Position numbers and translations under genes: made by a program. Positions 1 to 64,000 of a DNA stretch of 64,000 nucleotides are shown piece after piece. Under the pieces are notes generated by a model. That model was not told where the DNA came from. It searched no databases and saw only the letters and a program-made list of their open reading frames with translations. The stretch is from assembly GCA_019448385.1 (NCBI GenBank), contig JAGTXO010000074.1, forward strand, positions 56,206 to 120,205. The letters run 5' to 3'. Each line of letters opens with the position of its first letter. Positions within the stretch are counted from its first letter, which is position 1. This stretch comes from Diacronema lutheri. Lineage: Eukaryota; Haptophyta; Pavlovophyceae; Pavlovales; Pavlovaceae.

Positions 1-180
1 TAACCGTACTTATCCTACACCCTACACTATGCAAATACTTAGAGAATAGATACATCCTACACTAAGTAAAAGTACTCGTATGTGAGTAACGTCACGGCTT
101 CGAAGAAGGAATGACGTCGGGCCCAAATGTGGGGAGGGCTTGTTTTGCATCCTACACCCTACACCCTACACCCTTTTAGA
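1..180. repeat. AT-richer stretch with degenerate telomere-like CCCTACA repeats
   Basis: This stretch is visibly AT-richer than everything that follows. It contains clustered CCTACACC/CCCTACA units, with four tandem copies near positions 149-173 and single units near 13-27 and 55-62. The reverse complement is TGTAGGG, one change away from common eukaryotic telomere repeats (TTAGGG, TTTAGGG). It could be an interstitial or subtelomeric remnant, or an unrelated minisatellite. No coding region is supported. Confidence 0.4.
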
Positions 181-287
181 AAGCGGCGGCGCCTCAGAGC
201 ATGGCGCCCGCCCGCTCGAGCCGGACCTCCGCGCAGCCGGACTCGCCCCGCCCCGGGCTGCTCTGGCTGGGCGACGTCGTGCGCGCC

Positions 288-579
288 TCAGAACGCCGCG
301 CTCGCCACGCGCACGTAGCCCTCGTCCGGGTCCGGCTCGGGCGCCGCGTCGCGCACCGAGCGCGACGCGGCCTCGACGCCCGGCGTTTCGGCACGCGAGG
401 CGACGGATGCCTCGTCCGGCCGGCCCCACGGCAGCTGCAGCTCGAGCTGGCGCTGGATGATGCGCGGCGTCGCCACGCGCCCGTGCTGCACCTCGCGACG
501 TCGCGCGCGCACGTAGAGCACGATCGCCACCGAGCCGCTGAGGCCCATCATCGCGCCGAGCAGCACCGAGATTGTGGTC
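288..579 (-). CDS. Possible terminal exon of a single-pass membrane protein (partial)
   Basis: On the minus strand an open frame runs from a plausible acceptor (GCCCAAGCAG, just before ACAATGAGACC) to a TGA at 288-290, giving roughly 97 residues. It starts with a hydrophobic segment (TISVLLGAMMGLSGSVAIVLYV) followed by a basic stop-transfer (RARRRE) and a polar, acidic tail ending GYVRVASAAF. Its composition is far less Arg/Ala-monotonous than the spurious frames here, which suggests real coding. No upstream exon is visible before the helicase-like gene that begins on the other strand at 763, so the gene may be truncated by that element or have distant exons. The family is not recognised. Confidence 0.35.
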
Positions 580-762
580 TCATTGTCTGCTTGGGCGCGA
601 ACGGAAAACGCGCGAAGGGTGGCGACGAAGATCGTTGGGTTGGGTTGGGCCACCGGCTCCCGAGGATTGCTTGTGGCGCTCGACTGACCGTTGGCCCAGC
701 TTTTTTTTTTCTCGAACCTACTGTGGAGCCGCCTGCAGCGTGATCTCCCGCGCACAACGACC

Positions 763-3140
763 ATGGCCGCCATCGACCTGCGCGCCTTCGACGCGGCGCT
801 CGTCAACTGCGAGATCGTGAGCACGCGGCCGGTCAAGCCGAGCGAGCAGGCGCGCACGGTCGACAAGCTGAGCTACGGGCCGTCGCGCCGCGCGCTCGCC
901 TTCGTCTCGCCGCCCTGCGTCGTCGACTGGCCCGAGCTCACGGGCGACGGCAACTTTGGCACCATGTACGGGCCGACGGACGTCGACAAGGCGGCGTACA
1001 CGGCCGGCGTGACCGACAAGGAGCTGCCGATTGAAGGCGCGCCGCTCGCGCAGATGGACGCCTACTTTGGCGCCCTGCGCGCCATCGACGATCAGCGCGT
1101 CGAGACGGTGCACGCGCGCCAGAAGGAGCTGCTCAACACGCGCGGCCTCTCGAAGGAGGAGGTGCGCGGCAAGCTCTCGCCCGCCGTCAAGCCCAAGTAC
1201 GAGGACGACACGCTCGCGCACACGCGGCTGAACATGTCGACGCGCACGTTCACGTGGGCGGGCTCCGAGCGCGTCGTGCCGCTCGTCGACGCGCGGCGCG
1301 AACCGGTCGACGAGATCCGGCACGAGGACGTCTGCGCCATCGCCACGCAGCTCGACTGCGTCTACACGGGGCTCACGGGCTCGATGTTTGGCACCAAGTG
1401 GAACGTGTGCGGGGTCATGCTCCTGAAGCGCGCCGAGCAGCGGCCGCAGCCCGGCTCGGACGCCTTCGCCTCGTACGGCGTGCCCGCCTGGGCCGACACG
1501 TTCGACTCCACGGGGCTGTACGTGCCCGACGAGCGCGAGCGCGCGGCGGCGCTCGCGGCGGTGGCCGGTCTGCGCACGGCGCGCGCGCCGGCCGGGCCGG
1601 GCGGGCGCGAGCTCGCGCGCGCGCAGGGCTACCATCGCGCCGAGCGGGCTGCGAGCGCGGCGGCGGCGCGCGCGGCGATGGCCGAGGGCGGCCAGCAGTG
1701 CGCGCTCCACGGCGCGGTCGTCAAATCGGCGCTGCGCGGCGTGGGCAACCGGCTGCATCTTTGCGACGCGCCGGGCGGAACGGGCAAGACGTTCGTCGAG
1801 CGCGCCATTATCGCCGCCGTGCGCGCGGATGGGCACGCGGTCGTCGTGGGCGCGTCCTCGGGCGTCGCCGCCACGCTGCTGCCCGACGGCCGCACCTTCC
1901 ACTTGACCTTCAAGGTGCCCGGCGGTGCCGACTCCGACGGGCAAGCCGTTCAATGGCGTGCCGCGCTCCGAGCGCGGGCGCTCCCTGGCCGCCGCGGCGG
2001 CTGGTCGTGTGGGACGAGGCGCCGATGCAGACGCGGTGCCACCTCGACTCGCCTGATCGGTGTTTGCGCGACGTGACGGGCGTCGACGAGCGCTTCGGCG
2101 GCGAGACGCTGCTGCTCGCCGGCGACTTTCGCCAGTGCTTGCCGGTGGTGCGGCGCGGCTCGCGCGCGCAGATCGTGCGCTCCTGCCTCAAGTACTCGGC
2201 GCCGTGGCAGCACGATCGGCAGCACGCCTTGGTCGAGAACGTTCGCGCCTCGAGCGCGGCGCGCGACACGGGCGACGCGCTCGGCGCGGGCGAGTGGGCG
2301 GAGCTGCTGCGCAGCCCCGGCGACGGCGCCGTTCCCGCGGCGGTGCCGGCGGCCGGGGCCATGCCCGGCGCATTCCCGCTCGATCCCGTGCAGCTGCCCG
2401 AGGCCGTCGGCGGCGTCCCCATCCGCGTGGGCTCGGCCTACCCGACGGAGCTCGTGACGACTTTGTCCACGGCGCGACGTGTTGGACCGACGACGGCTCG
2501 CTGTGCGACCGCGCGGTGCTCTGCGCCAAGCAGACGGACGTGGCGCGGATCAACTGGCTGGTGATCGGCCGCTTCCCGGGCGCGGCGGCGAGGTGCGCGT
2601 CGGCGGACGAGCTGGCGCGACGACGGGGCGGGCAAGCAGATTGCGCGGGCGTCGGTCGAATTCCTCGACTCGCTCGAGCACGCGCAGATGCCGCACCGCG
2701 TCCTCGACCTGAAGCCCGGGATGGTGGTGATGCTGCCGCGCAACCTCTCGCCCGGCGAGGGGCTGTGCGGCGGCACGCGGCTGATCGTGCGCGGCGTGCG
2801 CGCCGGCGGCCGGCTGCTCGAGTGCGCACGACCCGGCGCGGCCGCCGGGCGCGACAGCACCGTGCTCGTCGCGCGTGTCGACCACCACTCGCCCGACGAC
2901 GGCACGTTCGCGCTTGTGCGGATGCGCCGCCAGTTCCCCGGTGCGGCCGGCGTAACGAGGCGCAGGGGCAAGCGCTCGGGTGCGCGGGCGTGTGGCTCGC
3001 CGAGCCGTGCTTCACGCACGGCCAGCTCCACGTGGCCGCTTCGCGCGTCGGGCACACGTCGCGCGTCCGCTTTGCGCTCGGCGCGGACCTCGTGACGCGC
3101 AGCGTCGTCTTCAAAGAGGTGCTCCGCGCGGTCAGCGGTG
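763..3140 (+). pseudogene. Frameshifted ssDNA-binding-like plus Pif1/Helitron-type helicase
   Basis: From ATG 763 the first ~230 codons (GNFGTMYGP, KLSPAVKPKY, TQLDCVYTGLTG) loosely resemble viral ssDNA-binding proteins of the DUF5871 type; that match is weak. Next comes an SF1B helicase of Pif1/Helitron kind: Walker A APGGTGKTF near 1771-1791, TFHLTFKVP, Walker B VVWDEAPM near 2005-2028, GDFRQCLPVV near 2122-2150, LKPGMVVMLPRNL and GLCGGTRLI near 2710-2790, and the C-terminal FTHGQLHVAASRV near 3010-3045. These motifs are in the right order but fall in three different plus frames, with shifts near 1930-1990, 2450, 2620 and 2950. At least four indels interrupt the gene, so I read it as a decayed mobile-element or viral gene. 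No HUH Rep domain is seen, so a Helitron cannot be asserted. Confidence 0.75.
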
Positions 3141-4914
3141 GCGAGGCGGCGGCGGCGGCGCTCGCCGCGGCCGCCGTCGCCGCCGCGCGCGAATGCGCGG
3201 CGGCGGCGCGCGGTGGCGGCGAGCGCGGCGGGCGCGGCGCGGACGGCGCGCGCGGCGCCGGCGGCGGGCGGCGCGCTGGCGGCGGGCGCGCCGCCGGCGC
3301 GCGGTGCTGGCCAGCACCCGCCGGCGCGACGCCCGCCGCGCCGCTCGCGCCGACGCGCAGCCGGCGGATGCTCGCCAGCACCGCGCGCCGCGCGACCGGC
3401 CCGCGTACCTGCGCGCCCTTCGCGGGCGCGCAGGGCGGCGCCAATGCGGCCGGCGTGCAGGGGCCTCAAGCCGGCGCGCCGCCCGCCGCCGCGTGGGTCG
3501 CCGCCACGCGCGTGCCGTCGGCGCTGCCGCCGCCCGGCGTCGCGCTCGCGCCGCAGCCGCCGCCGCCGCCGTCGCCGCCGCCTGCCGCCTGCCGGCAAGC
3601 TGGGCAAGCGCGCAGCGGCGGCGACGGCGGTGCGCGATCCGGCGAGCAGGCGGCGCGCCGCCGAGCCGGGGGCGGGCTCCGTGGGCGACGAGGCTCGCCC
3701 GCCACTGGCACCACTCGCGCGCCGAGCGCGCACAACGCGCGGGAGTCCGCTGCGTGGCCGGACAAAGCTGCGGTCACGGCTGAGGGGCGGATCCGACACG
3801 CCGTGGCCGTACAGCACATCGAGCAGGGAGGCCGTCACATCGACATGAATTTAAGTGCCACATCGAGCACGTGATACCCTGCGGACTGGCGCCACTCCTG
3901 CCGCCCCTCGCGCCGAGCCCGCGGGGCGCGCCGGGCAGTTGTTGCGCGCGCACGCAGCACGCAGCGCGCAGACAAGACGTGAAAAATGTGTCGCGGCGAG
4001 GACGAGGGCGAGCCCCGGCGGCTCGGCGAGGCGTCGCATCTCACACACACAGTGGCGCACTCCGAACGGCCCGGTCCACATTGCCCCCCCCCCCCCCCCC
4101 CCCCCCCCCGCGCGCGCGGCTAGCCGACGCGCCGGCCTCTTGCTCGCGGCTGTAGACCCGGGCGCTGAGGGCCTCGTACATGCCGGGTGGCCGAGGGACA
4201 GAAGCCCGTCTCGGTCACGCTCGTGCAGCGCAAGCGCACTGCGCACGCGCGGCACGCGACCGCGCGCGAGACGGGCCACCGTGCAGCGCATCGGCCCCCG
4301 TCGGCGCCGGGTGCGCCGGGCGGCCGCGCCCTATGCGGCGCGCGGCGTGGAGCACCGAGGGCGCACGGTGCTGGAGGCCAACGAGCGGGTCAGCTTCACG
4401 CGCGCGCACACGCATGTGCGCACGCAGACGCGGCACGTGCACAACCCGCCCGCGCGGCTGAGCGCGCGGGCGGCGCGGCGACCTCAACTGGCGCGCGTGC
4501 ACGCTCGCGGCGGCGCGGTTCGAGTGCGTGCATGCGACCGGGCGCGGGTTCCGGCCCGAGCAGCTGCTCGTTGTGTGCGGCAGCTGGCTGCACCGGTCGC
4601 GCGGCGGCGGCCGTGTGCGAGGCAAGCCGCCCGCGCTCGGTGAGGGGCTTGCTTTGGGCGCTGCGCCGGCTCGACATCGCGACGACCCTCGTACCCAAGC
4701 TGCGGAGATCCAACGGATGCTCGCAGCTGCGCGAGGTGAAGCGGAAGTGCGCCCGCTCCGAGCGCGACGCCCGCCGCGGACGCCGACGGCGCGCCGCTGG
4801 CCCGGCCGCGGCTGGCGGGCCGCGGCCGGTGCGGCGCGGCACCGGCACGCTGCAGCCGTACGTACGCGCGCAGAGCGCCGGGCGGTCGCAGCGCGTGGCG
4901 GGTGGCGCGGCGCG
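3141..4914. other. Gene-poor stretch
   Basis: After the helicase remnant the sequence becomes extremely GC-rich with Ala/Arg/Pro-type low complexity to about 3840, then mixed sequence. All six frames contain long but compositionally monotonous open stretches, as expected from base composition. A poly-C tract sits at 4084-4109. I recognise no domain, RNA or conserved motif. Decayed mobile-element sequence is likely, given both neighbours. Confidence 0.5.
4084..4109. repeat. Poly-C homopolymer tract
   Basis: An uninterrupted run of about 26 C. It is the first of many long G or C runs in introns and spacers of this window. Confidence 0.95.
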
Positions 4915-5480
4915 ATGCCCGCGGCGGCAAGCGTGACTCAGCGCGGCAACGTCGGGAGTGGTGCAGGCGGCGTTGAAGCGAACGAGAAGGTGGACGCGGC
5001 GGCGATGAGCGGCCACGGCCACACCGGCGCGTCACGGCCGCCGCCTCCGTCGCCTCGCGCGCGGAAGCGCGCGCGGCCGGCGCGACGGACGACGGCAGGG
5101 GCGTCGGCCGTGGCGGGCGTCGTGGGCGCGCCGCGCGCCAGCCACGCCGGCCTAGCCGGGCCGTCGTCGGCGTCGTCGTCGTCGGCGGCCTCGTCGTCGT
5201 CGGCCGGAACGGCGGCGCACTCGGCGCGAAGGAGGCCGACGGCAGCGCCGGCGACGCGCGCGTGTTGCCGCCTGCCGACAAGCTCGTCGCGCCGTGCGAG
5301 CGCGGTGTCGCCGTGTCGCCCTCGGCGGGCGACGTGGCGTGCGGCGCACGCGACGTCGACGCGGCCGCTGCCGCACGGCGGAGCAGGCGTGGCTGGTGCG
5401 GGGGCGGGGGGGGGGGGGGGGGGGGGGGGGGGGTTGGTTGGGGGGTCGGTCGATAAGGTCGCTGGGGACAATCTCCCATC
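4915..5480 (+). pseudogene. Diverged partial copy of the giant element gene N-terminus
   Basis: ATG 4915 opens MPAAASVTQRGNVGSGAGG, which aligns with MPMAASVTKGPGVGDGAGG beginning at 5743 in the intact gene downstream. Similarity continues (SGHGHTGA against SGDGCTGT; VAGVVGAPRA against VAGVEGERDA; LPADKLVAP against LSAGKPGAL) and then fades into the poly-G tract at 5406-5433. This is a tandem 5-prime fragment, either from an older insertion of the same family or a local duplication. No nuclease or protease domain is present. The frame then runs on to about 5496 without meaning. Confidence 0.7.
5406..5433. repeat. Poly-G homopolymer tract
   Basis: An uninterrupted run of about 28 G between the diverged N-terminal fragment and the promoter of the intact element gene. 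Confidence 0.95.
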
Positions 5481-5604
5481 AGAAACTCCCGCTTAAACAG
5501 CCGCTAGGGCGGCCGCGTCCGGCACGCCCAGCGCCGCGACGAGCGCGATGCATTCCACGAGCGCAGTGGTACATCGCTCGCCGTGGGGCGCACCACGGGC
5601 CTTC

Positions 5605-5610
5605 TATAAA
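5605..5610 (+). promoter_or_regulatory. TATA-box-like element of the giant gene
   Basis: CTTCTATAAATTTTTG lies in one of very few AT-rich patches, 109 nt upstream of ATG 5719. Position and context fit a core promoter for the element gene. Transcription start is inferred, not visible. Confidence 0.45.
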
Positions 5611-5718
5611 TTTTTGAGGCCAAGAGCGACGTCTTATCACACTTTCAAAAGCAGCGGATCAAAAGGCGTCTGCCAATCCGCCCGCGAGGACGACCGACGC
5701 GGACGACCAGCACGCGCG

Positions 5719-8700
5719 ATGGCGCAGGAGACGACCGGCTCGATGCCCATGGCGGCAAGCGTGACCAAGGGCCCCGGCGTCGGAGATGGCGCAGGTGGCG
5801 ACGAAGCGATCAAGGTGGAGGAAACGGCGAAGACGAGCGGCGACGGCTGCACCGGCACGCCTCCTCTGCGCCCGGCCGCGCGCGCGGCCGGCGCGGCGGA
5901 CGACGGAGGGGCGGCGGTCGTGGCGGGCGTCGAGGGCGAGCGCGACGCACTCGCCAAGACGGGTGCCGGCGGCTGCGACGACGACGCTCGCGAGCCGCTG
6001 TCGGCCGGCAAGCCCGGCGCACTCGCCGCCGCGGCGACCGTCGGGGGTCTCGGCGAGCTCGTCGGCAGCCTATGCGCGTGGCTGGCGCACGGCGCGGCTG
6101 GTGGCGCCATCGCGGCCATCTCCCCCGGGACGGCCGCGCGCGGAGCAAACGGCACGCCGCAGCGCGCCGAGCCGCCGGCCGCCGGCGATCCCGTCGCTCC
6201 GCACGCGTGCGTCGCCGCTGCGGCGCCCTTGGCGGGCAGCGCGGCGGCGCCGTCGTCGGCCGCGCGCGACGCGCAGCGCGGCGTCGCGGGATTCGACGCG
6301 GCCGCGCACGCGCACGCGCGCGACGGCAGGCGGGCGGCACGGCGGATGCGCAAGCAAGAGGGGGCGGTGCACAGGGCCTTCCGCAAGTCCCTCTGGCGCG
6401 ACGCGACGTTTGTCGAGTTCGTTGAGAAGCTGCGCCCCGACGGCAGCGCGCAGCTGCTCGCGCGCGAGCCCACGCGGCACGCGGCGGCGGTGCTGTGCGA
6501 GCTCGCGCGCGGCCGCGACGGCGCGAGCGGCGCGGCCGGGCTGCTGCACGAGATGAGAGCCGCCGATGCGCGCGCGCGCGAGGCCGCCAAAGCGGCGGAG
6601 GCAGCGCGGCTTGCGCACGGGACGCTGCGCATCGTGGCAACCGTGGCGCTGGGCGGTGCGGTCTTCGCCGGCATGTCAGCGCTGGTCGTTGCTTGCGCGG
6701 CGCGCACGGCGACCGGTGCGCTTTTTGGGGCCCGCCGCCCGCGGGCGGCCGCGCGCGGAGCCGACGACGCGCTCGGCACGCTGCAGCGCGCCGAGCCGCC
6801 GCCCGCCGACAAGGGCAAGCGCAGGCGCGCCAGAGCCAACGACGACCCCGTCGACGCGGCGCGCAAGGCCGTGGGCAAGGCGGAGGGCAACTGCCGCAAG
6901 GCAGCCCGCCGGCTGCACCTCGCTGCACTGGGCGAGGAGGAGGCGCAGCAGCGCGTGCTCGACGCCGAGGCGGCGGAGCAGCTGGCGCGCTCGCGCGAGC
7001 CGGCCGGCGGCTGGGTAGGCAGCGCGCGCGCGCGCGCGCGCGCCCCGCCGCGCGCGCGCCCGTCGATTGGCGTGCGCGCAGCGCAGAACGGCGCGCCAGC
7101 TCCGTCACCTGCGCGCCGCCGCGCCCGTGCCCCTCGCGCGCAGGGGCGCCCTGCGGACTTGCGGCTGCAACAGGCGCACTTTGGCATTCGCGAAGATGCC
7201 GACGCGGATGTGCGCCGCGCGCACGAGGCGCTGCGCCGGGCGAGACAGGGTGTGGCGTGCGCCAAGGCCAACGTGCGGCAGATGGAGGCGGCGTTGCTCA
7301 ACGCGACGCGCTGCGCCACCGCGGTGCTCGCGCCGCGTGGCGTGCCGGAGGGTGACGAGCAGGCCGCGGCGAGAGAGCAGGCGGCGCTGGACCGGGAGGC
7401 GCCGCCGGCCGCGGAACGCGCGGCGCCGACGGCGCGCTCGCCCTCGGAGCTGCCGTCCGAGTGGGGCCCGCCAGCGGTCGGCCGGCGCCCGACGCCGTGT
7501 GCACTGTCGCACGCCGCGGGTCGCGGGGACGACAACCCGTTTGCGCCGCTCGCAACCGTCAGCGGTGATTGGTCGCCCACGCCGAGCTTGCGCCCGCCGT
7601 CCTCGCCGCCGCGGCAGCCGCCGTCCGACCGCCGCAGCGCGCAGCGTCGCAGCGCGCGCGCGCGGCCGCCGAGGCCGACCGTTTCACCCGAGGAAGCGCT
7701 CGCAGCCGAGCGCCAGGCGCGCGCGCTGTCGGAGCAGGCGGAGCAGAGGCGCGCCAAAAAGGCCGCCGCCAAGGCCGCGCGCCGCGCCGCGCGCGCCGCC
7801 GACAAGCGGACGGCGCGCGTCGTCCACGCGTGCGTAAGCGCCGCCTTGCAGCGCGTCTGCACGAGCGTCGCCACGGGCACGCCGCTCGCCGTGCTCCGCG
7901 AGCGCGCCGAGAGGCCGCGCGCGCCGAAGGCCGCGCCCGCGCCACCACGCCGCGCAGCGGACGGCGGCCGCGCGCTCCGCCACGCGCGCCGTGCGGCCGA
8001 TGCGGCGGCGGAGCGCGAGGCGGCGGTGGCGGCCGACGCCGACGAGCGGTTCGAGCGGCAGCCCTCCGCCGCCCGGTTCGACGGCGGCGATGGCGGCGGA
8101 GGCGGCCACGTCGAGGCGAGCGCGCGACCGCGCGCCGGCGAGGCCGGCGAGGCTGGCGCGCACGGCGCGCCTGGCGCAGCGGGGCCCCCGGCGGCGTCGC
8201 TCGCGTCGCGCAGCCCGTGTGATGCGCGGCGCACGGCACGCCTCCCGCACGCACGCGCCGCAGCCACCTACGCAGGCAACGGCGGCTGGGGTGGCAACGT
8301 CGGCGGCGACGTGTGCGGCGATTGTTTCGGCGGCGGCGGCGTCCGTCGCGACGCCTGCGGCGGCGGCGACGCCACCTGCGGCTGCGGCGATGGCGGCGTC
8401 GGTGCTGGCGCTGGCGAGGCCCCTGCACACGGTGCGCCGGCGCGCGCGACGGCGTCGCGCTTGCTGCGCTTGCTCGGCGCGCCACGCGCCGTGCTCGGTG
8501 CGATGGCGCACGCCGCGGCCGTGTTGGCGCGCGGCGTGGCCGCAGCCGTCGCTGGCGTGCGCGCCGCCGCGCGCGCCGTGCGGCGCGCGCGCCGCCGAGC
8601 GCCTTGCGCGCGCCGCACGGCTGCGCGGCGCGCTCGCAGCCCGCCGATGCGCGACGTCGACGGCGCCCTGCGGCCCTCACCGTCCTGGCCGCGCACACGC

Positions 8701-11700
8701 CTCGTCTGCGGCCGGCGCCTCGCGCCTCTGCGCCGCGCGGGCGCGCGCCCGCCGCCCGCACACGCCGCGCCGAGTTCCCGCGCGCGCGCTGCGCAACCCG
8801 ACAGCGACGCGCCGGCGTGCGCGCCGCGGCGCTCGGCGCCTGTCGGTGCGCCGCCGCGCGCGCGTGGCCTGTGCGCGGCGCGCGCACGGCGCGTCCTCGA
8901 CGTCGCCGGCCGCGCGGCGCGGAGCGCGCGCCTCGGCGCGCGCATCACGCGCCAGCGCACGCCGGGCCCGTCATCGGAGCCCTGCACGGCCGAGAGCGGC
9001 GACGGCGCGGGCGCCGGCGGCATCGGCGCGGCGGCGCCTGGCGCGGCGACGATGCGCGCCACCGGCGCGCGCGCAGCGCGCGCTGCGGCGGCGGCGGTCG
9101 GTGGCGCCTCGCGTCTCGCGCGCCGCGCGATGGCAAGCGCCGCCGCCGCTGCCACCTCCATAGCCGGCGCTGCCGCCTCCACCGTCGCCGCCGCCGCCGT
9201 TGCCATCGGCGCGGCCGTCACGTCACCGGCGTTCGCCGCGGCGCGTGGCATGGCGGCCGCATGCGTCGCTGCCTGCGCCCGCCCCACCGCCGCGCAGGCG
9301 GCCGCGTCGCGCGCGCTCGGCGCGCTCTTCGTGCTCGTCGACGCGGCCGACGCGGCGGGCGACAGCGACGCCGCGCTCGGCGCGCTCGCGGCCGCGGTCG
9401 ACGCGACGGAGCTGCGCCCGCCGCCGGCCTTTTGGCGCGCGGGCCGCGCCGCGGCGTACGCACCGCGTCCGCCGCCCCTCAACTCGGCGCGGCCGCGCTA
9501 CAACCGGCGCGCGCGCGCACCTAGCCCTCCCGTCGCGGCCGCGCGGCGCAATCTCGAGCGCGCGGTGCGCGAGCTCACGCGCGCCGCGCGCGCTGAGCGC
9601 GAGCGCGCGCCGGCGCCGCGCGGCGCGCGCGGCGGCGTGCTCCACGCGCTGCGCGCGTCGCTCCCCGTGCACGCGCGCGTTGCGCTCGGCACGGACGCGG
9701 AGCTGCGCGCGGACATTGCCGCGTTCGCGCGCGCGCGCCGCGAGCTGCACAGCCTCACCGACGCCGAGGTGGCGGCGCTCGCGCGCCCGGACGGGCCGCC
9801 GCTGCCCGTGCGGCTCGCGTGCACGGCGGTCGCGCGCGCGCGCGCGGCGTGACCGTGCTGCTCGACATCGTGCCGCGCGGCGGCGGCGCGCCCGAGCGGC
9901 TCGTGTGCCGCGCCCGTCGCCGCGGCGCCGCCACGCGCACGCCACGGCCGACAGCCGCCGTTATCGCGCGCGCGCCTTGCATAGCGGCGCGCGTTGGCCA
10001 CACTGAGCCGGCGCGCGCGTGCGCGGGCGGACCGATCGGGGTCGTGCGCCTCCGTTCAGCGCGCCGCCCTTCTTGGCGTGGGGCGCGGCTCGACGTGCAC
10101 ACCCGCGAGCGGCTGGCCACACCGGTGCCATGCCACGTCGTGGCCTGCGCCGCCGCCTCGGCCATCGGCGCGTGCGTCGCTCGCGCGCGGCTTGGGCTTG
10201 CACGGCTGGCGCGCGCGTGGCCCTGCGCCTCCGCTCCACTAGCCACTGCTGCTGTCGCCTTCGCGCCTGCCGCCGACGGTGTTTTCCCCGCCGCACTAGC
10301 CGCTCCTGCATCCGCCTTCGCGCCTGCCGCCGATTTTCCCGCCCCACTAGTTGCTCCTGCATTCGCCTCCGCGCCTGCCACCACCGGCGTTTTCCCCGCG
10401 CCACTAGCCGCTCCCGCTGTCGCGTCCGCGCCTGCCGCCGCGGGCGTGTCTTCCGCCCCACTAGTCGCTGCCGCTGCCGCCCTCCAGGCCGCCTCCGACG
10501 GCGTTTTCCCCGCCCCACTAGTCGCTGCCGCTGCCGCCCTCCAGGCCGCCTCCGACGCCTTTTGCCCGGCTCCACTAGCCGCTGCCGCTGCCGCCCTCCA
10601 GGCCGCCTCCGACGGCGTTTTCCCCGCGCCACTAGCCGCTGCCGCTGCCGCCCTCCAGGCCGCCTCCGACAGCGTTTTCCCCGCCCCACTAGTTGCTCCT
10701 GCATTCGCCTCCGCGCCTGCCACCACCGGCGTTTTCCCCGCGCCACTAGCCGCTCCCGCTGTCGCGTCCGCGCCTGCCGCCGCGGGCGTGTCTTCCGCCC
10801 CACTAGTCGCTGCCGCTGCCGCCCTCCAGGCCGCCTCCGACGGCGTTTTCCCCGCCCCACTAGTCGCTGCCGCTGCCGCCCTCCAGGCCGCCTCCGACGC
10901 CTTTTGCCCCGCTCCACTAGCCGCTGCCGCTGCCGCCCTCCAGGCCGCCTCCGACGGCGTTTTCCCCGCGCCACTAGCCGCTGCCGCTGCCGCCCTCCAG
11001 GCCGCCTCCGACAGCGTTTTCCCCGCCCCACTAGTTGCTCCTGCATTCGCCTCCGCGCCTGCCACCACCGGCGTTTTCCCCGCGCCACTAGCCGCTCCCG
11101 CTGTCGCGTCCGCGCCTGCCGCCGCGGGCGTGTCTTCCGCCCCACTAGCCGCTCCTGCATCCGCCTTCGCGCCTGCCGCCGATTTTCCCGCCCCACTAGT
11201 TGCTCCTGCATTCGCCTCCGCGCCTGCCACCACCGGCGTTTTCCCCGCGCCACTAGCCGCTGCCGCTGCCGCCCTCCAGGCCGCCTCCGACGGCGTTTTC
11301 CCCGCCCCACTAGTCGCTGCCGCTGCCGCCCTCCAGGCCGCCTCCGACGGCGTTTTCCCCGCCCCACTAGTCGCTGCCGCTGCCGCCCTCCAGGCCGCCT
11401 CCGACGCCTTTTGCCCCGCTCCACTAGCCGCTGCCGCTGCCGCCCTCCAGGCCGCCTCCGACGGCGTTTTCCCCGCCCCACTAGCCGCTGCCGCTGCCGC
11501 GTCCGCGCCCGCCGCCGCGGGCGCGTCTTCCGCCCCACCAGCCATCGCCGCCGCGCCCGCCGCCAACGCGCGCACCGCCAACGTGCCCGTTGCCAACGAG
11601 GCTACCGCCACCGAACCAGCCGCCCTTGAGCTTCCCCTCCAACCCGCCAACTCGGCGCTGCTTGCGTGGGCGGGCGACGCGGCTGCGCGCCGGCTGGCCG

Positions 11701-12613
11701 CCGCCGCCGCGAGCGCCGGCCTCCCGCAGGCAGAGGTGGAGCGCATCGCCAGCGGCGACATGCTCGCCTCAACCGTCGACGCGTGCTGCGAGGTCGTGCT
11801 GCGCGTGCACGGGCAGGCCGGCGGCGGGCATGTCTGCCACGTGCCGCTCGCCGCGCAACCCGCGGTGTTTCAGGACGACGCCGAGCGCGCCGCGCTGCTG
11901 CACCGCCTGCGCAGCGAGGCGACAACGCAGGCTGTCATCGGCGTGTGGAGCCCGTCGGACGAGCGCGGCGGCGCGGGCGGTGACGACGGCGCGCAGCTCG
12001 CCTCCGGCCATTTCACCGCGTTGCGCCTTGTGCGCGTCGCGCGCGCGGGCGAGCATCGCTACGACGCGGTGCTCGTCGACACGCTCGCGTCGCCCTGCAG
12101 GCAGGCGCTCATGCTCGCCAAGGCGATAACTGCCACGCTGCACGCGGCGGGTCTCGACATTTCGCGCGTGCGCCGCGCGCTGCTGCTCAACGAGGCGGCG
12201 CAGCGTGGCGCGACGTGCGGCCTCGCGATAGTGGGCGCGCTCAACGACGCGCTCGCCGCGGCGGGCTGCTCGTCCGCGCCGCGCACGTTCAGCGTGGCGG
12301 ACATGTACGCTGTCGGCGAGCGCCTCCGCGTCGCGCTGACCGGCGCGGCCAGCGATCGTGCGCCGGGCGGCGTCTGCGCGGTCACGAGCGCGGTGCGCGG
12401 CGGGGGCAGCCCCGATGGCGCCGAAACGCCGCCGCAGACGCGCGGCGCCAAGGCCGCCGCTGGCGTCACCGCCGCCGCCACCGCCGCCGCCACGCCGCCG
12501 CCGCCCGCGCTGGGCGCCGCCGCCGCCGCCACCGCCGCCGCCGCCGCTGCTGCCGCCGCCGTGGCCGCGCCGCCACCGCCGCCACCGCCGCCGCCGGCCG
12601 GCGACGCGGGCGA

Positions 12614-12683
<70 letters not shown>

Positions 12684-15600
12684 GCCGCGCGCACGTTCTT
12701 GAAGCTCGCGCCCAGGGCGCGCGCGGCCGCCTCGGCGCGTGAGGCGTTGCGCGCCGCGTGTGCGCGCGCGGACGCGGCGGCGTCGTCACACGCGTCGGCG
12801 CCGCACGCGCCCGCCGGTGCGCGCCGCCGGCGGCGCGCGGACGCAGGCGAGCTGGCGCTCGCGGCTGCGCGCGCGCTCGCCTCGACGGAGCACGGCGATT
12901 TGACGGACGACGCGCTCGAGGCCGCCGTCGAGCAGGAGCTGGGCGACGAGCGCGGCCAACTGCTGCTGTGCACGCGGGGCGCAGCGGCGCAAAGGCCCGC
13001 GCTTTGCCGGCTCCTGAAGCACGCGTGCGCGTCGGCGCGCGCGGCGAAGCGCGCGCAATTCACGGTGTTCGTCGTGCGCGCGGCCACGCGCGGCGAGCGG
13101 GGGGGCGCCGCCGCGAGGCGCGTGGACTCGGTGGTCGAGCTGTCGTGCGCGCTGCACGAGAAGGCGGGCGCGCTCGGCGGCCTCCAGCGCGTCTGTGTGC
13201 GTGGCTTCGCCCTCGAGCGCCGCCGGACACTCGACGCTGGCGCCGAGGCCGGCGCGTCCGCCATCGGCCAGGACGAGCAGGTCGAGGCAGAGGCGGGCGA
13301 GGCGTGCGTCGCCGGCGTGACGATGGCCAAGCAGCTGCGTCAGTTTGCCGAGCAAGCTGCCCGCGACGACGTGCTCTTCCACGTCGCCGTGTCCGAGGCC
13401 GACGCCCACGCCCGGCTGGCGCGCGTTGCGGGTGACGATGTCGGCGCGTACAGCGTCGTGCTCGCAGTCGCCGGGCTCGTCTGGCTGGCCAAGGCCGACG
13501 AGGTTGCGCCGACGGCCGCCCAGCCCGCCGCCGTGCCGCCCGCCGCCCCGCCTGCTGCCGCCACGTCCGCCGACGCCGAGCGCGACGCCTCGCCTTCCGA
13601 CCGCCTGCGCGCGCTGACGCTCGCCGTGCGAGTCGCGCTCGCGCGCGGCGTGCTGCGCCACCTCCTCGCCGACGCGTCGCCGGGCGCGTCCGCGACCGCT
13701 GGCGGTAGTTGCGCGACGCCCGTCGAGGCGGCCACGTCCGCCGCCGCGCCGCCCGCCACGGGCGTCGTGACGAGTGGCGTTGCGGCGGGCGCTGTGGCGG
13801 CCGCACCGGCTGCTGCGGGCGGTGCGATGGCGGGTGCATCGCCCATCACGCGGCCGGCGAAGCGCGCGCGGCGCACGCTCACCGCCGCTCCAGCCGCCTC
13901 GGCCGTTGCGGCCGCTGGAGGCGCACGCGCGGGCGCACGCGGCGCGGCCGGCGCGCCTCGCGCGCGCGCCGCGCGCGCGCCGGCCGAGTACGTCTGGCTT
14001 GCCATCGCGCGCCGGATGCTGGCGGCGCGACACGCGGCGGCCGCGGGCGGCGACTTTGTCGCGTCGTGCGTCGCCGCGATGCAGGCCGAGTACGGCGACG
14101 GCTGTGCCGTCGTCGTCGGCGACGCGCCTGATGACGCCTTGGTCGAGGCTGCGGCGGCGGCGCTGCTCGAGGGCAAGCACGCGGCGGTGAGCCTCGGCTG
14201 CGTCGACCGGCCGGCGGTGCTCGTCGTGCAGCGCGCCGTGGACGCGCCCACGTCGCGCGTGCACGGGTGGTGCGCGCACGCGGCGGGCGCCGCCGAGTTT
14301 GACGAGGGCGCCGCGCACGGCGTGTTCAACGCGATCGTCGAGCGCGCGTGGGCGCTGCGTCCGGACCCGGCCGACGGCAGCCCGCCGCCCACGCGCACGT
14401 GGGAGGTCGAGCAAATCGCTGGCGACGCGCCCGACCAGGCGGGCGTGGCCGCGCTGCGCGTGCTCTACGCGCTCGTCGCGGCGCACGGCCGCTACCGCTC
14501 GGCCGCCGCGCTCTTTGGCGCGCTCGCGCAGCTGCACGCGCCCGACGCCGCCGGCGCGCGCGCGGAGGTCGTCGCGGCGGCGTGCGCGGTGCCGCCCGGC
14601 GCGCGGCCGGGCGCCGCGCCGGCGGCCGCGCGGGACGACGCGAGGGAGCGCGCATGGGACGGCGCTCAGATCGCCGCGCTCGCCGTCGGCGCGGACGCTG
14701 CGCGCAGGCGTGTCGCGCCCGTGCGCGCGCTCGTCGACGCGCTCGGCACGCCACCGACCTCGGCGATCACGGGCGGGCCGGCGGTCCGGCTCGCGGGCGC
14801 GGGCGACGGCGGCCACGGTGCACGGTGGGTGGGCGGGCAGGCGGCGACGCCCGCCGAGCAGCTGCCGAGGGAGCTGCTGCGCGCCTACCACGAGGCGGTG
14901 CTGTGCGTCACGCCCGGCAGCCTCCAGCTCGGCCCGGCGGCGCTCGACGCGGTCACGCGGCCGCGCGAAAACGACACGCTGGAAGGCCTCCTCGCGCGCG
15001 TCAGCTGGCAGTGCGGCGCGAGGGCGAGCACGTGCGCCATGCTCGCCACGTTTTCCGAGCAGGCGGGCACCGGCTCGCGCGTCGCGCTCAAGGCCCTCCG
15101 CACGAGCTCCGACCTGGCCGGGCTGACGGCGGCTGCGGTCGGGCAGCAGGCGCCGCAGACGCCGCCGCCGCCGCTTCTCGTGATGCTCGGCCGCTGCCCC
15201 AGCCCGCTCGTCGGCGGCGGCCTCTTCCCGCCCGACCGCGCGACGGGCGAGCCGGCGGTGCACGCGGCGACGTCCGAGCTCGCCGTCGAGCTGCTGCGCG
15301 ACGCGCGCGCGCTGGCCGGCACGGACGGGCGGCTCGTCGTCCTGTGCCTCGAGGCGTCCAACCCGCTCTGGTTCTGCCCCAAGGTGCGCGAGCTCGAGCT
15401 GCCGCGGACGCGGTCGGACGGCGTGCGCGCGTCCGGCTGCACCTGCCCTGCGACGTGCAGCGATGCGCGCGGCGCGGCGGGTGGCGCTGCCCGCGGCGCA
15501 TCGACGCGGCCGGCGGCGCGCGCGATCAACAAGGCGGTGCTCGACCACTTCGTCGCGCTTTTCGGCCGCGAGGGCTTCGCGACCTTTGAGTTTGCGGGCG

Positions 15601-18600
15601 GCGGCGAGGCGAGCTGGCTGTGCGACAGCGCGGCCGGCACGACGACCGTCGCGGCGTGCGCGTCGCTGCCGCCGCGCATGGGCGATGGGCAGCTGGCCAT
15701 CCGGCGGCACACGCTCGGCACGGGCGCCGACGCGCCGGCGCACGCCGTCGTCTCGCTCCGCGTCGCGCACGTGAGCCACGCCATCCGCCGCGCGGCGGAC
15801 GACGGCGGCGCGCGCGCCGAGCGGATGGCGCGCGCCGCGCGCGCGTTCTGCGATGTGGCGGCCGCGCTGCGCGTCGACGCGATCCTGGCGGAGGTGCCCG
15901 AGGACCGCCCGACGGGCACGCCCTTCCTTGGCGGGCTGCTCAAATGTTGGGACAAACGCAACGGGAGCTGGACGGCGCCAGCCACGCTCGCGCTCGGAGA
16001 CGTGCGCGAGGTGGCCAAGCGGACGGCCGACGCAGCGGCCGGCCGAGCGGACGAGGTCCCTGCGGCTGGCCGTCCGCAGGTCGCGGCGCGCGCGTGCGCT
16101 GGCGCGATTGGCGGCGGCGCGGGCGCGGCGGGCGCCTCGGACGCTGCGCCGCGTGCACTGGCGGGCGCGTCGGGTGCGCGCACGGACGGCGGCCCTGCCG
16201 ACGCACCGCGCCAGCTGGAGAGCCGCTACGGCGAGGCGAGCAAGCTCGACCTACCCCAAGATTCCACTACGGGCCGCGTCCTCGACGCTCGCGAGGCCCA
16301 GGACCGCGCGCGCGTGCCTGCTGCGCCCGACGGCACAGCGCTGCGCCGCGTGCTCGACGCCGTCGGCGCGGGCGCGCCCGCGCAGCGCAGCCCGCGCTGG
16401 CACGACGAGCGATGGGAGGAGGTCACGGGTAGCAAGGTTGGCGACGTCGTGAACGACAACGCCGGCGTCGCGCACGAGACGCTCACCGACGAGTACGTGC
16501 ACCGGCGGCGGCGCGAGGTGCGGACCAAGGCGACGACCGCGGGCATCCTCGGCGAGGCCGTCGCGCTGCGCAAGCTGGCGGCCGCGTACGGCATCACCGT
16601 CGTGTGCAACCTGCCGATGGTGCGTGCGGACCCGCACGACAAGAGCGCGCCGTTCGCCTTCTCGCCGGACGGGCTCGCCATCCTCCCCGAAAACAACGAG
16701 CAGGTCCTCGTCGAGGTGAAGACGCTCACCAAGGCGGGCGCCACGGCGCACGAGGACGGGCCGCCGCAGCCGCACCGCGATCAGCTGCAGCTCGGCATGC
16801 ACGTCCTCGGCGTGAGCAAAGCGCTCTACGTGCAGTACCTCAGGCACGAGGACCGGATCGTCGTGCACGTCGTGACGCGCGGCGCCGGCTGGCTTGCATT
16901 CGCGCAGCCGAGGGTGCAGGCCTTCTGGGCGCGCGTCGTCGAGCGGCGCGCGCGGCTCGAGCGCGCGCGCGCCGACCACCCGGCTGCGAGCCGGCGGCAC
17001 CGGTGGCAGCAGACGCCGGCCGGGCCGCCGCTCGTGCTCGCGCTGGACGGGCGCATCCCCGCCGCGCGCGCCGCCGCGCTGCACGCCGTCGCGCACGGCA
17101 CCGCGAGCGCGGCGGCGGTGACGGCGGCGGCGGCGACGGGCGACGCGACGGCGTTGCAAGACGCGATCGCGGCGCTGCGCGCGCCCGTCGGCAATGCGGC
17201 GATCGACAGCGCAGCGCGTGCGGAGCGCGCGGCCGTCGAGCGGGCGATCGCGTACCTCGGGCAGCCGGCAGGCGACGCCGCCGCCCGCGGCACGGCCGAG
17301 GCGGCCGAGGAGGAGAGGACGGTCGACGCCGACATCTGCGCGTTGCTGCACCAGCTCGGCGCGAGCGTGGCGCACGTGCACGTCGAGGACGCGGATTGCG
17401 TCACGCGTGAGCACTGGGGCGGGGCGGTGCTCGCTGCAGCGGGCGACCCGTCGAGCGCCCCCGCCATTTCGAGCGTCATCGTCGCGCACATCGTGCGCCT
17501 CGCCGGCTTTGGCGTCGAGCTCCCGCAGTCGATTCGCGTCGCCCCCAGCACGGCCGACTGGCACGAGGGCTGGCTCGACGTGCAGTGCGTGCTGCTGCGC
17601 ACGCGCCGGCGCGGGCGGCGCGACGACGACTTTGTGGCCGTCGTCAGGCGCGGTGGGCGCTGGTTTGCGTGCGAGCCCGGCCGCGCGCGGCGGCTGCAGT
17701 GGCGGTCGGTCCTGCGCCGCGCGCGCGGCGGCGTCGACGGGACCGGCGAGGAGGCGTTCGCGGTCGTCTACGTGCGGCGCGGCGACGCGGCCGGCGACGC
17801 GGCTGGCGACGCGCAGGCCGAACGGGCGCGCGGCGGGCGCGCGCGCAGGCGCACGCGCGGCGGCACGCGCAAGCGCAAGCGCGGCGCCTCCGCCGGGCTC
17901 GAGGCGGCCGCGCCCGCCGGCGCGCCGGCGGGCGCTGCTCACCGCCCGCCCGCCAGGCGTGCCACGGTCGCCGCGCGCACCACGCGCTCTGTGACCGACG
18001 CGCGGCACTCGGCGCCTGCCGCCACGGTTGCACCTGTCTTCGACTGGCGCGCCGGCCGCCCGCCCCCTGCCGCCGCCGCCGCCGCCAAGCGCGGCCAGGC
18101 GCTCGAGCCGGGGCAGTTCGCGCGGCCGCGTGGGCGCGCGCCATGGGGCAAGGTCTGGGACAGAGTCTCGGGTGCGTGGGCGGACAAGCCGACTGGTGCT
18201 GCCGTCGCCGCCGCGCCGCCGCCGCTGCCGCCCGCCGCCGCGCCGCCGCCCGCCGCCGCGCCGCCGCCCACCGCCGCGCCGCCGCCCGCCGCCGCGCCGC
18301 CGCCCGCCGTCGCGCCGCCGCCCGCCGCCGCGCCGCCGCCGCCGCCGCCACCGGCGGCGCTCGGCCGCCGGCAGCACGTCGGCGCGGGCGGCAGCGCGGC
18401 GGGCCGGCGGCTCGCGGCCATCGCACGGCGGCAGCGCGGCGTGCGCGCGCCGCCGCCCGCCGCGCGCTTCCTCGCCACGCTGCCGCCACCGCCACGCGAC
18501 GGCCTCGCGCGCACGAGCAAGCAGGCGCGCGCGAGGCGCAACGCGGACGGACGGCCGGCGCACGCGCGCGCGGCCAACGCGCGCGCCTTCTACCGCGGCG

Positions 18601-21600
18601 TGGAGCTCGGCGTGCACGCGACGCGCGCCATCGTCGACGCGCGCCACGCCGACCTGCCGCAGGCCGTCTTCGTGGCGGAGGCGCGGGCGATCGTCGCGCG
18701 CTCCGCCGGCGGCGGCGCGCTGCTCGCGCCGGACGACGTGCGCGACCTGTGCGACGCGCAGACGGACGCCGATCGCGCTGCGATCTGGGCGTCGGTGGGC
18801 GCGCACGAGGCGACGCGCATCTTCGCGCTCGTCACGCGCAACGCGAGCTTGGCGGGCGCGGCGCTGCTCGTGCTGCACACGCCGGCGGGCGCGCCGGCGC
18901 GCGCGCTCGGGCTCGTGGCGACGCGCTCGCGCGCGCCGTCGACGGGCGCGCCGCGCGACGCGCACAGGGCGCTGGTGCAGCGGTTGGACGTGCTGATGGA
19001 CGCGATCGCCGCGGCGCGAGGCGCGTCGCCGCTCGAGCTCGAGCTCGCGCTCGCGCCCGAGCCGCAGAGCGCGTGCAACGCGCGTGCGGCCGCGCTGCTC
19101 TGCCTGCAGGCCGTCGCGGACGCGAGCGGCCGTCCCGCCGCTGAGGACGCGCTGGCCGCGCTCGACGACGCGCGCGGCATCGACCGGCACTGCCACGCCG
19201 TCCGGCAGCAGATCGAGGCGAAGCTCGCGTGGCGGCGCGCCGACGGCGCCGTCGGCGTTGACGGCGCCGACGGCGCGCCCGCGCTCGCGCCTGCCGCCGC
19301 ACCGCCGGCGTGCGCGCCGGCGCACGCTGCCGGCGAGGCGGCGGTCGACCAGGCGATCGTCACGCGGGTGCGCGACGCGCTGCGCGCGTGGGCGACGACT
19401 GGCACCGCGCCCAGCGCGGCGGTGCTCGACGACGCCTGCGCCGCGTACACGGCCCGCGCACGCGCGCGCAAGGACGCGCGCACGGCGCTGGGCCCGACGC
19501 GCGCGGCCGAGCTGCTCGCCGCGGCCGCGCGCGGCGGAGCCGACGGGGCGGATGCCGCGCGCGCGCTGCTCGGCGGCACGCCGCGCCTGCTCGTCGTGCT
19601 CCTCTGCGTGCCCGTCGCCGCGCCGTCCGGCGAGCCGCCGCGCCCGGTCGGGCTGCTCGTCGCCGACCGGCCGACGGACGACTCGCGCCCGGCCGCGCTC
19701 GTGCGCTACGACTTTGCGCCGCTCGACGCGGACGTGGCCGTCGCGGTCGGCGCGCATGCCGTCGCGCTGGCCAGTGCGATCTGGCCGCTGCTCGCGGCCG
19801 AGGGGGAGCCGCGGCCATCGCCCGTCGTGCGCTCGCAGCCGCGCGGCGGCGACGATGGCGCGCGTGCGCTCGCAACGTTCGCGTGCCTCGACGCGCTGAT
19901 GACCGCCAGCGTCGGCGCGCACGGCCTCGCGGGCGGCGCGGGCATGCTGCCCGCGCTGGTCGCGCGAGGCGCCGCGGCCGCCCAGCGCGAGCGGCAGCTG
20001 CGCGCGGCCGCCGAGAGGCTGGGCGGCACGGTCGCTGGGTGGCCGGACACGGGCGCGAGCGCGGCGGGCGCGAGCGTCGACGAGGAGGCGCGCACGTACG
20101 AGGTCGAGGCGGTCGTCGACGAGCGCCGCAAGGCGGGCAAGAAGGTGACGTTCCAGTTCCGGATCAGGTGGCGGGGCTACGACGAGAGCGCCGACACGTG
20201 GGAGCCTGAGGCCAACGTGAGCAGCGACCTCGTCGCCCAGTTCCGCAAGACGCGCGACGAGCAGAAGCGGCGCGCGGGCGTATCGGGCAGCGGCAGCGGC
20301 GGCGCGGGCGCGGCGTCGGCATTGGCGTTGGCGCCGCTTCGCGCGCACGGCGAGTCGGGCGCCGCGGGCAAGCGCGCCGCGGCGGGTGCCGCCGCGAGCG
20401 CGCGCGACGCCGCGGGCGCGCGCGCGCCGAGCGTTCCCCGCGCGCGCGGCGTCGAGCGCGCGCGCGTGGACGAGCCCGCTGCGCCGAGCGCGCGCGCCGC
20501 CGGCGGCGCGACGGCGCGCACGCGCGTCAGCGTGCTCCCGGGCTTCGTGGTCAAGCGCTCGACGCTCAACGCGGGGCCGCAGGCGGTGACGGCGCAGCCC
20601 GGTGCGCGGAAGGAGCTGCGGCGCATCGCGGCGGCCGTGCACAGGCTCACGACACAGGCGTACCGCGTCATCAACAAGGTGGTGCGCGACGAGGCTGCGG
20701 TGGCGAGCGCGCAGGCCGTCGGCGCGGCGTCGGGCGGCCCGTCGACCAGCGTGCACACGTCGACCACGATGGACAAGGGAACCGTCCGTGCGATCTTCTC
20801 GGCCATCGGCTGGCACAAGGACGAGAGCACGTACGGTGCAGCGCCCCGAGGCAAGCCCGCCGAGCAAGCCGCCGCGCAGACCAAGGCGGCGACGGCGCGC
20901 GCCGTCGGCGAGATGGCCGAGGGCGTCCAGCCCGTCTGCGCGGTGGGCCTCACGGAGATCCTCGAGGCGGAGGCGACGCAGGTGTCCACCGCGTGCCTGA
21001 TGCATCCATCGCGCGTCGTGAACGGGCTGCTCCGCGACGTCGTCCGCGCGGCAGTCGAGCGCGACGAGGCGCTCGTCGCGCTGCCCGAGATGCAGCGAAA
21101 CGCGCGCGTGCGCGAGCTGTGCGAGCGGCTGCTGCGCGGCGACGTGGAGGGCGCGCGCGTCGGCTGCCCCGCCGCGCTCGACCGCCACCTGCCCGACATG
21201 GTCCTCCACAAGATCGACTACAAGTGCACGCCCACGAAAAGGTGGAACTACGACCGGCACACGACGCGCTACTTCCTCGTGCAGATCCGCACCCTGCAGC
21301 ACGTGGCCGAGGGGCAGGCGCTGCTCTGCCGGCTCGCGCACATCCACACGCAGCTGACCGGACGGCCGCCGCGGTACAATGTGGCGCCGCTGCGCACGCA
21401 CAATGTGCGCGCGAGGCGCGGCTGCCGCTGCCGCCGCCGAGCGCCCAAGCGCGCGCGCCGCCGCCGTGCGCGCCGCCCCGCGGCCAGGTTGGTCACGCGC
21501 CCGCGCGCTCGCGCGCCGCGCGCTGCGCGCAGGTGCCGCGCAACGTGCGCCTCGCCGCGAGCGCCATCTGGGTGACGCTTTCGGATGACGAGCGCAAGGA

Positions 21601-23257
21601 GCTGCGCGCGCGGCTCAAGGCGCTGGACCTGCGCGACCACGATGGCGAGCCGATCAAGTGGACAGGCACAAACGGCAACACCCCGCCGATGTCGGACGTG
21701 CGCGTCAGGTACGCGGTCTTTGCGACGCGCTTCGACATCTCCAACCGCGTCTTCGACTACGCCGGGCGCGAGCGGCCGCCGGCCGATCTGCCGTGGCACG
21801 CGCGGCGCTCGTGGGTTGGCCTCGCGCCGCTGCCGCGCGTGCCGCTCCCGGGCCGGCAGCCCGTCAAGTCGGTGGTGACAGATGGCGTCGCCGTGCACGC
21901 CGTCGGGACCGTCCTCGTGCCGAAGGCGCAGGCGCCGGCCGGCGGCTCGGGCGTCCTGCACCGCTGGCGCCGGCCGGACGGGCGCATCGCCGTCGCGCTC
22001 GGCTCCGAGCTGCGGCGGGCGATCGACGTCGAGGCGGCGGTCGTCGTCGCGGCCGACCCGAACATGGGCAACATCACCACCTACTCTGCGCACGTCGGGC
22101 GGGCGGCCGTCTGGCGGCAGTTCACGCAGCGCGCGCGCGCGCGCGCCGCGGGCTTTGCGCGCGAGACGGCCAAGACCAACGCGGCGCGGCGGCGCGTGCG
22201 CAAGGACGGGCGCGGCGAGGAGTTCAGCGTGGAGGCGGACGAGGCGCGGCTTGGCGAGGCGCACAGCGCCAAGGTGCTCGGCGAGGGCGAGTTCCACGCC
22301 TTCCACCGCGAGAGCGCGCGGGTGCGCGAGCGCGCCGCCGAGCACGTGTACGACGCGCCGGCGCGCCGGAAGGAGCGCTGGCGGCGCGACAGCGGCGGGC
22401 GGTCCAACGCGGCGCGCGTCGCCGAGGCGCTCATCGCGGCGCACTGTGTCGACGGCGTGACGCGCGACCGGCTGCTCGTGTGCGTGGGCAAGTGGCTGCG
22501 CGACCACAAGGGCGCGCAGCCCAAGGGCGCGCCGCCCGCCTTCCAGGTGGGGCTGCTGCGCGAGCTGCGGCGGCGCGGCGTCGCGGCCGTCTTCGTGCCC
22601 GAGCCGTACACGTCGATGCACTGCTCGATGCCGCGGCTCGCCAAGGGCGGCAGGCTGCAGCGCTGCGGCGCGGAGCTCGCGCAGAACCCGCGCCTGCCCG
22701 TGGCAAAGGGCGGCACGCGCACGGTGCACGCGCTCGTCATCTGCCCGGCGTGCAACGGCGGCAAGAAGCCCGTGCACCGCGACTACAACGCCGCGCGCAA
22801 CATCTTCTACGACGTGCACGACATGGCGGCGCACGCGGCCGGGCGCGACACCACGTCGACGCCTGAGCGCTTTGCCCTCGTGCTCGCCTGGTGGGCGCGC
22901 GGCGAGGTGTGGGAGCGTGAGGAGCGCATGGTGCACGGCGAGGGCGACGACTGCGACGACGAGTGCGACGGCGACGACGAGGGCGACGACGAGGGCGACG
23001 ACGACGACGACGACGATGGCAGCGGCGACGGCGGCGGCGGCGAGGGCGACGGCGACGGCGACGGCGACGGAGGCGGCGGCGGCGACGACGACGATGACGG
23101 CGGGGGAGGCGGCGGCGGCGACGGCGGTGGCGACGACGGCGGCGGGCGCGGCGGCGGTGGCGGCGGCGGCTCTCGCGCCCGCACCCCCGCCCGCGGAGCT
23201 GCCAGCGCCAGTGCCGGCGGCGGCAGCGCGCGCGGGCCGAAGCGCGGCCGGCGTTGA
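5719..23257 (+). CDS. Giant Fanzor-fusion polyprotein, left copy (one CG-slip frameshift, one intron)
   Basis: Predicted exons are 5719-21404 and 21533-23257. One dinucleotide-slip frameshift occurs at 9831-9846; allowing for it, the product is about 5,800 residues. Order: Ala-rich N-terminus with a hydrophobic segment (6619-6708), coiled-coil-like charged segment (6820-7000), 19-residue repeats (10230-11540), candidate Ulp1/C48-like protease (11764-12340), poly-Ala, unassigned domains (13980-16010), YqaJ-like nuclease (16387-16960), Pro/Ala linker (18215-18357), chromodomain (20086-20265) and Fanzor nuclease (20560-22900) with an acidic tail. Start choice: ATG 5719 follows the TATA-like box; ATG 5743 is the position conserved in the upstream fragment and is an alternative. 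The Fanzor RuvC triad is complete. The frame in the right copy is continuous where this one is broken, so the single-protein model is well supported. I know of no described protein with this architecture. Confidence 0.8.
6355..7010 (+). other. Conserved-looking island with hydrophobic segment and charged helix
   Basis: Within the low-complexity N-terminus this part encodes a more ordinary sequence: AFRKSLWRDATFVEFVEKL, then a ~25-residue hydrophobic stretch (VATVALGGAVFAGMSALVVA), then charged helical sequence (DAARKAVGKAEGNCRKAARR). The hydrophobic stretch could be a membrane anchor, which is surprising in a protein otherwise expected to act on DNA. It could also be a buried helix. No family is recognised. 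Confidence 0.45.
9831..9846 (+). other. CG-dinucleotide slippage site breaking the reading frame
   Basis: Between GGCGGT and GCGTGACC this copy has eight CG units, while the right copy has seven (61947-61960, reverse complement). The extra CG moves the frame so that the upstream part ends at TGA 9850-9852. The downstream part continues open for more than 3,900 codons. In the right copy the same residues read straight through (TAVARARGVTVLLDIV). It is either a true inactivating slip or an assembly error in a CG run. Confidence 0.9.
10230..11540 (+). repeat. In-frame 57-bp tandem repeats with 342-bp higher-order unit
   Basis: About 23 in-frame units of 19 codons, most ending FPAPL or SSAPL followed by the CCACTAG junction. 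Two unit types alternate: one Ala/Leu/Gln (AAAAALQAASDGVFPAPL) and one Ala/Ser/Pro (APAFASAPATTGVFPAPL). A six-unit block repeats exactly every 342 bp; the TTGCTCCTGCATTC marker is at 10351, 10693 and 11035. The right copy has only about five units (61259-61560). Length change is in multiples of 57, so the frame is kept. Confidence 0.92.
11764..12340 (+). other. Candidate Ulp1/C48-like cysteine protease domain
   Basis: The segment shows the order of the CE-clan catalytic residues: His in GHFTAL (codon 12009-12011), Asp in VLVDTL (12078-12080), Gln (12201-12203) and Cys (12216-12218) in AQRGATCGLA. The Gln-Cys spacing is one residue shorter than in SUMO proteases, and the Gly after Cys is typical. 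It could cleave the host ubiquitin/SUMO system, or cut the giant protein into working parts. All four residues are identical in the right copy (Cys codon 60593-60591). The fold is inferred from motif order only. Confidence 0.5.
12513..12695 (+). repeat. GCC trinucleotide runs (poly-Ala/Pro)
   Basis: Two long GCC-rich blocks encode poly-Ala, with a Pro-rich block between. The right copy has one extra GCC codon, and this in-frame change shifts the coordinate offset between the copies by 3. Confidence 0.9.
13980..16010 (+). other. Unassigned domains between protease-like and nuclease regions
   Basis: Two well-composed blocks. The first (about 13980-14520) ends with QIAGDAPDQAGVAALRVLYA, which has the shape of a C48 Gln...Cys-Gly motif with the Cys replaced. 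The second (about 14870-16010) is rich in Cys and Trp (VLCLEASNPLWFCPKVRELE, CTCPATCSD, GGLLKCWDKRNGSW) and unlike the surrounding low complexity. It is nearly identical in the right copy. I do not recognise the second block. The high content of Cys, Trp and Phe argues for a folded, selected domain. Confidence 0.4.
16387..16960 (+). other. YqaJ-like PD-(D/E)XK nuclease domain
   Basis: Motifs of the lambda-exonuclease/YqaJ group appear in order: RWEEVTGSKVGDV (near 16407), GEAVALRKLAAAYG (near 16550), the metal-binding Asp in FSPDGLAIL (near 16659-16685), the E-x-K pair in VLVEVKTLT (16705-16731), and HRDQLQLGMHVLGV (near 16773), which matches the YxxQxQ-type motif IV. Catalytic acids and Lys are present in both copies. 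Such enzymes resect or degrade DNA and serve recombination in phages; many eukaryotic mobile elements carry relatives. In this fusion it could process ends made by the Fanzor nuclease. Confidence 0.85.
17330..17770 (+). other. Unassigned domain with protease-like features
   Basis: DADICALLHQLGASVAHVHV and, further on, DDDFVAVVRRGGRWFACEPG suggest a compact folded domain. The second motif resembles the His-loop region of Josephin or OTU-type peptidases (HFxAVVRxxGRW), but the expected His is replaced by Asp/Phe. No assignment is made. Confidence 0.3.
18215..18357 (+). repeat. Pro/Ala tandem repeat linker
   Basis: An imperfect 18-bp repeat encoding PPPAAA units, about seven copies, forming a flexible linker inside the giant protein. 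It is present in the right copy around 54452-54600. Confidence 0.85.
20086..20265 (+). other. Chromodomain
   Basis: The translated segment carries the chromodomain signature: aromatic-cage Tyr in YEVEAVVDERR, strand FQFRIRWRGYDE with cage Trp, and TWEPEANV, followed by the C-terminal helix (LVAQFRKTRDEQKRR). All three cage aromatics are present. Chromodomains bind methylated histone tails and, in retrotransposon integrases, direct insertion to heterochromatin. In this protein it lies just before the Fanzor nuclease, so it may tether the nuclease to particular chromatin. It is identical in the right copy (52541-52720). Confidence 0.9.
20560..23257 (+). other. Fanzor (TnpB-like) RuvC nuclease domain with acidic tail
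   Basis: N-terminal helical part: KELRRIAAAVHRLTTQAYRV, MHPSRVVNGLLRDV, then KIDYKCTPTKRWNYDR. Next come RYNVAPLRTHN and, across the intron, VPRNVRLAASAIW, then VKSVVTDGVAVHAV. The RuvC triad is complete: Asp in AADPNMGNITTYS (codon 22055), Glu in FVPEPYTSMHCS (22601) and Asp in HRDYNAARNI (22781). The zinc-finger region has C in MHCSMP, RCG and CPAC but lacks the usual first CxxC. The C-terminus (22916-23230) is Asp/Gly-rich and ends KRGRR, a possible nuclear signal. Fanzors are eukaryotic relatives of TnpB/Cas12 that cut DNA guided by an RNA from the element 3-prime end. Subtype is not decided here. Confidence 0.9.
21405..21532 (+). other. Predicted 128-nt intron inside the Fanzor coding region
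   Basis: Donor GTGCGCGCGA follows CACAAT and acceptor GCGCGCAG precedes GTGCCGCGC. Removal joins RYNVAPLRTHN to VPRNVRLAASAIW, restoring a continuous Fanzor sequence and correcting the frame (128 is not a multiple of 3). Without splicing the giant frame stops at 21575. Donor and acceptor match the host introns of the window. The right copy has the same sequence at 51401-51274. Confidence 0.8.
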
Positions 23258-23665
23258 CGCACGGCCGAGCCGCGCAGCGGTCGACGCTTTGCGGGCTCTG
23301 CCCAGGTCGCGCGCGGCTGGCGACGCGTGCCGCGCGCGGCACGACCGTGCACGCCGCCACCCGTGGCCGAGCGCGCCGCACCAGCCGGCCCGCTCCAACC
23401 GCCGTGCGGATCACGGACGCTCGCTACGGCTCGTCGGCGCGCGTCACCTGCGCCGGCGGCCACGGCGCCGTCTGCTCCGGCCTCGTCGCGAGCAGCCCGA
23501 CCGCTGCTCGCCGCCCGCACGCCGCCGCAGCAACGCTGCGCGTCGTGCTCCCCCGCTCGCCAAACGCGAAGAGCTCCCTCACAAGGACGTCCTTCCGAAC
23601 GGCCCGCGCTGCACTCGGGGCGCGATCGTGCCCCTGATCGGATTTGGCTTGACCATCTATACGCG
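23258..23665 (+). ncRNA. Conserved 3-prime element region; candidate guide (omega) RNA
   Basis: The 408 nt between the Fanzor stop and the element boundary are kept in both copies (right 49548-49141) although they contain no convincing gene. In TnpB and Fanzor systems the guide RNA is transcribed from the element 3-prime end and its guide segment is the flanking DNA just past the boundary. The last 60 nt (ATCGGATTTGGCTTGACC) are notably less GC-rich. If the rule holds, the guide of this copy would start at 23666. No RNA structure was computed; this is inference by analogy. Confidence 0.4.
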
Positions 23666-23667
23666 CA

Positions 23668-23684
23668 GTCGCACCCGGTGCGAC
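23668..23684. repeat. Small perfect hairpin at the left copy outer boundary
   Basis: GTCGCAC-CCG-GTGCGAC, a 7-bp stem with a 3-nt loop, begins 3 nt past the last base shared between the two element copies. It is absent from the right flank, so it belongs to the target or neighbouring gene. It could be a palindromic target site or chance. Confidence 0.5.
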
Positions 23685-23724
23685 GTCAACGCTCTGACGA
23701 TTCATACCGCCATCCTTTCAAACG

Positions 23725-26700
23725 ATGCCGGCGGGCGTCAGGGAGGTCGTGCCCGGCGAAGCCGTCGAGCCCCACGCCGCCCGCGAGCCCGCGGCGCCCG
23801 GCGAGGCCAGCGGCGGGGACGTCGAGACCAGCGCTGCGCGCGCGCTCGGCGTGCCGGCGGTGCTCGTCGGCACAGTCGGCTCCATCGTGATCGCGCCCGA
23901 CGACGCGCTCGACGACCCGCCCGGCGCACGGCCGCGCGGCGGCGCGCCGCGCGCGCGCCTCGACGTGCGCGCGACGCCGCCGCTCGCCGAAATGGTCGTG
24001 CACGAGCACGCCGACGGGCTCTGGTCGGTGCTGTACCGCGGCGACGTTGCGCGCGACCACGCGCTCGACGCGCGCCTCGACGGCCGCCCCGTCCGTGGCG
24101 CGCCCTTCCTCGTGCGCATCCTCGCGGGCGCGGCCGACGGCGCGGCCGACGGCGCGCGCGCGCGCCCGCTCGAGCGCGCGCTCGCGCACTGGGCGGGCGC
24201 GGCGGCCGGCGCGCGCGCGGAGCGGGCGCGCCGCACGCGCGCTGCGGCGCTCGGCGATGCGCACGCGCAATTGCGCGCGCTCGACGCGTGGCGGGCCACC
24301 GCCGGCGCGCGCGGCGCGCGCGTGCGCGCCGCGGCGGCGCGCGGCGCGGTCGGCGTCTGGGCGGCGCGCGCCGTGGCGCTCGCCACGGCCGCGCGGCGCG
24401 ACGCGCTCGAGCGCGTGTCGCACGCGCTGCGCGACGCGCTCGACCGCTGGCCGCGCCGCGCGCGCGAGCTCGGCGCGTGGAGCCGGCGCGCGGCGCGCGC
24501 GGCCGACGGCGCGGCGCTGCGCGCGCGCGCCGACCGCGCGCGCCGGCAACGCGCCCTACGCGCGCTCGCCGCCGGCGCGCGCGCCGGCGGCGCGGCGTGG
24601 GCGGCGCGGCGCGCGCTCGCGCGGCGCGGCGCGGCCGCCGGGCTCGCGCGCGCGCGCGCGCTCCGCCGGCTGCGCGGCGCGGCCTTGTCGAGCGCCGCGC
24701 GGCGTGACGCGGCGGCGGCCCTGGCGCGTGCCAACGCGCGCCGCGCGCTCGACACGCTCCGCTGGCGCGTCGCCGCGCGCGCGGTGGCGGCGGCGGCCGA
24801 GGCGAGCGCGCGTGCGGCGGGCGGCGCGGCGGCGCGCCGCAGTCGAGCGAGCGCGCGCGCCGCGCCGCGCCGCGCCGCGGCGCACCGCGCCGCCCGCGCG
24901 CTCGATCGACTGCGGCACGGCGCGGCGCGCGCGGCGCGCGCGCGCGCGCTCGACGAAGCCGCGCGGCTGCTGCTGCGCGCGCGCGTCGCCGGCGGCGCGC
25001 TCGGCGCGCTCGGCGCGCGCGCCGCGGCGGGCGCGCGCGCGGCGGCGGCGGCGCGCGCCTTGGCCGCCGGCGCGCGGTCGGCCGCGGCACTTCGCCAACT
25101 CGCGCGCGGCGCGGCGGCGCGCGCGGCGCGGCGCGCGCTCTGGCGCGCCTCGTGGCGCCACGGCCGCACGAGCGCGCGCGTGCGCGCGCTGTGTGCTCTC
25201 GCACGCGCCGCGCTCGCTACCCGGCTTGGCGCGCGCGCGGCGCGCGCGCGCGCCGCCGACGCGCTGCGCCGCTGGGCGGCCGGCGCGCGCGCGGCGCGCA
25301 GCGGCGCGCGCGCGGCGCGCTGGCCGCCGGCCGCGCGCGCCGCGCTGCGCCGCTGGGCGCGGCGCGCGCGCACCACCCGCAGCCACCGTGCGCGCAACGC
25401 CGCCGCCGCCTCGCGGCGGCTCGCGCGCGCGCTCGGCCGCGCGGCGCGCGCGTGCGCGGCGGCCGCGGCGCGGCGCGCCGCCGGCGTGCGGCGCGCGCGC
25501 GCCGCGGCCGCGGCGCACCGCGCGGCGGCGCTGCGCGCGGGCGCGCGCGCCGCCGCCGCCGCCGCCGAGCGCGCCGAGCTTCGCGCGCTCCTCCGCTGCC
25601 GCTGGGTGCTCGGCACGCGGCCGCTCGTCGCGTTCCGCCGCTGGCTCGGCGCGAGCGCGCGCGCGCACGCCGCCGCCGCGCGCGCGACGGTCGACGCGGC
25701 GCTCGTCGCGCGCCAACGCGCCGCCCGTTGCCTACGCGCCTTCGCGGCGCTCGTCGGCGCGCGCGCGCGGCGGCGGCGCGCGCCGCCGAGCGTCGCGGCG
25801 GCGGTGGCGGCGGCGGCGGCCGCCGCCGCCGCGGCCGCCGCGCGCCGCGCACTCGGCGCGCTGCGCGCGATGGCCGCGCGCGCCGCGCGCGCGCGCGCGC
25901 GCGCGCCACCACCCTACGCCCGCGCCTCGCCGCGCGCGCGCGCGCGGCGGCGACCGGCGCGCTCGCGGCGCTCGGCGCGCGGCGCGCGCTCGCTCGCGCG
26001 CGGCTCGGCGTCGCGCTCGCCAACGTGGCGGCGGGCGCGGCGCGCGCGCTGCGCGCGCTGCGCGCGCGGCGCGCGCGCCGCGTGGCGCGGCGCGGCGCGA
26101 GCGCGGCCGTGACGCGCGCTGCGGCGGCGCGTGCGCTCGCGCGGCTGCGCGCCATGGGCGCCTCGACTGCCGCGCTCGCCGCGCGCGCAGCCGGTCTGCG
26201 CGCGCTTCGCCTGCGGCGCGCACGGCTGCGCGCGCCTGCGGTGCTGGGCCTCGTCACCGACGCCGCCGCCGCCGCCGTCGAGCTCGGCCCTACGGGCCTC
26301 GCGCGCGCGAACGCCGCGCTGACCGGGCCGGCTGGCGCGGGCGTGGCGGCCGCGCTGCGCGCGTGGCGTGCGCGCGCTTGGCCGCGTTGCACGTCGTTGG
26401 CGGCTGCGGCTGCGCTGCTCGCGCGCGCGCTCGCCGCGGACGCGCGCGCGGCGCTGCGCGGCTGGCGCGCGGCGGCGCGCGCGCGCGCGCCGCGCCGCGC
26501 GGCGGCGGCGGCCGCGCTGCTCGCGCGCGCGCTTGCAGCGGCCGCGCGCGCGGCGCTACGTGGCTGGCGCGCCGCCGCGCGCGCCGCCGCGCGCGCCGGC
26601 CGTGCGCCGGCCGCGCGCGCGCGCGGCACATCGGCGCTGCGCGCGTGGAGGGCGGCCGCCGCGCGCGGCGCGCGCGCCGCCGCGCTCGGCGCGCGCGCCG

Positions 26701-27179
26701 AGCGCGCGGCGCGGCGCGGCGCGCTCGCGCGGGTGCGCACGTGCGTGATCGGGCGCGCGCGCGCCGCGCCGCGCGACGCGCGCGCCTTCTTCGCCGCCGC
26801 CGTCGGCGCGCGGCTCGGCGCGCGCCGCGCCGCCGCCGCGTGCGCGCGCGCGCTGGGCGCGTGGCGTGGCGCGCGCGCGGCGCCGAGCGCGCGCGCGGCC
26901 GCGGCGCTTGGCGCGTGGCTCGAGCGGCGCGGCGCGCTGCGCGAATGGCGGCGCGTGGCGGCGGGTGCGCACGCGGCCGCGCGCGCGGCGGCCGTCGAGG
27001 CCGCGCGCGCGCGCGGCGCGGGCCGGCTTCGCGCGCTGCCGCGCGCCGCGCCGCGGGGCGGCGGCGGCGCGGGTGGCTCGCTCGCGCGCGGAACGGCGTG
27101 CGGTGGCGCGTCGCCCTCGCTTGGCCTCGCGAACCGGCTCGGCGCGAGCACGCGCCGGCTCGACATCGCCGCCGTGTGA
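23725..27179 (+). CDS. Filamin-repeat plus Sfi1-like centrin-binding repeat protein (one frame break)
   Basis: ATG 23725 lies 60 nt past the mobile element. Residues ~50-135 resemble a filamin/ABP280 repeat: an acidic-hydrophobic strand pattern with DGLWSVLYRGDV and ending RPVRGAPFLVRILAG. The rest is a long array of Ala/Arg helical repeats with spaced Trp (ALRAWR, LRGWRAA, ALREWRR), period about 33-34 residues; one unit is duplicated at 26415 and 26517, 102 nt apart. This matches Sfi1-type centrin-binding repeats of centrosome or basal-body fibres. The frame changes from that of 23725 to +2 near 25885-25910, within a CG-repeat run, and continues to TGA 27179. Either a dinucleotide slip, an assembly error, or an unseen intron. 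Ala/Arg monotony is driven by GC content, so the Sfi1 assignment is moderate. Confidence 0.55.
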
Positions 27180-27264
27180 CGCGACCGTGGATCCCTCCGC
27201 CATCGTTCGGACGCCAACCGGGTCAGCCAACCGGTTAGGCCGTTAGGGGACTTTTAAGTTACCC

Positions 27265-29291
27265 ATGCTAGGGGGAGTAGAGGGTGGCCATTCTTTTCGG
27301 GGCCGTTCCGCCGCCCCCAGCCCCGGCGGGCCGATGACGTGCGGCGGCTGCTGCGCGCCGCGGCGGCGCGAGGCGAGGAGGGAAGAGGGGCTCGAGCCCG
27401 CCGCCTCGTCCGAGCTGCAGCTGCGCCGCATGCCGCGCGCCATGGACGGCGCCCCGCTCGCGCCGGGCGCCGCGCCCGACCTGCACGTCGCGAGCGGAGT
27501 CGGCGGCGACGCGCTCGAGGCGCCGCTCGCAAAGGCGAGCGGCGGCTTGCTGTTCGGCTTCTCCTTCGGCTCCACCGCCGACTCGCCCACCAGCCGCGTC
27601 GAGCTCGTCCGGCACACCGCGCCGACGTCGGACGAGGCGGACGGCGGTGGCGAGCGACCCGGCGGCGAGCATGCCGGCTCGGGCGCGGCGCCGCACGTGC
27701 TCGCCTTCTCGGCGCCGCCGGGCGAGCGCGCGGCGGTCAAGGCCGAGCTGGGGTTTGGTGCGCAGCTCAGCGCCTTCTTCAGCGGCGTGGCTGCGTTCGC
27801 GCTCGCGCCGCTCCGCGCCGAGCCGTGCGCCTTCGGCGGCGGCGGCGGCAGCGGCGGCGGCGGCAGCGGCAGCGGCGGCGGCGGCGGCGCGCGCGCGGGC
27901 GGCGGTGGCGATGGCGGCGGTGGCGGTGGCGGCGGTGGCGGCGGCGGCGCACGCGCGGGCGGCGGTGCCGGTGGTGGCGGGCTGTCGGCGGTTGGCTCGC
28001 CGTCGCGCGCGCTTCGCCGGCGGTCGAGCAGCGGCGCCCGCGCAGAGCCCACCGGCCCGCCGCACGCCGTCGACGACCGCGTCGACGTCTGTTACGGCGA
28101 AACTGCCGAGCAGATTAAAATGCGGCACCGGCTGCGCGAGCAGCTCGCGGAGGAGGGGCTGTACCAGCCGTGGCTCGATAACAACCACGCGCTGATGCGT
28201 TTCATGCGCGCGCGCCAGTTTCATTACGACAAGGCGCTCGCCATGCTGCGGTGCGTGCGCGGGCTATGCGCGCGGGCCGTGCGCGCGATTCGCGAGCGGC
28301 CCCCCCGACGCCATCGTGCGAGCGGGCCCCCCGCCGCCATCGTGCGAGCGGGCCCCCCGCCGCCATCGTGCGAGCGGGCCCCCCGCCGCCATCGTGCGAG
28401 CGGGCCCCCCGCCGCCATCGTGCGAGCGGGCCCCCCGCCGCCATCGTGCCGCGCCTCACGCCGCGACCGCGCCGTCCGCCGCCGCGCCCGCGCCGCCGCC
28501 CGCGTCGCGCCGTCCGCCGCCGCGCCCGCCGTGCGCAGCGCGTGCCTCGAGTGGCGGCGTAGCCGTGGCGTGGACACCTTCCTCTCGACATGGGCGTTTC
28601 ACGAGCGCCTTGCGGTGAAGCGCTGTTACCAATACTCACATCACCGCACAGATCGGCTCGGGCGGGTCGTGTATATTGAGCGCGTCGGTTGCATCGACTT
28701 TGCCGCGCTGCGCACGGTGACCACCTTCGAACGGTGCGCGCGGGTGCGCGGCCGGCGCGCGCGAGCGACGGCGGGCGCGGCGCGCGGTCGGCGCGCGGCG
28801 CAGCCGGCGCGCGGCGCGCATCGCGCCCGCCCTCCCCTCTGGCCGCGCGCCCGCCCACCCGCCCATTTTCAAAATCACCCGCCCACCCGCCCCTTTTCAA
28901 ACCCGCCCGCCCCTCGCGCCCCTTTTCAAAACATGGCATGCAGCCTCCTCGAGTCCTTCATCTACGACGCCGAGCTCACCGCGACGCGCCGGCTGCCCGC
29001 CGCCGCCCGCGCCGCCGGCCACCCGGTGGACAAGATTCTGACCATCCTCGACCTCGAGGGATTCCGCCTTGCCGTCTTCGACCAGGTGCGCCGCGCCGCG
29101 GCCGGCGGGCGCCGGTGGGCCGGCACCCGCCTGCATGACCGCGCATTTGCCCCATTTCCCTCCCATTTTGCTTACCCGAGGACCCTTTCCCGACCCCCCC
29201 CCCCCCCCCCCCCTTCCCCCTCTCCCTTTCCTTTTTCCACTTTCCCCTTTCCACTTTCCCCTTTCCCCTTTCTGGCCCTGCCTTACCTAAG

Positions 29292-29341
<50 letters not shown>

Positions 29342-30007
29342 AGAACCTGCGTGACTACCTGAAAGCGGTCTCGCAGCTCGCGTCCGATTACTACCCCGAG
29401 CAGCTCGGCCAAATGTTCATTGTCAATGCACCCCTCGCCTTCCGGTCAGCCGCCGCAGCCGCAGCAGGGCGCGCGGGGGGGGGGGGGGGGGGGGGGGAGA
29501 TGGGGGGGGGAGGGGGGGGGGGGGGGGGGGGGGGGGACGTGGCCCAGCGCAGAGCCGCATACGGCAGCCCCCTACCCCCCCCCCCCCACCCCCCCCCCCC
29601 CCCCCCCACCAAGCGCGGGCGAGCCCCCGGTCAGACTGTGCGCTGCCCTCCGACTGCGCGGAGGTTGCAACGCGAAGGCCTGGCCGACCTCAAAATGGCC
29701 CATCTCCCCCCCCCCCCCCCCCCCCCACCCACCCTTTCCCCTTTCCCTTCCCTCCACCTCCCGCTCCTCCTCGGCGTGCGCGTGCAGGGTCGTATGGGCC
29801 TTTATGAAGCCGTTACTCGATAGCAGGACGCAGCAGAAGATTCGCATCTTCGGCGCACAGGAGCGCTCGCACATGACGCGCGAGCTCCTCGCCTACGTAC
29901 CTTCCGAGAACCTTCCGACGATGTATGGCGGGAAAGACGACTCGTGCGACTTTCAAACGGAGCGCGGGCCGTGGGTAGACGCCGAGTGGGAGAGGCGGTT
30001 TGTCTGA
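27265..30007 (+). CDS. Sec14-like CRAL-TRIO phospholipid-transfer protein (5 exons)
   Basis: Exons 27265-28250, 28539-28733, 28944-29085, 29344-29444 and 29788-30007 give 547 residues, with all junctions in phase. Residues 1-270 are low complexity with Gly-rich runs. The CRAL-TRIO N-domain has MRFMRARQFHYDKALAMLR, then ACLEWRRSRGVDTFL. The lipid-binding domain follows: DRLGRVVYIERVG, KILTILDLEGF, ASDYYPEQLGQMFIVNAPLAF, FMKPLLDSRTQQKI, and the closing ENLPTMYGGK. These follow yeast Sec14 closely, so it likely exchanges phosphatidylinositol and another lipid at Golgi or plasma membranes. ATG 27334 is an alternative start. Introns 1, 3 and 4 carry a minisatellite and long C/G runs. It runs co-directionally with the gene upstream. 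Confidence 0.88.
28310..28450 (+). repeat. 26-bp-class minisatellite in Sec14-like intron 1
   Basis: Five to six tandem copies of a unit built around CGCCATCGTGCGAGCGGGCC, entirely within the first intron (28251-28538). The intron is 288 nt, so reading through would keep the frame; splicing is preferred because it restores the Sec14 consensus. Confidence 0.9.
29292..29341 (+). repeat. Poly-C tract acting as polypyrimidine tract of intron 3
   Basis: About 50 consecutive C run directly into the CAG acceptor at 29341-29343. Shorter C runs occur upstream (29199-29212) and G and C runs in intron 4 (29475-29536, 29573-29608, 29706-29726). Confidence 0.9.
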
Positions 30008-30036
30008 GCCGCGGTGCGAGGGCCGACGGGGGGCCA

Positions 30037-30071
<35 letters not shown>

Positions 30072-30360
30072 TGGTGGAATGTGCAACGGTGGTGGCCGTA
30101 CGGCTGACAGTGCGGCAGTCAGTGCGGCAGACAGCGTTTGACATGAGTGAGTTTGACACCAGACGCAGTCACTCGCTTGGCGCCTCGCGTGCCATCCGCC
30201 GCAGCGTCGCCTCGCCATTCGGCAGTCGCCACCAGCCCTGCGCCCCTGCCGCTTGCCGGCTGCCGTCGCCACAGTCCACACTCACATGTCCAATTTTTAA
30301 ACTTTGAGTGGGGGGGACGACCCCAGCCTGTCCGCCGCCATCACCTCGCTCGTCGCGCGG
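30008..30360. other. Intergenic spacer with poly-G tract and AT-rich pre-ATG patch
   Basis: A poly-G run of about 34 lies at 30037-30070. Upstream of the epimerase start an AT-rich patch (CCAATTTTTAAACTTTG, near 30290-30305) may be its core promoter. No gene is seen. Confidence 0.6.
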
Positions 30361-31354
30361 ATGAGCAAGCGCGCGCGCGTCGCGGCCCTCGCGGCGGTGG
30401 GCGCGGACGCGCACGTCGAGCCGTTTGGCCAAACGGCGGCGGGCGTGCCCGTGCAGCTCGTCACGCTTCGCCTCGGCGCCATGTGCGCACAGGTGGCCAC
30501 CTACGGCGCGACGCTCACGTCGGTGCGCGTGCCCGACGCGCGCGGCGCGCCGACGCACGTGGTCCTCGGCTTCGACGAGCTCGCGGCGTACGAGGCGTGC
30601 CCATTCTACCTGGGCAGCACGGTCGGCCGCTTCGCCAACCGCATCCGCGCTGGCGCCTTCCCGCTCGAGGACGCGGCCGGTGCAATGCGGACCGTCACGC
30701 TGCCGCACCGCAACGACCGCGGCAACACGCTGCACGGCGGCGCGGCCGGCTGGGACAAGGCGGTGTGGCGGCTGGCGGGCGCGAGCGCGACGGCGTGCAC
30801 GCTCGAGCACGACTCGCCCGACGGCGACGAGGGCTTCCCCGGCGCCGTCGCCATCTCCGTCACGTACGCGCTCGAGTGGTGCGGCCGCCTCAGCATCGTC
30901 TACCGAGCCGCGGTCTCCGGTGCGCCGACCGTGCTCTCGCCGACGAACCACGCCTACTTCAACCTGCACGATGGCGGCGCGTCGAGCGTGCTCGAGCATG
31001 ACCTGCAAGTCTTCGCGGACACGTTCTTGCCCACCGACACCGCGTGCTTGCCGACGGGCGAGCTGCGGCCGGTCGACGGCGCGATGGACTTGCGCGAGCC
31101 GACGCCAATCGGCCGCGGGATCGGCGCGGCGCAGGGCGGGAACGGGTACGACCACAACTATGTGCTCGCGCAGGGCGGGAGCAGCCACACCGATGCCCTC
31201 GACCTCCGCTTCGCTGCGTGGCTCCGCTCGGCGCGCACGGGCATCGAAATGGCAGTGCTCACCACCGAGCCAGGTGCGCGCAAAGGGGGGGGTAGGGGGG
31301 GGGGGGGGGGGGGGGGGGATGGCGGTGCTCACCACCGAGCCAGGTGCGCGCAAA

Positions 31355-31385
<31 letters not shown>

Positions 31386-31776
31386 AGGGGGGGAGGTTGG
31401 GGTATGGTAGACACGCACGGCGCGCGCGCGGGCGGCGCGCGCGCGGGCGGCGTGCGCGGCTGGCTCGGCGGGCGGCGGTGGCGGAAGGCGGCGACGCCCA
31501 CCGCACGCGCGCGCGCGCCGCCGGGTCCGTCGTTCGCACGCCGCAGGCCTGCAGGTGTGCGGCGCGAACCACTTGGACGGGGCGCACGTCGGGCGCGGTG
31601 GCATTGCGTACGGCTCGCAGGCGGGCGTGTGCCTCGAGACGCAAAAGTTCCCGGACGCGCCCAACCATCCGGACTGGCCGTCGGCGGTCGTGCGGCCGGG
31701 CGAAACGTACGAGTCGACGACGGTCTACGCGTTCTGCGCGTCCGCCAGCGCGACGCGCTGCGCCAACGCCTCGTAG
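30361..31776 (+). CDS. Aldose 1-epimerase (galactose mutarotase)
   Basis: Exons 30361-31273 and 31547-31776 give 380 residues. The enzyme interconverts alpha and beta anomers of aldoses such as galactose. Conserved elements: GSTVGRFANRI (substrate Asn/Arg), GNTLHGG (His), SPTNHAYFNL (catalytic His), NGYDHNYVL (Asp), and after the intron CGANHLDG and GVCLETQKFPD with the catalytic Glu. The intron junction TTEPG-LQVCG reproduces the family consensus. Length is near the usual 340-350 plus a short N-terminal extension. ATG 30361 is the first in-frame ATG upstream of the conserved start; no signal peptide is evident, so it is probably cytosolic. The end of exon 1 and its donor are duplicated inside the intron. 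Confidence 0.93.
31249..31384 (+). repeat. Duplicated exon end and 5-prime splice site with poly-G
   Basis: The sequence GGCAGTGCTCACCACCGAGC followed by CAGGTGCGCGCAAAGG and a G-run occurs at about 31252-31310 and again, with one base change, at about 31322-31384. The two identical donors (GT at 31274 and 31344) are 70 nt apart, so use of the second would shift the frame. Confidence 0.92.
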
Positions 31777-31933
31777 ATCTACGAGGCAGACGAGTGTGAG
31801 GGATTTTTGTTTTTTGTTTTTTTGACACGAGCTGCGGTAGAAGCAGACGAGTGTGAGTGTGTGACACGCAGGGTGTGTGTGTGTGTTTCAGACACGATTG
31901 GATTCGCGTGCCGCCCCCGGGCCCACGCGCCCC
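31777..31933. other. Convergent intergenic region
   Basis: This 157-nt space lies between two genes that end towards each other. It contains a T-rich stretch (near 31804-31822) and a direct repeat GCAGACGAGTGTGAG at about 31786 and 31845, then a short GT repeat. It probably holds both 3-prime ends. Confidence 0.6.
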
Positions 31934-32845
31934 TTACGCGCCGTTCAGCCGCCAGTCGTACTCGAAGAAGCGCACTGCCGGCCGCGGCGCGCTCAGCGCG
32001 GCGGCGACGCCGTCGGCAAGCGGCTGGCCGAGCAGGAAGGCGCGCACGCCCGCCGCGCCGCCCCAGTCGTCCTCAAACCACAGGAGGATGCGCGAGAGAC
32101 GCACGCGTCCCGGCCCCTCAGCAATGGCGCCCTTGGCCGGGTGCGCGAGCCACGCGGCGAGCTGTGCGCTCATCTGCTCCTCGAGGCGCGGCGCGACGAA
32201 GGCCTCGGCGCGCAGGTCGGGGCACGATGCCGACGCGCACACGATGCACGCGTGCACCGCCGGCTCCGCCCACGCGCGCCGCAGCTTGTCGTGCTCGACC
32301 TGGTTGAGCGACAAGCGCTCGCCGCCGACTGTGCCGGCGTAACGGTCCCAGACGACCTCGCCGGGCGACTTGAGCTCGAGGATCGAGCGGAGCGGCGGCG
32401 CATCCGCCGTTGCGTCGCGCACGTGCCGCACCACGTGCGCGCAGCACAGCGCGTTGTACGCGTTGATGTAGAGCGCGAGCCGCTCGCGCGCGCCGAGCGC
32501 CGGCACGTCCGCCGCCGCGAGCTGCGCGAGGTACGCGTCAAAGTCGGGGTCGGCAGCGAGGCCGGCGTAGTCGACCAGGTGCACGCCCGCGATCGCGCCC
32601 GCCGTCCCGCCCGGCCGCACGTGCGCTTTGAGGCACCTGTCCCACGCGGCGTGGTCAAAGGTTGCACCGCCCGCGCGCGGCACGTCGGCGAGGCGCTGGC
32701 GGCCGACGGCGGTGTGCGCGGGCGGGATCTGACGCGCAGCGACGCGCTTCTCGAGCCGGTTGAGCAGCGGCTCGAGCATGTCGCGCACGCCGGACCCCGC
32801 GTGCAGCCCGAGCAGCAGCGGCGCCGCGCAGAGGATGCGCAGCAT
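31934..32845 (-). CDS. Secreted DUF547-domain protein
   Basis: A single exon of 303 residues, ATG at 32845 to TAA at 31934. The start was chosen because MLRILCAAPLLLGLHAGSG forms a signal peptide; the open frame extends further upstream without conservation. The DUF547 core is clear: FDAYLAQLAAADVPAL, GARERLALYINAYNALCC, RSILELKSPGEVVW, GGERLSLNQVEHDKLR, then HACIVCASASCPDLRAEAF and a final SRILLWFEDDWGG. DUF547 proteins are widespread in bacteria, plants and algae; biochemical function is unknown. It faces away from the neighbouring Sfi1-like gene across a 1.8-kb gap. Confidence 0.85.
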   Translation of the reverse strand: MLRILCAAPLLLGLHAGSGVRDMLEPLLNRLEKRVAARQIPPAHTAVGRQRLADVPRAGGATFDHAAWDRCLKAHVRPGGTAGAIAGVHLVDYAGLAADPDFDAYLAQLAAADVPALGARERLALYINAYNALCCAHVVRHVRDATADAPPLRSILELKSPGEVVWDRYAGTVGGERLSLNQVEHDKLRRAWAEPAVHACIVCASASCPDLRAEAFVAPRLEEQMSAQLAAWLAHPAKGAIAEGPGRVRLSRILLWFEDDWGGAAGVRAFLLGQPLADGVAAALSAPRPAVRFFEYDWRLNGA

Positions 32846-33082
32846 GGTGCCGGCGGGAAGGCGGCCAAGATGCCCCAGACCTTCCTCGCAATTTCGTCCT
32901 CGCAATTTCGGGTGCTCATGATCAAACTCTCGCCCCCGCGCCAAGCCGCGGGCGCGTCGCGCCGCGGGCAAAATGGATGCCAAACGCTGCCTCGATCATG
33001 ACGAGCGCCTGTCGCAACCACTTGTCGCCATGCTCGCCACGCACCGCGATGAGTGCTTGGCTCTGTGCGACGAACTTGGCGA

Positions 33083-33125
<43 letters not shown>

Positions 33126-34618
33126 GGGAGGGAGGGGGAGCTGCATGACGGCTGACGCGAATTTCGCCGTCGTCGTTTGGTGGCGGTAGAGGGGGGTGGG
33201 GGGGTTGTATTTCAGGGTCGGTGATATGTACGCCGGTGATACGCGCGCTGCGAGCGTCGGGCGCGTGCTGCTCCTGGACGGCGGTAGTGAAGGGCGTGCA
33301 GGTCGCCAGTGGCAACCGCCCGTGGGACGGCAACGAGCCGGCACCGCGCGAGGCCTCCGGTGCTGTGTCGTTTGCGACGTGCGCGCGGCCGTGGGCGTGG
33401 CGTCGCGCTGCGCGTTGGACTTCGCCGGCGCCCATCCGGCCGTGCCGTTGCTGTCGGACGAGGACGCAGACGCCCGCTCGGTGGCGAATGGACCAGGTGG
33501 CCGATTGTCACCCTGCCACGAGCGCGTCCACAGCGGCACTGCCGCGCCCGCAGTGCGCACCGGCGGGAATCGAGAATGATAAAATGTATTGTCGCATAGT
33601 TTAAGACGATACAATGGGAAACGTCGATTACTCGCATCCCGTCAACATTCGACGAACCAAGGTGCCGTCCACGAGGTCGCCAACCGTGCCGTCGTGGTCG
33701 CATGCCGCACCGCGTCCTGCTCGTTCGACAGCCGCATGCCATCCCACGGCACGGCGCAGCCGTCTTCGCGCTCGCGCGCCGGCGCGCGACCACCTTCGCG
33801 AGCCGGCTCGGCCCGCATAGGGGGGCCAAGGCGTGCGAGATGCCGACGCTCGTCGCGTGCGCGCTTGCCGCCGCGGCGCGCGCGGGGCGGAACGACGTGT
33901 GGCGGACGACGCCGCCAGGGAGCGACACGCTGAGCGCCACCGACGCGGCCGCCACGCCATTGGACGGCGCATGGCGATCACCGCCGCGGCCGCCGATGCC
34001 GCGCGTGCCGAGCGCGAGCGCCCTCTCGGACGGCGCCGCGCGAGGCTCGCCGCCGGCGGTGGCCGAACGAGAAGGCGCGCCGGCGTGCGGCGCGTGCTCG
34101 CGCGCGCTCAAGCGATCACCGCCGTGCACCAACCTTCTTGCGCTCGACGACGTGTGAGCGCTTCGCCTCGCCGCCCGAGCCTGGCGCAACGTGCGCCATG
34201 CCGCACGCCGGCCACCTTCCTCGGTGCGCCGCCCCGCCCGACGAGCTGTCGAGGCGGGCGCGGCGCTGCGGGGAGCGTGTGCATGTGTGCCGCGCCCGCG
34301 CGCGGCGCGCCCTGTCGCGATGGCGAATGGGGTGCGCCACGCCGACCGCCCGCAGCGGGCGCGCGCGTAGGGTCCGCGCCGGCCGGCGGCTGAGCGCCCA
34401 CGCGGCAAAGGCGGGCTGCAGCTCGCCTGCGGCAAAGGCTCGCCCACGTGCCGGCCGGCCGAGCGCGGCTGTGCCCTTCCCGTCCGTCTGCCTGCGCCCT
34501 CCGTACGCGTTTCGTTCACGTCCACTGGACGCTAGCATGGCACCAGGCAACGCTCTGAAAGGTGCGGTCGTGCGGTGCGGACTGCCGATCATGACAAAGC
34601 AGCGACGCCCCGTCGACT
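32846..34618. other. Long spacer without a recognised gene
   Basis: It contains a poly-G tract of about 40 at 33085-33124 and an AT-rich island at 33575-33660 (ATGATAAAATGTATTG). There are several medium open frames on both strands, such as 33702-34157 plus and 33212-34525 minus, whose translations show no motif and mirror each other as GC-driven shadows. The AT-rich island could be a promoter, but no supported start follows it. Confidence 0.5.
33085..33124. repeat. Poly-G homopolymer tract
   Basis: About 40 consecutive G, upstream of the DUF547 gene (poly-C on its coding strand). Confidence 0.95.
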
Positions 34619-34944
34619 TTAAAAGCGCAGCCGGCGCGACGCGGCCGACTCGGCGGCGAGCGCGTCGGCGGCGTCGGCCGGCGCGCGTCGGCTGGCGCGC
34701 GCGGCGGCGCGACCGGGCTGCGGCTTGTCCGCGTGCGTGTACACGACGCCCGCCGTGTACGCGGCGAACACGTCCGCGCCGTCGTCGTCGGCGCCGTCGC
34801 GGCTGCCGAAGCGCGCACGCAGCGCCGCGCGCTGCGCCTCGGCCTCGGCCACGCCGAGCGCGGGCGGCGTCACCGCGGCGGCGGATGGGAGCGGCTCGAG
34901 CCGCTCCGCCGCCGACGCGAGCGGCGGCGGCGGGAGCGGCTGCG

Positions 34945-34975
<31 letters not shown>

Positions 34976-37900
34976 CGGTGTTGGCGGCGGTGGCGTGCGC
35001 GGCTGCGCGCCGCGCGAGCCCGCGGGCGACGCGGCGAGCGACGCGACCGAGGTCGTGCGCAGAGCGCCCGCTGAGCGGCGCAGCGCGGGCGCGAGCTCGC
35101 CAACGGTTTCACCGCCACCGTCGGCGACGCCATGCGGCCGCGCGCCCGCCGCGCGCGCGCGCGAGCCGGTCGGCTCGCCGGCACCACCACCACCACCACC
35201 ACCACCACCACCGCCGACACCATCACCGTACGTCACGGCGGCGTAGGCGCGCGCGCCGTCGCGCGCGCGCACGGCCGCCGCCGCCGCCGCCGCCGCGCGG
35301 CTGCGCCACGCGGCGATCGCGGGCGCGAGCGCGCGGCGCGCGGCGAGCAGCGCGGCGAAAGCGTCGGCCGCCGCGCCGTCGCGCACGCGAAACGCCGCGG
35401 CCGGGAGCAGCCGCGCGGGCGGCGGCGCGGCGCGCGCGCGCGGCGCGCGCGACGCGGCGGCGTGCCATCGCGCGAGCGCGCGGCGCGGCTCGGCGGCGGC
35501 GGGCACGGGCCGACGTTGGTGGCGGCGCAGCGCGCGCAGCAGCCGTCGCAGCCGCCCGACCGCCGCCGCGGCGAGCACGAACGCGGCCGCGCGCGCGCGC
35601 GCGTAGTTTGCACGCGCCGCTCCGCGCCACGCGTGCAGCGCGTCGCCGAGCGCCGAGTCGGCGCGCACGCGCGGCGGCGCGCGCGCGGCGGCGGTCGGGC
35701 GGCGGCGCGGCGCGGCGCGCCACGCGCCGAGCGCGCGCGCGGCGCGCGCGGCGCGCACGCGGCCGGCGGCGGCCGTGCGCGCCGCCGCGCGCCGCCGGTG
35801 GCGCGAGAGCGCGCGCAGTGCGCGCGCGGCCGCCGGCTGCCGCCAGCGCGCGCCCGCGGCGGCCGCCGGCGCGGCGGCGGCCGCGCGCAGCGCGCGCAGC
35901 GCGCGGCCGAGCGCGCGCGCCGCGCGCGTGGCGCGGAGCGGCGCGGCGCGGCGCGCGGCGGCGGCGCCGAGCGCCGCCGCGCCGTGCGCGCGCCGCCACG
36001 CCGACAGGCGGCGGGCGAGGGCGCGGGCGCGGCCAAGCCGCGCGCCGCGGCCGATCTGCGCCCAGCCACGCAGAACGCCGCGGCCGCGCGCGCGCCGGAG
36101 CACCGCGCGTGCGAGCGCGGCCGCCGCCGCGCGGTCGCGCGCCGCGCCGAGCGCGCCGAGCGCGCGCGCGGCCGCGGCGCGCGCGGCGCGCGCCGCGCGC
36201 GGCGCGGCGGCGGTGCGCAGCGCGGCGGCGCCCGCGCCCGTCGTCGCGGCGGCGCGCAGCGCGCGCAGCGCGGCCGCCGCGGCGCGCGCGCGCGCGGCGC
36301 GCGCGGCCGGCGCGCTGCGCGCGCACGCCACGCCCGCGGCGGCCGCGGCCCGCGCAAACGCGCACAAGCGGCCGATCGCGGCCGCGCGGGCGCGCGCGGC
36401 GCACGCGGCGCGCGCGCAAGTTGCGCGCGCGCGCGCGGCCGCGCCGCCGCGCCCAGCCGCCGCCGTCGCCGCGGCGGCGGCGCGCAGCGCGCGCAGCGCG
36501 GCCGCGCGCCGCAGCGCGGCGGCGGCGGCGCGCACGCGCGTGCCCGTGCGCGCGACGCGCGCCGCACGCATCGCCCAGCCGCACAGCGCGCCGTTAAGTG
36601 CCGCGACGCGCCGCGCGCGCAGGCGCGGCGCGCCGAGCGCGGCCGCGGCGCGGCGCAACGCGCGCGGCGCGCCGGCCGCCGACGCCGCGCGTCGCGCCCA
36701 CAGCGAGAGCGCGAGGCGGAGGCGACGCAGCGCGCGCGCGCGCGCGAGCGCGCGCGCGCCGCGGCCGCCGCCGCCGCCGACGCCGCCGCCACACCCACCG
36801 CCGCGGCGCAGCGCGAACAGCGCCGCCGCGCGTGCGCGGCCGCGGCCAAGCGCCACCGCGGCGGCGGCGATGCGACGCGCGTCGGCCGCGGCGCGCGCGG
36901 CGCACCGCCACCGCCGCGCCGCGGCGCGGCGCGCGAGCGCGACGCGCGCGGCGGCGGCGCACGAAGCGCGCGCGGCGGCGGCGGCGGCGGCGAGCGCCGC
37001 CGCGCGCAGCGCACGCACCGCCGCGCCGACGGCGGCCGCCGCCGCCGCGCGTCGCGCGCGCACGCGGCGCGCGGCGGCGCTGTGCGCGCGCGCGGCGAAG
37101 AACTGCCAGCCGGCGAGCGCGCGCGCGCCGCGCGCGGCCGCGACGGCGCGCGCGACGGCCGCGCCGCGCCGCGCCGCGCCGCGCCGCCACCGCCGCCACA
37201 GGCCGACGGCGCGCGCGGCGCGGCCGCGGCTGCCGAGGCGGCGGCGGCCCGCGCGCGCCGTCGCGCCGCGCAGCCAGCGCGCCGCGGCGCCGCCCAGCGC
37301 GTGCGCGCGCGCTAGCGCCAAGGCGGCGCGCGGCCGGCCGCGCGCGACGCCCAGCCAACGCGCGAGCGCGCCGCGCTGCGCGGCGGCGCTGGCGCGCGCG
37401 CGCGCGCGCGTCGGCCGCCGCGCCGCGCCGCTCGCCGCGCCGCGCCAGCGCGCCAGCGTCGCCGCGGCGCGCGCCGTCGACGCGGCGGCGTGGCGCGCGC
37501 GCCGCGCGCCGCGCGCCGCGCGCGCGTCGACGAGTGCGGCGACGAGCGCGCGCGCCGCGCGCAGGCGCGCGGCGGCGAGCACGGCGGCGTGGCGGCCGGC
37601 GCGCACACGCGCCGCCGCGCCGCCGCCGCGCGCCGCCGCAGCGCGCCAGCGCGCAAAGCCCGGGGCGCGCGCGCGCGACCGCTCGGCCGCGCACCGCGCG
37701 CGCGCCGCGCGCGCCGCGCCGAGCGCCGCAAAGCCGGCGTGCTGCCGCGCCGTGCGGCAACGGTCGTCGGCGCGAGCCGCGCGCCGCGCCGCGCCGCGCC
37801 GGATCCCGAGCGCGCGCGCGCCGCGCCGCAGCTCGACGACGCGCGAGAAGGCGGTGATGGCGGCGCGCACGGCGCCCGCGCGGCACGCGCGCGCCAGCGC

Positions 37901-40213
37901 GCGCAGCAGCGCCCGCGCCGCCGACGCGCGCGAGCCGCCGACGGCGCGCGCCGCGCGACGCGCGCCGTGCGCGGCGGCGCGCGCGCGTGCGGCGAGCGCG
38001 CGCAGCGCAGCGGCGCGGCACGCGGCGGCGCGCGCCTCGTCCGCCGCCGCGTGCCGCACGCGGCCGCGCCGCGCGCACCCCGCGCGACGCTCGAGCGCGC
38101 CGACGGCGTGCGCGAGCGCGCGCGCGCGGCCGCGCGCGGCGCCGGCGACAAGGCGCGCGCGCGCGCGCGCGCCGCCGCGCGCGCCGCCGCGCGCGCGCCA
38201 GCGGCGCAGCGCGTCGGCGCGCGCGGCGCGCGTGGCCGCCGCGCGCATCGCGTCGACGTGGCGCGCCGCTGCGCCGCTCGCGCGCCACCGGCGCAGCGCG
38301 GTGCGCTCCGACGCGCGCGCCGCGGCGACGCCGCACGCGCCGCCCGCCGCCGCGCGCGCGCCGCGCCAGCGCGCAAAGGGCGCGGCGAGGCGCGCGCGGC
38401 GCGCGGCGGCGGCGTGCCCCGCCAGCGCGGCGCCGCGCCGCACGCGCGCGCGCGCCGCGCCGCGCCAGCGCGCGAACGCGCCGCGCGCACGCAGCCGCGC
38501 GGCCGGCGGCGCGGCCGTGCGGCGCGGGGCGCGCGCGCCGCGCGCCGCGCGCCAGCGCGCGAGCGGCCGCGCGAGCGCCGCGCGCGGCGCGGCGGACGGC
38601 GGGCGAGCGGCCGCCAGCGCGCGCGCCCGCCAGCGCGCCAGCGCCGCGCGAGCGCGCGCGCTCGCGGCCGCGCGCGCGGCGGCGCGCACGGCGCGCGCGC
38701 CGCACGCGCCGGCCGCGAGCGCGCGCGCCGCGGCGGCGAGGCGCGCGCGGCGCGCGCGCGCGAGGCCGGCGGGCGGCGCGCGCGCGGCCGCCGCCGCCGA
38801 CCGGCTCGCCGCGCGCCGCGCCGCGACGCGCCACGCGCCGAGCGCGCGCGCACGCGCGCCGCCCGCCGCCGCGGTCGCCGCCGCCGCCGCGCCGCCGCCA
38901 GCGCCGCGCGGCGCGCGCGCGCGGCGTGCGCGGCGAAGTGCGGCGAGCGCGCCGATGGCGGCGGCGCGGCGGGCGCGCGCGACGGCGGCGAGCAACACCT
39001 CGTGCCACCAGCGCCGTGCCGAAGCGCGCATCGCCCACGCGCGCAGCGCGGCGCGCCGGGCGCCGGCGCGCGCCGCGCCCGTCGCGCCGGCCGCGCCGCG
39101 CGCCCGCGCCGCGCGTGCGCGCGCCCACGCGCGCAGCGCGGCGGCGCGGCGCGCGCGGCGCGCGCGCGCGCCGAGCTCGCACGCGACGGCGCGCGCCGCG
39201 CAGCCCGCCACGGCCGCCGCCAGCCCGGCGCGCAGCGCGCGCTCGCAGCGCGCGCCGACGGCCACGGCGCGCGCGGCGCGCGTCGCGCGCGCCGCGTGCA
39301 CACCGAACGCTGCGAGCGCGGCCGCCGCGCGCCGGCCGGCGGCGTGGCGGGCGTGCGCGCCGGCCGCGGCATCGTGCGCGAGCGCGCGCAGCGCGCGGCA
39401 CAACGCCGGCCGCCGTGCCGCCGCGCCCCGCGCGAGCACGCGGCCGCGCGCCGCGCGCGCGCGCGCGCGCACGCCGGCCGCGAGCGCGCGCGCGAGGACG
39501 GCCGCGCGCGCGTGCCGTGCGGCGAGGGCGGGCGCGCGCGCGGCCGCGGCGAGCGCGGCGAGCGCGGCGCGCTGCCGGACCGCCACGCGCATCGCGCGCC
39601 ATGCCTTTGCCGCCGCCGCGCCCGCCGCCGCGCGCCGCCGGCGGCCGGCGGCGCGCGCAAGCACGAGCAGCGCGCGCCGCGCCGCCGACGCGCGCGCGCG
39701 CGCCGCGCGCTCGCGCCAGCTGCGCCACGCGCGCGCGGTCGAATGCGCGAGCCAGGCCACGGCCGCGCGGCCGACTGCGCGCTGCGCGCGCCCGCGCTGC
39801 CGGCGCAGCGCGCAGCCGTGCTGGCGGAGCACGTGCGCGGTGAGCGCGTGCTCAAAGTCGCGCACATCATCGTCGTCGTCGACGGCGGCGACGTCGTCAA
39901 GCGGCGCGGCGGCGGTGGCGGCGGCCGCGGTGGCTGCGGCGACGGCGCCAGGAAGGGCGAGCGGAACGGGCGCGAGCACCAGCGCGCGGTCCGCCGTGGC
40001 GCGCGCCCGCCGCGGCGGGACGCGCGCCCATTCCGCCGAGGGCGCGAGCCGCACCATGCGGGCGCCACTTCCCGCCTTCGCCTGCGGCTCATTTTGAAAC
40101 TGGCGCCTCGCGGGGTGTCCGTGTCGCACGGCTGCCCTCCGTCTGACGCGCGCAACCCGAGGAAGGGTCGCGACTCGCGTGCGACGAGATGCACGAGGCG
40201 CAAAGACGGCCAT
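34619..40213 (-). CDS. Large Sfi1-like Trp-repeat protein
   Basis: An uninterrupted frame of 1,864 codons from ATG 40213 (ATG near 40058 is an alternative) to TAA 34619. Residues ~130-1600 are an Ala/Arg-rich helical array punctuated by Trp: PFARWRGA, ALRRWRAS, ALARWRAR, PLARWRAA, with 33-residue spacing where consecutive units are clear (FARWRGAARAR to the next FARWRG). This period and the AxxxW core fit Sfi1-type centrin-binding repeats, which build contractile fibres at centrosomes and flagellar bases. The C-terminus has poly-Pro (PPPPTPPPP) and an acidic, more ordinary tail (FGSRDGADDDGADVFAAYTAG). The Arg/Ala bias is mainly base composition, but the regular Trp spacing (TGG has no GC-rich synonym) supports real selection. 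Confidence 0.65.
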
Positions 40214-40612
40214 CTAGACAGAGTCCTCAATCTCGGGCCCGCGCCCAGTCTCGGCGCGAGCGCGTGCGTGCAAGGGCAGGGCACCGTGCGAGCACTCGGC
40301 ACAGTGCGCGCGCTCTCGGCGCGGCCGTCCGCCGGCGGCGCAGAGCGCGCCGCGCGCGTGCGGGTGTGCCCGCGCGTCGCCAACGTGTGTGCCGGCCGCC
40401 GCGGTGCCCCAAGCCTCGCGACGGCGCGCGCCGGACCCACGCGCCGGACCCACGCGCCGGACCCACGCGCCGCTCGCCCTCGTCCTCGCGCCTCCGCGAC
40501 CAGCCGCGCCGCGCCGCCTGCGCTGCGCCGCGCCGGCTGACGGGCGCAGCACCCGCGTCGAGCGCCGGACCCGCGTCGAGCGCCGGACCCGCGTCGAGCG
40601 CCGGACCGGCGC
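40214..40612. repeat. Spacer with two short tandem repeats
   Basis: Two small arrays: GCGCCGGACCCAC, 13 bp, three copies at about 40430-40467; and an 18-bp unit ACCCGCGTCGAGCGCCGG, three copies at about 40553-40606, just before the stop codon of the V-ATPase gene. No gene is seen. The region should contain the promoter of the Sfi1-like gene and the 3-prime end of the proteolipid gene. Confidence 0.8.
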
Positions 40613-41671
40613 TTAGAGCGTGCCCGTCTCGCAGATGATGTTGTCGTTCTTTACGGCGATGATGAGGCCGACGATGAGGCCGTAGAGCCCGAGCGCCGAC
40701 GCGAACGACCAGATGAGCACCATGCCGATGTAGAGCTTTGGCTGCCTAGCAGAGTCGCGCACGCCAATGTCACCGCACATGCCGATGGACAGGCCCGACG
40801 CAAGGTTGCTCAGGCCGACGGCGAGGCCGGCGGCGAGGTGCGCGTAGCTGCGCGAGGGAGGCCGAGGCGGGGCGCGGCGCGGCGCGGCATGGCGCGCGCG
40901 GCGGCGGCGGTGAGCGGCCGTGCGACCGGCGCGCGCGCGCGGTGGCGAGCGCCGCTTGGCTTGGCTCGGGCCTGCCCGCCGCCCGCCCGCCCGCCCCGCC
41001 GGCCGGCTTTGGGCGGCCGGAGCCGGCCGGCTCAGGGCGGCCGGCGGCTGCGGACGCGAGCGGAGGCTGCCGTGCGCCGTGCTCGCAGCCGAGCTGCCCC
41101 GCCCATCCGCCCGAGGCCCGAGCGCCCCGCCCGGCCCAGCGGAAGCGCCCGCCGCAGCCGGCGCCGGCCGCCGTTGCAGCACGCGCGTGGTGGCGCCGTC
41201 TGCGGTGTCGCGCGCTGCCGGCGCTTGAGCGCGGGGTGCGCAACGCCGGCCGGCTCGGGCTCCATCCGAGGCGGTCCTAAGCTGCCCACGAACCACCGAA
41301 GCGAGCGGCCACGCGCGGGCCGTGCGACGGCGCGCGCCGCCACCGCGGCCACGGCGCGTCGCGGCGGCGCGCGGCGCGCACCCGCTGAAGAGCGAGTAGT
41401 TCTCCGAGTCGACGCCGTTGGCAATAATGACCGCGATGATCAGCCCGTAGATCCCGCACACGCCCGCCATGATCACGGGCAGCATGCTCTTGATGACCAT
41501 CTCGGGCTGCACGCGGTGCCGCGGCAGCTTGGCCATCGCGGCCATGCCGACTGCGCTCTTCCACGTGCCGTACGCGGCGCCCATGTTGCCAAAGACGAGC
41601 GCCGACGCCGCGCCGAGGAAGCCAAAGTACGACGCGTAGCTCGGGCAGTACACCATGTGCGCGGCGGACAT
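40613..41671 (-). CDS. V-type ATPase proteolipid subunit c, with Glu-to-Ser change
   Basis: Exons 41671-41382 and 40847-40613 give 174 residues, four membrane helices. Family landmarks: [80 protein letters not shown]. The intron junction LFSG-YAHL matches the family. The c-ring rotates in the V-ATPase membrane sector as protons bind a Glu in helix 4, normally in an FAEAL context. Here helix 4 reads [16 protein letters not shown], so the essential Glu is Ser (codon TCG). An Ala-Ser-Ala context leaves no carboxylate nearby. It may be a paralogue that cannot carry protons. Intron 41381-40848 uses a GTGCG donor and GCGCAG acceptor. Confidence 0.92.
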
Positions 41672-41957
41672 GTCTACGGCGGCCTCGGTGGCGGTGGCGT
41701 GTGGCTCAAGACGATGGGGGTGGTTTTTCGGCCTCAGGCGCTCTGGCCGGAACCCCTGGCCCCTTGTAGGGCAACCGGACGGATGCGAAAAGTCCGGATG
41801 CCCAAGTCGAGCCGGAGGTGGCGAGGGCGACTGCCAAATGCGGACACTGGCCAGTGGGCTAGCTGCGCGAGGTGGCACGCCGGCAGCCGCCAGGCCTACA
41901 CCGCGGAGCTGCGCGGCGTGGGTCCGGCCGGCCGACCGCGCGCCAGCGCCCCGCCCG
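41672..41957. other. Intergenic region, promoter of V-ATPase c
   Basis: 286 nt between two minus-strand genes. The sequence is slightly less GC-rich near 41700-41800. No motif is recognised beyond a short T-run (GGTTTTTCGG). Confidence 0.5.
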
Positions 41958-44315
41958 CTACTCGACGCGTTCCTCCGCCGCGCCGCCCGTGCGCGCGCTC
42001 TGCCCGCCGCCCGCCTCCTCCGCGCCGCCGCCACCACCGCCGCCGCCGTCGCCCCCCTCATCGTCATCCTCCTCGTCGTCGGACGGCTCCGAGTCGAGGC
42101 CGCGCTCGGGGAAGTCGCCGACGCGCAGCGAGCGCGGCCGCACGAACGCGCCGTACCCCGGCGGGCACTCAAAGTAAGCAGTACCCTTGGCTTTCCCGTC
42201 ATTCCTTCCGACAGGCTCGTCGTACTGCACGCCCACCCAAAACCCGAGGCCCACGCCCTCCACGCGGCCAACGTACCTGCGCGCGGCGGCGCGGCGGCGC
42301 GGCGGCGTGCGGCGCGCGCACGTGCGCACGCGCGGCGGCGCTGAGCGCCGGCGCCGCGCGCCCGCGCCGTCGCGCGGGGCACGCCGCCATGTACGGCGCG
42401 GCGCGCGGCGCGCGGCGCGGCGCGCGGCACGGCGCGCGCACTTGACCTCGCCGCGCCTCTTTCCAATCTTGACCTGGCAGCGCATGCCCACAACGATGGC
42501 GTCGGCCTCCTCCTTCTGGTGCTCGGGGTCGTCGATGACCACCTTGACGGGCTCGGGCGGCGGCTCCCAGCTCGGGTCGAGCTTCTTGAGACGCGCGTAC
42601 TCGCGCATCTTCATCTCCTTGGCTGCAGGGGGGGGGGGGGGGGGGGGGAGGGGGAGGGGGGGGATGGGGGCACAGAGGGGAGGGGAGGGGGGCACAGAGG
42701 GGGGAACGGGAGGGAGGCGGGCGGGGTGAAGATTGGGATGGGGGGGGGGGGGGGGGGGGGGGGGCGAGGGGCGAGAGGCAAGTGCGCCGCAGCTGTAACA
42801 CCCAACATGTAACACCCAACATGTAACACCCAACATGTAACACCCAACGCGCTGGGCGCGCGCGCACGCCGGGCGCGGCCGCGCCGCAACGCGCGGCGTG
42901 CGCGCCTTGGCCGGCGCCGTCGGCGCGGCCGCGGCCGCTCGGGTGGCGGTGCGCGCGCGCGCGCACAGATTGACCAGGTCGGGTCCTTCTTCTGCTTCAT
43001 CTCCTTAAACTTCCGGAAGTTGTCATTCCGCTTCATATAGTCCTCTTCGCTGATCTCATACTTTTCGACGAGGTTCACGTTGTCGAGGCCGCCGTTCGCG
43101 GCGAGCGAGTAGGGGTCGAGGTCGGTAATCTGCGCGCGACACGCGCGGGCGGGGCGGGCGCGAAGCGGCGGTGGCGCGCGCGCGTGGGTGCGTGCGGTGC
43201 GCGCGTGGGTGGCGGGGCGGTCACACGGGCTATGGCCGTGGGAGGGCAGGGTGGCGTGGATGGCAGTGGGTGGCGGGGCGGTCACAGGGGCTATGGCCGT
43301 GGGAGGGCAGGGTGGCGTGGATGGCAGTGGGTGGCGGGGCGGTCACAGGGGCTATGGCCGTGGGAGGGCAGGGTGGCGTGGATGGCAGTGGGTGGCGGGG
43401 CGGTCACAGGGGCTATGGCCGTGTGAGGGCAGGGTGGCGTGGATGGCAGTGGGTGGCGGGGCGGTCACAGGGGCTATGGCCGTGTGAGGGCAGGGTGGCG
43501 TGGATGGCAGTGGGTGGCGACCGGAGGGTCAAAGAGGCCGGCGCTTGGGAGGAGGGCGGGACGCGCAGGTCGTGCACACATGCGCCACCTCGCGTTGTTC
43601 GCAAGAGTGCCCGAACGGGCACGCGCAAACAGCACCATAAGCAACCCAACCCCACCCCCCTCTCCCACGCTGCGAGCGCGCGCGCGCGCACGTGGACGGT
43701 GCAGCCATCGTAGGGCGAGTAGTAACCGAGCATACGGCTGTCGTCGTCCATGTCCGCAATCTGCGCGCGCCGCGCGCGCGCGCGCGGTGAGCAGATTCGC
43801 AGAGGCGGCGTGCGGCTGTCAGCCGATCGCCCCGCGTGGCGAGTCAATGCGTGCGCTCGACGGGTGCCGGAGGGGGCCAAAGGCTCGGCAATGGCCGCAA
43901 ACGGTATGCCTCGGCTCCCGGCTCGGTGCAGCCACCTCGCGTCCAGCGCCGCACGCGCGCGTCCACCGGCGAGCGCTGCGTCGCGGCAGCCATGCGGCGC
44001 GCCGCGCACCGGCTGGTTGCTATCGTCGAGGAGGGTGAGGTAGGCGTGGGCGGAGCCGGTGCCCGTGTGCGAGCGCAGCTTGTCCTTGAGCGCGCCGACC
44101 GTCATGTGAAGGTCGAGGCGAAGCTCATGGAAGTGGCGCGCGAGGTTGGAGTGCGAGACGTGCAGGAGGACGGTCGAGTCGCCGCGGTTCTGCCCGCCAG
44201 AGTCCATCGTGGTCCACTGGCGCAGGGCGAGCGTGGCGTGGTTCTTGATCGTCGGATGCGCATCGAGGATCACCACCGAACCATCCGCCGCGACATGCTT
44301 GATCTTGCCGTCCAT
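41958..44315 (-). CDS. TBCB: Tubulin-folding cofactor B (UBL plus CAP-Gly)
   Basis: Exons 44315-44010, 43760-43692, 43129-42967, 42622-42442 and 42276-41958 give 345 residues, all phases consistent. An N-terminal ubiquitin-like domain ([10 protein letters not shown]-type core, [28 protein letters not shown]) leads into TDLDPYS, a linker with [13 protein letters not shown], and a C-terminal CAP-Gly domain ([38 protein letters not shown]). TBCB binds alpha-tubulin via CAP-Gly and with TBCE helps assemble or recycle tubulin dimers in the cytosol. It is longer than animal TBCB (about 245) because of a longer N-terminus and linker and an acidic Gly-rich tail that replaces the usual short acidic end. 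Introns hold two minisatellites and G/C runs. Confidence 0.92.
42797..42850. repeat. 14-bp tandem repeat in TBCB intron 3
   Basis: TAACACCCAACATG repeated about 3.8 times, AT-richer than its surroundings. It lies between two poly-G tracts (42630-42648, 42740-42764), which on the coding strand are poly-C next to the acceptor. Confidence 0.92.
43208..43518. repeat. 61-bp minisatellite in TBCB intron 2
   Basis: Five near-identical units of exactly 61 bp; GGCTATGGCCGTG begins at 43228, 43289, 43350, 43411 and 43472. Units differ mainly at GTGGGAGG against GTGTGAGG. It is in an intron, so the long open frames across it are meaningless. Confidence 0.95.
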
Positions 44316-44584
44316 TGCGGCTGCCGCGCGTGCGCTCCCTCCGGCGCGGCGCCGTTGGGCGTTGAGCGCTCAAAGCCGGCCGCGATGGAGTCGGGAAGAA
44401 TAATAATGGCCGACCGTTGGCGGTTGAGCGGCTGGCCGCCTGCTCGCAGCTCCACGTGCGCGTGGGCCCGGAGCGCGACGCCGGCAGGTCTGGTTCACCG
44501 GAGCGCTACGGTGGCGGGTTCGGTTCACCGGAGCGCGACGGTGGCGGCGCCGGGCTACGCCCCTTCGCCTCGCCGCGCCCGCCG
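44316..44584. other. Intergenic region, promoter of TBCB
   Basis: 269 nt containing an AT-rich patch GGGAAGAATAATAATGG (near 44393-44409) about 80 nt upstream of the TBCB start on the minus strand, and a small direct repeat TTCACCGGAGCGCGACGG-like (two to three copies near 44465-44545). Confidence 0.5.
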
Positions 44585-46402
44585 CTACACGAACGCGGGT
44601 GGCTCGCTCTGCGTGAAGGCAAAGCCGCGCGCGTACTCGACGGTCGCGCGCGCCGGCACCGCCGGCTGGGGCGCTGCGGCGACGCCGACGGACACCGTCG
44701 CGTTGGGTGGCGGTGGCCGCGAGACGCCACGGCAAGCCGACAGCCCGATCGACGCCCAGTACCCGTCGTCGCGCGCGCCGAGCGCGAACGGCGCGCACCG
44801 GCGCGCGCCGCCGCCGACGCCGTCCGCGCCGTCGCCACATTCGGCGCGCGCGCGCGCGCGCTGCGGGCAGTGCGCATACGCGCGCCAGAGGCGGTCCGGG
44901 TCGCACAGCCGCCACGCGACCACGTCAGCGAGCGTGAATGGCGGCGTCGTCACGACGAGCGGCCGGCACGCCGGCGGCTCGGTCGCGCGGTTGCACGCGG
45001 TCTCGCGCCGGCCGCACATCTGGCGGACGGGCACGCCCGGAAAGAAGCGCGGGCTGACGTACGTGCACGCGCCGCGCTCGTCCGTCTCCGCCGCCAGCTC
45101 GGCGGTCCCCGGCGAAAAGGTGCGCACGTAGTGTGCGAGGTGGTGAGGGAAGGGCACGTAGACAGTGGGACAGTATGCGAGGGCGAGCTTGCACAGCTTG
45201 GCCGTGCACAGGCCGCCGCCGTGCTCGAAGCGCTTGAGCGTGACCGAGTGTGGCAGTGCCGAGCGCCATGCGCGCGCGTTGTGCGCGAGCGCCACCTCGC
45301 CGCTCACCGCCTTGCGCAGCCGGACAAGGACGCCGTCGCCCATCCCGATCGCGCCGCTGTCGTAGCCGAAGGCGGTCGACTCGCGCATGTTGGGGTCGAT
45401 GAGGAGCGGCTCGCCGTCAGGCGCGAGGACGAACTCGAGGTTCATGTACCCCGTGTAGCCCAGCCGGCGCACGAGCCGCTCGGCGACGCGCTCGAGCTCG
45501 CTGCTTTCGATCGTCTCGAAGAGCATGCCCGCGCCTCGCCTGCCCTGGCTGAGCACCTCGAAGCGCGAGAAGCCGCCAAGCAGCTGGCCGTCAAGCGCCG
45601 TGCCGTCGTACACGAGCGTCGGCCCGTCCACGTACTGCTGCAGCACGCATGCGCTCGCGCGCGACGCGTAGCCCTCGAGCGCGAGGCGCATGCACCTCGC
45701 GTTCTGGCAGATGGCCACGTCGCCACCGCCGCCGTCCCTGTTCGACTTGATGACGAGAGGGAGAAGCGCGCTCGCCTGAGCGAGCGCGCGCGCGTCCAGC
45801 CCCGCGGCGGGCACGAGGCGCGTCCACGGCGTGCGGATGCCCAGCTGGTCCTGCGCAAAGAGGATCAGGTCGATCTTGGACGCGCGCGTGTCCCACAGCG
45901 CCTCGTCGCACAGCGAACAGCGGAGCGTGCGCACGGCGAAGCGCTCGTCCGATCGCGTCGAGTTGGCGAACGCGCGCACGACCGCGTGCATCGTGCGCAC
46001 CGAGCCGACCAGGTGCGGCTGCACGTACGACGGGCGCCACTCGACGATCGCGCGCACAACGTCGTGCAGCAGCGCCGCGTCCTCGTCCGAGCCGCCGCGC
46101 GCGCTCGACTCGCGCAGGTAGCCGAGCGCGCGCGGCGAGCCGAGCTCGTACGCGCGCAGCTCCTTGTTCGCACGGCGGTACAGCACGCCGAGCTGCCAGC
46201 CCGCGTCGATGATGCCGTTGTGGTCGTTCAGCGCGGTGTGGTCGTTGCGCAAGCTTGCGTCCGTGTGCAATTGGAGGAGGCGCGTGTTGCCCGCGCGTAT
46301 CTGCGTGCACGAGTCGGCACGCTCGCTGGCGCGCGCGCGCGTGAAGCTGCGCGCCGGCTGCGGCGCGCCGCTGGCAACGGCGACGCAGAGCGTGGCGAGC
46401 AT
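44585..46402 (-). CDS. Secreted or ER-lumen ATP-grasp enzyme
   Basis: A single exon of 605 residues. It starts with a signal-like segment (MLATLCVAVASGAPQPARS). Residues ~200-370 form an ATP-grasp fold: LPLVIKSNRDGGGGDV (ATP-binding Lys and glycine loop), VLQQYVDGPTLVYDG, GYMNLEFVLAPDGEPLLIDP, then PNMRESTAF, whose D-P-N-x-R fits the metal-binding D/E-x-N-x-R motif. Such enzymes join a carboxylate to an amine or thiol through an acyl phosphate. The substrate is not evident. N-terminal part carries CSLCDEALWD; the C-terminal third has spaced Cys (FEHGGGLCTAKLCKLALAYC, VRQMCGRRETACN), consistent with an oxidising compartment. No specific family name is justified. Confidence 0.75.
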   Translation of the reverse strand: MLATLCVAVASGAPQPARSFTRARASERADSCTQIRAGNTRLLQLHTDASLRNDHTALNDHNGIIDAGWQLGVLYRRANKELRAYELGSPRALGYLRESSARGGSDEDAALLHDVVRAIVEWRPSYVQPHLVGSVRTMHAVVRAFANSTRSDERFAVRTLRCSLCDEALWDTRASKIDLILFAQDQLGIRTPWTRLVPAAGLDARALAQASALLPLVIKSNRDGGGGDVAICQNARCMRLALEGYASRASACVLQQYVDGPTLVYDGTALDGQLLGGFSRFEVLSQGRRGAGMLFETIESSELERVAERLVRRLGYTGYMNLEFVLAPDGEPLLIDPNMRESTAFGYDSGAIGMGDGVLVRLRKAVSGEVALAHNARAWRSALPHSVTLKRFEHGGGLCTAKLCKLALAYCPTVYVPFPHHLAHYVRTFSPGTAELAAETDERGACTYVSPRFFPGVPVRQMCGRRETACNRATEPPACRPLVVTTPPFTLADVVAWRLCDPDRLWRAYAHCPQRARARAECGDGADGVGGGARRCAPFALGARDDGYWASIGLSACRGVSRPPPPNATVSVGVAAAPQPAVPARATVEYARGFAFTQSEPPAFV

Positions 46403-46576
46403 GGACGGACTTCGGGTGTGCTCAGCACTCCCTTGCTTTGACTTTTTTACTTGGCTCGAGTCGCTCGACGTTCACTGAGCATTTCGCGCTGCGCGCGCCC
46501 GCCACGCACTCTGGCCGCGCCCGCCCATCCCCCGTGCACACTCTTGCCGGACACATCGCACAAAGCGCGCTCTTGC
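46403..46576. other. Short intergenic region
   Basis: 174 nt between the ATP-grasp start and the dehydrogenase stop. A T-rich patch (TTTGACTTTTTTACTTGG, near 46437-46454) may be the core promoter of the ATP-grasp gene. Confidence 0.5.
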
Positions 46577-47781
46577 CTAAGAATCGCCGGCGGGCGTGCC
46601 GCCCGCGTCGCTGCGTGGCTTCGCCGCGGCGGCGACCGCCGACGCAGCAAACGGCGGCGGCCGCTCGATGCGTAGGACCTTCTCGACGATCAAACGATAC
46701 GCTGCCGCCGTGACGAAGCGCGGGAGCACGTGCGCCTGCAGCAGCACGCTCAGGCGGTACGTGACGAGCGGGATCGCGAGCGGCTTGCGGCCGAGCGCGC
46801 AAAGGCCACACCTCGCCGCGTGCTCTGCGCGCGGCGGGCGCGGCGCGCGCGCGCGCGCGCGCGCCGGCTGAGGCGCTGCGGCGCTGCGGGTGAGGCGCAC
46901 AGCCGCCCGAGCCGCGCGCTAGGCGCACCGGGGGAGTCGGCGGGCACGCCGACCTCGAGGAAGGGCGTCGCCATTTCCGTGCGCGTCAAGCCGGGCACGA
47001 GCACCGACACGTCGACGCCGAGTGGCGCCATCTCTGCGCTGAGCGTCTCGCCGAGCGTGGCGACGAATGATTTGGTCGCGGCGTAGCCCGCAAAGTAGGG
47101 GCCCGGCGCGAGACCGATGACGCTCGACACGAGCAGGATGGCGCCACGCCCGCGCTCGGCCATCCGCCGGCCAAAGTGGCGCGAGAGGAGCGCAGGCGAA
47201 GCGACGTTGAGGAACAGCATGCGCCTGGCGCGAGTGGGACGTGGCGCAACCAAAGCCGAGCATCGGCCGAGCATCGGCCAATCATCATCGGAGCGGGAGC
47301 GGCCGCGCGGCGCGGGAAGGGGCAAGAGCGGGTGCGCGAGTGCGCGTGAGCGACCGGCGCACATGCCGACGCGGCTGGCGGTTGCGCCGGCCGGCCGCCT
47401 GCCGCCGCACCTCAGCTCGTCCGCGTCCGAATCGACGAACCAGCCATGCAAAAAGAGGCCAGCATCCGGCACGACGATGCCGACCTCGACGTCCTTGGTC
47501 GCGGCAATGAGCGCATCGACGCCCGCCTGCTCGGAGCAGTCAGCCGCCACCGTGCGCACCTGCACGCGCGGGTGCGCGTCCTTGATCGCCGCGGCGGCCG
47601 CGTCGAGCTTGCTCTGTGTTCGTGCGCAGATGAGCACGTTGACACCCTCAGCGGCGAGCTGCTCGGCGCAGGCAAAGCCGATGCCCGAGTGGCCGCCCGT
47701 GACCAGCGCCCAGTCACCGTACCGCGCGCGCAGCCGCAGCTCGCGCGGGCCGACGAGCCGCGCCCAGAGCGAGGCGAGCAT
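46577..47781 (-). CDS. Short-chain dehydrogenase/reductase (SDR)
   Basis: Exons 47781-47411, 47224-46929 and 46824-46577 give 304 residues. Rossmann motif TGGHSGIG, Asn of the tetrad in LFLNVASP, Ser in LLVSSVIG, and Y-x-x-x-K in YAATKSF are all present. After strand 4 the usual NNAG is VPDAG, an uncommon variant. The shape (N-terminal hydrophobic MLASLWARLVG, C-terminal PLVTYRLSVLLQ) resembles membrane-associated 17-beta-HSD12/3-ketoacyl-CoA reductase relatives, but the substrate cannot be fixed. Junctions ADELR-RMLF and ADSP-EHAA fit the fold. It is divergent from the cysteine-rich gene with only 141 nt between starts. Confidence 0.85.
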
Positions 47782-47922
47782 CTGCCGAGTCGGACTGCCG
47801 CGTGTGGACGGACGGCGAACGCAGGGATCGAGCCCAATCTCGCGGTACCATATCCCCGTACCAGCCTAAACGAATCTTTAAAGGAGAAGCCCGGGTATTT
47901 CTGTGGGTGCGCGCCAGCAAAA
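47782..47922. promoter_or_regulatory. 141-bp bidirectional promoter
   Basis: It separates two divergent starts (SDR minus, cysteine-rich protein plus). It contains a relatively AT-rich block CCTAAACGAATCTTTAAAGG (47866-47885), about 40 nt from the plus-strand ATG, which may serve as a TATA-like element. Confidence 0.5.
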
Positions 47923-48674
47923 ATGTTCTCTCGCGCTCGTGTCGCAGCGGCGTGCTCGGCCGCCCTCGTCCTCATCACCGTCTGCGCGCTCGTCGCGCTG
48001 CGTGACGCCGCGTCCGCTCAGACCGGCTTGGCCACGGCGCCGGCAGCCGTCGAAGCATCCGCTGCCTCGTGCGACGACCGGTGCCGGCTTGCCGGGTGGG
48101 CCAACGGCTACATCTTCGGCACGGCGCCGCTGTGCGGTGGCTTTTGCTACGATTGCGATCAAGGTAACTTTCGCACGTGCCTCGAGGCCGACCTTACCCA
48201 GCCTGACTATGGGCATAGGTGCTCCTACGGCAGCAAAGGCGGCAAAGTGTGCTGCTGTGCGAGCGCTAGCGACGATGTGCCTGCACCGCCGCCCGCGCCG
48301 GTTGGCTCGCTGCGCTGCGCCGACTTTTGCGCCGAAGGTGGCTATGGCTACGGCATGGTCATCGGCACAGCGCCGGCGTGCCAAGCCGACTGCGTTGCGG
48401 ACTGCGACGGCGCGTGCTCGGTTTCGACCGACTTCTTCAGCGATCATGGCAACAGCTGCCTAAGCGGCGCCAAGCGGTGCTGCTGCGCGCGCGCGGGCCC
48501 CGTCGCCAAGCCCACGCCGCGCATGCCCGACCACCCGACGTGCAACGATTGGTGCCTCTCCGCCGGCTACGCTCGTGGCGATATGAAGGGCACGGCGCCC
48601 TTTTGCGGTATGCAGCGCCGCGCGCTGCGCCGCGCCGCGCGGAGCGCAGGCCTACCCCTTCTCCCCTCCTAACC

Positions 48675-48718
<44 letters not shown>

Positions 48719-48958
48719 CCGCCCCCCCGCCCTCCCCTTCTTTCTGTCCTCACACTTGTCCTCACCCTTGCGCGCGCAGGTGGCAGGTGCGACAACGCAC
48801 CGGCGTGCTTCACCGCGACGCACATGCTCTCAGGGTACGGCAAATCGTGCATGGTCGGATCAAAGAAGTGCCGCTGCTGGCAGTCGGACGCCGAGCCGGC
48901 TGGCGGAAACGGAGAGAGCGTGCCCAACCGGACCGTGCCCAACCGGACGGACGAATAG
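47923..48958 (+). CDS. Secreted or type II membrane protein with three cysteine-rich repeats
   Basis: Exons 47923-48607 and 48780-48958 give 287 residues. The N-terminus has a hydrophobic segment (AACSAALVLITVCALVAL) that is a signal peptide or signal anchor. Then come three repeats of about 55-65 residues with a shared plan: C-x2/3-C, a Gly-Tyr-containing loop, GTAPxC (GTAPLCGG, GTAPACQA, GTAPFCGG), further Cys, a G-x-x-C block and a closing CCC or CRC. Linkers are Pro-rich. The intron falls inside the third repeat and its removal creates GTAPFCGGRCD, matching repeat one. The tail has two N-P/R-T sites (PNRTVPNRTDE), possible N-glycosylation. Likely extracellular; the function is unknown. 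Confidence 0.85.
48676..48717 (+). repeat. Poly-C tract in the cysteine-rich gene intron
   Basis: About 42 C within the 172-nt intron 48608-48779, followed by a pyrimidine-rich stretch and the GCGCGCAG acceptor. Confidence 0.95.
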
Positions 48959-49140
48959 AGCGCGGCGGGTTGCCGGGTCAGCCACCAAGTCGTTTGTTCT
49001 TTTCTGTTTTTTTCCAGCGTTCTCCAGTCGCTCAAATCTTCGCTGCTCGCGTCCAGTGACGGTCGCGACTGCCCGTCACTGCGTGAGACAGTGACGGTGG
49101 CGACGGCGACGTTTCGTCACTAATCTTGCAGCGCGACGAT
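48959..49140. repeat. Spacer with CAGTGACGG direct and inverted repeats beside the right element
   Basis: CAGTGACGG at 49054-49062, its inverse CCGTCACTG at 49073-49081, CAGTGACGG again at 49089-49097, and CGTCACT near 49115-49121. They lie within 90 nt just outside the right element end (49141). The first two can form a 9-bp hairpin with a 10-nt loop. Confidence 0.85.
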
Positions 49141-49548
49141 CGCGTATAGATGGTCAAGCCAAATCCGATCAGGGGCACGATCGCGCCCCGAGTGCAGCGC
49201 GGGCCGTTCGGAAGGACGTCCTTGTGAGGGAGCTCTTCGCGTTTGGCGAGCGGGGGAGCACGACGCGCAGCGTTGCTGCGGCGGCGTGCGGGCGGCGAGC
49301 AGCGGTCGGGCTGCTCGCGACGAGGCCGGAGCAGACGGCGCCGTGGCCGCCGGCGCAGGTGACGCGCGCCGACGAGCCGTAGCGAGCGTCCGTGATCCGC
49401 ACGGCGGTTGGAGCGGGCCGGCTGGTGCGGCGCGCTCGGCCACGGGTGGCGGCGTGCACGGTCGTGCCGCGCGCGGCACGCGTCGCCAGCCGCGCGCGAC
49501 CTGGGCAGAGCCCGCAAAGCGTCGACCGCTGCGCGGCTCGGCCGTGCG
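49141..49548 (-). ncRNA. 3-prime element region of right copy; candidate guide RNA
   Basis: Counterpart of left 23258-23665, conserved without a gene. By analogy with TnpB and Fanzor loci the guide RNA scaffold would end at 49141 and the guide would read into 49140 and below on the minus strand (ATCGTCGCGCTGCAAG). Inference only. Confidence 0.4.
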
Positions 49549-52500
49549 TCAACGCCGGCCGCGCTTCGGCCCGCGCGCGCTGCCGCCGCCGGCACTGGCG
49601 CTGGCAGCTCCGCGGGCGGGGGTGCGGGCGCGAGAGCCGCCGCCGCCACCGCCGCCGCGCCCGCCGCCGTCGTCGCCACCGCCGTCGCCGCCGCCGCCTC
49701 CCCCGCCGTCATCGTCGTCGTCGCCGCCGCCGCCTCCGTCGCCGTCGCCGTCGCCGTCGCCCTCGCCGCCGCCGCCGTCGCCGCTGCCATCGTCGTCGTC
49801 GTCGTCGTCGCCCTCGTCGTCGCCCTCGTCGTCGCCGTCGCACTCGTCGTCGCAGTCGTCGCCCTCGCCGTGCACCATGCGCTCCTCACGCTCCCACACC
49901 TCGCCGCGCGCCCACCAGGCGAGCACGAGGGCAAAGCGCTCAGGCGTCGACGTGGTGTCGCGCCCGGCCGCGTGCGCCGCCATGTCGTGCACGTCGTAGA
50001 AGATGTTGCGCGCGGCGTTGTAGTCGCGGTGCACGGGCTTCTTGCCGCCGTTGCACGCCGGGCAGATGACGAGCGCGTGCACCGTGCGCGTGCCGCCCTT
50101 TGCCACGGGCAGGCGCGGGTTCTGCGCGAGCTCCGCGCCGCAGCGCTGCAGCCTGCCGCCCTTGGCGAGCCGCGGCATCGAGCAGTGCATCGACGTGTAC
50201 GGCTCGGGCACGAAGACGGCCGCGACGCCGCGCCGCCGCAGCTCGCGCAGCAGCCCCACCTGGAAGGCGGGCGGCGCGCCCTTGGGCTGCGCGCCCTTGT
50301 GGTCGCGCAGCCACTTGCCCACGCACACGAGCAGCCGGTCGCGCGTCACGCCGTCGACACAGTGCGCCGCGATGAGCGCCTCGGCGACGCGCGCCGCGTT
50401 GGACCGCCCGCCGCTGTCGCGCCGCCAGCGCTCCTTCCGGCGCGCCGGCGCGTCGTACACGTGCTCGGCGGCGCGCTCGCGCACCCGCGCGCTCTCGCGG
50501 TGGAAGGCGTGGAACTCGCCCTCGCCGAGCACCTTGGCGCTGTGCGCCTCGCCAAGCCGCGCCTCGTCCGCCTCCACGCTGAACTCCTCGCCGCGCCCGT
50601 CCTTGCGCACGCGCCGCCGCGCCGCGTTGGTCTTGGCCGTCTCGCGCGCAAAGCCCGCGGCGCGCGCGCGCGCGCGCTGCGTGAACTGCCGCCAGACGGC
50701 CGCCCGCCCGACGTGCGCAGAGTAGGTGGTGATGTTGCCCATGTTCGGGTCGGCCGCGACGACGACCGCCGCCTCGACGTCGATCGCCCGCCGCAGCTCG
50801 GAGCCGAGCGCGACGGCGATGCGCCCGTCCGGCCGGCGCCAGCGGTGCAGGACGCCCGAGCCGCCGGCCGGCGCCTGCGCCTTCGGCACGAGGACGGTCC
50901 CGACGGCGTGCACGGCGACGCCATCTGTCACCACCGACTTGACGGGCTGCCGGCCCGGGAGCGGCACGCGCGGCAGCGGCGCGAGGCCAACCCACGAGCG
51001 CCGCGCGTGCCACGGCAGATCGGCCGGCGGCCGCTCGCGCCCGGCGTAGTCGAAGACGCGGTTGGAGATGTCGAAGCGCGTCGCAAAGACCGCGTACCTG
51101 ACGCGCACGTCCGACATCGGCGGGGTGTTGCCGTTTGTGCCTGTCCACTTGATCGGCTCGCCATCGTGGTCGCGCAGGTCCAGCGCCTTGAGCCGCGCGC
51201 GCAGCTCCTTGCGCTCGTCATCCGAAAGCGTCACCCAGATGGCGCTCGCGGCGAGGCGCACGTTGCGCGGCACCTGCGCGCAGCGCGCGGCGCGCGAGCG
51301 CGCGGGCGCGTGACCAACCTGGCCGCGGGGCGGCGCGCACGGCGGCGGCGCGCGCGCTTGGGCGCTCGGCGGCGGCAGCGGCAGCCGCGCCTCGCGCGCA
51401 CATTGTGCGTGCGCAGCGGCGCCACATTGTACCGCGGCGGCCGTCCGGTCAGCTGCGTGTGGATGTGCGCGAGCCGGCAGAGCAGCGCCTGCCCCTCGGC
51501 CACGTGCTGCAGGGTGCGGATCTGCACGAGGAAGTAGCGCGTCGTGTGCCGGTCGTAGTTCCACCTTTTCGTGGGCGTGCACTTGTAGTCGATCTTGTGG
51601 AGGACCATGTCGGGCAGGTGGCGGTCGAGCGCGGCGGGGCAGCCGACGCGCGCGCCCTCCACGTCGCCGCGCAGCAGCCGCTCGCACAGCTCGCGCACGC
51701 GCGCGTTTCGCTGCATCTCGGGCAGCGCGACGAGCGCCTCGTCGCGCTCGACTGCCGCGCGGACGACGTTGCGGAGCAGCCCGTTCACGACGCGCGATGG
51801 ATGCATCAGGCACGCGGTGGACACCTGCGTCGCCTCCGCCTCGAGGATCTCCGTGAGGCCCACCGCGCAGACGGGCTGGACGCCCTCGGCCATCTCGCCG
51901 ACGGCGCGCGCCGTCGCCGCCTTGGTCTGCGCGGCGGCTTGCTCGGCGGGCTTGCCTCGGGGCGCTGCACCGTACGTGCTCTCGTCCTTGTGCCAGCCGA
52001 TGGCCGAGAAGATCGCACGGACGGTTCCCTTGTCCATCGTGGTCGACGTGTGCACGCTGGTCGACGGGCCGCCCGACGCCGCGCCGACGGCCTGCGCGCT
52101 CGCCACCGCAGCCTCGTCGCGCACCACCTTGTTGATGACGCGGTACGCCTGTGTCGTGAGCCTGTGCACGGCCGCCGCGATGCGCCGCAGCTCCTTCCGC
52201 GCACCGGGCTGCGCCGTCACCGCCTGCGGCCCCGCGTTGAGCGTCGAGCGCTTGACCACGAAGCCCGGGAGCACGCTGACGCGCGTGCGCGCCGTCGCGC
52301 CGCCGGCGGCGCGCGCGCTCGGCGCAGCGGGCTCGTCCACGCGCGCGCGCTCGACGCCGCGCGCGCGGGGAACGCTCGGCGCGCGCGCGCCCGCGGCGTC
52401 GCGCGCGCTCGCGGCGGCACCCGCCGCGGCGCGCTTGCCCGCGGCGCCCGACTCGCCGTGCGCGCGAAGCGGCGCCGACGCCAATGCCGACGCCGCGCCC

Positions 52501-55500
52501 GCGCCGCCGCTGCCGCTGCCCGATACGCCCGCGCGCCGCTTCTGCTCGTCGCGCGTCTTGCGGAACTGGGCGACGAGGTCGCTGCTCACGTTGGCCTCAG
52601 GCTCCCACGTGTCGGCGCTCTCGTCGTAGCCCCGCCACCTGATCCGGAACTGGAACGTCACCTTCTTGCCCGCCTTGCGGCGCTCGTCGACGACCGCCTC
52701 GACCTCGTACGTGCGCGCCTCCTCGTCGACGCTCGCGCCCGCCGCGCTCGCGCCCGTGTCCGGCCACCCAGCGACCGTGCCGCCCAGCCTCTCGGCGGCC
52801 GCGCGCAGCTGCCGCTCGCGCTGGGCGGCCGCGGCGCCTCGCGCGACCAGCGCGGGCAGCATGCCCGCGCCGCCCGCGAGGCCGTGCGCGCCGACGCTGG
52901 CGGTCATCAGCGCGTCGAGGCACGCGAACGTTGCGAGCGCACGCGCGCCATCGTCGCCGCCGCGCGGCTGCGAGCGCACGACGGGCGATGGCCGCGGCTC
53001 CCCCTCGGCCGCGAGCAGCGGCCAGATCGCACTGGCCAGCGCGACGGCATGCGCGCCGACCGCGACGGCCACGTCCGCGTCGAGCGGCGCAAAGTCGTAG
53101 CGCACGAGCGCGGCCGGGCGCGAGTCGTCCGTCGGCCGGTCGGCGACGAGCAGCCCGACCGGGCGCGGCGGCTCGCCGGACGGCGCGGCGACGGGCACGC
53201 AGAGGAGCACGACGAGCAGGCGCGGCGTGCCGCCGAGCAGCGCGCGCGCGGCATCCGCCCCGTCGGCTCCGCCGCGCGCGGCCGCGGCGAGCAGCTCGGC
53301 CGCGCGCGTCGGGCCCAGCGCCGTGCGCGCGTCCTTGCGCGCGCGTGCGCGGGCCGTGTACGCGGCGCAGGCGTCGTCGAGCACCGCCGCGCTGGGCGCG
53401 GTGCCAGTCGTCGCCCACGCGCGCAGCGCGTCGCGCACCCGCGTGACGATCGCCTGGTCGACCGCCGCCTCGCCGGCAGCGTGCGCCGGCGCGCACGCCG
53501 GCGGTGCGGCGGCAGGCGCGAGCGCGGGCGCGCCGTCGGCGCCGTCAACGCCGACGGCGCCGTCGGCGCGCCGCCACGCGAGCTTCGCCTCGATCTGCTG
53601 CCGGACGGCGTGGCAGTGCCGGTCGATGCCGCGCGCGTCGTCGAGCGCGGCCAGCGCGTCCTCAGCGGCGGGACGGCCGCTCGCGTCCGCGACGGCCTGC
53701 AGGCAGAGCAGCGCGGCCGCACGCGCGTTGCACGCGCTCTGCGGCTCGGGCGCGAGCGCGAGCTCGAGCTCGAGCGGCGACGCGCCTCGCGCCGCGGCGA
53801 TCGCGTCCATCAGCACGTCCAACCGCTGCACCAGCGCCCTGTGCGCGTCGCGCGGCGCGCCCGTCGACGGCGCGCGCGAGCGCGTCGCCACGAGCCCGAG
53901 CGCGCGCGCCGGCGCGCCCGCCGGCGTGTGCAGCACGAGCAGCGCCGCGCCCGCCAAGCTCGCGTTGCGCGTGACGAGCGCGAAGATGCGCGTCGCCTCG
54001 TGCGCGCCCACCGACGCCCAGATCGCAGCGCGATCGGCGTCCGTCTGCGCGTCGCACAGGTCGCGCACGTCGTCCGGCGCGAGCAGCGCGCCGCCGCCGG
54101 CGGAGCGCGCGACGATCGCCCGCGCCTCCGCCACGAAGACGGCCTGCGGCAGGTCGGCGTGGCGCGCGTCGACGATGGCGCGCGTCGCGTGCACGCCGAG
54201 CTCCACGCCGCGGTAGAAGGCGCGCGCGTTGGCCGCGCGCGCGTGCGCCGGCCGTCCGTCCGCGTTGCGCCTCGCGCGCGCCTGCTTGCTCGTGCGCGCG
54301 AGGCCGTCGCGTGGCAGTGGCGGCAGCGTGGCGAGGAAGCGCGCGGCGGGCGGCGGCGCGCGCACGCCGCGCTGCCGCCGTGCGATGGCCGCGAGCCGCC
54401 GGCCCGCCGCGCTGCCGCCCGCGCCGACGTGCTGCCGGCGGCCGAGCGCCGCCGGTGGCGGCGGCGGCGGCGGCGCGGCGGCGGGCGGCGGCGCGACGGC
54501 GGGCGGCGGCGCGGCGGCGGGCGGCGGCGCGGCGGTGGGCGGCGGCGCGGCGGCGGGCGGCGGCGCGGCGGCGGGCGGCAGCGGCGGCGGCGCGGCGGCG
54601 ACGGCAGCACCAGTCGGCTTGTCCGCCCACGCACCCGAGACTCTGTCCCAGACCTTGCCCCATGGCGCGCGCCCACGCGGCCGCGCGAACTGCCCCGGCT
54701 CGAGCGCCTGGCCGCGCTTGGCGGCGGCGGCGGCGGCAGGGGGCGGGCGGCCGGCGCGCCAGTCGAAGACAGGTGCAACCGTGGCGGCAGGCGCCGAGTG
54801 CCGCGCGTCGGTCACAGAGCGCGTGGTGCGCGCGGCGACCGTGGCACGCCTGGCGGGCGGGCGGTGAGCAGCGCCCGCCGGCGCGCCGGCGGGCGCGGCC
54901 GCCTCGAGCCCGGCGGAGGCGCCGCGCTTGCGCTTGCGCGTGCCGCCGCGCGTGCGCCTGCGCGCGCGCCCGCCGCGCGCCCGTTCGGCCTGCGCGTCGC
55001 CAGCCGCGTCGCCGGCCGCGTCGCCGCGCCGCACGTAGACGACCGCGAACGCCTCCTCGCCGGTCCCGTCGACGCCGCCGCGCGCGCGGCGCAGGACCGA
55101 CCGCCACTGCAGCCGCCGCGCGCGGCCGGGCTCGCACGCAAACCAGCGCCCACCGCGCCTGACGACGGCCACAAAGTCGTCGTCGCGCCGCCCGCGCCGG
55201 CGCGTGCGCAGCAGCACGCACTGCACGTCGAGCCAGCCCTCGTGCCAGTCGGCCGTGCTGGGGGCGACGCGAATCGACTGCGGGAGCTCGACGCCAAAGC
55301 CGGCGAGGCGCACGATGTGCGCGACGATGACGCTCGAAATGGCGGGGGCGCTCGACGGGTCGCCCGCTGCAGCGAGCACCGCCCCGCCCCAGTGCTCACG
55401 CGTGACGCAATCCGCGTCCTCGACGTGCACGTGCGCCACGCTCGCGCCGAGCTGGTGCAGCAACGCGCAGATGTCGGCGTCGACCGTCCTCTCCTCCTCG

Positions 55501-58500
55501 GCCGCCTCGGCCGTGCCGCGGGCGGCGGCGTCGCCTGCCGGCTGCCCGAGGTACGCGATCGCCCGCTCGACGGCCGCGCGCTCCGCACGCGCTGCGCTGT
55601 CGATCGCCGCATTGCCGACGGGCGCGCGCAGCGCCGCGATCGCGTCTTGCAACGCCGTCGCGTCGCCCGTCGCCGCCGCCGCCGTCACCGCCGCCGCGCT
55701 CGCGGTGCCGTGCGCGACGGCGTGCAGCGCGGCGGCGCGCGCGGCGGGGATGCGCCCGTCCAGCGCGAGCACGAGCGGCGGCCCGGCCGGCGTCTGCTGC
55801 CGCCGGTGCCGCCGGCTCGCAGCCGGGTGGTCGGCGCGCGCGCGCTCGAGCCGCGCGCGCCGCTCGACGACGCGCGCCCAGAAGGCCTGCACCCTCGGCT
55901 GCGCGAATGCAAGCCAGCCGGCGCCGCGCGTCACGACGTGCACGACGATCCGGTCCTCGTGCCTGAGGTACTGCACGTAGAGCGCTTTGCTCACGCCGAG
56001 GACGTGCATGCCGAGCTGCAGCTGATCGCGGTGCGGCTGCGGCGGCCCGTCCTCGTGCGCCGTGGCGCCCGCCTTGGTGAGCGTCTTCACCTCGACGAGG
56101 ACCTGCTCGTTGTTTTCGGGGAGGATGGCGAGCCCGTCCGGCGAGAAGGCGAACGGCGCGCTCTTGTCGTGCGGGTCCGCACGCACCATCGGCAGGTTGC
56201 ACACGACGGTGATGCCGTACGCGGCCGCCAGCTTGCGCAGCGCGACGGCCTCGCCGAGGATGCCCGCGGTCGTCGCCTTGGTCCGCACCTCGCGCCGCCG
56301 CCGGTGCACGTACTCGTCGGTGAGCGTCTCGTGCGCGACGCCGGCGTTGTCGTTCACGACGTCGCCAACCTTGCTGCCCGTGACCTCCTCCCATCGCTCG
56401 TCGTGCCAGCGCGGGCTGCGCTGCGCGGGCGCGCCCGCGCCGACGGCGTCGAGCACGCGGCGCAGCGCTGTGCCGTCGGGCGCAGCAGGCACGCGCGCGC
56501 GGTCCTGGGCCTCGCGAGCGTCGAGGACGCGGCCCGTAGTGGAATCTTGGGGTAGGTCGAGCTTGCTCGCCTCGCCGTAGCGGCTCTCCAGCTGGCGCGG
56601 TGCGTCGGCAGGGCCGCCGTCCGTGCGCGCACCCGACGCGCCCGCCAGTGCACGCGGCGCAGCGTCCGAGGCGCCCGCCGCGCCCGCGCCGCCGCCAATC
56701 GCGCCAGCGCACGCGCGCGCCGCGACCTGCGGACGGCCAGCCGCAGGGACCTCGTCCGCTCGGCCGGCCGCTGCGTCGGCCGTCCGCTTGGCCACCTCGC
56801 GCACGTCTCCGAGCGCGAGCGTGGCTGGCGCCGTCCAGCTCCCGTTGCGTTTGTCCCAACATTTGAGCAGCCCGCCAAGGAAGGGCGTGCCCGTCGGGCG
56901 GTCCTCGGGCACCTCCGCCAGGATCGCGTCGACGCGCAGCGCGGCCGCCACATCGCAGAACGCGCGCGCGGCGCGCGCCATCCGCTCGGCGCGCGCGCCG
57001 CCGTCGTCCGCCGCGCGGCGGATGGCGTGGCTCACGTGCGCGACGCGGAGCGAGACGACGGCGTGCGCCGGCGCGTCGGCGCCCGTGCCGAGCGTGTGCC
57101 GCCGGATGGCCAGCTGCCCATCGCCCATGCGCGGCGGCAGCGACGCGCACGCCGCGACGGTCGTCGTGCCGGCCGCGCTGTCGCACAGCCAGCTCGCCTC
57201 GCCGCCGCCCGCAAACTCAAAGGTCGCGAAGCCCTCGCGGCCGAAAAGCGCGACGAAGTGGTCGAGCACCGCCTTGTTGATCGCGCGCGCCGCCGGCCGC
57301 GTCGATGCGCCGCGGGCAGCGCCACCCGCCGCGCCGCGCGCATCGCTGCACGTCGCAGGGCAGGTGCAGCCGGAGGCGCGCACGCCGTCCGACCGCGTCC
57401 GCGGCAGCTCGAGCTCGCGCACCTTGGGGCAGAACCAGAGCGGGTTGGACGCCTCGAGGCACAGCACGACGAGCCGCCCGTCCGTGCCGGCCAGCGCGCG
57501 CGCGTCGCGCAGCAGCTCGACGGCGAGCTCGGACGTCGCCGCGTGCACCGCCGGCTCGCCCGTCGCGCGGTCGGGCGGGAAGAGGCCGCCGCCGACGAGC
57601 GGGCTGGGGCAGCGGCCGAGCATCACGAGCAGCGGCGGCGGCGGCGTCTGCGGCGCCTGCTGCCCGACCGCAGCCGCCGTCAGCCCGGCCAGGTCGGAGC
57701 TCGTGCGGAGGGCCTTGAGCGCGACGCGCGAGCCGGTGCCCGCCTGCTCGGAAAACGTGGCGAGCATGGCGCACGTGCTCGCCCTCGCGCCGCACTGCCA
57801 GCTGACGCGCGCGAGGAGGCCTTCCAGCGTGTCGTTTTCGCGCGGCCGCGTGACCGCGTCGAGCGCCGCCGGGCCGAGCTGGAGGCTGCCGGGCGTGACG
57901 CACAGCACCGCCTCGTGGTAGGCGCGCAGCAGCTCCCTCGGCAGCTGCTCGGCGGGCGTCGCCGCCTGCCCGCCCACCCACCGTGCACCGTGGCCGCCGT
58001 CGCCCGCGCCCGCGAGCCGGACCGCCGGCCCGCCCGTGATCGCCGAGGTCGGTGGCGTGCCGAGCGCGTCGACGAGCGCGCGCACGGGCGCGACACGCCT
58101 GCGCGCAGCGTCCGCGCCGACGGCGAGCGCGGCGATCTGAGCGCCGTCCCATGCGCGCTCCCTCGCGTCGTCCCGCGCGGCCGCCGGCGCGGCGCCCGGC
58201 CGCGCGCCGGGCGGCACCGCGCACGCCGCCGCGACGACCTCCGCGCGCGCGCCGGCGGCGTCGGGCGCGTGCAGCTGCGCGAGCGCGCCAAAGAGCGCGG
58301 CGGCCGAGCGGTAGCGGCCGTGCGCCGCGACGAGCGCGTAGAGCACGCGCAGCGCGGCCACGCCCGCCTGGTCGGGCGCGTCGCCAGCGATTTGCTCGAC
58401 CTCCCACGTGCGCGTGGGCGGCGGGCTGCCGTCGGCCGGGTCCGGACGCAGCGCCCACGCGCGCTCGACGATCGCGTTGAACACGCCGTGCGCGGCGCCC

Positions 58501-60122
58501 TCGTCAAACTCGGCGGCGCCCGCCGCGTGCGCACACCACCCGTGCACGCGCGACGTGGGCGCGTCCACGGCGCGCTGCACGACGAGCACCGCCGGCCGGT
58601 CGACGCAGCCGAGGCTCACCGCCGCGTGCTTGCCCTCGAGCAGCGCCGCCGCCGCAGCCTCGACCAAGGCGTCATCAGGCGCGTCGCCGACGACGACGGC
58701 ACAGCCGTCGCCGTACTCGGCCTGCATCGCGGCGACGCACGACGCGACAAAGTCGCCGCCCGCGGCCGCCGCGTGTCGCGCCGCCAGCATCCGGCGCGCG
58801 ATGGCAAGCCAGACGTACTCGGCCGGCGCGCGCGCGGCGCGCGCGCGAGGCGCGCCGGCCGCGCCGCGTGCGCCCGCGCGTGCGCCTCCAGCGGCCGCAA
58901 CGGCCGAGGCGGCTGGAGCGGCGGTGAGCGTGCGCCGCGCGCGCTTCGCCGGCCGCGTGATGGGCGATGCACCCGCCATCGCACCGCCCGCAGCAGCCGG
59001 TGCGGCCGCCACAGCGCCCGCCGCAACGCCACTCGTCACGACGCCCGTGGCGGGCGGCGCGGCGGCGGACGTGGCCGCCTCGACGGGCGTCGCGCAACTA
59101 CCGCCAGCGGTCGCGGACGCGCCCGGCGACGCGTCGGCGAGGAGGTGGCGCAGCACGCCGCGCGCGAGCGCGACTCGCACGGCGAGCGTCAGCGCGCGCA
59201 GGCGGTCGGAAGGCGAGGCGTCGCGCTCGGCGTCGGCGGACGTGGCGGCAGCAGGCGGGGCGGCGGGCGGCACGGCGGCGGGCTGGGCGGCCGTCGGCGC
59301 AACCTCGTCGGCCTTGGCCAGCCAGACGAGCCCGGCGACTGCGAGCACGACGCTGTACGCGCCGACATCGTCACCCGCAACGCGCGCCAGCCGGGCGTGG
59401 GCGTCGGCCTCGGACACGGCGACGTGGAAGAGCACGTCGTCGCGGGCAGCTTGCTCGGCAAACTGACGCAGCTGCTTGGCCATCGTCACGCCGGCGACGC
59501 ACGCCTCGCCCGCCTCTGCCTCGACCTGCTCGTCCTGGCCGATGGCGGACGCGCCGGCCTCGGCGCCAGCGTCGAGTGTCCGGCGGCGCTCGAGGGCGAA
59601 GCCACGCACACAGACGCGCTGGAGGCCGCCGAGCGCGCCCGCCTTCTCGTGCAGCGCGCACGACAGCTCGACCACCGAGTCCACGCGCCTCGCGGCGGCG
59701 CCCCCCCGCTCGCCGCGCGTGGCCGCGCGCACGACGAACACCGTGAATTGCGCGCGCTTCGCCGCGCGCGCCGACGCGCACGCGTGCTTCAGGAGCCGGC
59801 AAAGCGCGGGCCTTTGCGCCGCTGCGCCCCGCGTGCACAGCAGCAGTTGGCCGCGCTCGTCGCCCAGCTCCTGCTCGACGGCGGCCTCGAGCGCGTCGTC
59901 CGTCAAATCGCCGTGCTCCGTCGAGGCGAGCGCGCGCGCAGCCGCGAGCGCCAGCTCGCCTGCGCCCGCGCGCCGCCGGCGGCGCGCACCGGCGGGCGCG
60001 TGCGGCGCCGACGCGTGTGACGACGCCGCCGCGTCCGCGCGCGCACACGCGGCGCGCAACGCCTCACGCGCCGAGGCGGCCGCGCGCGCCCTGGGCGCGA
60101 GCTTCAAGAACGTGCGCGCGGC

Positions 60123-60195
<73 letters not shown>

Positions 60196-63100
60196 TCGCC
60201 CGCGTCGCCGGCCGGCGGCGGCGGTGGCGGCGGTGGCGGCGCGGCCACGGCGGCGGCAGCAGCGGCGGCGGCGGCGGTGGCGGCGGCGGCGGCGCCCAGC
60301 GCGGGCGGCGGCGGCGTGGCGGCGGCGGTGGCGGCGGCGGTGACGCCAGCGGCGGCCTTGGCGCCGCGCGTCTGCGGCGGCGTTTCGGCGCCATCGGGGC
60401 TGCCCCCGCCGCGCACCGCGCTCGTGACCGCGCAGACGCCGCCCGGCGCACGATCGCTGGCCGCGCCGGTCAGCGCGACGCGGAGGCGCTCGCCGACAGC
60501 GTACATGTCCGCCACGCTGAACGTGCGCGGCGCGGACGAGCAGCCCGCCGCGGCGAGCGCGTCGTTGAGCGCGCCCACTATCGCGAGGCCGCACGTCGCG
60601 CCACGCTGCGCCGCCTCGTTGAGCAGCAGCGCGCGGCGCACGCGCGAAATGTCGAGACCCGCCGCGTGCAGCGTGGCAGTTATCGCCTTGGCGAGCATGA
60701 GCGCCTGCCTGCAGGGCGACGCGAGCGTGTCGACGAGCACCGCGTCGTAGCGATGCTCGCCCGCGCGCGCGACGCGCACAAGGCGCAACGCGGTGAAATG
60801 GCCGGAGGCGAGCTGCGCGCCGTCGTCACCGCCCGCGCCGCCGCGCTCGTCCGACGGGCTCCACACGCCGATGACAGCCTGCGTTGTCGCCTCGCTGCGC
60901 AGGCGGTGCAGCAGCGCGGCGCGCTCGGCGTCGTCCTGAAACACCGCGGGTTGCGCGGCGAGCGGCACGTGGCAGACATGCCCGCCGCCGGCCTGCCCGT
61001 GCACGCGCAGCACGACCTCGCAGCACGCGTCGACGGTTGAGGCGAGCATGTCGCCGCTGGCGATGCGCTCCACCTCTGCCTGCGGGAGGCCGGCGCTCGC
61101 GGCGGCGGCGGCCAGCCGGCGCGCAGCCGCGTCGCCCGCCCACGCAAGCAGCGCCGAGTTGGCGGGTTGGAGGGGAAGCTCAAGGGCGGCTGGTTCGGTG
61201 GCGGTAGCCTCGTTGGCAACGGGCACGTTGGCGGTGCGCGCGTTGGCGGCGGGCGCGGCGGCGATGGCTGGTGGGGCGGAAGACGCGCCCGCGGCGGCGG
61301 GCGCGGACGCGGCAGCGGCAGCGGCTAGTGGGGCGGGGAAAACGCCGTCGGTGGCAGGCGCGGAGGCGAATGCAGGAGCAACTAGTGGGGCGGGAAAATC
61401 GGCGGCAGGCGCGAAGGCGGATGCAGCAGCGGCTAGTGCGGCGGGGAAAACACCGTCGGCGGCAGGCGCGAAGGCGGATGCAGGAGCGCCCAGCGGGGCG
61501 CAGAAAACACCGTCGGCGGCAGGCGCGAAGGCGACAGCAGCAGCGGCCAGTGGAGCGGAGGCGCAGGGCCACGCGCGCGCCAGCCGTGCAAGCCCAAGCC
61601 GCGCGCGAGCGACGCACGCGCCGATGGCCGAGGCGGCGGCGCAGGCCACGACGTGGCCTGGCACCGGTGTGGCCAGCCGCTCGCGGGTGTGCACGTCGAG
61701 CCGCGCCCCACGCCAAGAGCGGCGGCGCGCTGAACGGAGGCGCGCGACCCCGATCGATCCGCCCGCGCACGCGCGCGCCGGCTCAGTGTGGCCAACGCGC
61801 GCCGCTATGCAAGGCGCGCGCGCGATAACGGCGGCTGTCGGCCGTGGCGTGCGCGTGGCGGCGCCGCGGCGACGGGCGCGGCACACGAGCCGCTCGGGCG
61901 CGCCGCCGCCGCGCGGCACGATGTCGAGCAGCACGGTCACGCCGCGCGCGCGCGCGACCGCCGTGCACGCGAGCCGCACGGGCAGCGGCGGCCCGTCCGG
62001 GCGCGCGAGCGCCGCCACCTCGGCGTCGGTGAGGCTGTGCAGCTCGCGGCGCGCGCGCGCGAACGCGGCGATGTCCGCGCGCAGCTCCGCGTCCGTGCCG
62101 AGCGCGGCACGCGCGTGCACGGGGAGCGACGCGCGCAGCGCGTGGAGCACGCCGCCGCGCGCGCCGCGCGGCGCCGGCGCGCGCTCGCGCTCAGCGCGCG
62201 CGGCGCGCGTGAGCTCGCGCACCGCGCGCGCGAGATTGCGCCGCGCGGCCGCGACGGGAGGGCTAGGTGCGCGCGCGCGCCGGTTGTAGCGCGGCCGCGC
62301 CGAGTCGAGGGGCGGCGGACGCGGTGCGTACGCCGCGGCGCGGCCCGCGCGCCAAAAGGCCGGCGGCGGGCGCAGCTCCGTCGCGTCGACCGCGGCCGCG
62401 AGCGCGCCGAGCGCGGCGTCGCTGTCGCCCGCCGCGTCGGCCGCGTCGACGAGCACGAAGAGCGCGCCGAGCGCGCGCGACGCGGCCGCCTGCGCGGCGG
62501 TGGGGCGGGCGCAGGCAGCGACGCATGCGGCCGCCATGCCGCGCGCCGCGGCGAACGCCGGTGACGTGACGGCCGCGCCGATGGCAACGGCGGCGGCGGC
62601 GACGGTGGAGGCGGCAGCGCCGGCGATGGAGGTGGCAGCGGCGGCGGCGCTTGCCATCGCGCGGCGCGCGAGACGCGAGGCGCCACCGACCGCCGCCGCC
62701 GCAGCGCGCGCTGCGCGCGCGCCGGTGGCGCGCATCGTCGCCGCGCCAGGCGCCGCCGCGCCGACGCCGCCGGCGCCCGCGCCGTCGCCGCTCTCGGCCG
62801 TGCAGGGCTCCGATGGCGAACCCGGCGTGCGCTGGCGCGTGATGCGCGCGCCGAGGCGCGCGCTCCGCGCCGCGCGGCCGGCGACGTCGAGGAAGCGCCG
62901 TGCGCGCGCCGCGCGCAGGCCACGCGCGCGCGGCGGCGCACCGACAGGCGCCGAGCGCCGCGGCGCGCACGCCGGCGCGTCGCTGTCGGGTTGCGCAGCG
63001 CGCGCGCGGGAACTCGGCGCGGCGTGTGCGGGCGGCGGGCGCGCGCCCGCGCGGCGCAGAGGCGCGAGGCGCCGGCCGCAGACGAGGCGTGTGCGCAACC

Positions 63101-64000
63101 AGGACGGCGAGGGCCGCAGGGCGCCGTCGACGTCGCGCATCGGCGGGCCGCGAGCCCGCCGCGCAGCCGTGCGGCGCGCGCGAGGCGCTCGGCGGCGCGC
63201 GCGCCGCACGGCGCGCGCGGCGGCGCGCACGCCAGCGACGGCTGCGGCCACGCCGCGCGCCAACACGGCCGCGGCGTGCGCCATCGCACCGAGCACGGCG
63301 CGTGGCGCGCCGAGCAAGCGCAGCAAGCGCGACGCCGTCGCGCGCGCCGGCGCACCGTGTGCAGGGGCCTCGCCAGCGCCAGCACCGACGCCGCCATCGC
63401 CGCAGCCGCAGGTGGCGTCGCCGCCGCCGCAGGCGTCGCGACGGACGCCGCCGCCGCCGAAACAACCGCCGCACACGTCGCCGCCGACGTTGCCACCCCA
63501 GCCGCCGTTGCGTGCGCAGGTGGCTGCGGCGCGTGCGTGCGGGAGGCGTGCCGTGCGGCGCGCATCACACGGGCTGCGCGACGCGAGCGACGCCGCCGGG
63601 GTCCCCGCTGCGCCAGGCGCGCCGTGCGCGCCAGCCTCGCCGGCCTCGCCGGCGCGCGGTCGCGCGCTCGCCTCGACGTGGCCGCCTCCGCCGCCATCGC
63701 CGCCGTCGAACCGGGCGGCGGAGGGCTGCCGCTCGAACCGCTCGTCGGCGTCGGCCGCCACCGCCGCCTCGCGCTCCGCCGCCGCGGCGGCCGCACGGCG
63801 CGCGTGGCGGAGCGCGCGGCCGCCGTCCGCTGCGCGGCGTGGCGGCGCGGGCGCGGGCTTCGGCGCGCGCGGCCCCTCGGCGCGCTCGCGGAGCACGGCG
63901 AGCGGCGTGCCCGTGGCGACGCTCGTGCAGACGCGCCGCAAGGCGGCGCTTACGCACGCGTGGACGACGCGCGCCGTCCGCTTGTCGGCGGCGCGCGCGG
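49549..64000 (-). CDS. Giant Fanzor-fusion polyprotein, right copy (N-terminus outside window)
   Basis: Exons: beyond 64000 to 51402, and 51273-49549. The visible part is about 4,770 residues with no internal break: where the left copy has the extra CG, this one reads through. Domains in order along the minus strand: repeat array (61560-61259, about five 19-residue units), protease-like domain (His codon 60800, Cys codon 60593), YqaJ-like nuclease (56419-55846), chromodomain (52720-52541), and Fanzor nuclease (52246-49549), with the RuvC triad Asp 50751, Glu 50205, Asp 50025 intact. The intron 51401-51274 is the same as in the left copy. This copy looks more likely to be functional. Expression and the true N-terminus cannot be judged here. 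Confidence 0.88.
51274..51401 (-). other. Predicted 128-nt intron in the right Fanzor region
   Basis: Same donor (GTGCGCGCGA) and acceptor (GCGCGCAG) as in the left copy. Without removal the giant frame ends at 51231. Confidence 0.8.
61259..61560 (-). repeat. Short version of the 57-bp in-frame repeat array
   Basis: About five units (for example FAPAADGVFPAAL, SAPATDGVFPAPL), against about 23 in the left copy. None is of the ALQAASD type that dominates the expanded array. Confidence 0.88.

Follow-up and report, generated by a model that had tools for sequence, protein, structure and literature searches.

Fanzor nucleases are known from mobile DNA elements of ~2-9 kb in which, in those parts of the literature that were available to us, the Fanzor is a protein of its own; several of these host elements are likewise described there as lacking clear terminal inverted repeats (TIRs) or target site duplications (TSDs). 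In the available text of one source, the motif common to Fanzors and TnpB is given as D-X(125,275)-[TS][TS]xx-C4 zinc finger-X(5,50)-RD (PMC3627910). A further hallmark of Fanzors is the repositioning of the catalytic glutamate to six residues before the first cysteine of the zinc finger, and a DPG at RuvC1 is reported to be nearly exclusive to them, being characteristic rather than strictly defining (PMC10711439). We analyzed a window of 64,000 nucleotides (the whole stretch of DNA considered here) from the haptophyte alga Diacronema lutheri, the host of an element that resembles the known Fanzor-bearing elements in that a Fanzor-type nuclease with the D...[TS][TS]xx-C4-RD motif resides in a multicopy DNA element. 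It differs from them in its size, ~31 kb, and in that the Fanzor continues a reading frame that also encodes a RecE-like exonuclease and a chromodomain, an arrangement that we have not found described in the literature. Comparison of sequences establishes the element, its ends, its minimum copy number, its domains and the open frame common to them, and identifies the feature under study (5719..23257) as the 3' part, about two-thirds, of a very large and recently amplified mobile DNA element of 31 kb in its full form.

Two copies lie in the window. The 5' boundary of the left copy, which is common to four compared copies and starts with T, is at C54:53528 (C54 being the contig of the window), ~2.7 kb left of the window. 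The 5' part of this copy (1..3740, plus strand; 98.8% identical to C51:180-3910) holds the helicase gene. The following 2-kb segment (3741..5745, plus strand), by alignment to the full-length copy on contig C71, replaces ~7.7 kb in which the UCH protease and the 5' portion of ORF1 are encoded, and it contains a TATA-like stretch and an ATG at 5719. A probe from it (5445-5745) has 18 genome matches, 16 of them near full length, which indicates that the segment marks a minority subfamily. The element continues (5746..9829, plus strand; 97.6% identical to C71:165949-170686) in frame 1 until a frame break in a GC run at ~9.83 kb. The Fanzor is the last gene before the non-coding right end (23258..23662, plus strand), which by junction comparison terminates in ...GACCATCTATAC. 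The second copy is inverted (49144..64000, minus strand), with its 3' end at 49144, and is cut by the end of the contig.

The 3' end of the element is exact, with 33 distinct flanks leading into unrelated surroundings; all 35 junctions examined, a few of which share one location, carry C after CTATA. Ends matched by coordinates and strand form 5'-3' pairs of ~31.0, 26.5, 21.6 and 12.65 kb. The piece covering the chromodomain and the Fanzor N-terminal half is present in at least 150 copies that are 98-100% identical, a lower bound since 150 copies were scored out of 284 candidates, and 148 of these 150 contain no stop. The same holds for 96 of the 97 copies of the RuvC half that were scored out of 411 first-look candidates. 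The available part of the published D. lutheri genome description names only LTR and LINE repeats (PMC8379373); at 150 copies or more, up to 31 kb and many shorter, the element is probably a sizeable part of this compact genome. The search for an empty site of the C4 copy gave no clean pre-insertion site, its flanks belonging to another dispersed repeat. Telomere targeting was considered and rejected: several contigs start or end near an element 3' end, but the eight such ends that were read proved to be element or other non-telomeric DNA and, the assembly having been made with Canu, these contig ends are taken as assembly breaks at a long repeat. Contig C45 starts with telomere-like CCCTAA repeats, ~2.2 kb before an element 5' end.

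A sequence-only reading of this locus had proposed a Fanzor with a complete D/E/D triad, and the three codons are found where it put them, at 22055, 22601 and 22781, within the exon that encodes the RuvC/zinc-finger half and an acidic/glycine-rich tail (21533..23257, plus strand; 49549..51273, minus strand, in the right copy). The zinc finger scores 28.0 bits against the Pfam profile Cas12f1-like_TNB (PF07282), the cut-off being 26.3. The D...[TS][TS]xx-C4-RD motif is present, with 185 residues from D to TS (P0006 numbering), and the glutamate is in the repositioned place, E-PYTSMH-C, six residues before the first cysteine. The triad is unchanged in P0007, a 50%-identical relative. In its zinc finger and its RuvC triad with the repositioned glutamate, the nuclease is like SpuFz1, GtFz1 and PpFz1. 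According to the accessible portions of the reports, these were studied as single proteins, whereas here N-terminal domains are added, and their DPG at RuvC1 is replaced by DPN (PMC10432273, PMC11423790); in P0007 this motif reads DTG. Because of the DPN, we hold the assignment at "Fanzor-type". A PDB sequence search gave no significant match, the best being Cas12f1 (E 0.39 and 0.087), and the AlphaFold model of the RuvC half was unusable (pLDDT 38.8).

The N-terminal half of the Fanzor (20520..21404, plus strand) was assigned by position and splice continuity and gave no profile match of its own. In both window copies the RuvC half is read in a frame other than that of the rest and lies behind what the sequence strongly indicates to be a GT..AG intron of 128 nt (21405..21532, plus strand). 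The corresponding right-copy intron (51274..51401, minus strand) was placed by means of RTHNV at 51399-51413, taking the length of the intron in the left copy. Three observations bear on this intron: of the indels in an 11.9-kb comparison, only the one within it has a length not divisible by 3, it holds two of the five element substitutions past C71:177000, and the annotated protein KFE25_006464 has the same splice junction. The RuvC-half copies fall into two main frame classes, both of which the splice would reconcile.

Upstream of the Fanzor, the frame encodes a YqaJ/RecE-like exonuclease domain with SPDG and EVK motifs (16374..16946, plus strand). A 260-residue piece matches the RecE-like exonuclease family phrog_434 at 5.8e-17; the Pfam YqaJ profile exceeds its cut-off of 22 bits in the C71 copy, which is nearly identical (28.2 bits), and falls below it in the window protein (15.2 bits), and it is not listed for a cut-out 164-residue piece. 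The likeness to RecE/lambda-exonuclease/YqaJ nucleases consists in this profile match and in PD-(D/E)xK-like motifs. In phages such nucleases are often encoded by a separate gene, whereas here the domain lies within a giant frame with a Fanzor. The chromodomain (20097..20249, plus strand) matches Pfam Chromo (E 4.7e-12; 46.1 versus a cut-off of 25.1 bits) and the PDB chromodomain 2dnt (6.5e-9). Profile searches thus bore out the Fanzor-type, YqaJ/RecE and chromodomain assignments of the sequence-only reading, and both of the latter domains do lie in the frame of the Fanzor N-terminal half. The same architecture was also sought elsewhere, and among 1,767 scored candidates, proteins of ~2,150-6,850 residues, no relative outside the D. 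lutheri genome was found.

The proposal that all of this forms a single frame of ~5,800 residues does not hold, since the left copy has three frames (5548-9852, 9819-21575 and 20993-23257). What survives of the claimed fusion, and is well supported, is that the Fanzor N-terminal half shares an unbroken frame with the exonuclease and the chromodomain; its RuvC half is in another frame, behind the intron. The right copy, thought to be continuous, bridges the 9.83-kb break and only that one, but its RuvC half is out of frame and it stops at the contig end (C54 base 120,205), opposite left-copy base 7787, so that it says nothing on 5719-7787. ORF2, with the exonuclease, the chromodomain and the Fanzor N-terminal half, extends to the proposed splice donor at 9819..21404 (plus strand) in the left copy, where codon-position signal and stop-codon controls in C71 support it, and at 51402..63998 (minus strand), where it runs off the contig, in the right one; it contains a tandem array of 57-nt (19-codon) repeats (10231..11500, plus strand). 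In copies of the non-minority type the upstream frame, by a count made by hand, measures 1,345-1,351 codons, and so is not joined to the Fanzor-bearing frame, in 132 of the 150 scored copies, while it runs on in nine; the longest version of the protein is therefore doubtful. In 27 of the 150 copies, some perhaps cut by contig ends, the frame at the junction is shorter than 3,000 codons.

Is the frame shared by the three domains meaningful, or is the Fanzor a separate gene, expressed from an internal promoter by way of a non-AUG start or an unseen upstream exon, which shares a frame with the chromodomain incidentally? In this GC-rich DNA frames can be open without meaning: in C71:171978-180683 an antisense frame runs through 2,902 codons with no stop, a minus-strand frame is equally stop-free from the chromodomain to the intron and across the RuvC exon, and the 1.3 kb of chromodomain and Fanzor N-terminal half alone were open in 8 of 300 simulations. 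The absence of stops in those two stretches is therefore weak by itself. GTG, TTG and ACG codons are present between chromodomain and Fanzor, and the Fanzors of the cited literature are, in the parts available, stand-alone proteins. Over the 9.9 kb of C71 that include the RecE-like domain, the chromodomain and the Fanzor N-terminal half, however, the frame has no stops, whereas a Markov model gave a mean of 24 stops per frame and none of 300 simulations was fully open; chance does not explain such a frame. Furthermore, the codon-position signal in C71 keeps one and the same frame through the chromodomain and the Fanzor N-terminal half, and this frame lacks any ATG between the one at 19944, upstream of the chromodomain, and the one at 20769, 83 residues into the Fanzor, which speaks against an ordinary Fanzor start near 20.5 kb. 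We consider a separate Fanzor gene unlikely.

A related alternative is that translation of the giant frame yields one polyprotein, which is afterwards cut, possibly by cysteine-protease-like segments of its own, so that the mature Fanzor stands alone. Patterns of the H..D..Q..C type were seen by eye in ORF1 and ORF2; one of them, resembling a C48-type cysteine protease, lies at 12006..12221 (plus strand; GHFTALRLV at 12006-12032, QRGATCG at 12201-12221). The C48 domain that had been proposed on this basis did not withstand the profile search: Pfam, at E<=5 and E<=10, reported none in the whole protein or in cut pieces. Searching PDB sequences with the ORF1 piece likewise turned up none, and no cleavage sites were identified. 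The full copy on C71 does encode a UCH-type (ubiquitin) protease alongside a PIF1-type helicase, but in another frame, and its motif is absent from the window, where the right copy ends short of that region. Self-processing of this kind thus appears quite improbable. Considering all of the above, the sequence argues, by a modest degree of probability, for a fusion, across one intron, in which a long N-terminal region is followed by a RecE/YqaJ-like exonuclease, a chromodomain and, at the C-terminus, a Fanzor-type nuclease, and we infer that it is translated as one protein of ~3,900-5,000 residues.

How the element moves bears on what such a protein might do. The sequence-only reading saw in it a self-contained mobile machine; mobility is borne out by the fixed ends in many flanks, but no transposase or recombinase was recognized in the element frames scanned. 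An exact TSD of at least 3 bp was absent from 13 of 14 end pairs, the remaining pair having one of 13 bp, and no TIR was found at the one pair of ends where it was looked for. On these grounds we do not class the element as a DDE cut-and-paste transposon. In 22 of 33 flanks the base after the 3' end is G, and in 11 of 14 the base before the 5' end is C. Clean ends, no consistent target duplication and this C^G preference lead away from an ordinary cut-and-paste transposase and point towards a Helitron-like, or a tyrosine- or serine-recombinase-like, route of insertion.

The left copy encodes the N-terminal part of a PIF1-type helicase (691..2076, plus strand; P-loop HLCDAPGGTGKT at 1756-1791), for which Pfam PIF1 gives 3.7e-14 in the C71 copy. 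FTHGQLHVA (3011-3037, another frame), read by eye, we take to be the C-terminal motif of such a helicase. The helicase shifts frame in C71, the one copy read in detail. The only genome match to PF14214, at C63:35738, is a real Helitron Rep; 1.7 kb after it, 122 bp are 93% identical to the element helicase frame, and it is possible that the element helicase has a Helitron origin. The likenesses to Helitron2 with Fanzor1 (CRe-1,2,3 of Chlamydomonas), as far as the accessible part of the source describes them, are an algal host, a PIF1-type helicase, a 5' T, a TSD that is mostly lacking, a fixed 3' end with a hairpin, here GC-rich and 28 nt inside, and internal deletions; the differences are that our element has no HUH/Rep and that its target is C^G, not a site after TTTT (PMC3627910). 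Within the element the few H-x-H patterns are by eye not Rep-like, and the sole Y2 pattern falls within a short stretch that contains stops. Hence, with a fitting helicase and no Rep/HUH domain, membership among the Helitrons is not claimed.

These data also raise the question of whether the copies were amplified by outside machinery, for example a Helitron such as that on C63, with the whole gene as a passenger, or as cargo that is already dead, and a Fanzor fusion that does nothing. The lack of a recognized transposase, the link to the Helitron Rep, the Helitron-like placement of the hairpin, the helicase frame change in C71 and the disjunction of ORF1 from ORF2 in most copies would all fit this. 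So would the substitutions between two copies compared over 11.9 kb (12 silent, 29 replacement), which look neutral, purifying selection not being seen in this comparison. However, stops are absent from nearly all RuvC halves and junctions, the triad is invariant in a relative as distant as P0007, and around the Helitron on C63 the 18 kb that were read contain neither end motif of the element. We regard a mere passenger as rather unlikely. Descent from an integrated large DNA virus, of which the element would be a relic, seems far less probable still. Large DNA viruses, too, commonly have helicases, RecE-like exonucleases and proteases. Fanzors likewise occur in them, according to the available part of one report (PMC3627910). 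But fixed ends, a wide variety of flanks and a copy number of at least 150, nearly identical, are contrary to a viral relic, no capsid or packaging domain was found in the frames scanned, and an IMG/VR search with P0007 gave no match.

Our preferred reading, which we judge somewhat probable, is that the fusion is a predicted chromatin-tethered, RNA-guided cut-and-resect protein. By analogy with TnpB and Fanzor, a guide RNA would come from the right end and read into the flanking DNA; the RNA of this end folds better than shuffles by a weak and unconvincing margin (z -1.3 and -1.4). The Fanzor nuclease would cut the matching empty site, the RecE-like exonuclease would resect the break, the chromodomain would keep it attached to chromatin, and repair from the copy that bears the element would preserve or multiply the latter. 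More tentatively, and with more doubt than confidence, a single giant protein encoded in at least 150 copies may join guided cutting, 5'-3' end resection and histone-mark tethering, and so copy a 31-kb element into guide-matched sites by recombination.

If true, this would be a fusion of the type "Cas nuclease plus exonuclease plus chromatin reader", made in nature by a eukaryotic transposon, and a naturally evolved protein of this kind could interest genome engineering. The near-identity of the copies, in an alga that can be cultured, suggests that the element is young and perhaps still active. As to the role of Fanzors in eukaryotic transposons, the idea that they cut and then recombine could be tested directly on a Fanzor that shares its frame with a resection exonuclease and a chromatin reader.

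Diacronema lutheri NIVA-4/92 is a haptophyte alga with a genome of 43.503 Mb in 103 contigs and 73% GC, as reported in the accessible text of PMC8379373. The window covers C54:56206-120205 and holds two copies of one element: the left at about 1-23662 (+), which starts 2.7 kb before the window does, and the right at 49144-64000, inverted relative to the left and cut by the contig end. The sequence-only reading had a Fanzor nuclease ending a single frame of about 5,800 residues (5719..23257), said to be continuous in the right copy. We found instead that the left copy is read in three frames (5548-9852, 9819-21575 and 20993-23257) and that the RuvC half of the Fanzor occupies a separate frame in both copies. 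The claimed continuity survives in part: a frame in the right copy runs without a stop from 63998 to 51231, so the break that the left copy has at 9.83 kb is missing there, but this frame does not include the RuvC half. The break is a 2-nt difference within a GC run, as seen in alignment with C71, a full-form copy elsewhere in the genome; the right copy lay outside that alignment. Between the copies are host genes for CRAL-TRIO, ATP synthase subunit C-like and short-chain dehydrogenase proteins (27265-29823, +; 40613-42493, -; 46750-47781, -) and a spaced direct array of a 61-bp repeat (43144-43580; six copies, four 98-100% identical to the reference). Two stretches of ~83-90% GC (24127-27238 and 34619-40213) contain very long frames that are open on several strands, without any match in Pfam; these may be genes with extreme GC bias or low-complexity DNA.

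Splicing out a putative GT..AG intron of 128 nt (21405-21532, +) puts the two Fanzor frames into one, free of stops. Aligned over 11.9 kb, C71 and the left copy show 44 substitutions, of which one falls in the flank past the element end, and two indels: an in-frame indel of 3 nt and a 2-nt indel within the proposed intron. Past C71:177000, five substitutions fall within the element: the proposed intron has two, the RuvC exon frame none. Grouped by how long the frame holding the RuvC half stays open, the copies form two main classes, 1,015 codons as in the window copies and 633 codons as in C71, with other lengths also present. For the copies compared, the 2-nt indel in the putative intron explains the two classes, and after splicing both would give the same protein. 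The same junction, RTHN-VPRN, is found in the annotated D. lutheri protein KFE25_006464; this annotation is a prediction, the genes of this species having been predicted by BRAKER2 with RNA-seq (accessible text of PMC8379373).

The catalytic triad was confirmed as GAC 22055, GAG 22601 and GAC 22781. The sequence carries the Fanzor motif of PMC3627910 and the repositioned glutamate of PMC10711439, as each is set out in the accessible text; RuvC1 reads DPN, not the DPG of the latter paper. A Cas12f1-like zinc-finger domain exceeded the Pfam cut-off (2.4e-6), as did the chromodomain of the sequence-only reading (Chromo, 4.7e-12). The proposed YqaJ-like nuclease fell under the cut-off in the window protein but, at 28.2 bits, exceeded it in C71, a near-identical copy, and its region matched the RecE-like exonuclease phrog_434 at 5.8e-17.

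We then asked how many of these domains share a gene. In C71, codon-position GC is coding-like in one frame over about 170.9-180.7 kb, across the RecE-like domain, the chromodomain and the N-half of the Fanzor; the signal dips in low-complexity parts and afterwards shifts to the RuvC frame. This frame has no stop in 9,876 nt, against a Markov model mean of 24 per frame, and none of 300 simulations was fully open over that length. Taken piecewise, no stop-free simulation was seen among 300 for ORF1 (the long frame preceding this one), for the RecE-like part or for the chromodomain-to-intron part; the count was 3/300 from the GC run to a 57-mer array, 58/300 for the array, 8/300 for the chromodomain and Fanzor N-half alone and 2/300 for the RuvC exon. 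A minus-strand frame is open for 2,902 codons across much of this region, and a minus-strand frame is likewise stop-free in the chromodomain-to-intron part and the RuvC exon; there, therefore, the codon-position signal and the position of start codons carry more weight. The Fanzor begins at 20520. The ATG at 19944 precedes the chromodomain (20091), the ATG at 20769 is 83 residues into the Fanzor, and no in-frame ATG lies between the two. Thus, if initiation is ordinary and no exon has gone unseen, any complete Fanzor must include the chromodomain. Of 284 candidates for the chromodomain-Fanzor junction (query of 209 residues), 150 copies were scored; 148 were stop-free across the query, and the open frame was at least 4,000 codons in 107, 4,490-4,521 in 70 and under 3,000 in 27. 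A fusion of chromodomain and Fanzor at the gene level is very likely on these sequence data, and one that also includes the RecE-like domain is likely. The longest version, with ORF1 included, is improbable. By hand count, in 132 of 150 scored copies of ORF1 (186 first-look candidates, 93-100% identical), the ORF1 frame is 1,345-1,351 codons long and does not join the next frame; in nine it is at least 3,752 codons and continues beyond ORF1. In three of these nine, on C11, C48 and C75, ORF1 frame lengths (6,136, 5,746 and 5,753) equal those at the chromodomain-Fanzor junction, and these frames therefore reach it.

Among the best 8,000 candidates scored of 5.8 billion proteins, the RuvC half had two relatives at E <=1e-5, one 100% identical, from a contig of 2,435 nt, and one that keeps the triad, at 46% identity by search and 50% by alignment. 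The chromodomain-Fanzor N piece matched KFE25_006464 solely, a diverged fragment spanning the N-half/exon-2 junction, in frame with SAM domains; this protein also has a stretch 99% identical to the element. Another diverged shard (IRCAVFATRFDISNRVFDYA...) lies in frame with an ORF that by eye is kinase-like, from C63:28001 onward. Judged by sequence, both are old Fanzor pieces captured by other genes, whose domains are unrelated to Fanzor and host-like.

The element is present in at least 150 copies. Beyond its 3' end, ...GACCATCTATAC, 33 distinct flanks were seen, and the base after CTATA is C in 35/35 junctions. The 5' end, TATATA[C/G]GG, was placed by alignment in C71, C45, C54 and C87 and is found in ten further copies. 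Pairing ends by coordinates and strand among the matches listed gave elements of ~31.0 kb (C71, three C9 copies and others), 26.5 kb (C3, C5), 21.6 kb (C4) and 12.65 kb (C28); the left copy measures 26.3 kb. Interiors were examined in C71, the left copy and C28. The C28 copy is a plain internal deletion retaining both ends and the RuvC half, and in the 26-kb type seen in the window, 2 kb (3741-5745) stands where the full form has about 7.7 kb; a probe from this segment had 18 matches genome-wide, two of them partial. C71 also encodes a PIF1-type helicase (3.7e-14) and a UCH-type ubiquitin protease (1e-8); the window has the 5' part of the helicase gene and lacks the protease motif. Before its P-loop, the helicase frame opens with 257 residues (763-1755) that by eye resemble a single-stranded-DNA-binding protein; Pfam gave no family for them. 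Near the 5' end are a small coding-like region (C71:151850-153500, minus strand; MYPQNVSELLPDEIFGD...) and, in the non-coding part, imperfect inverted repeats of ~0.9 kb with GTGTAGG-rich arms (C71:153840-154720; C54:55525-56411, which includes window 1-206).

Of 14 copies with both flanks, 13 lacked an exact target duplication of at least 3 bp, and one, C9:2907801-2938845, had an apparent duplication of 13 bp (GCGAGGACTATAT); this copy adjoins TATATACGG, a sequence similar to the 5' end of the element itself. The base before the 5' end is C in 11/14 (flank frequency 0.28; p about 1e-4), and the base after the 3' end is G in 22/33 (0.29; p about 1e-5). The scanned frames of the element gave no recognisable Rep, DDE, tyrosine or serine recombinase; divergent ones may have gone unnoticed. 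At 28 nt from its 3' end the element has a GC-rich hairpin. The genome yielded a single Helitron_like_N (Rep) match, at C63:35738-36019; 1.7 kb past it, a 122-bp stretch (C63:37687-37808) shares 93% identity with the helicase frame of the element (about 1502-1623 in the window). The helicase, the lack of target duplication, the hairpin and this stretch are signs of a Helitron link.

In the literature searched, which mostly excluded subscription papers, no Fanzor fusion with YqaJ, chromodomain, C48 or PIF1 was found in titles or abstract starts, which is not proof of absence; the accessible text of two Fanzor papers does not contain the words fusion and fused (PMC10432273) or fusion and chromodomain (PMC11423790). 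The element is a Fanzor-bearing transposon whose probable fusion and size were not found described in that literature. The Fanzor stop codon lies 405 bp from the right end with no other recognised gene between; in TnpB/Fanzor elements, according to the accessible text of PMC10711439, the guide RNA arises at the right end and extends into the flank. Folding of the right-end RNA was not much better than that of shuffles. In the mechanism we propose, the Fanzor nuclease would cut the empty site, the RecE-like exonuclease would resect, the chromodomain would act as a tether and repair would copy the element.
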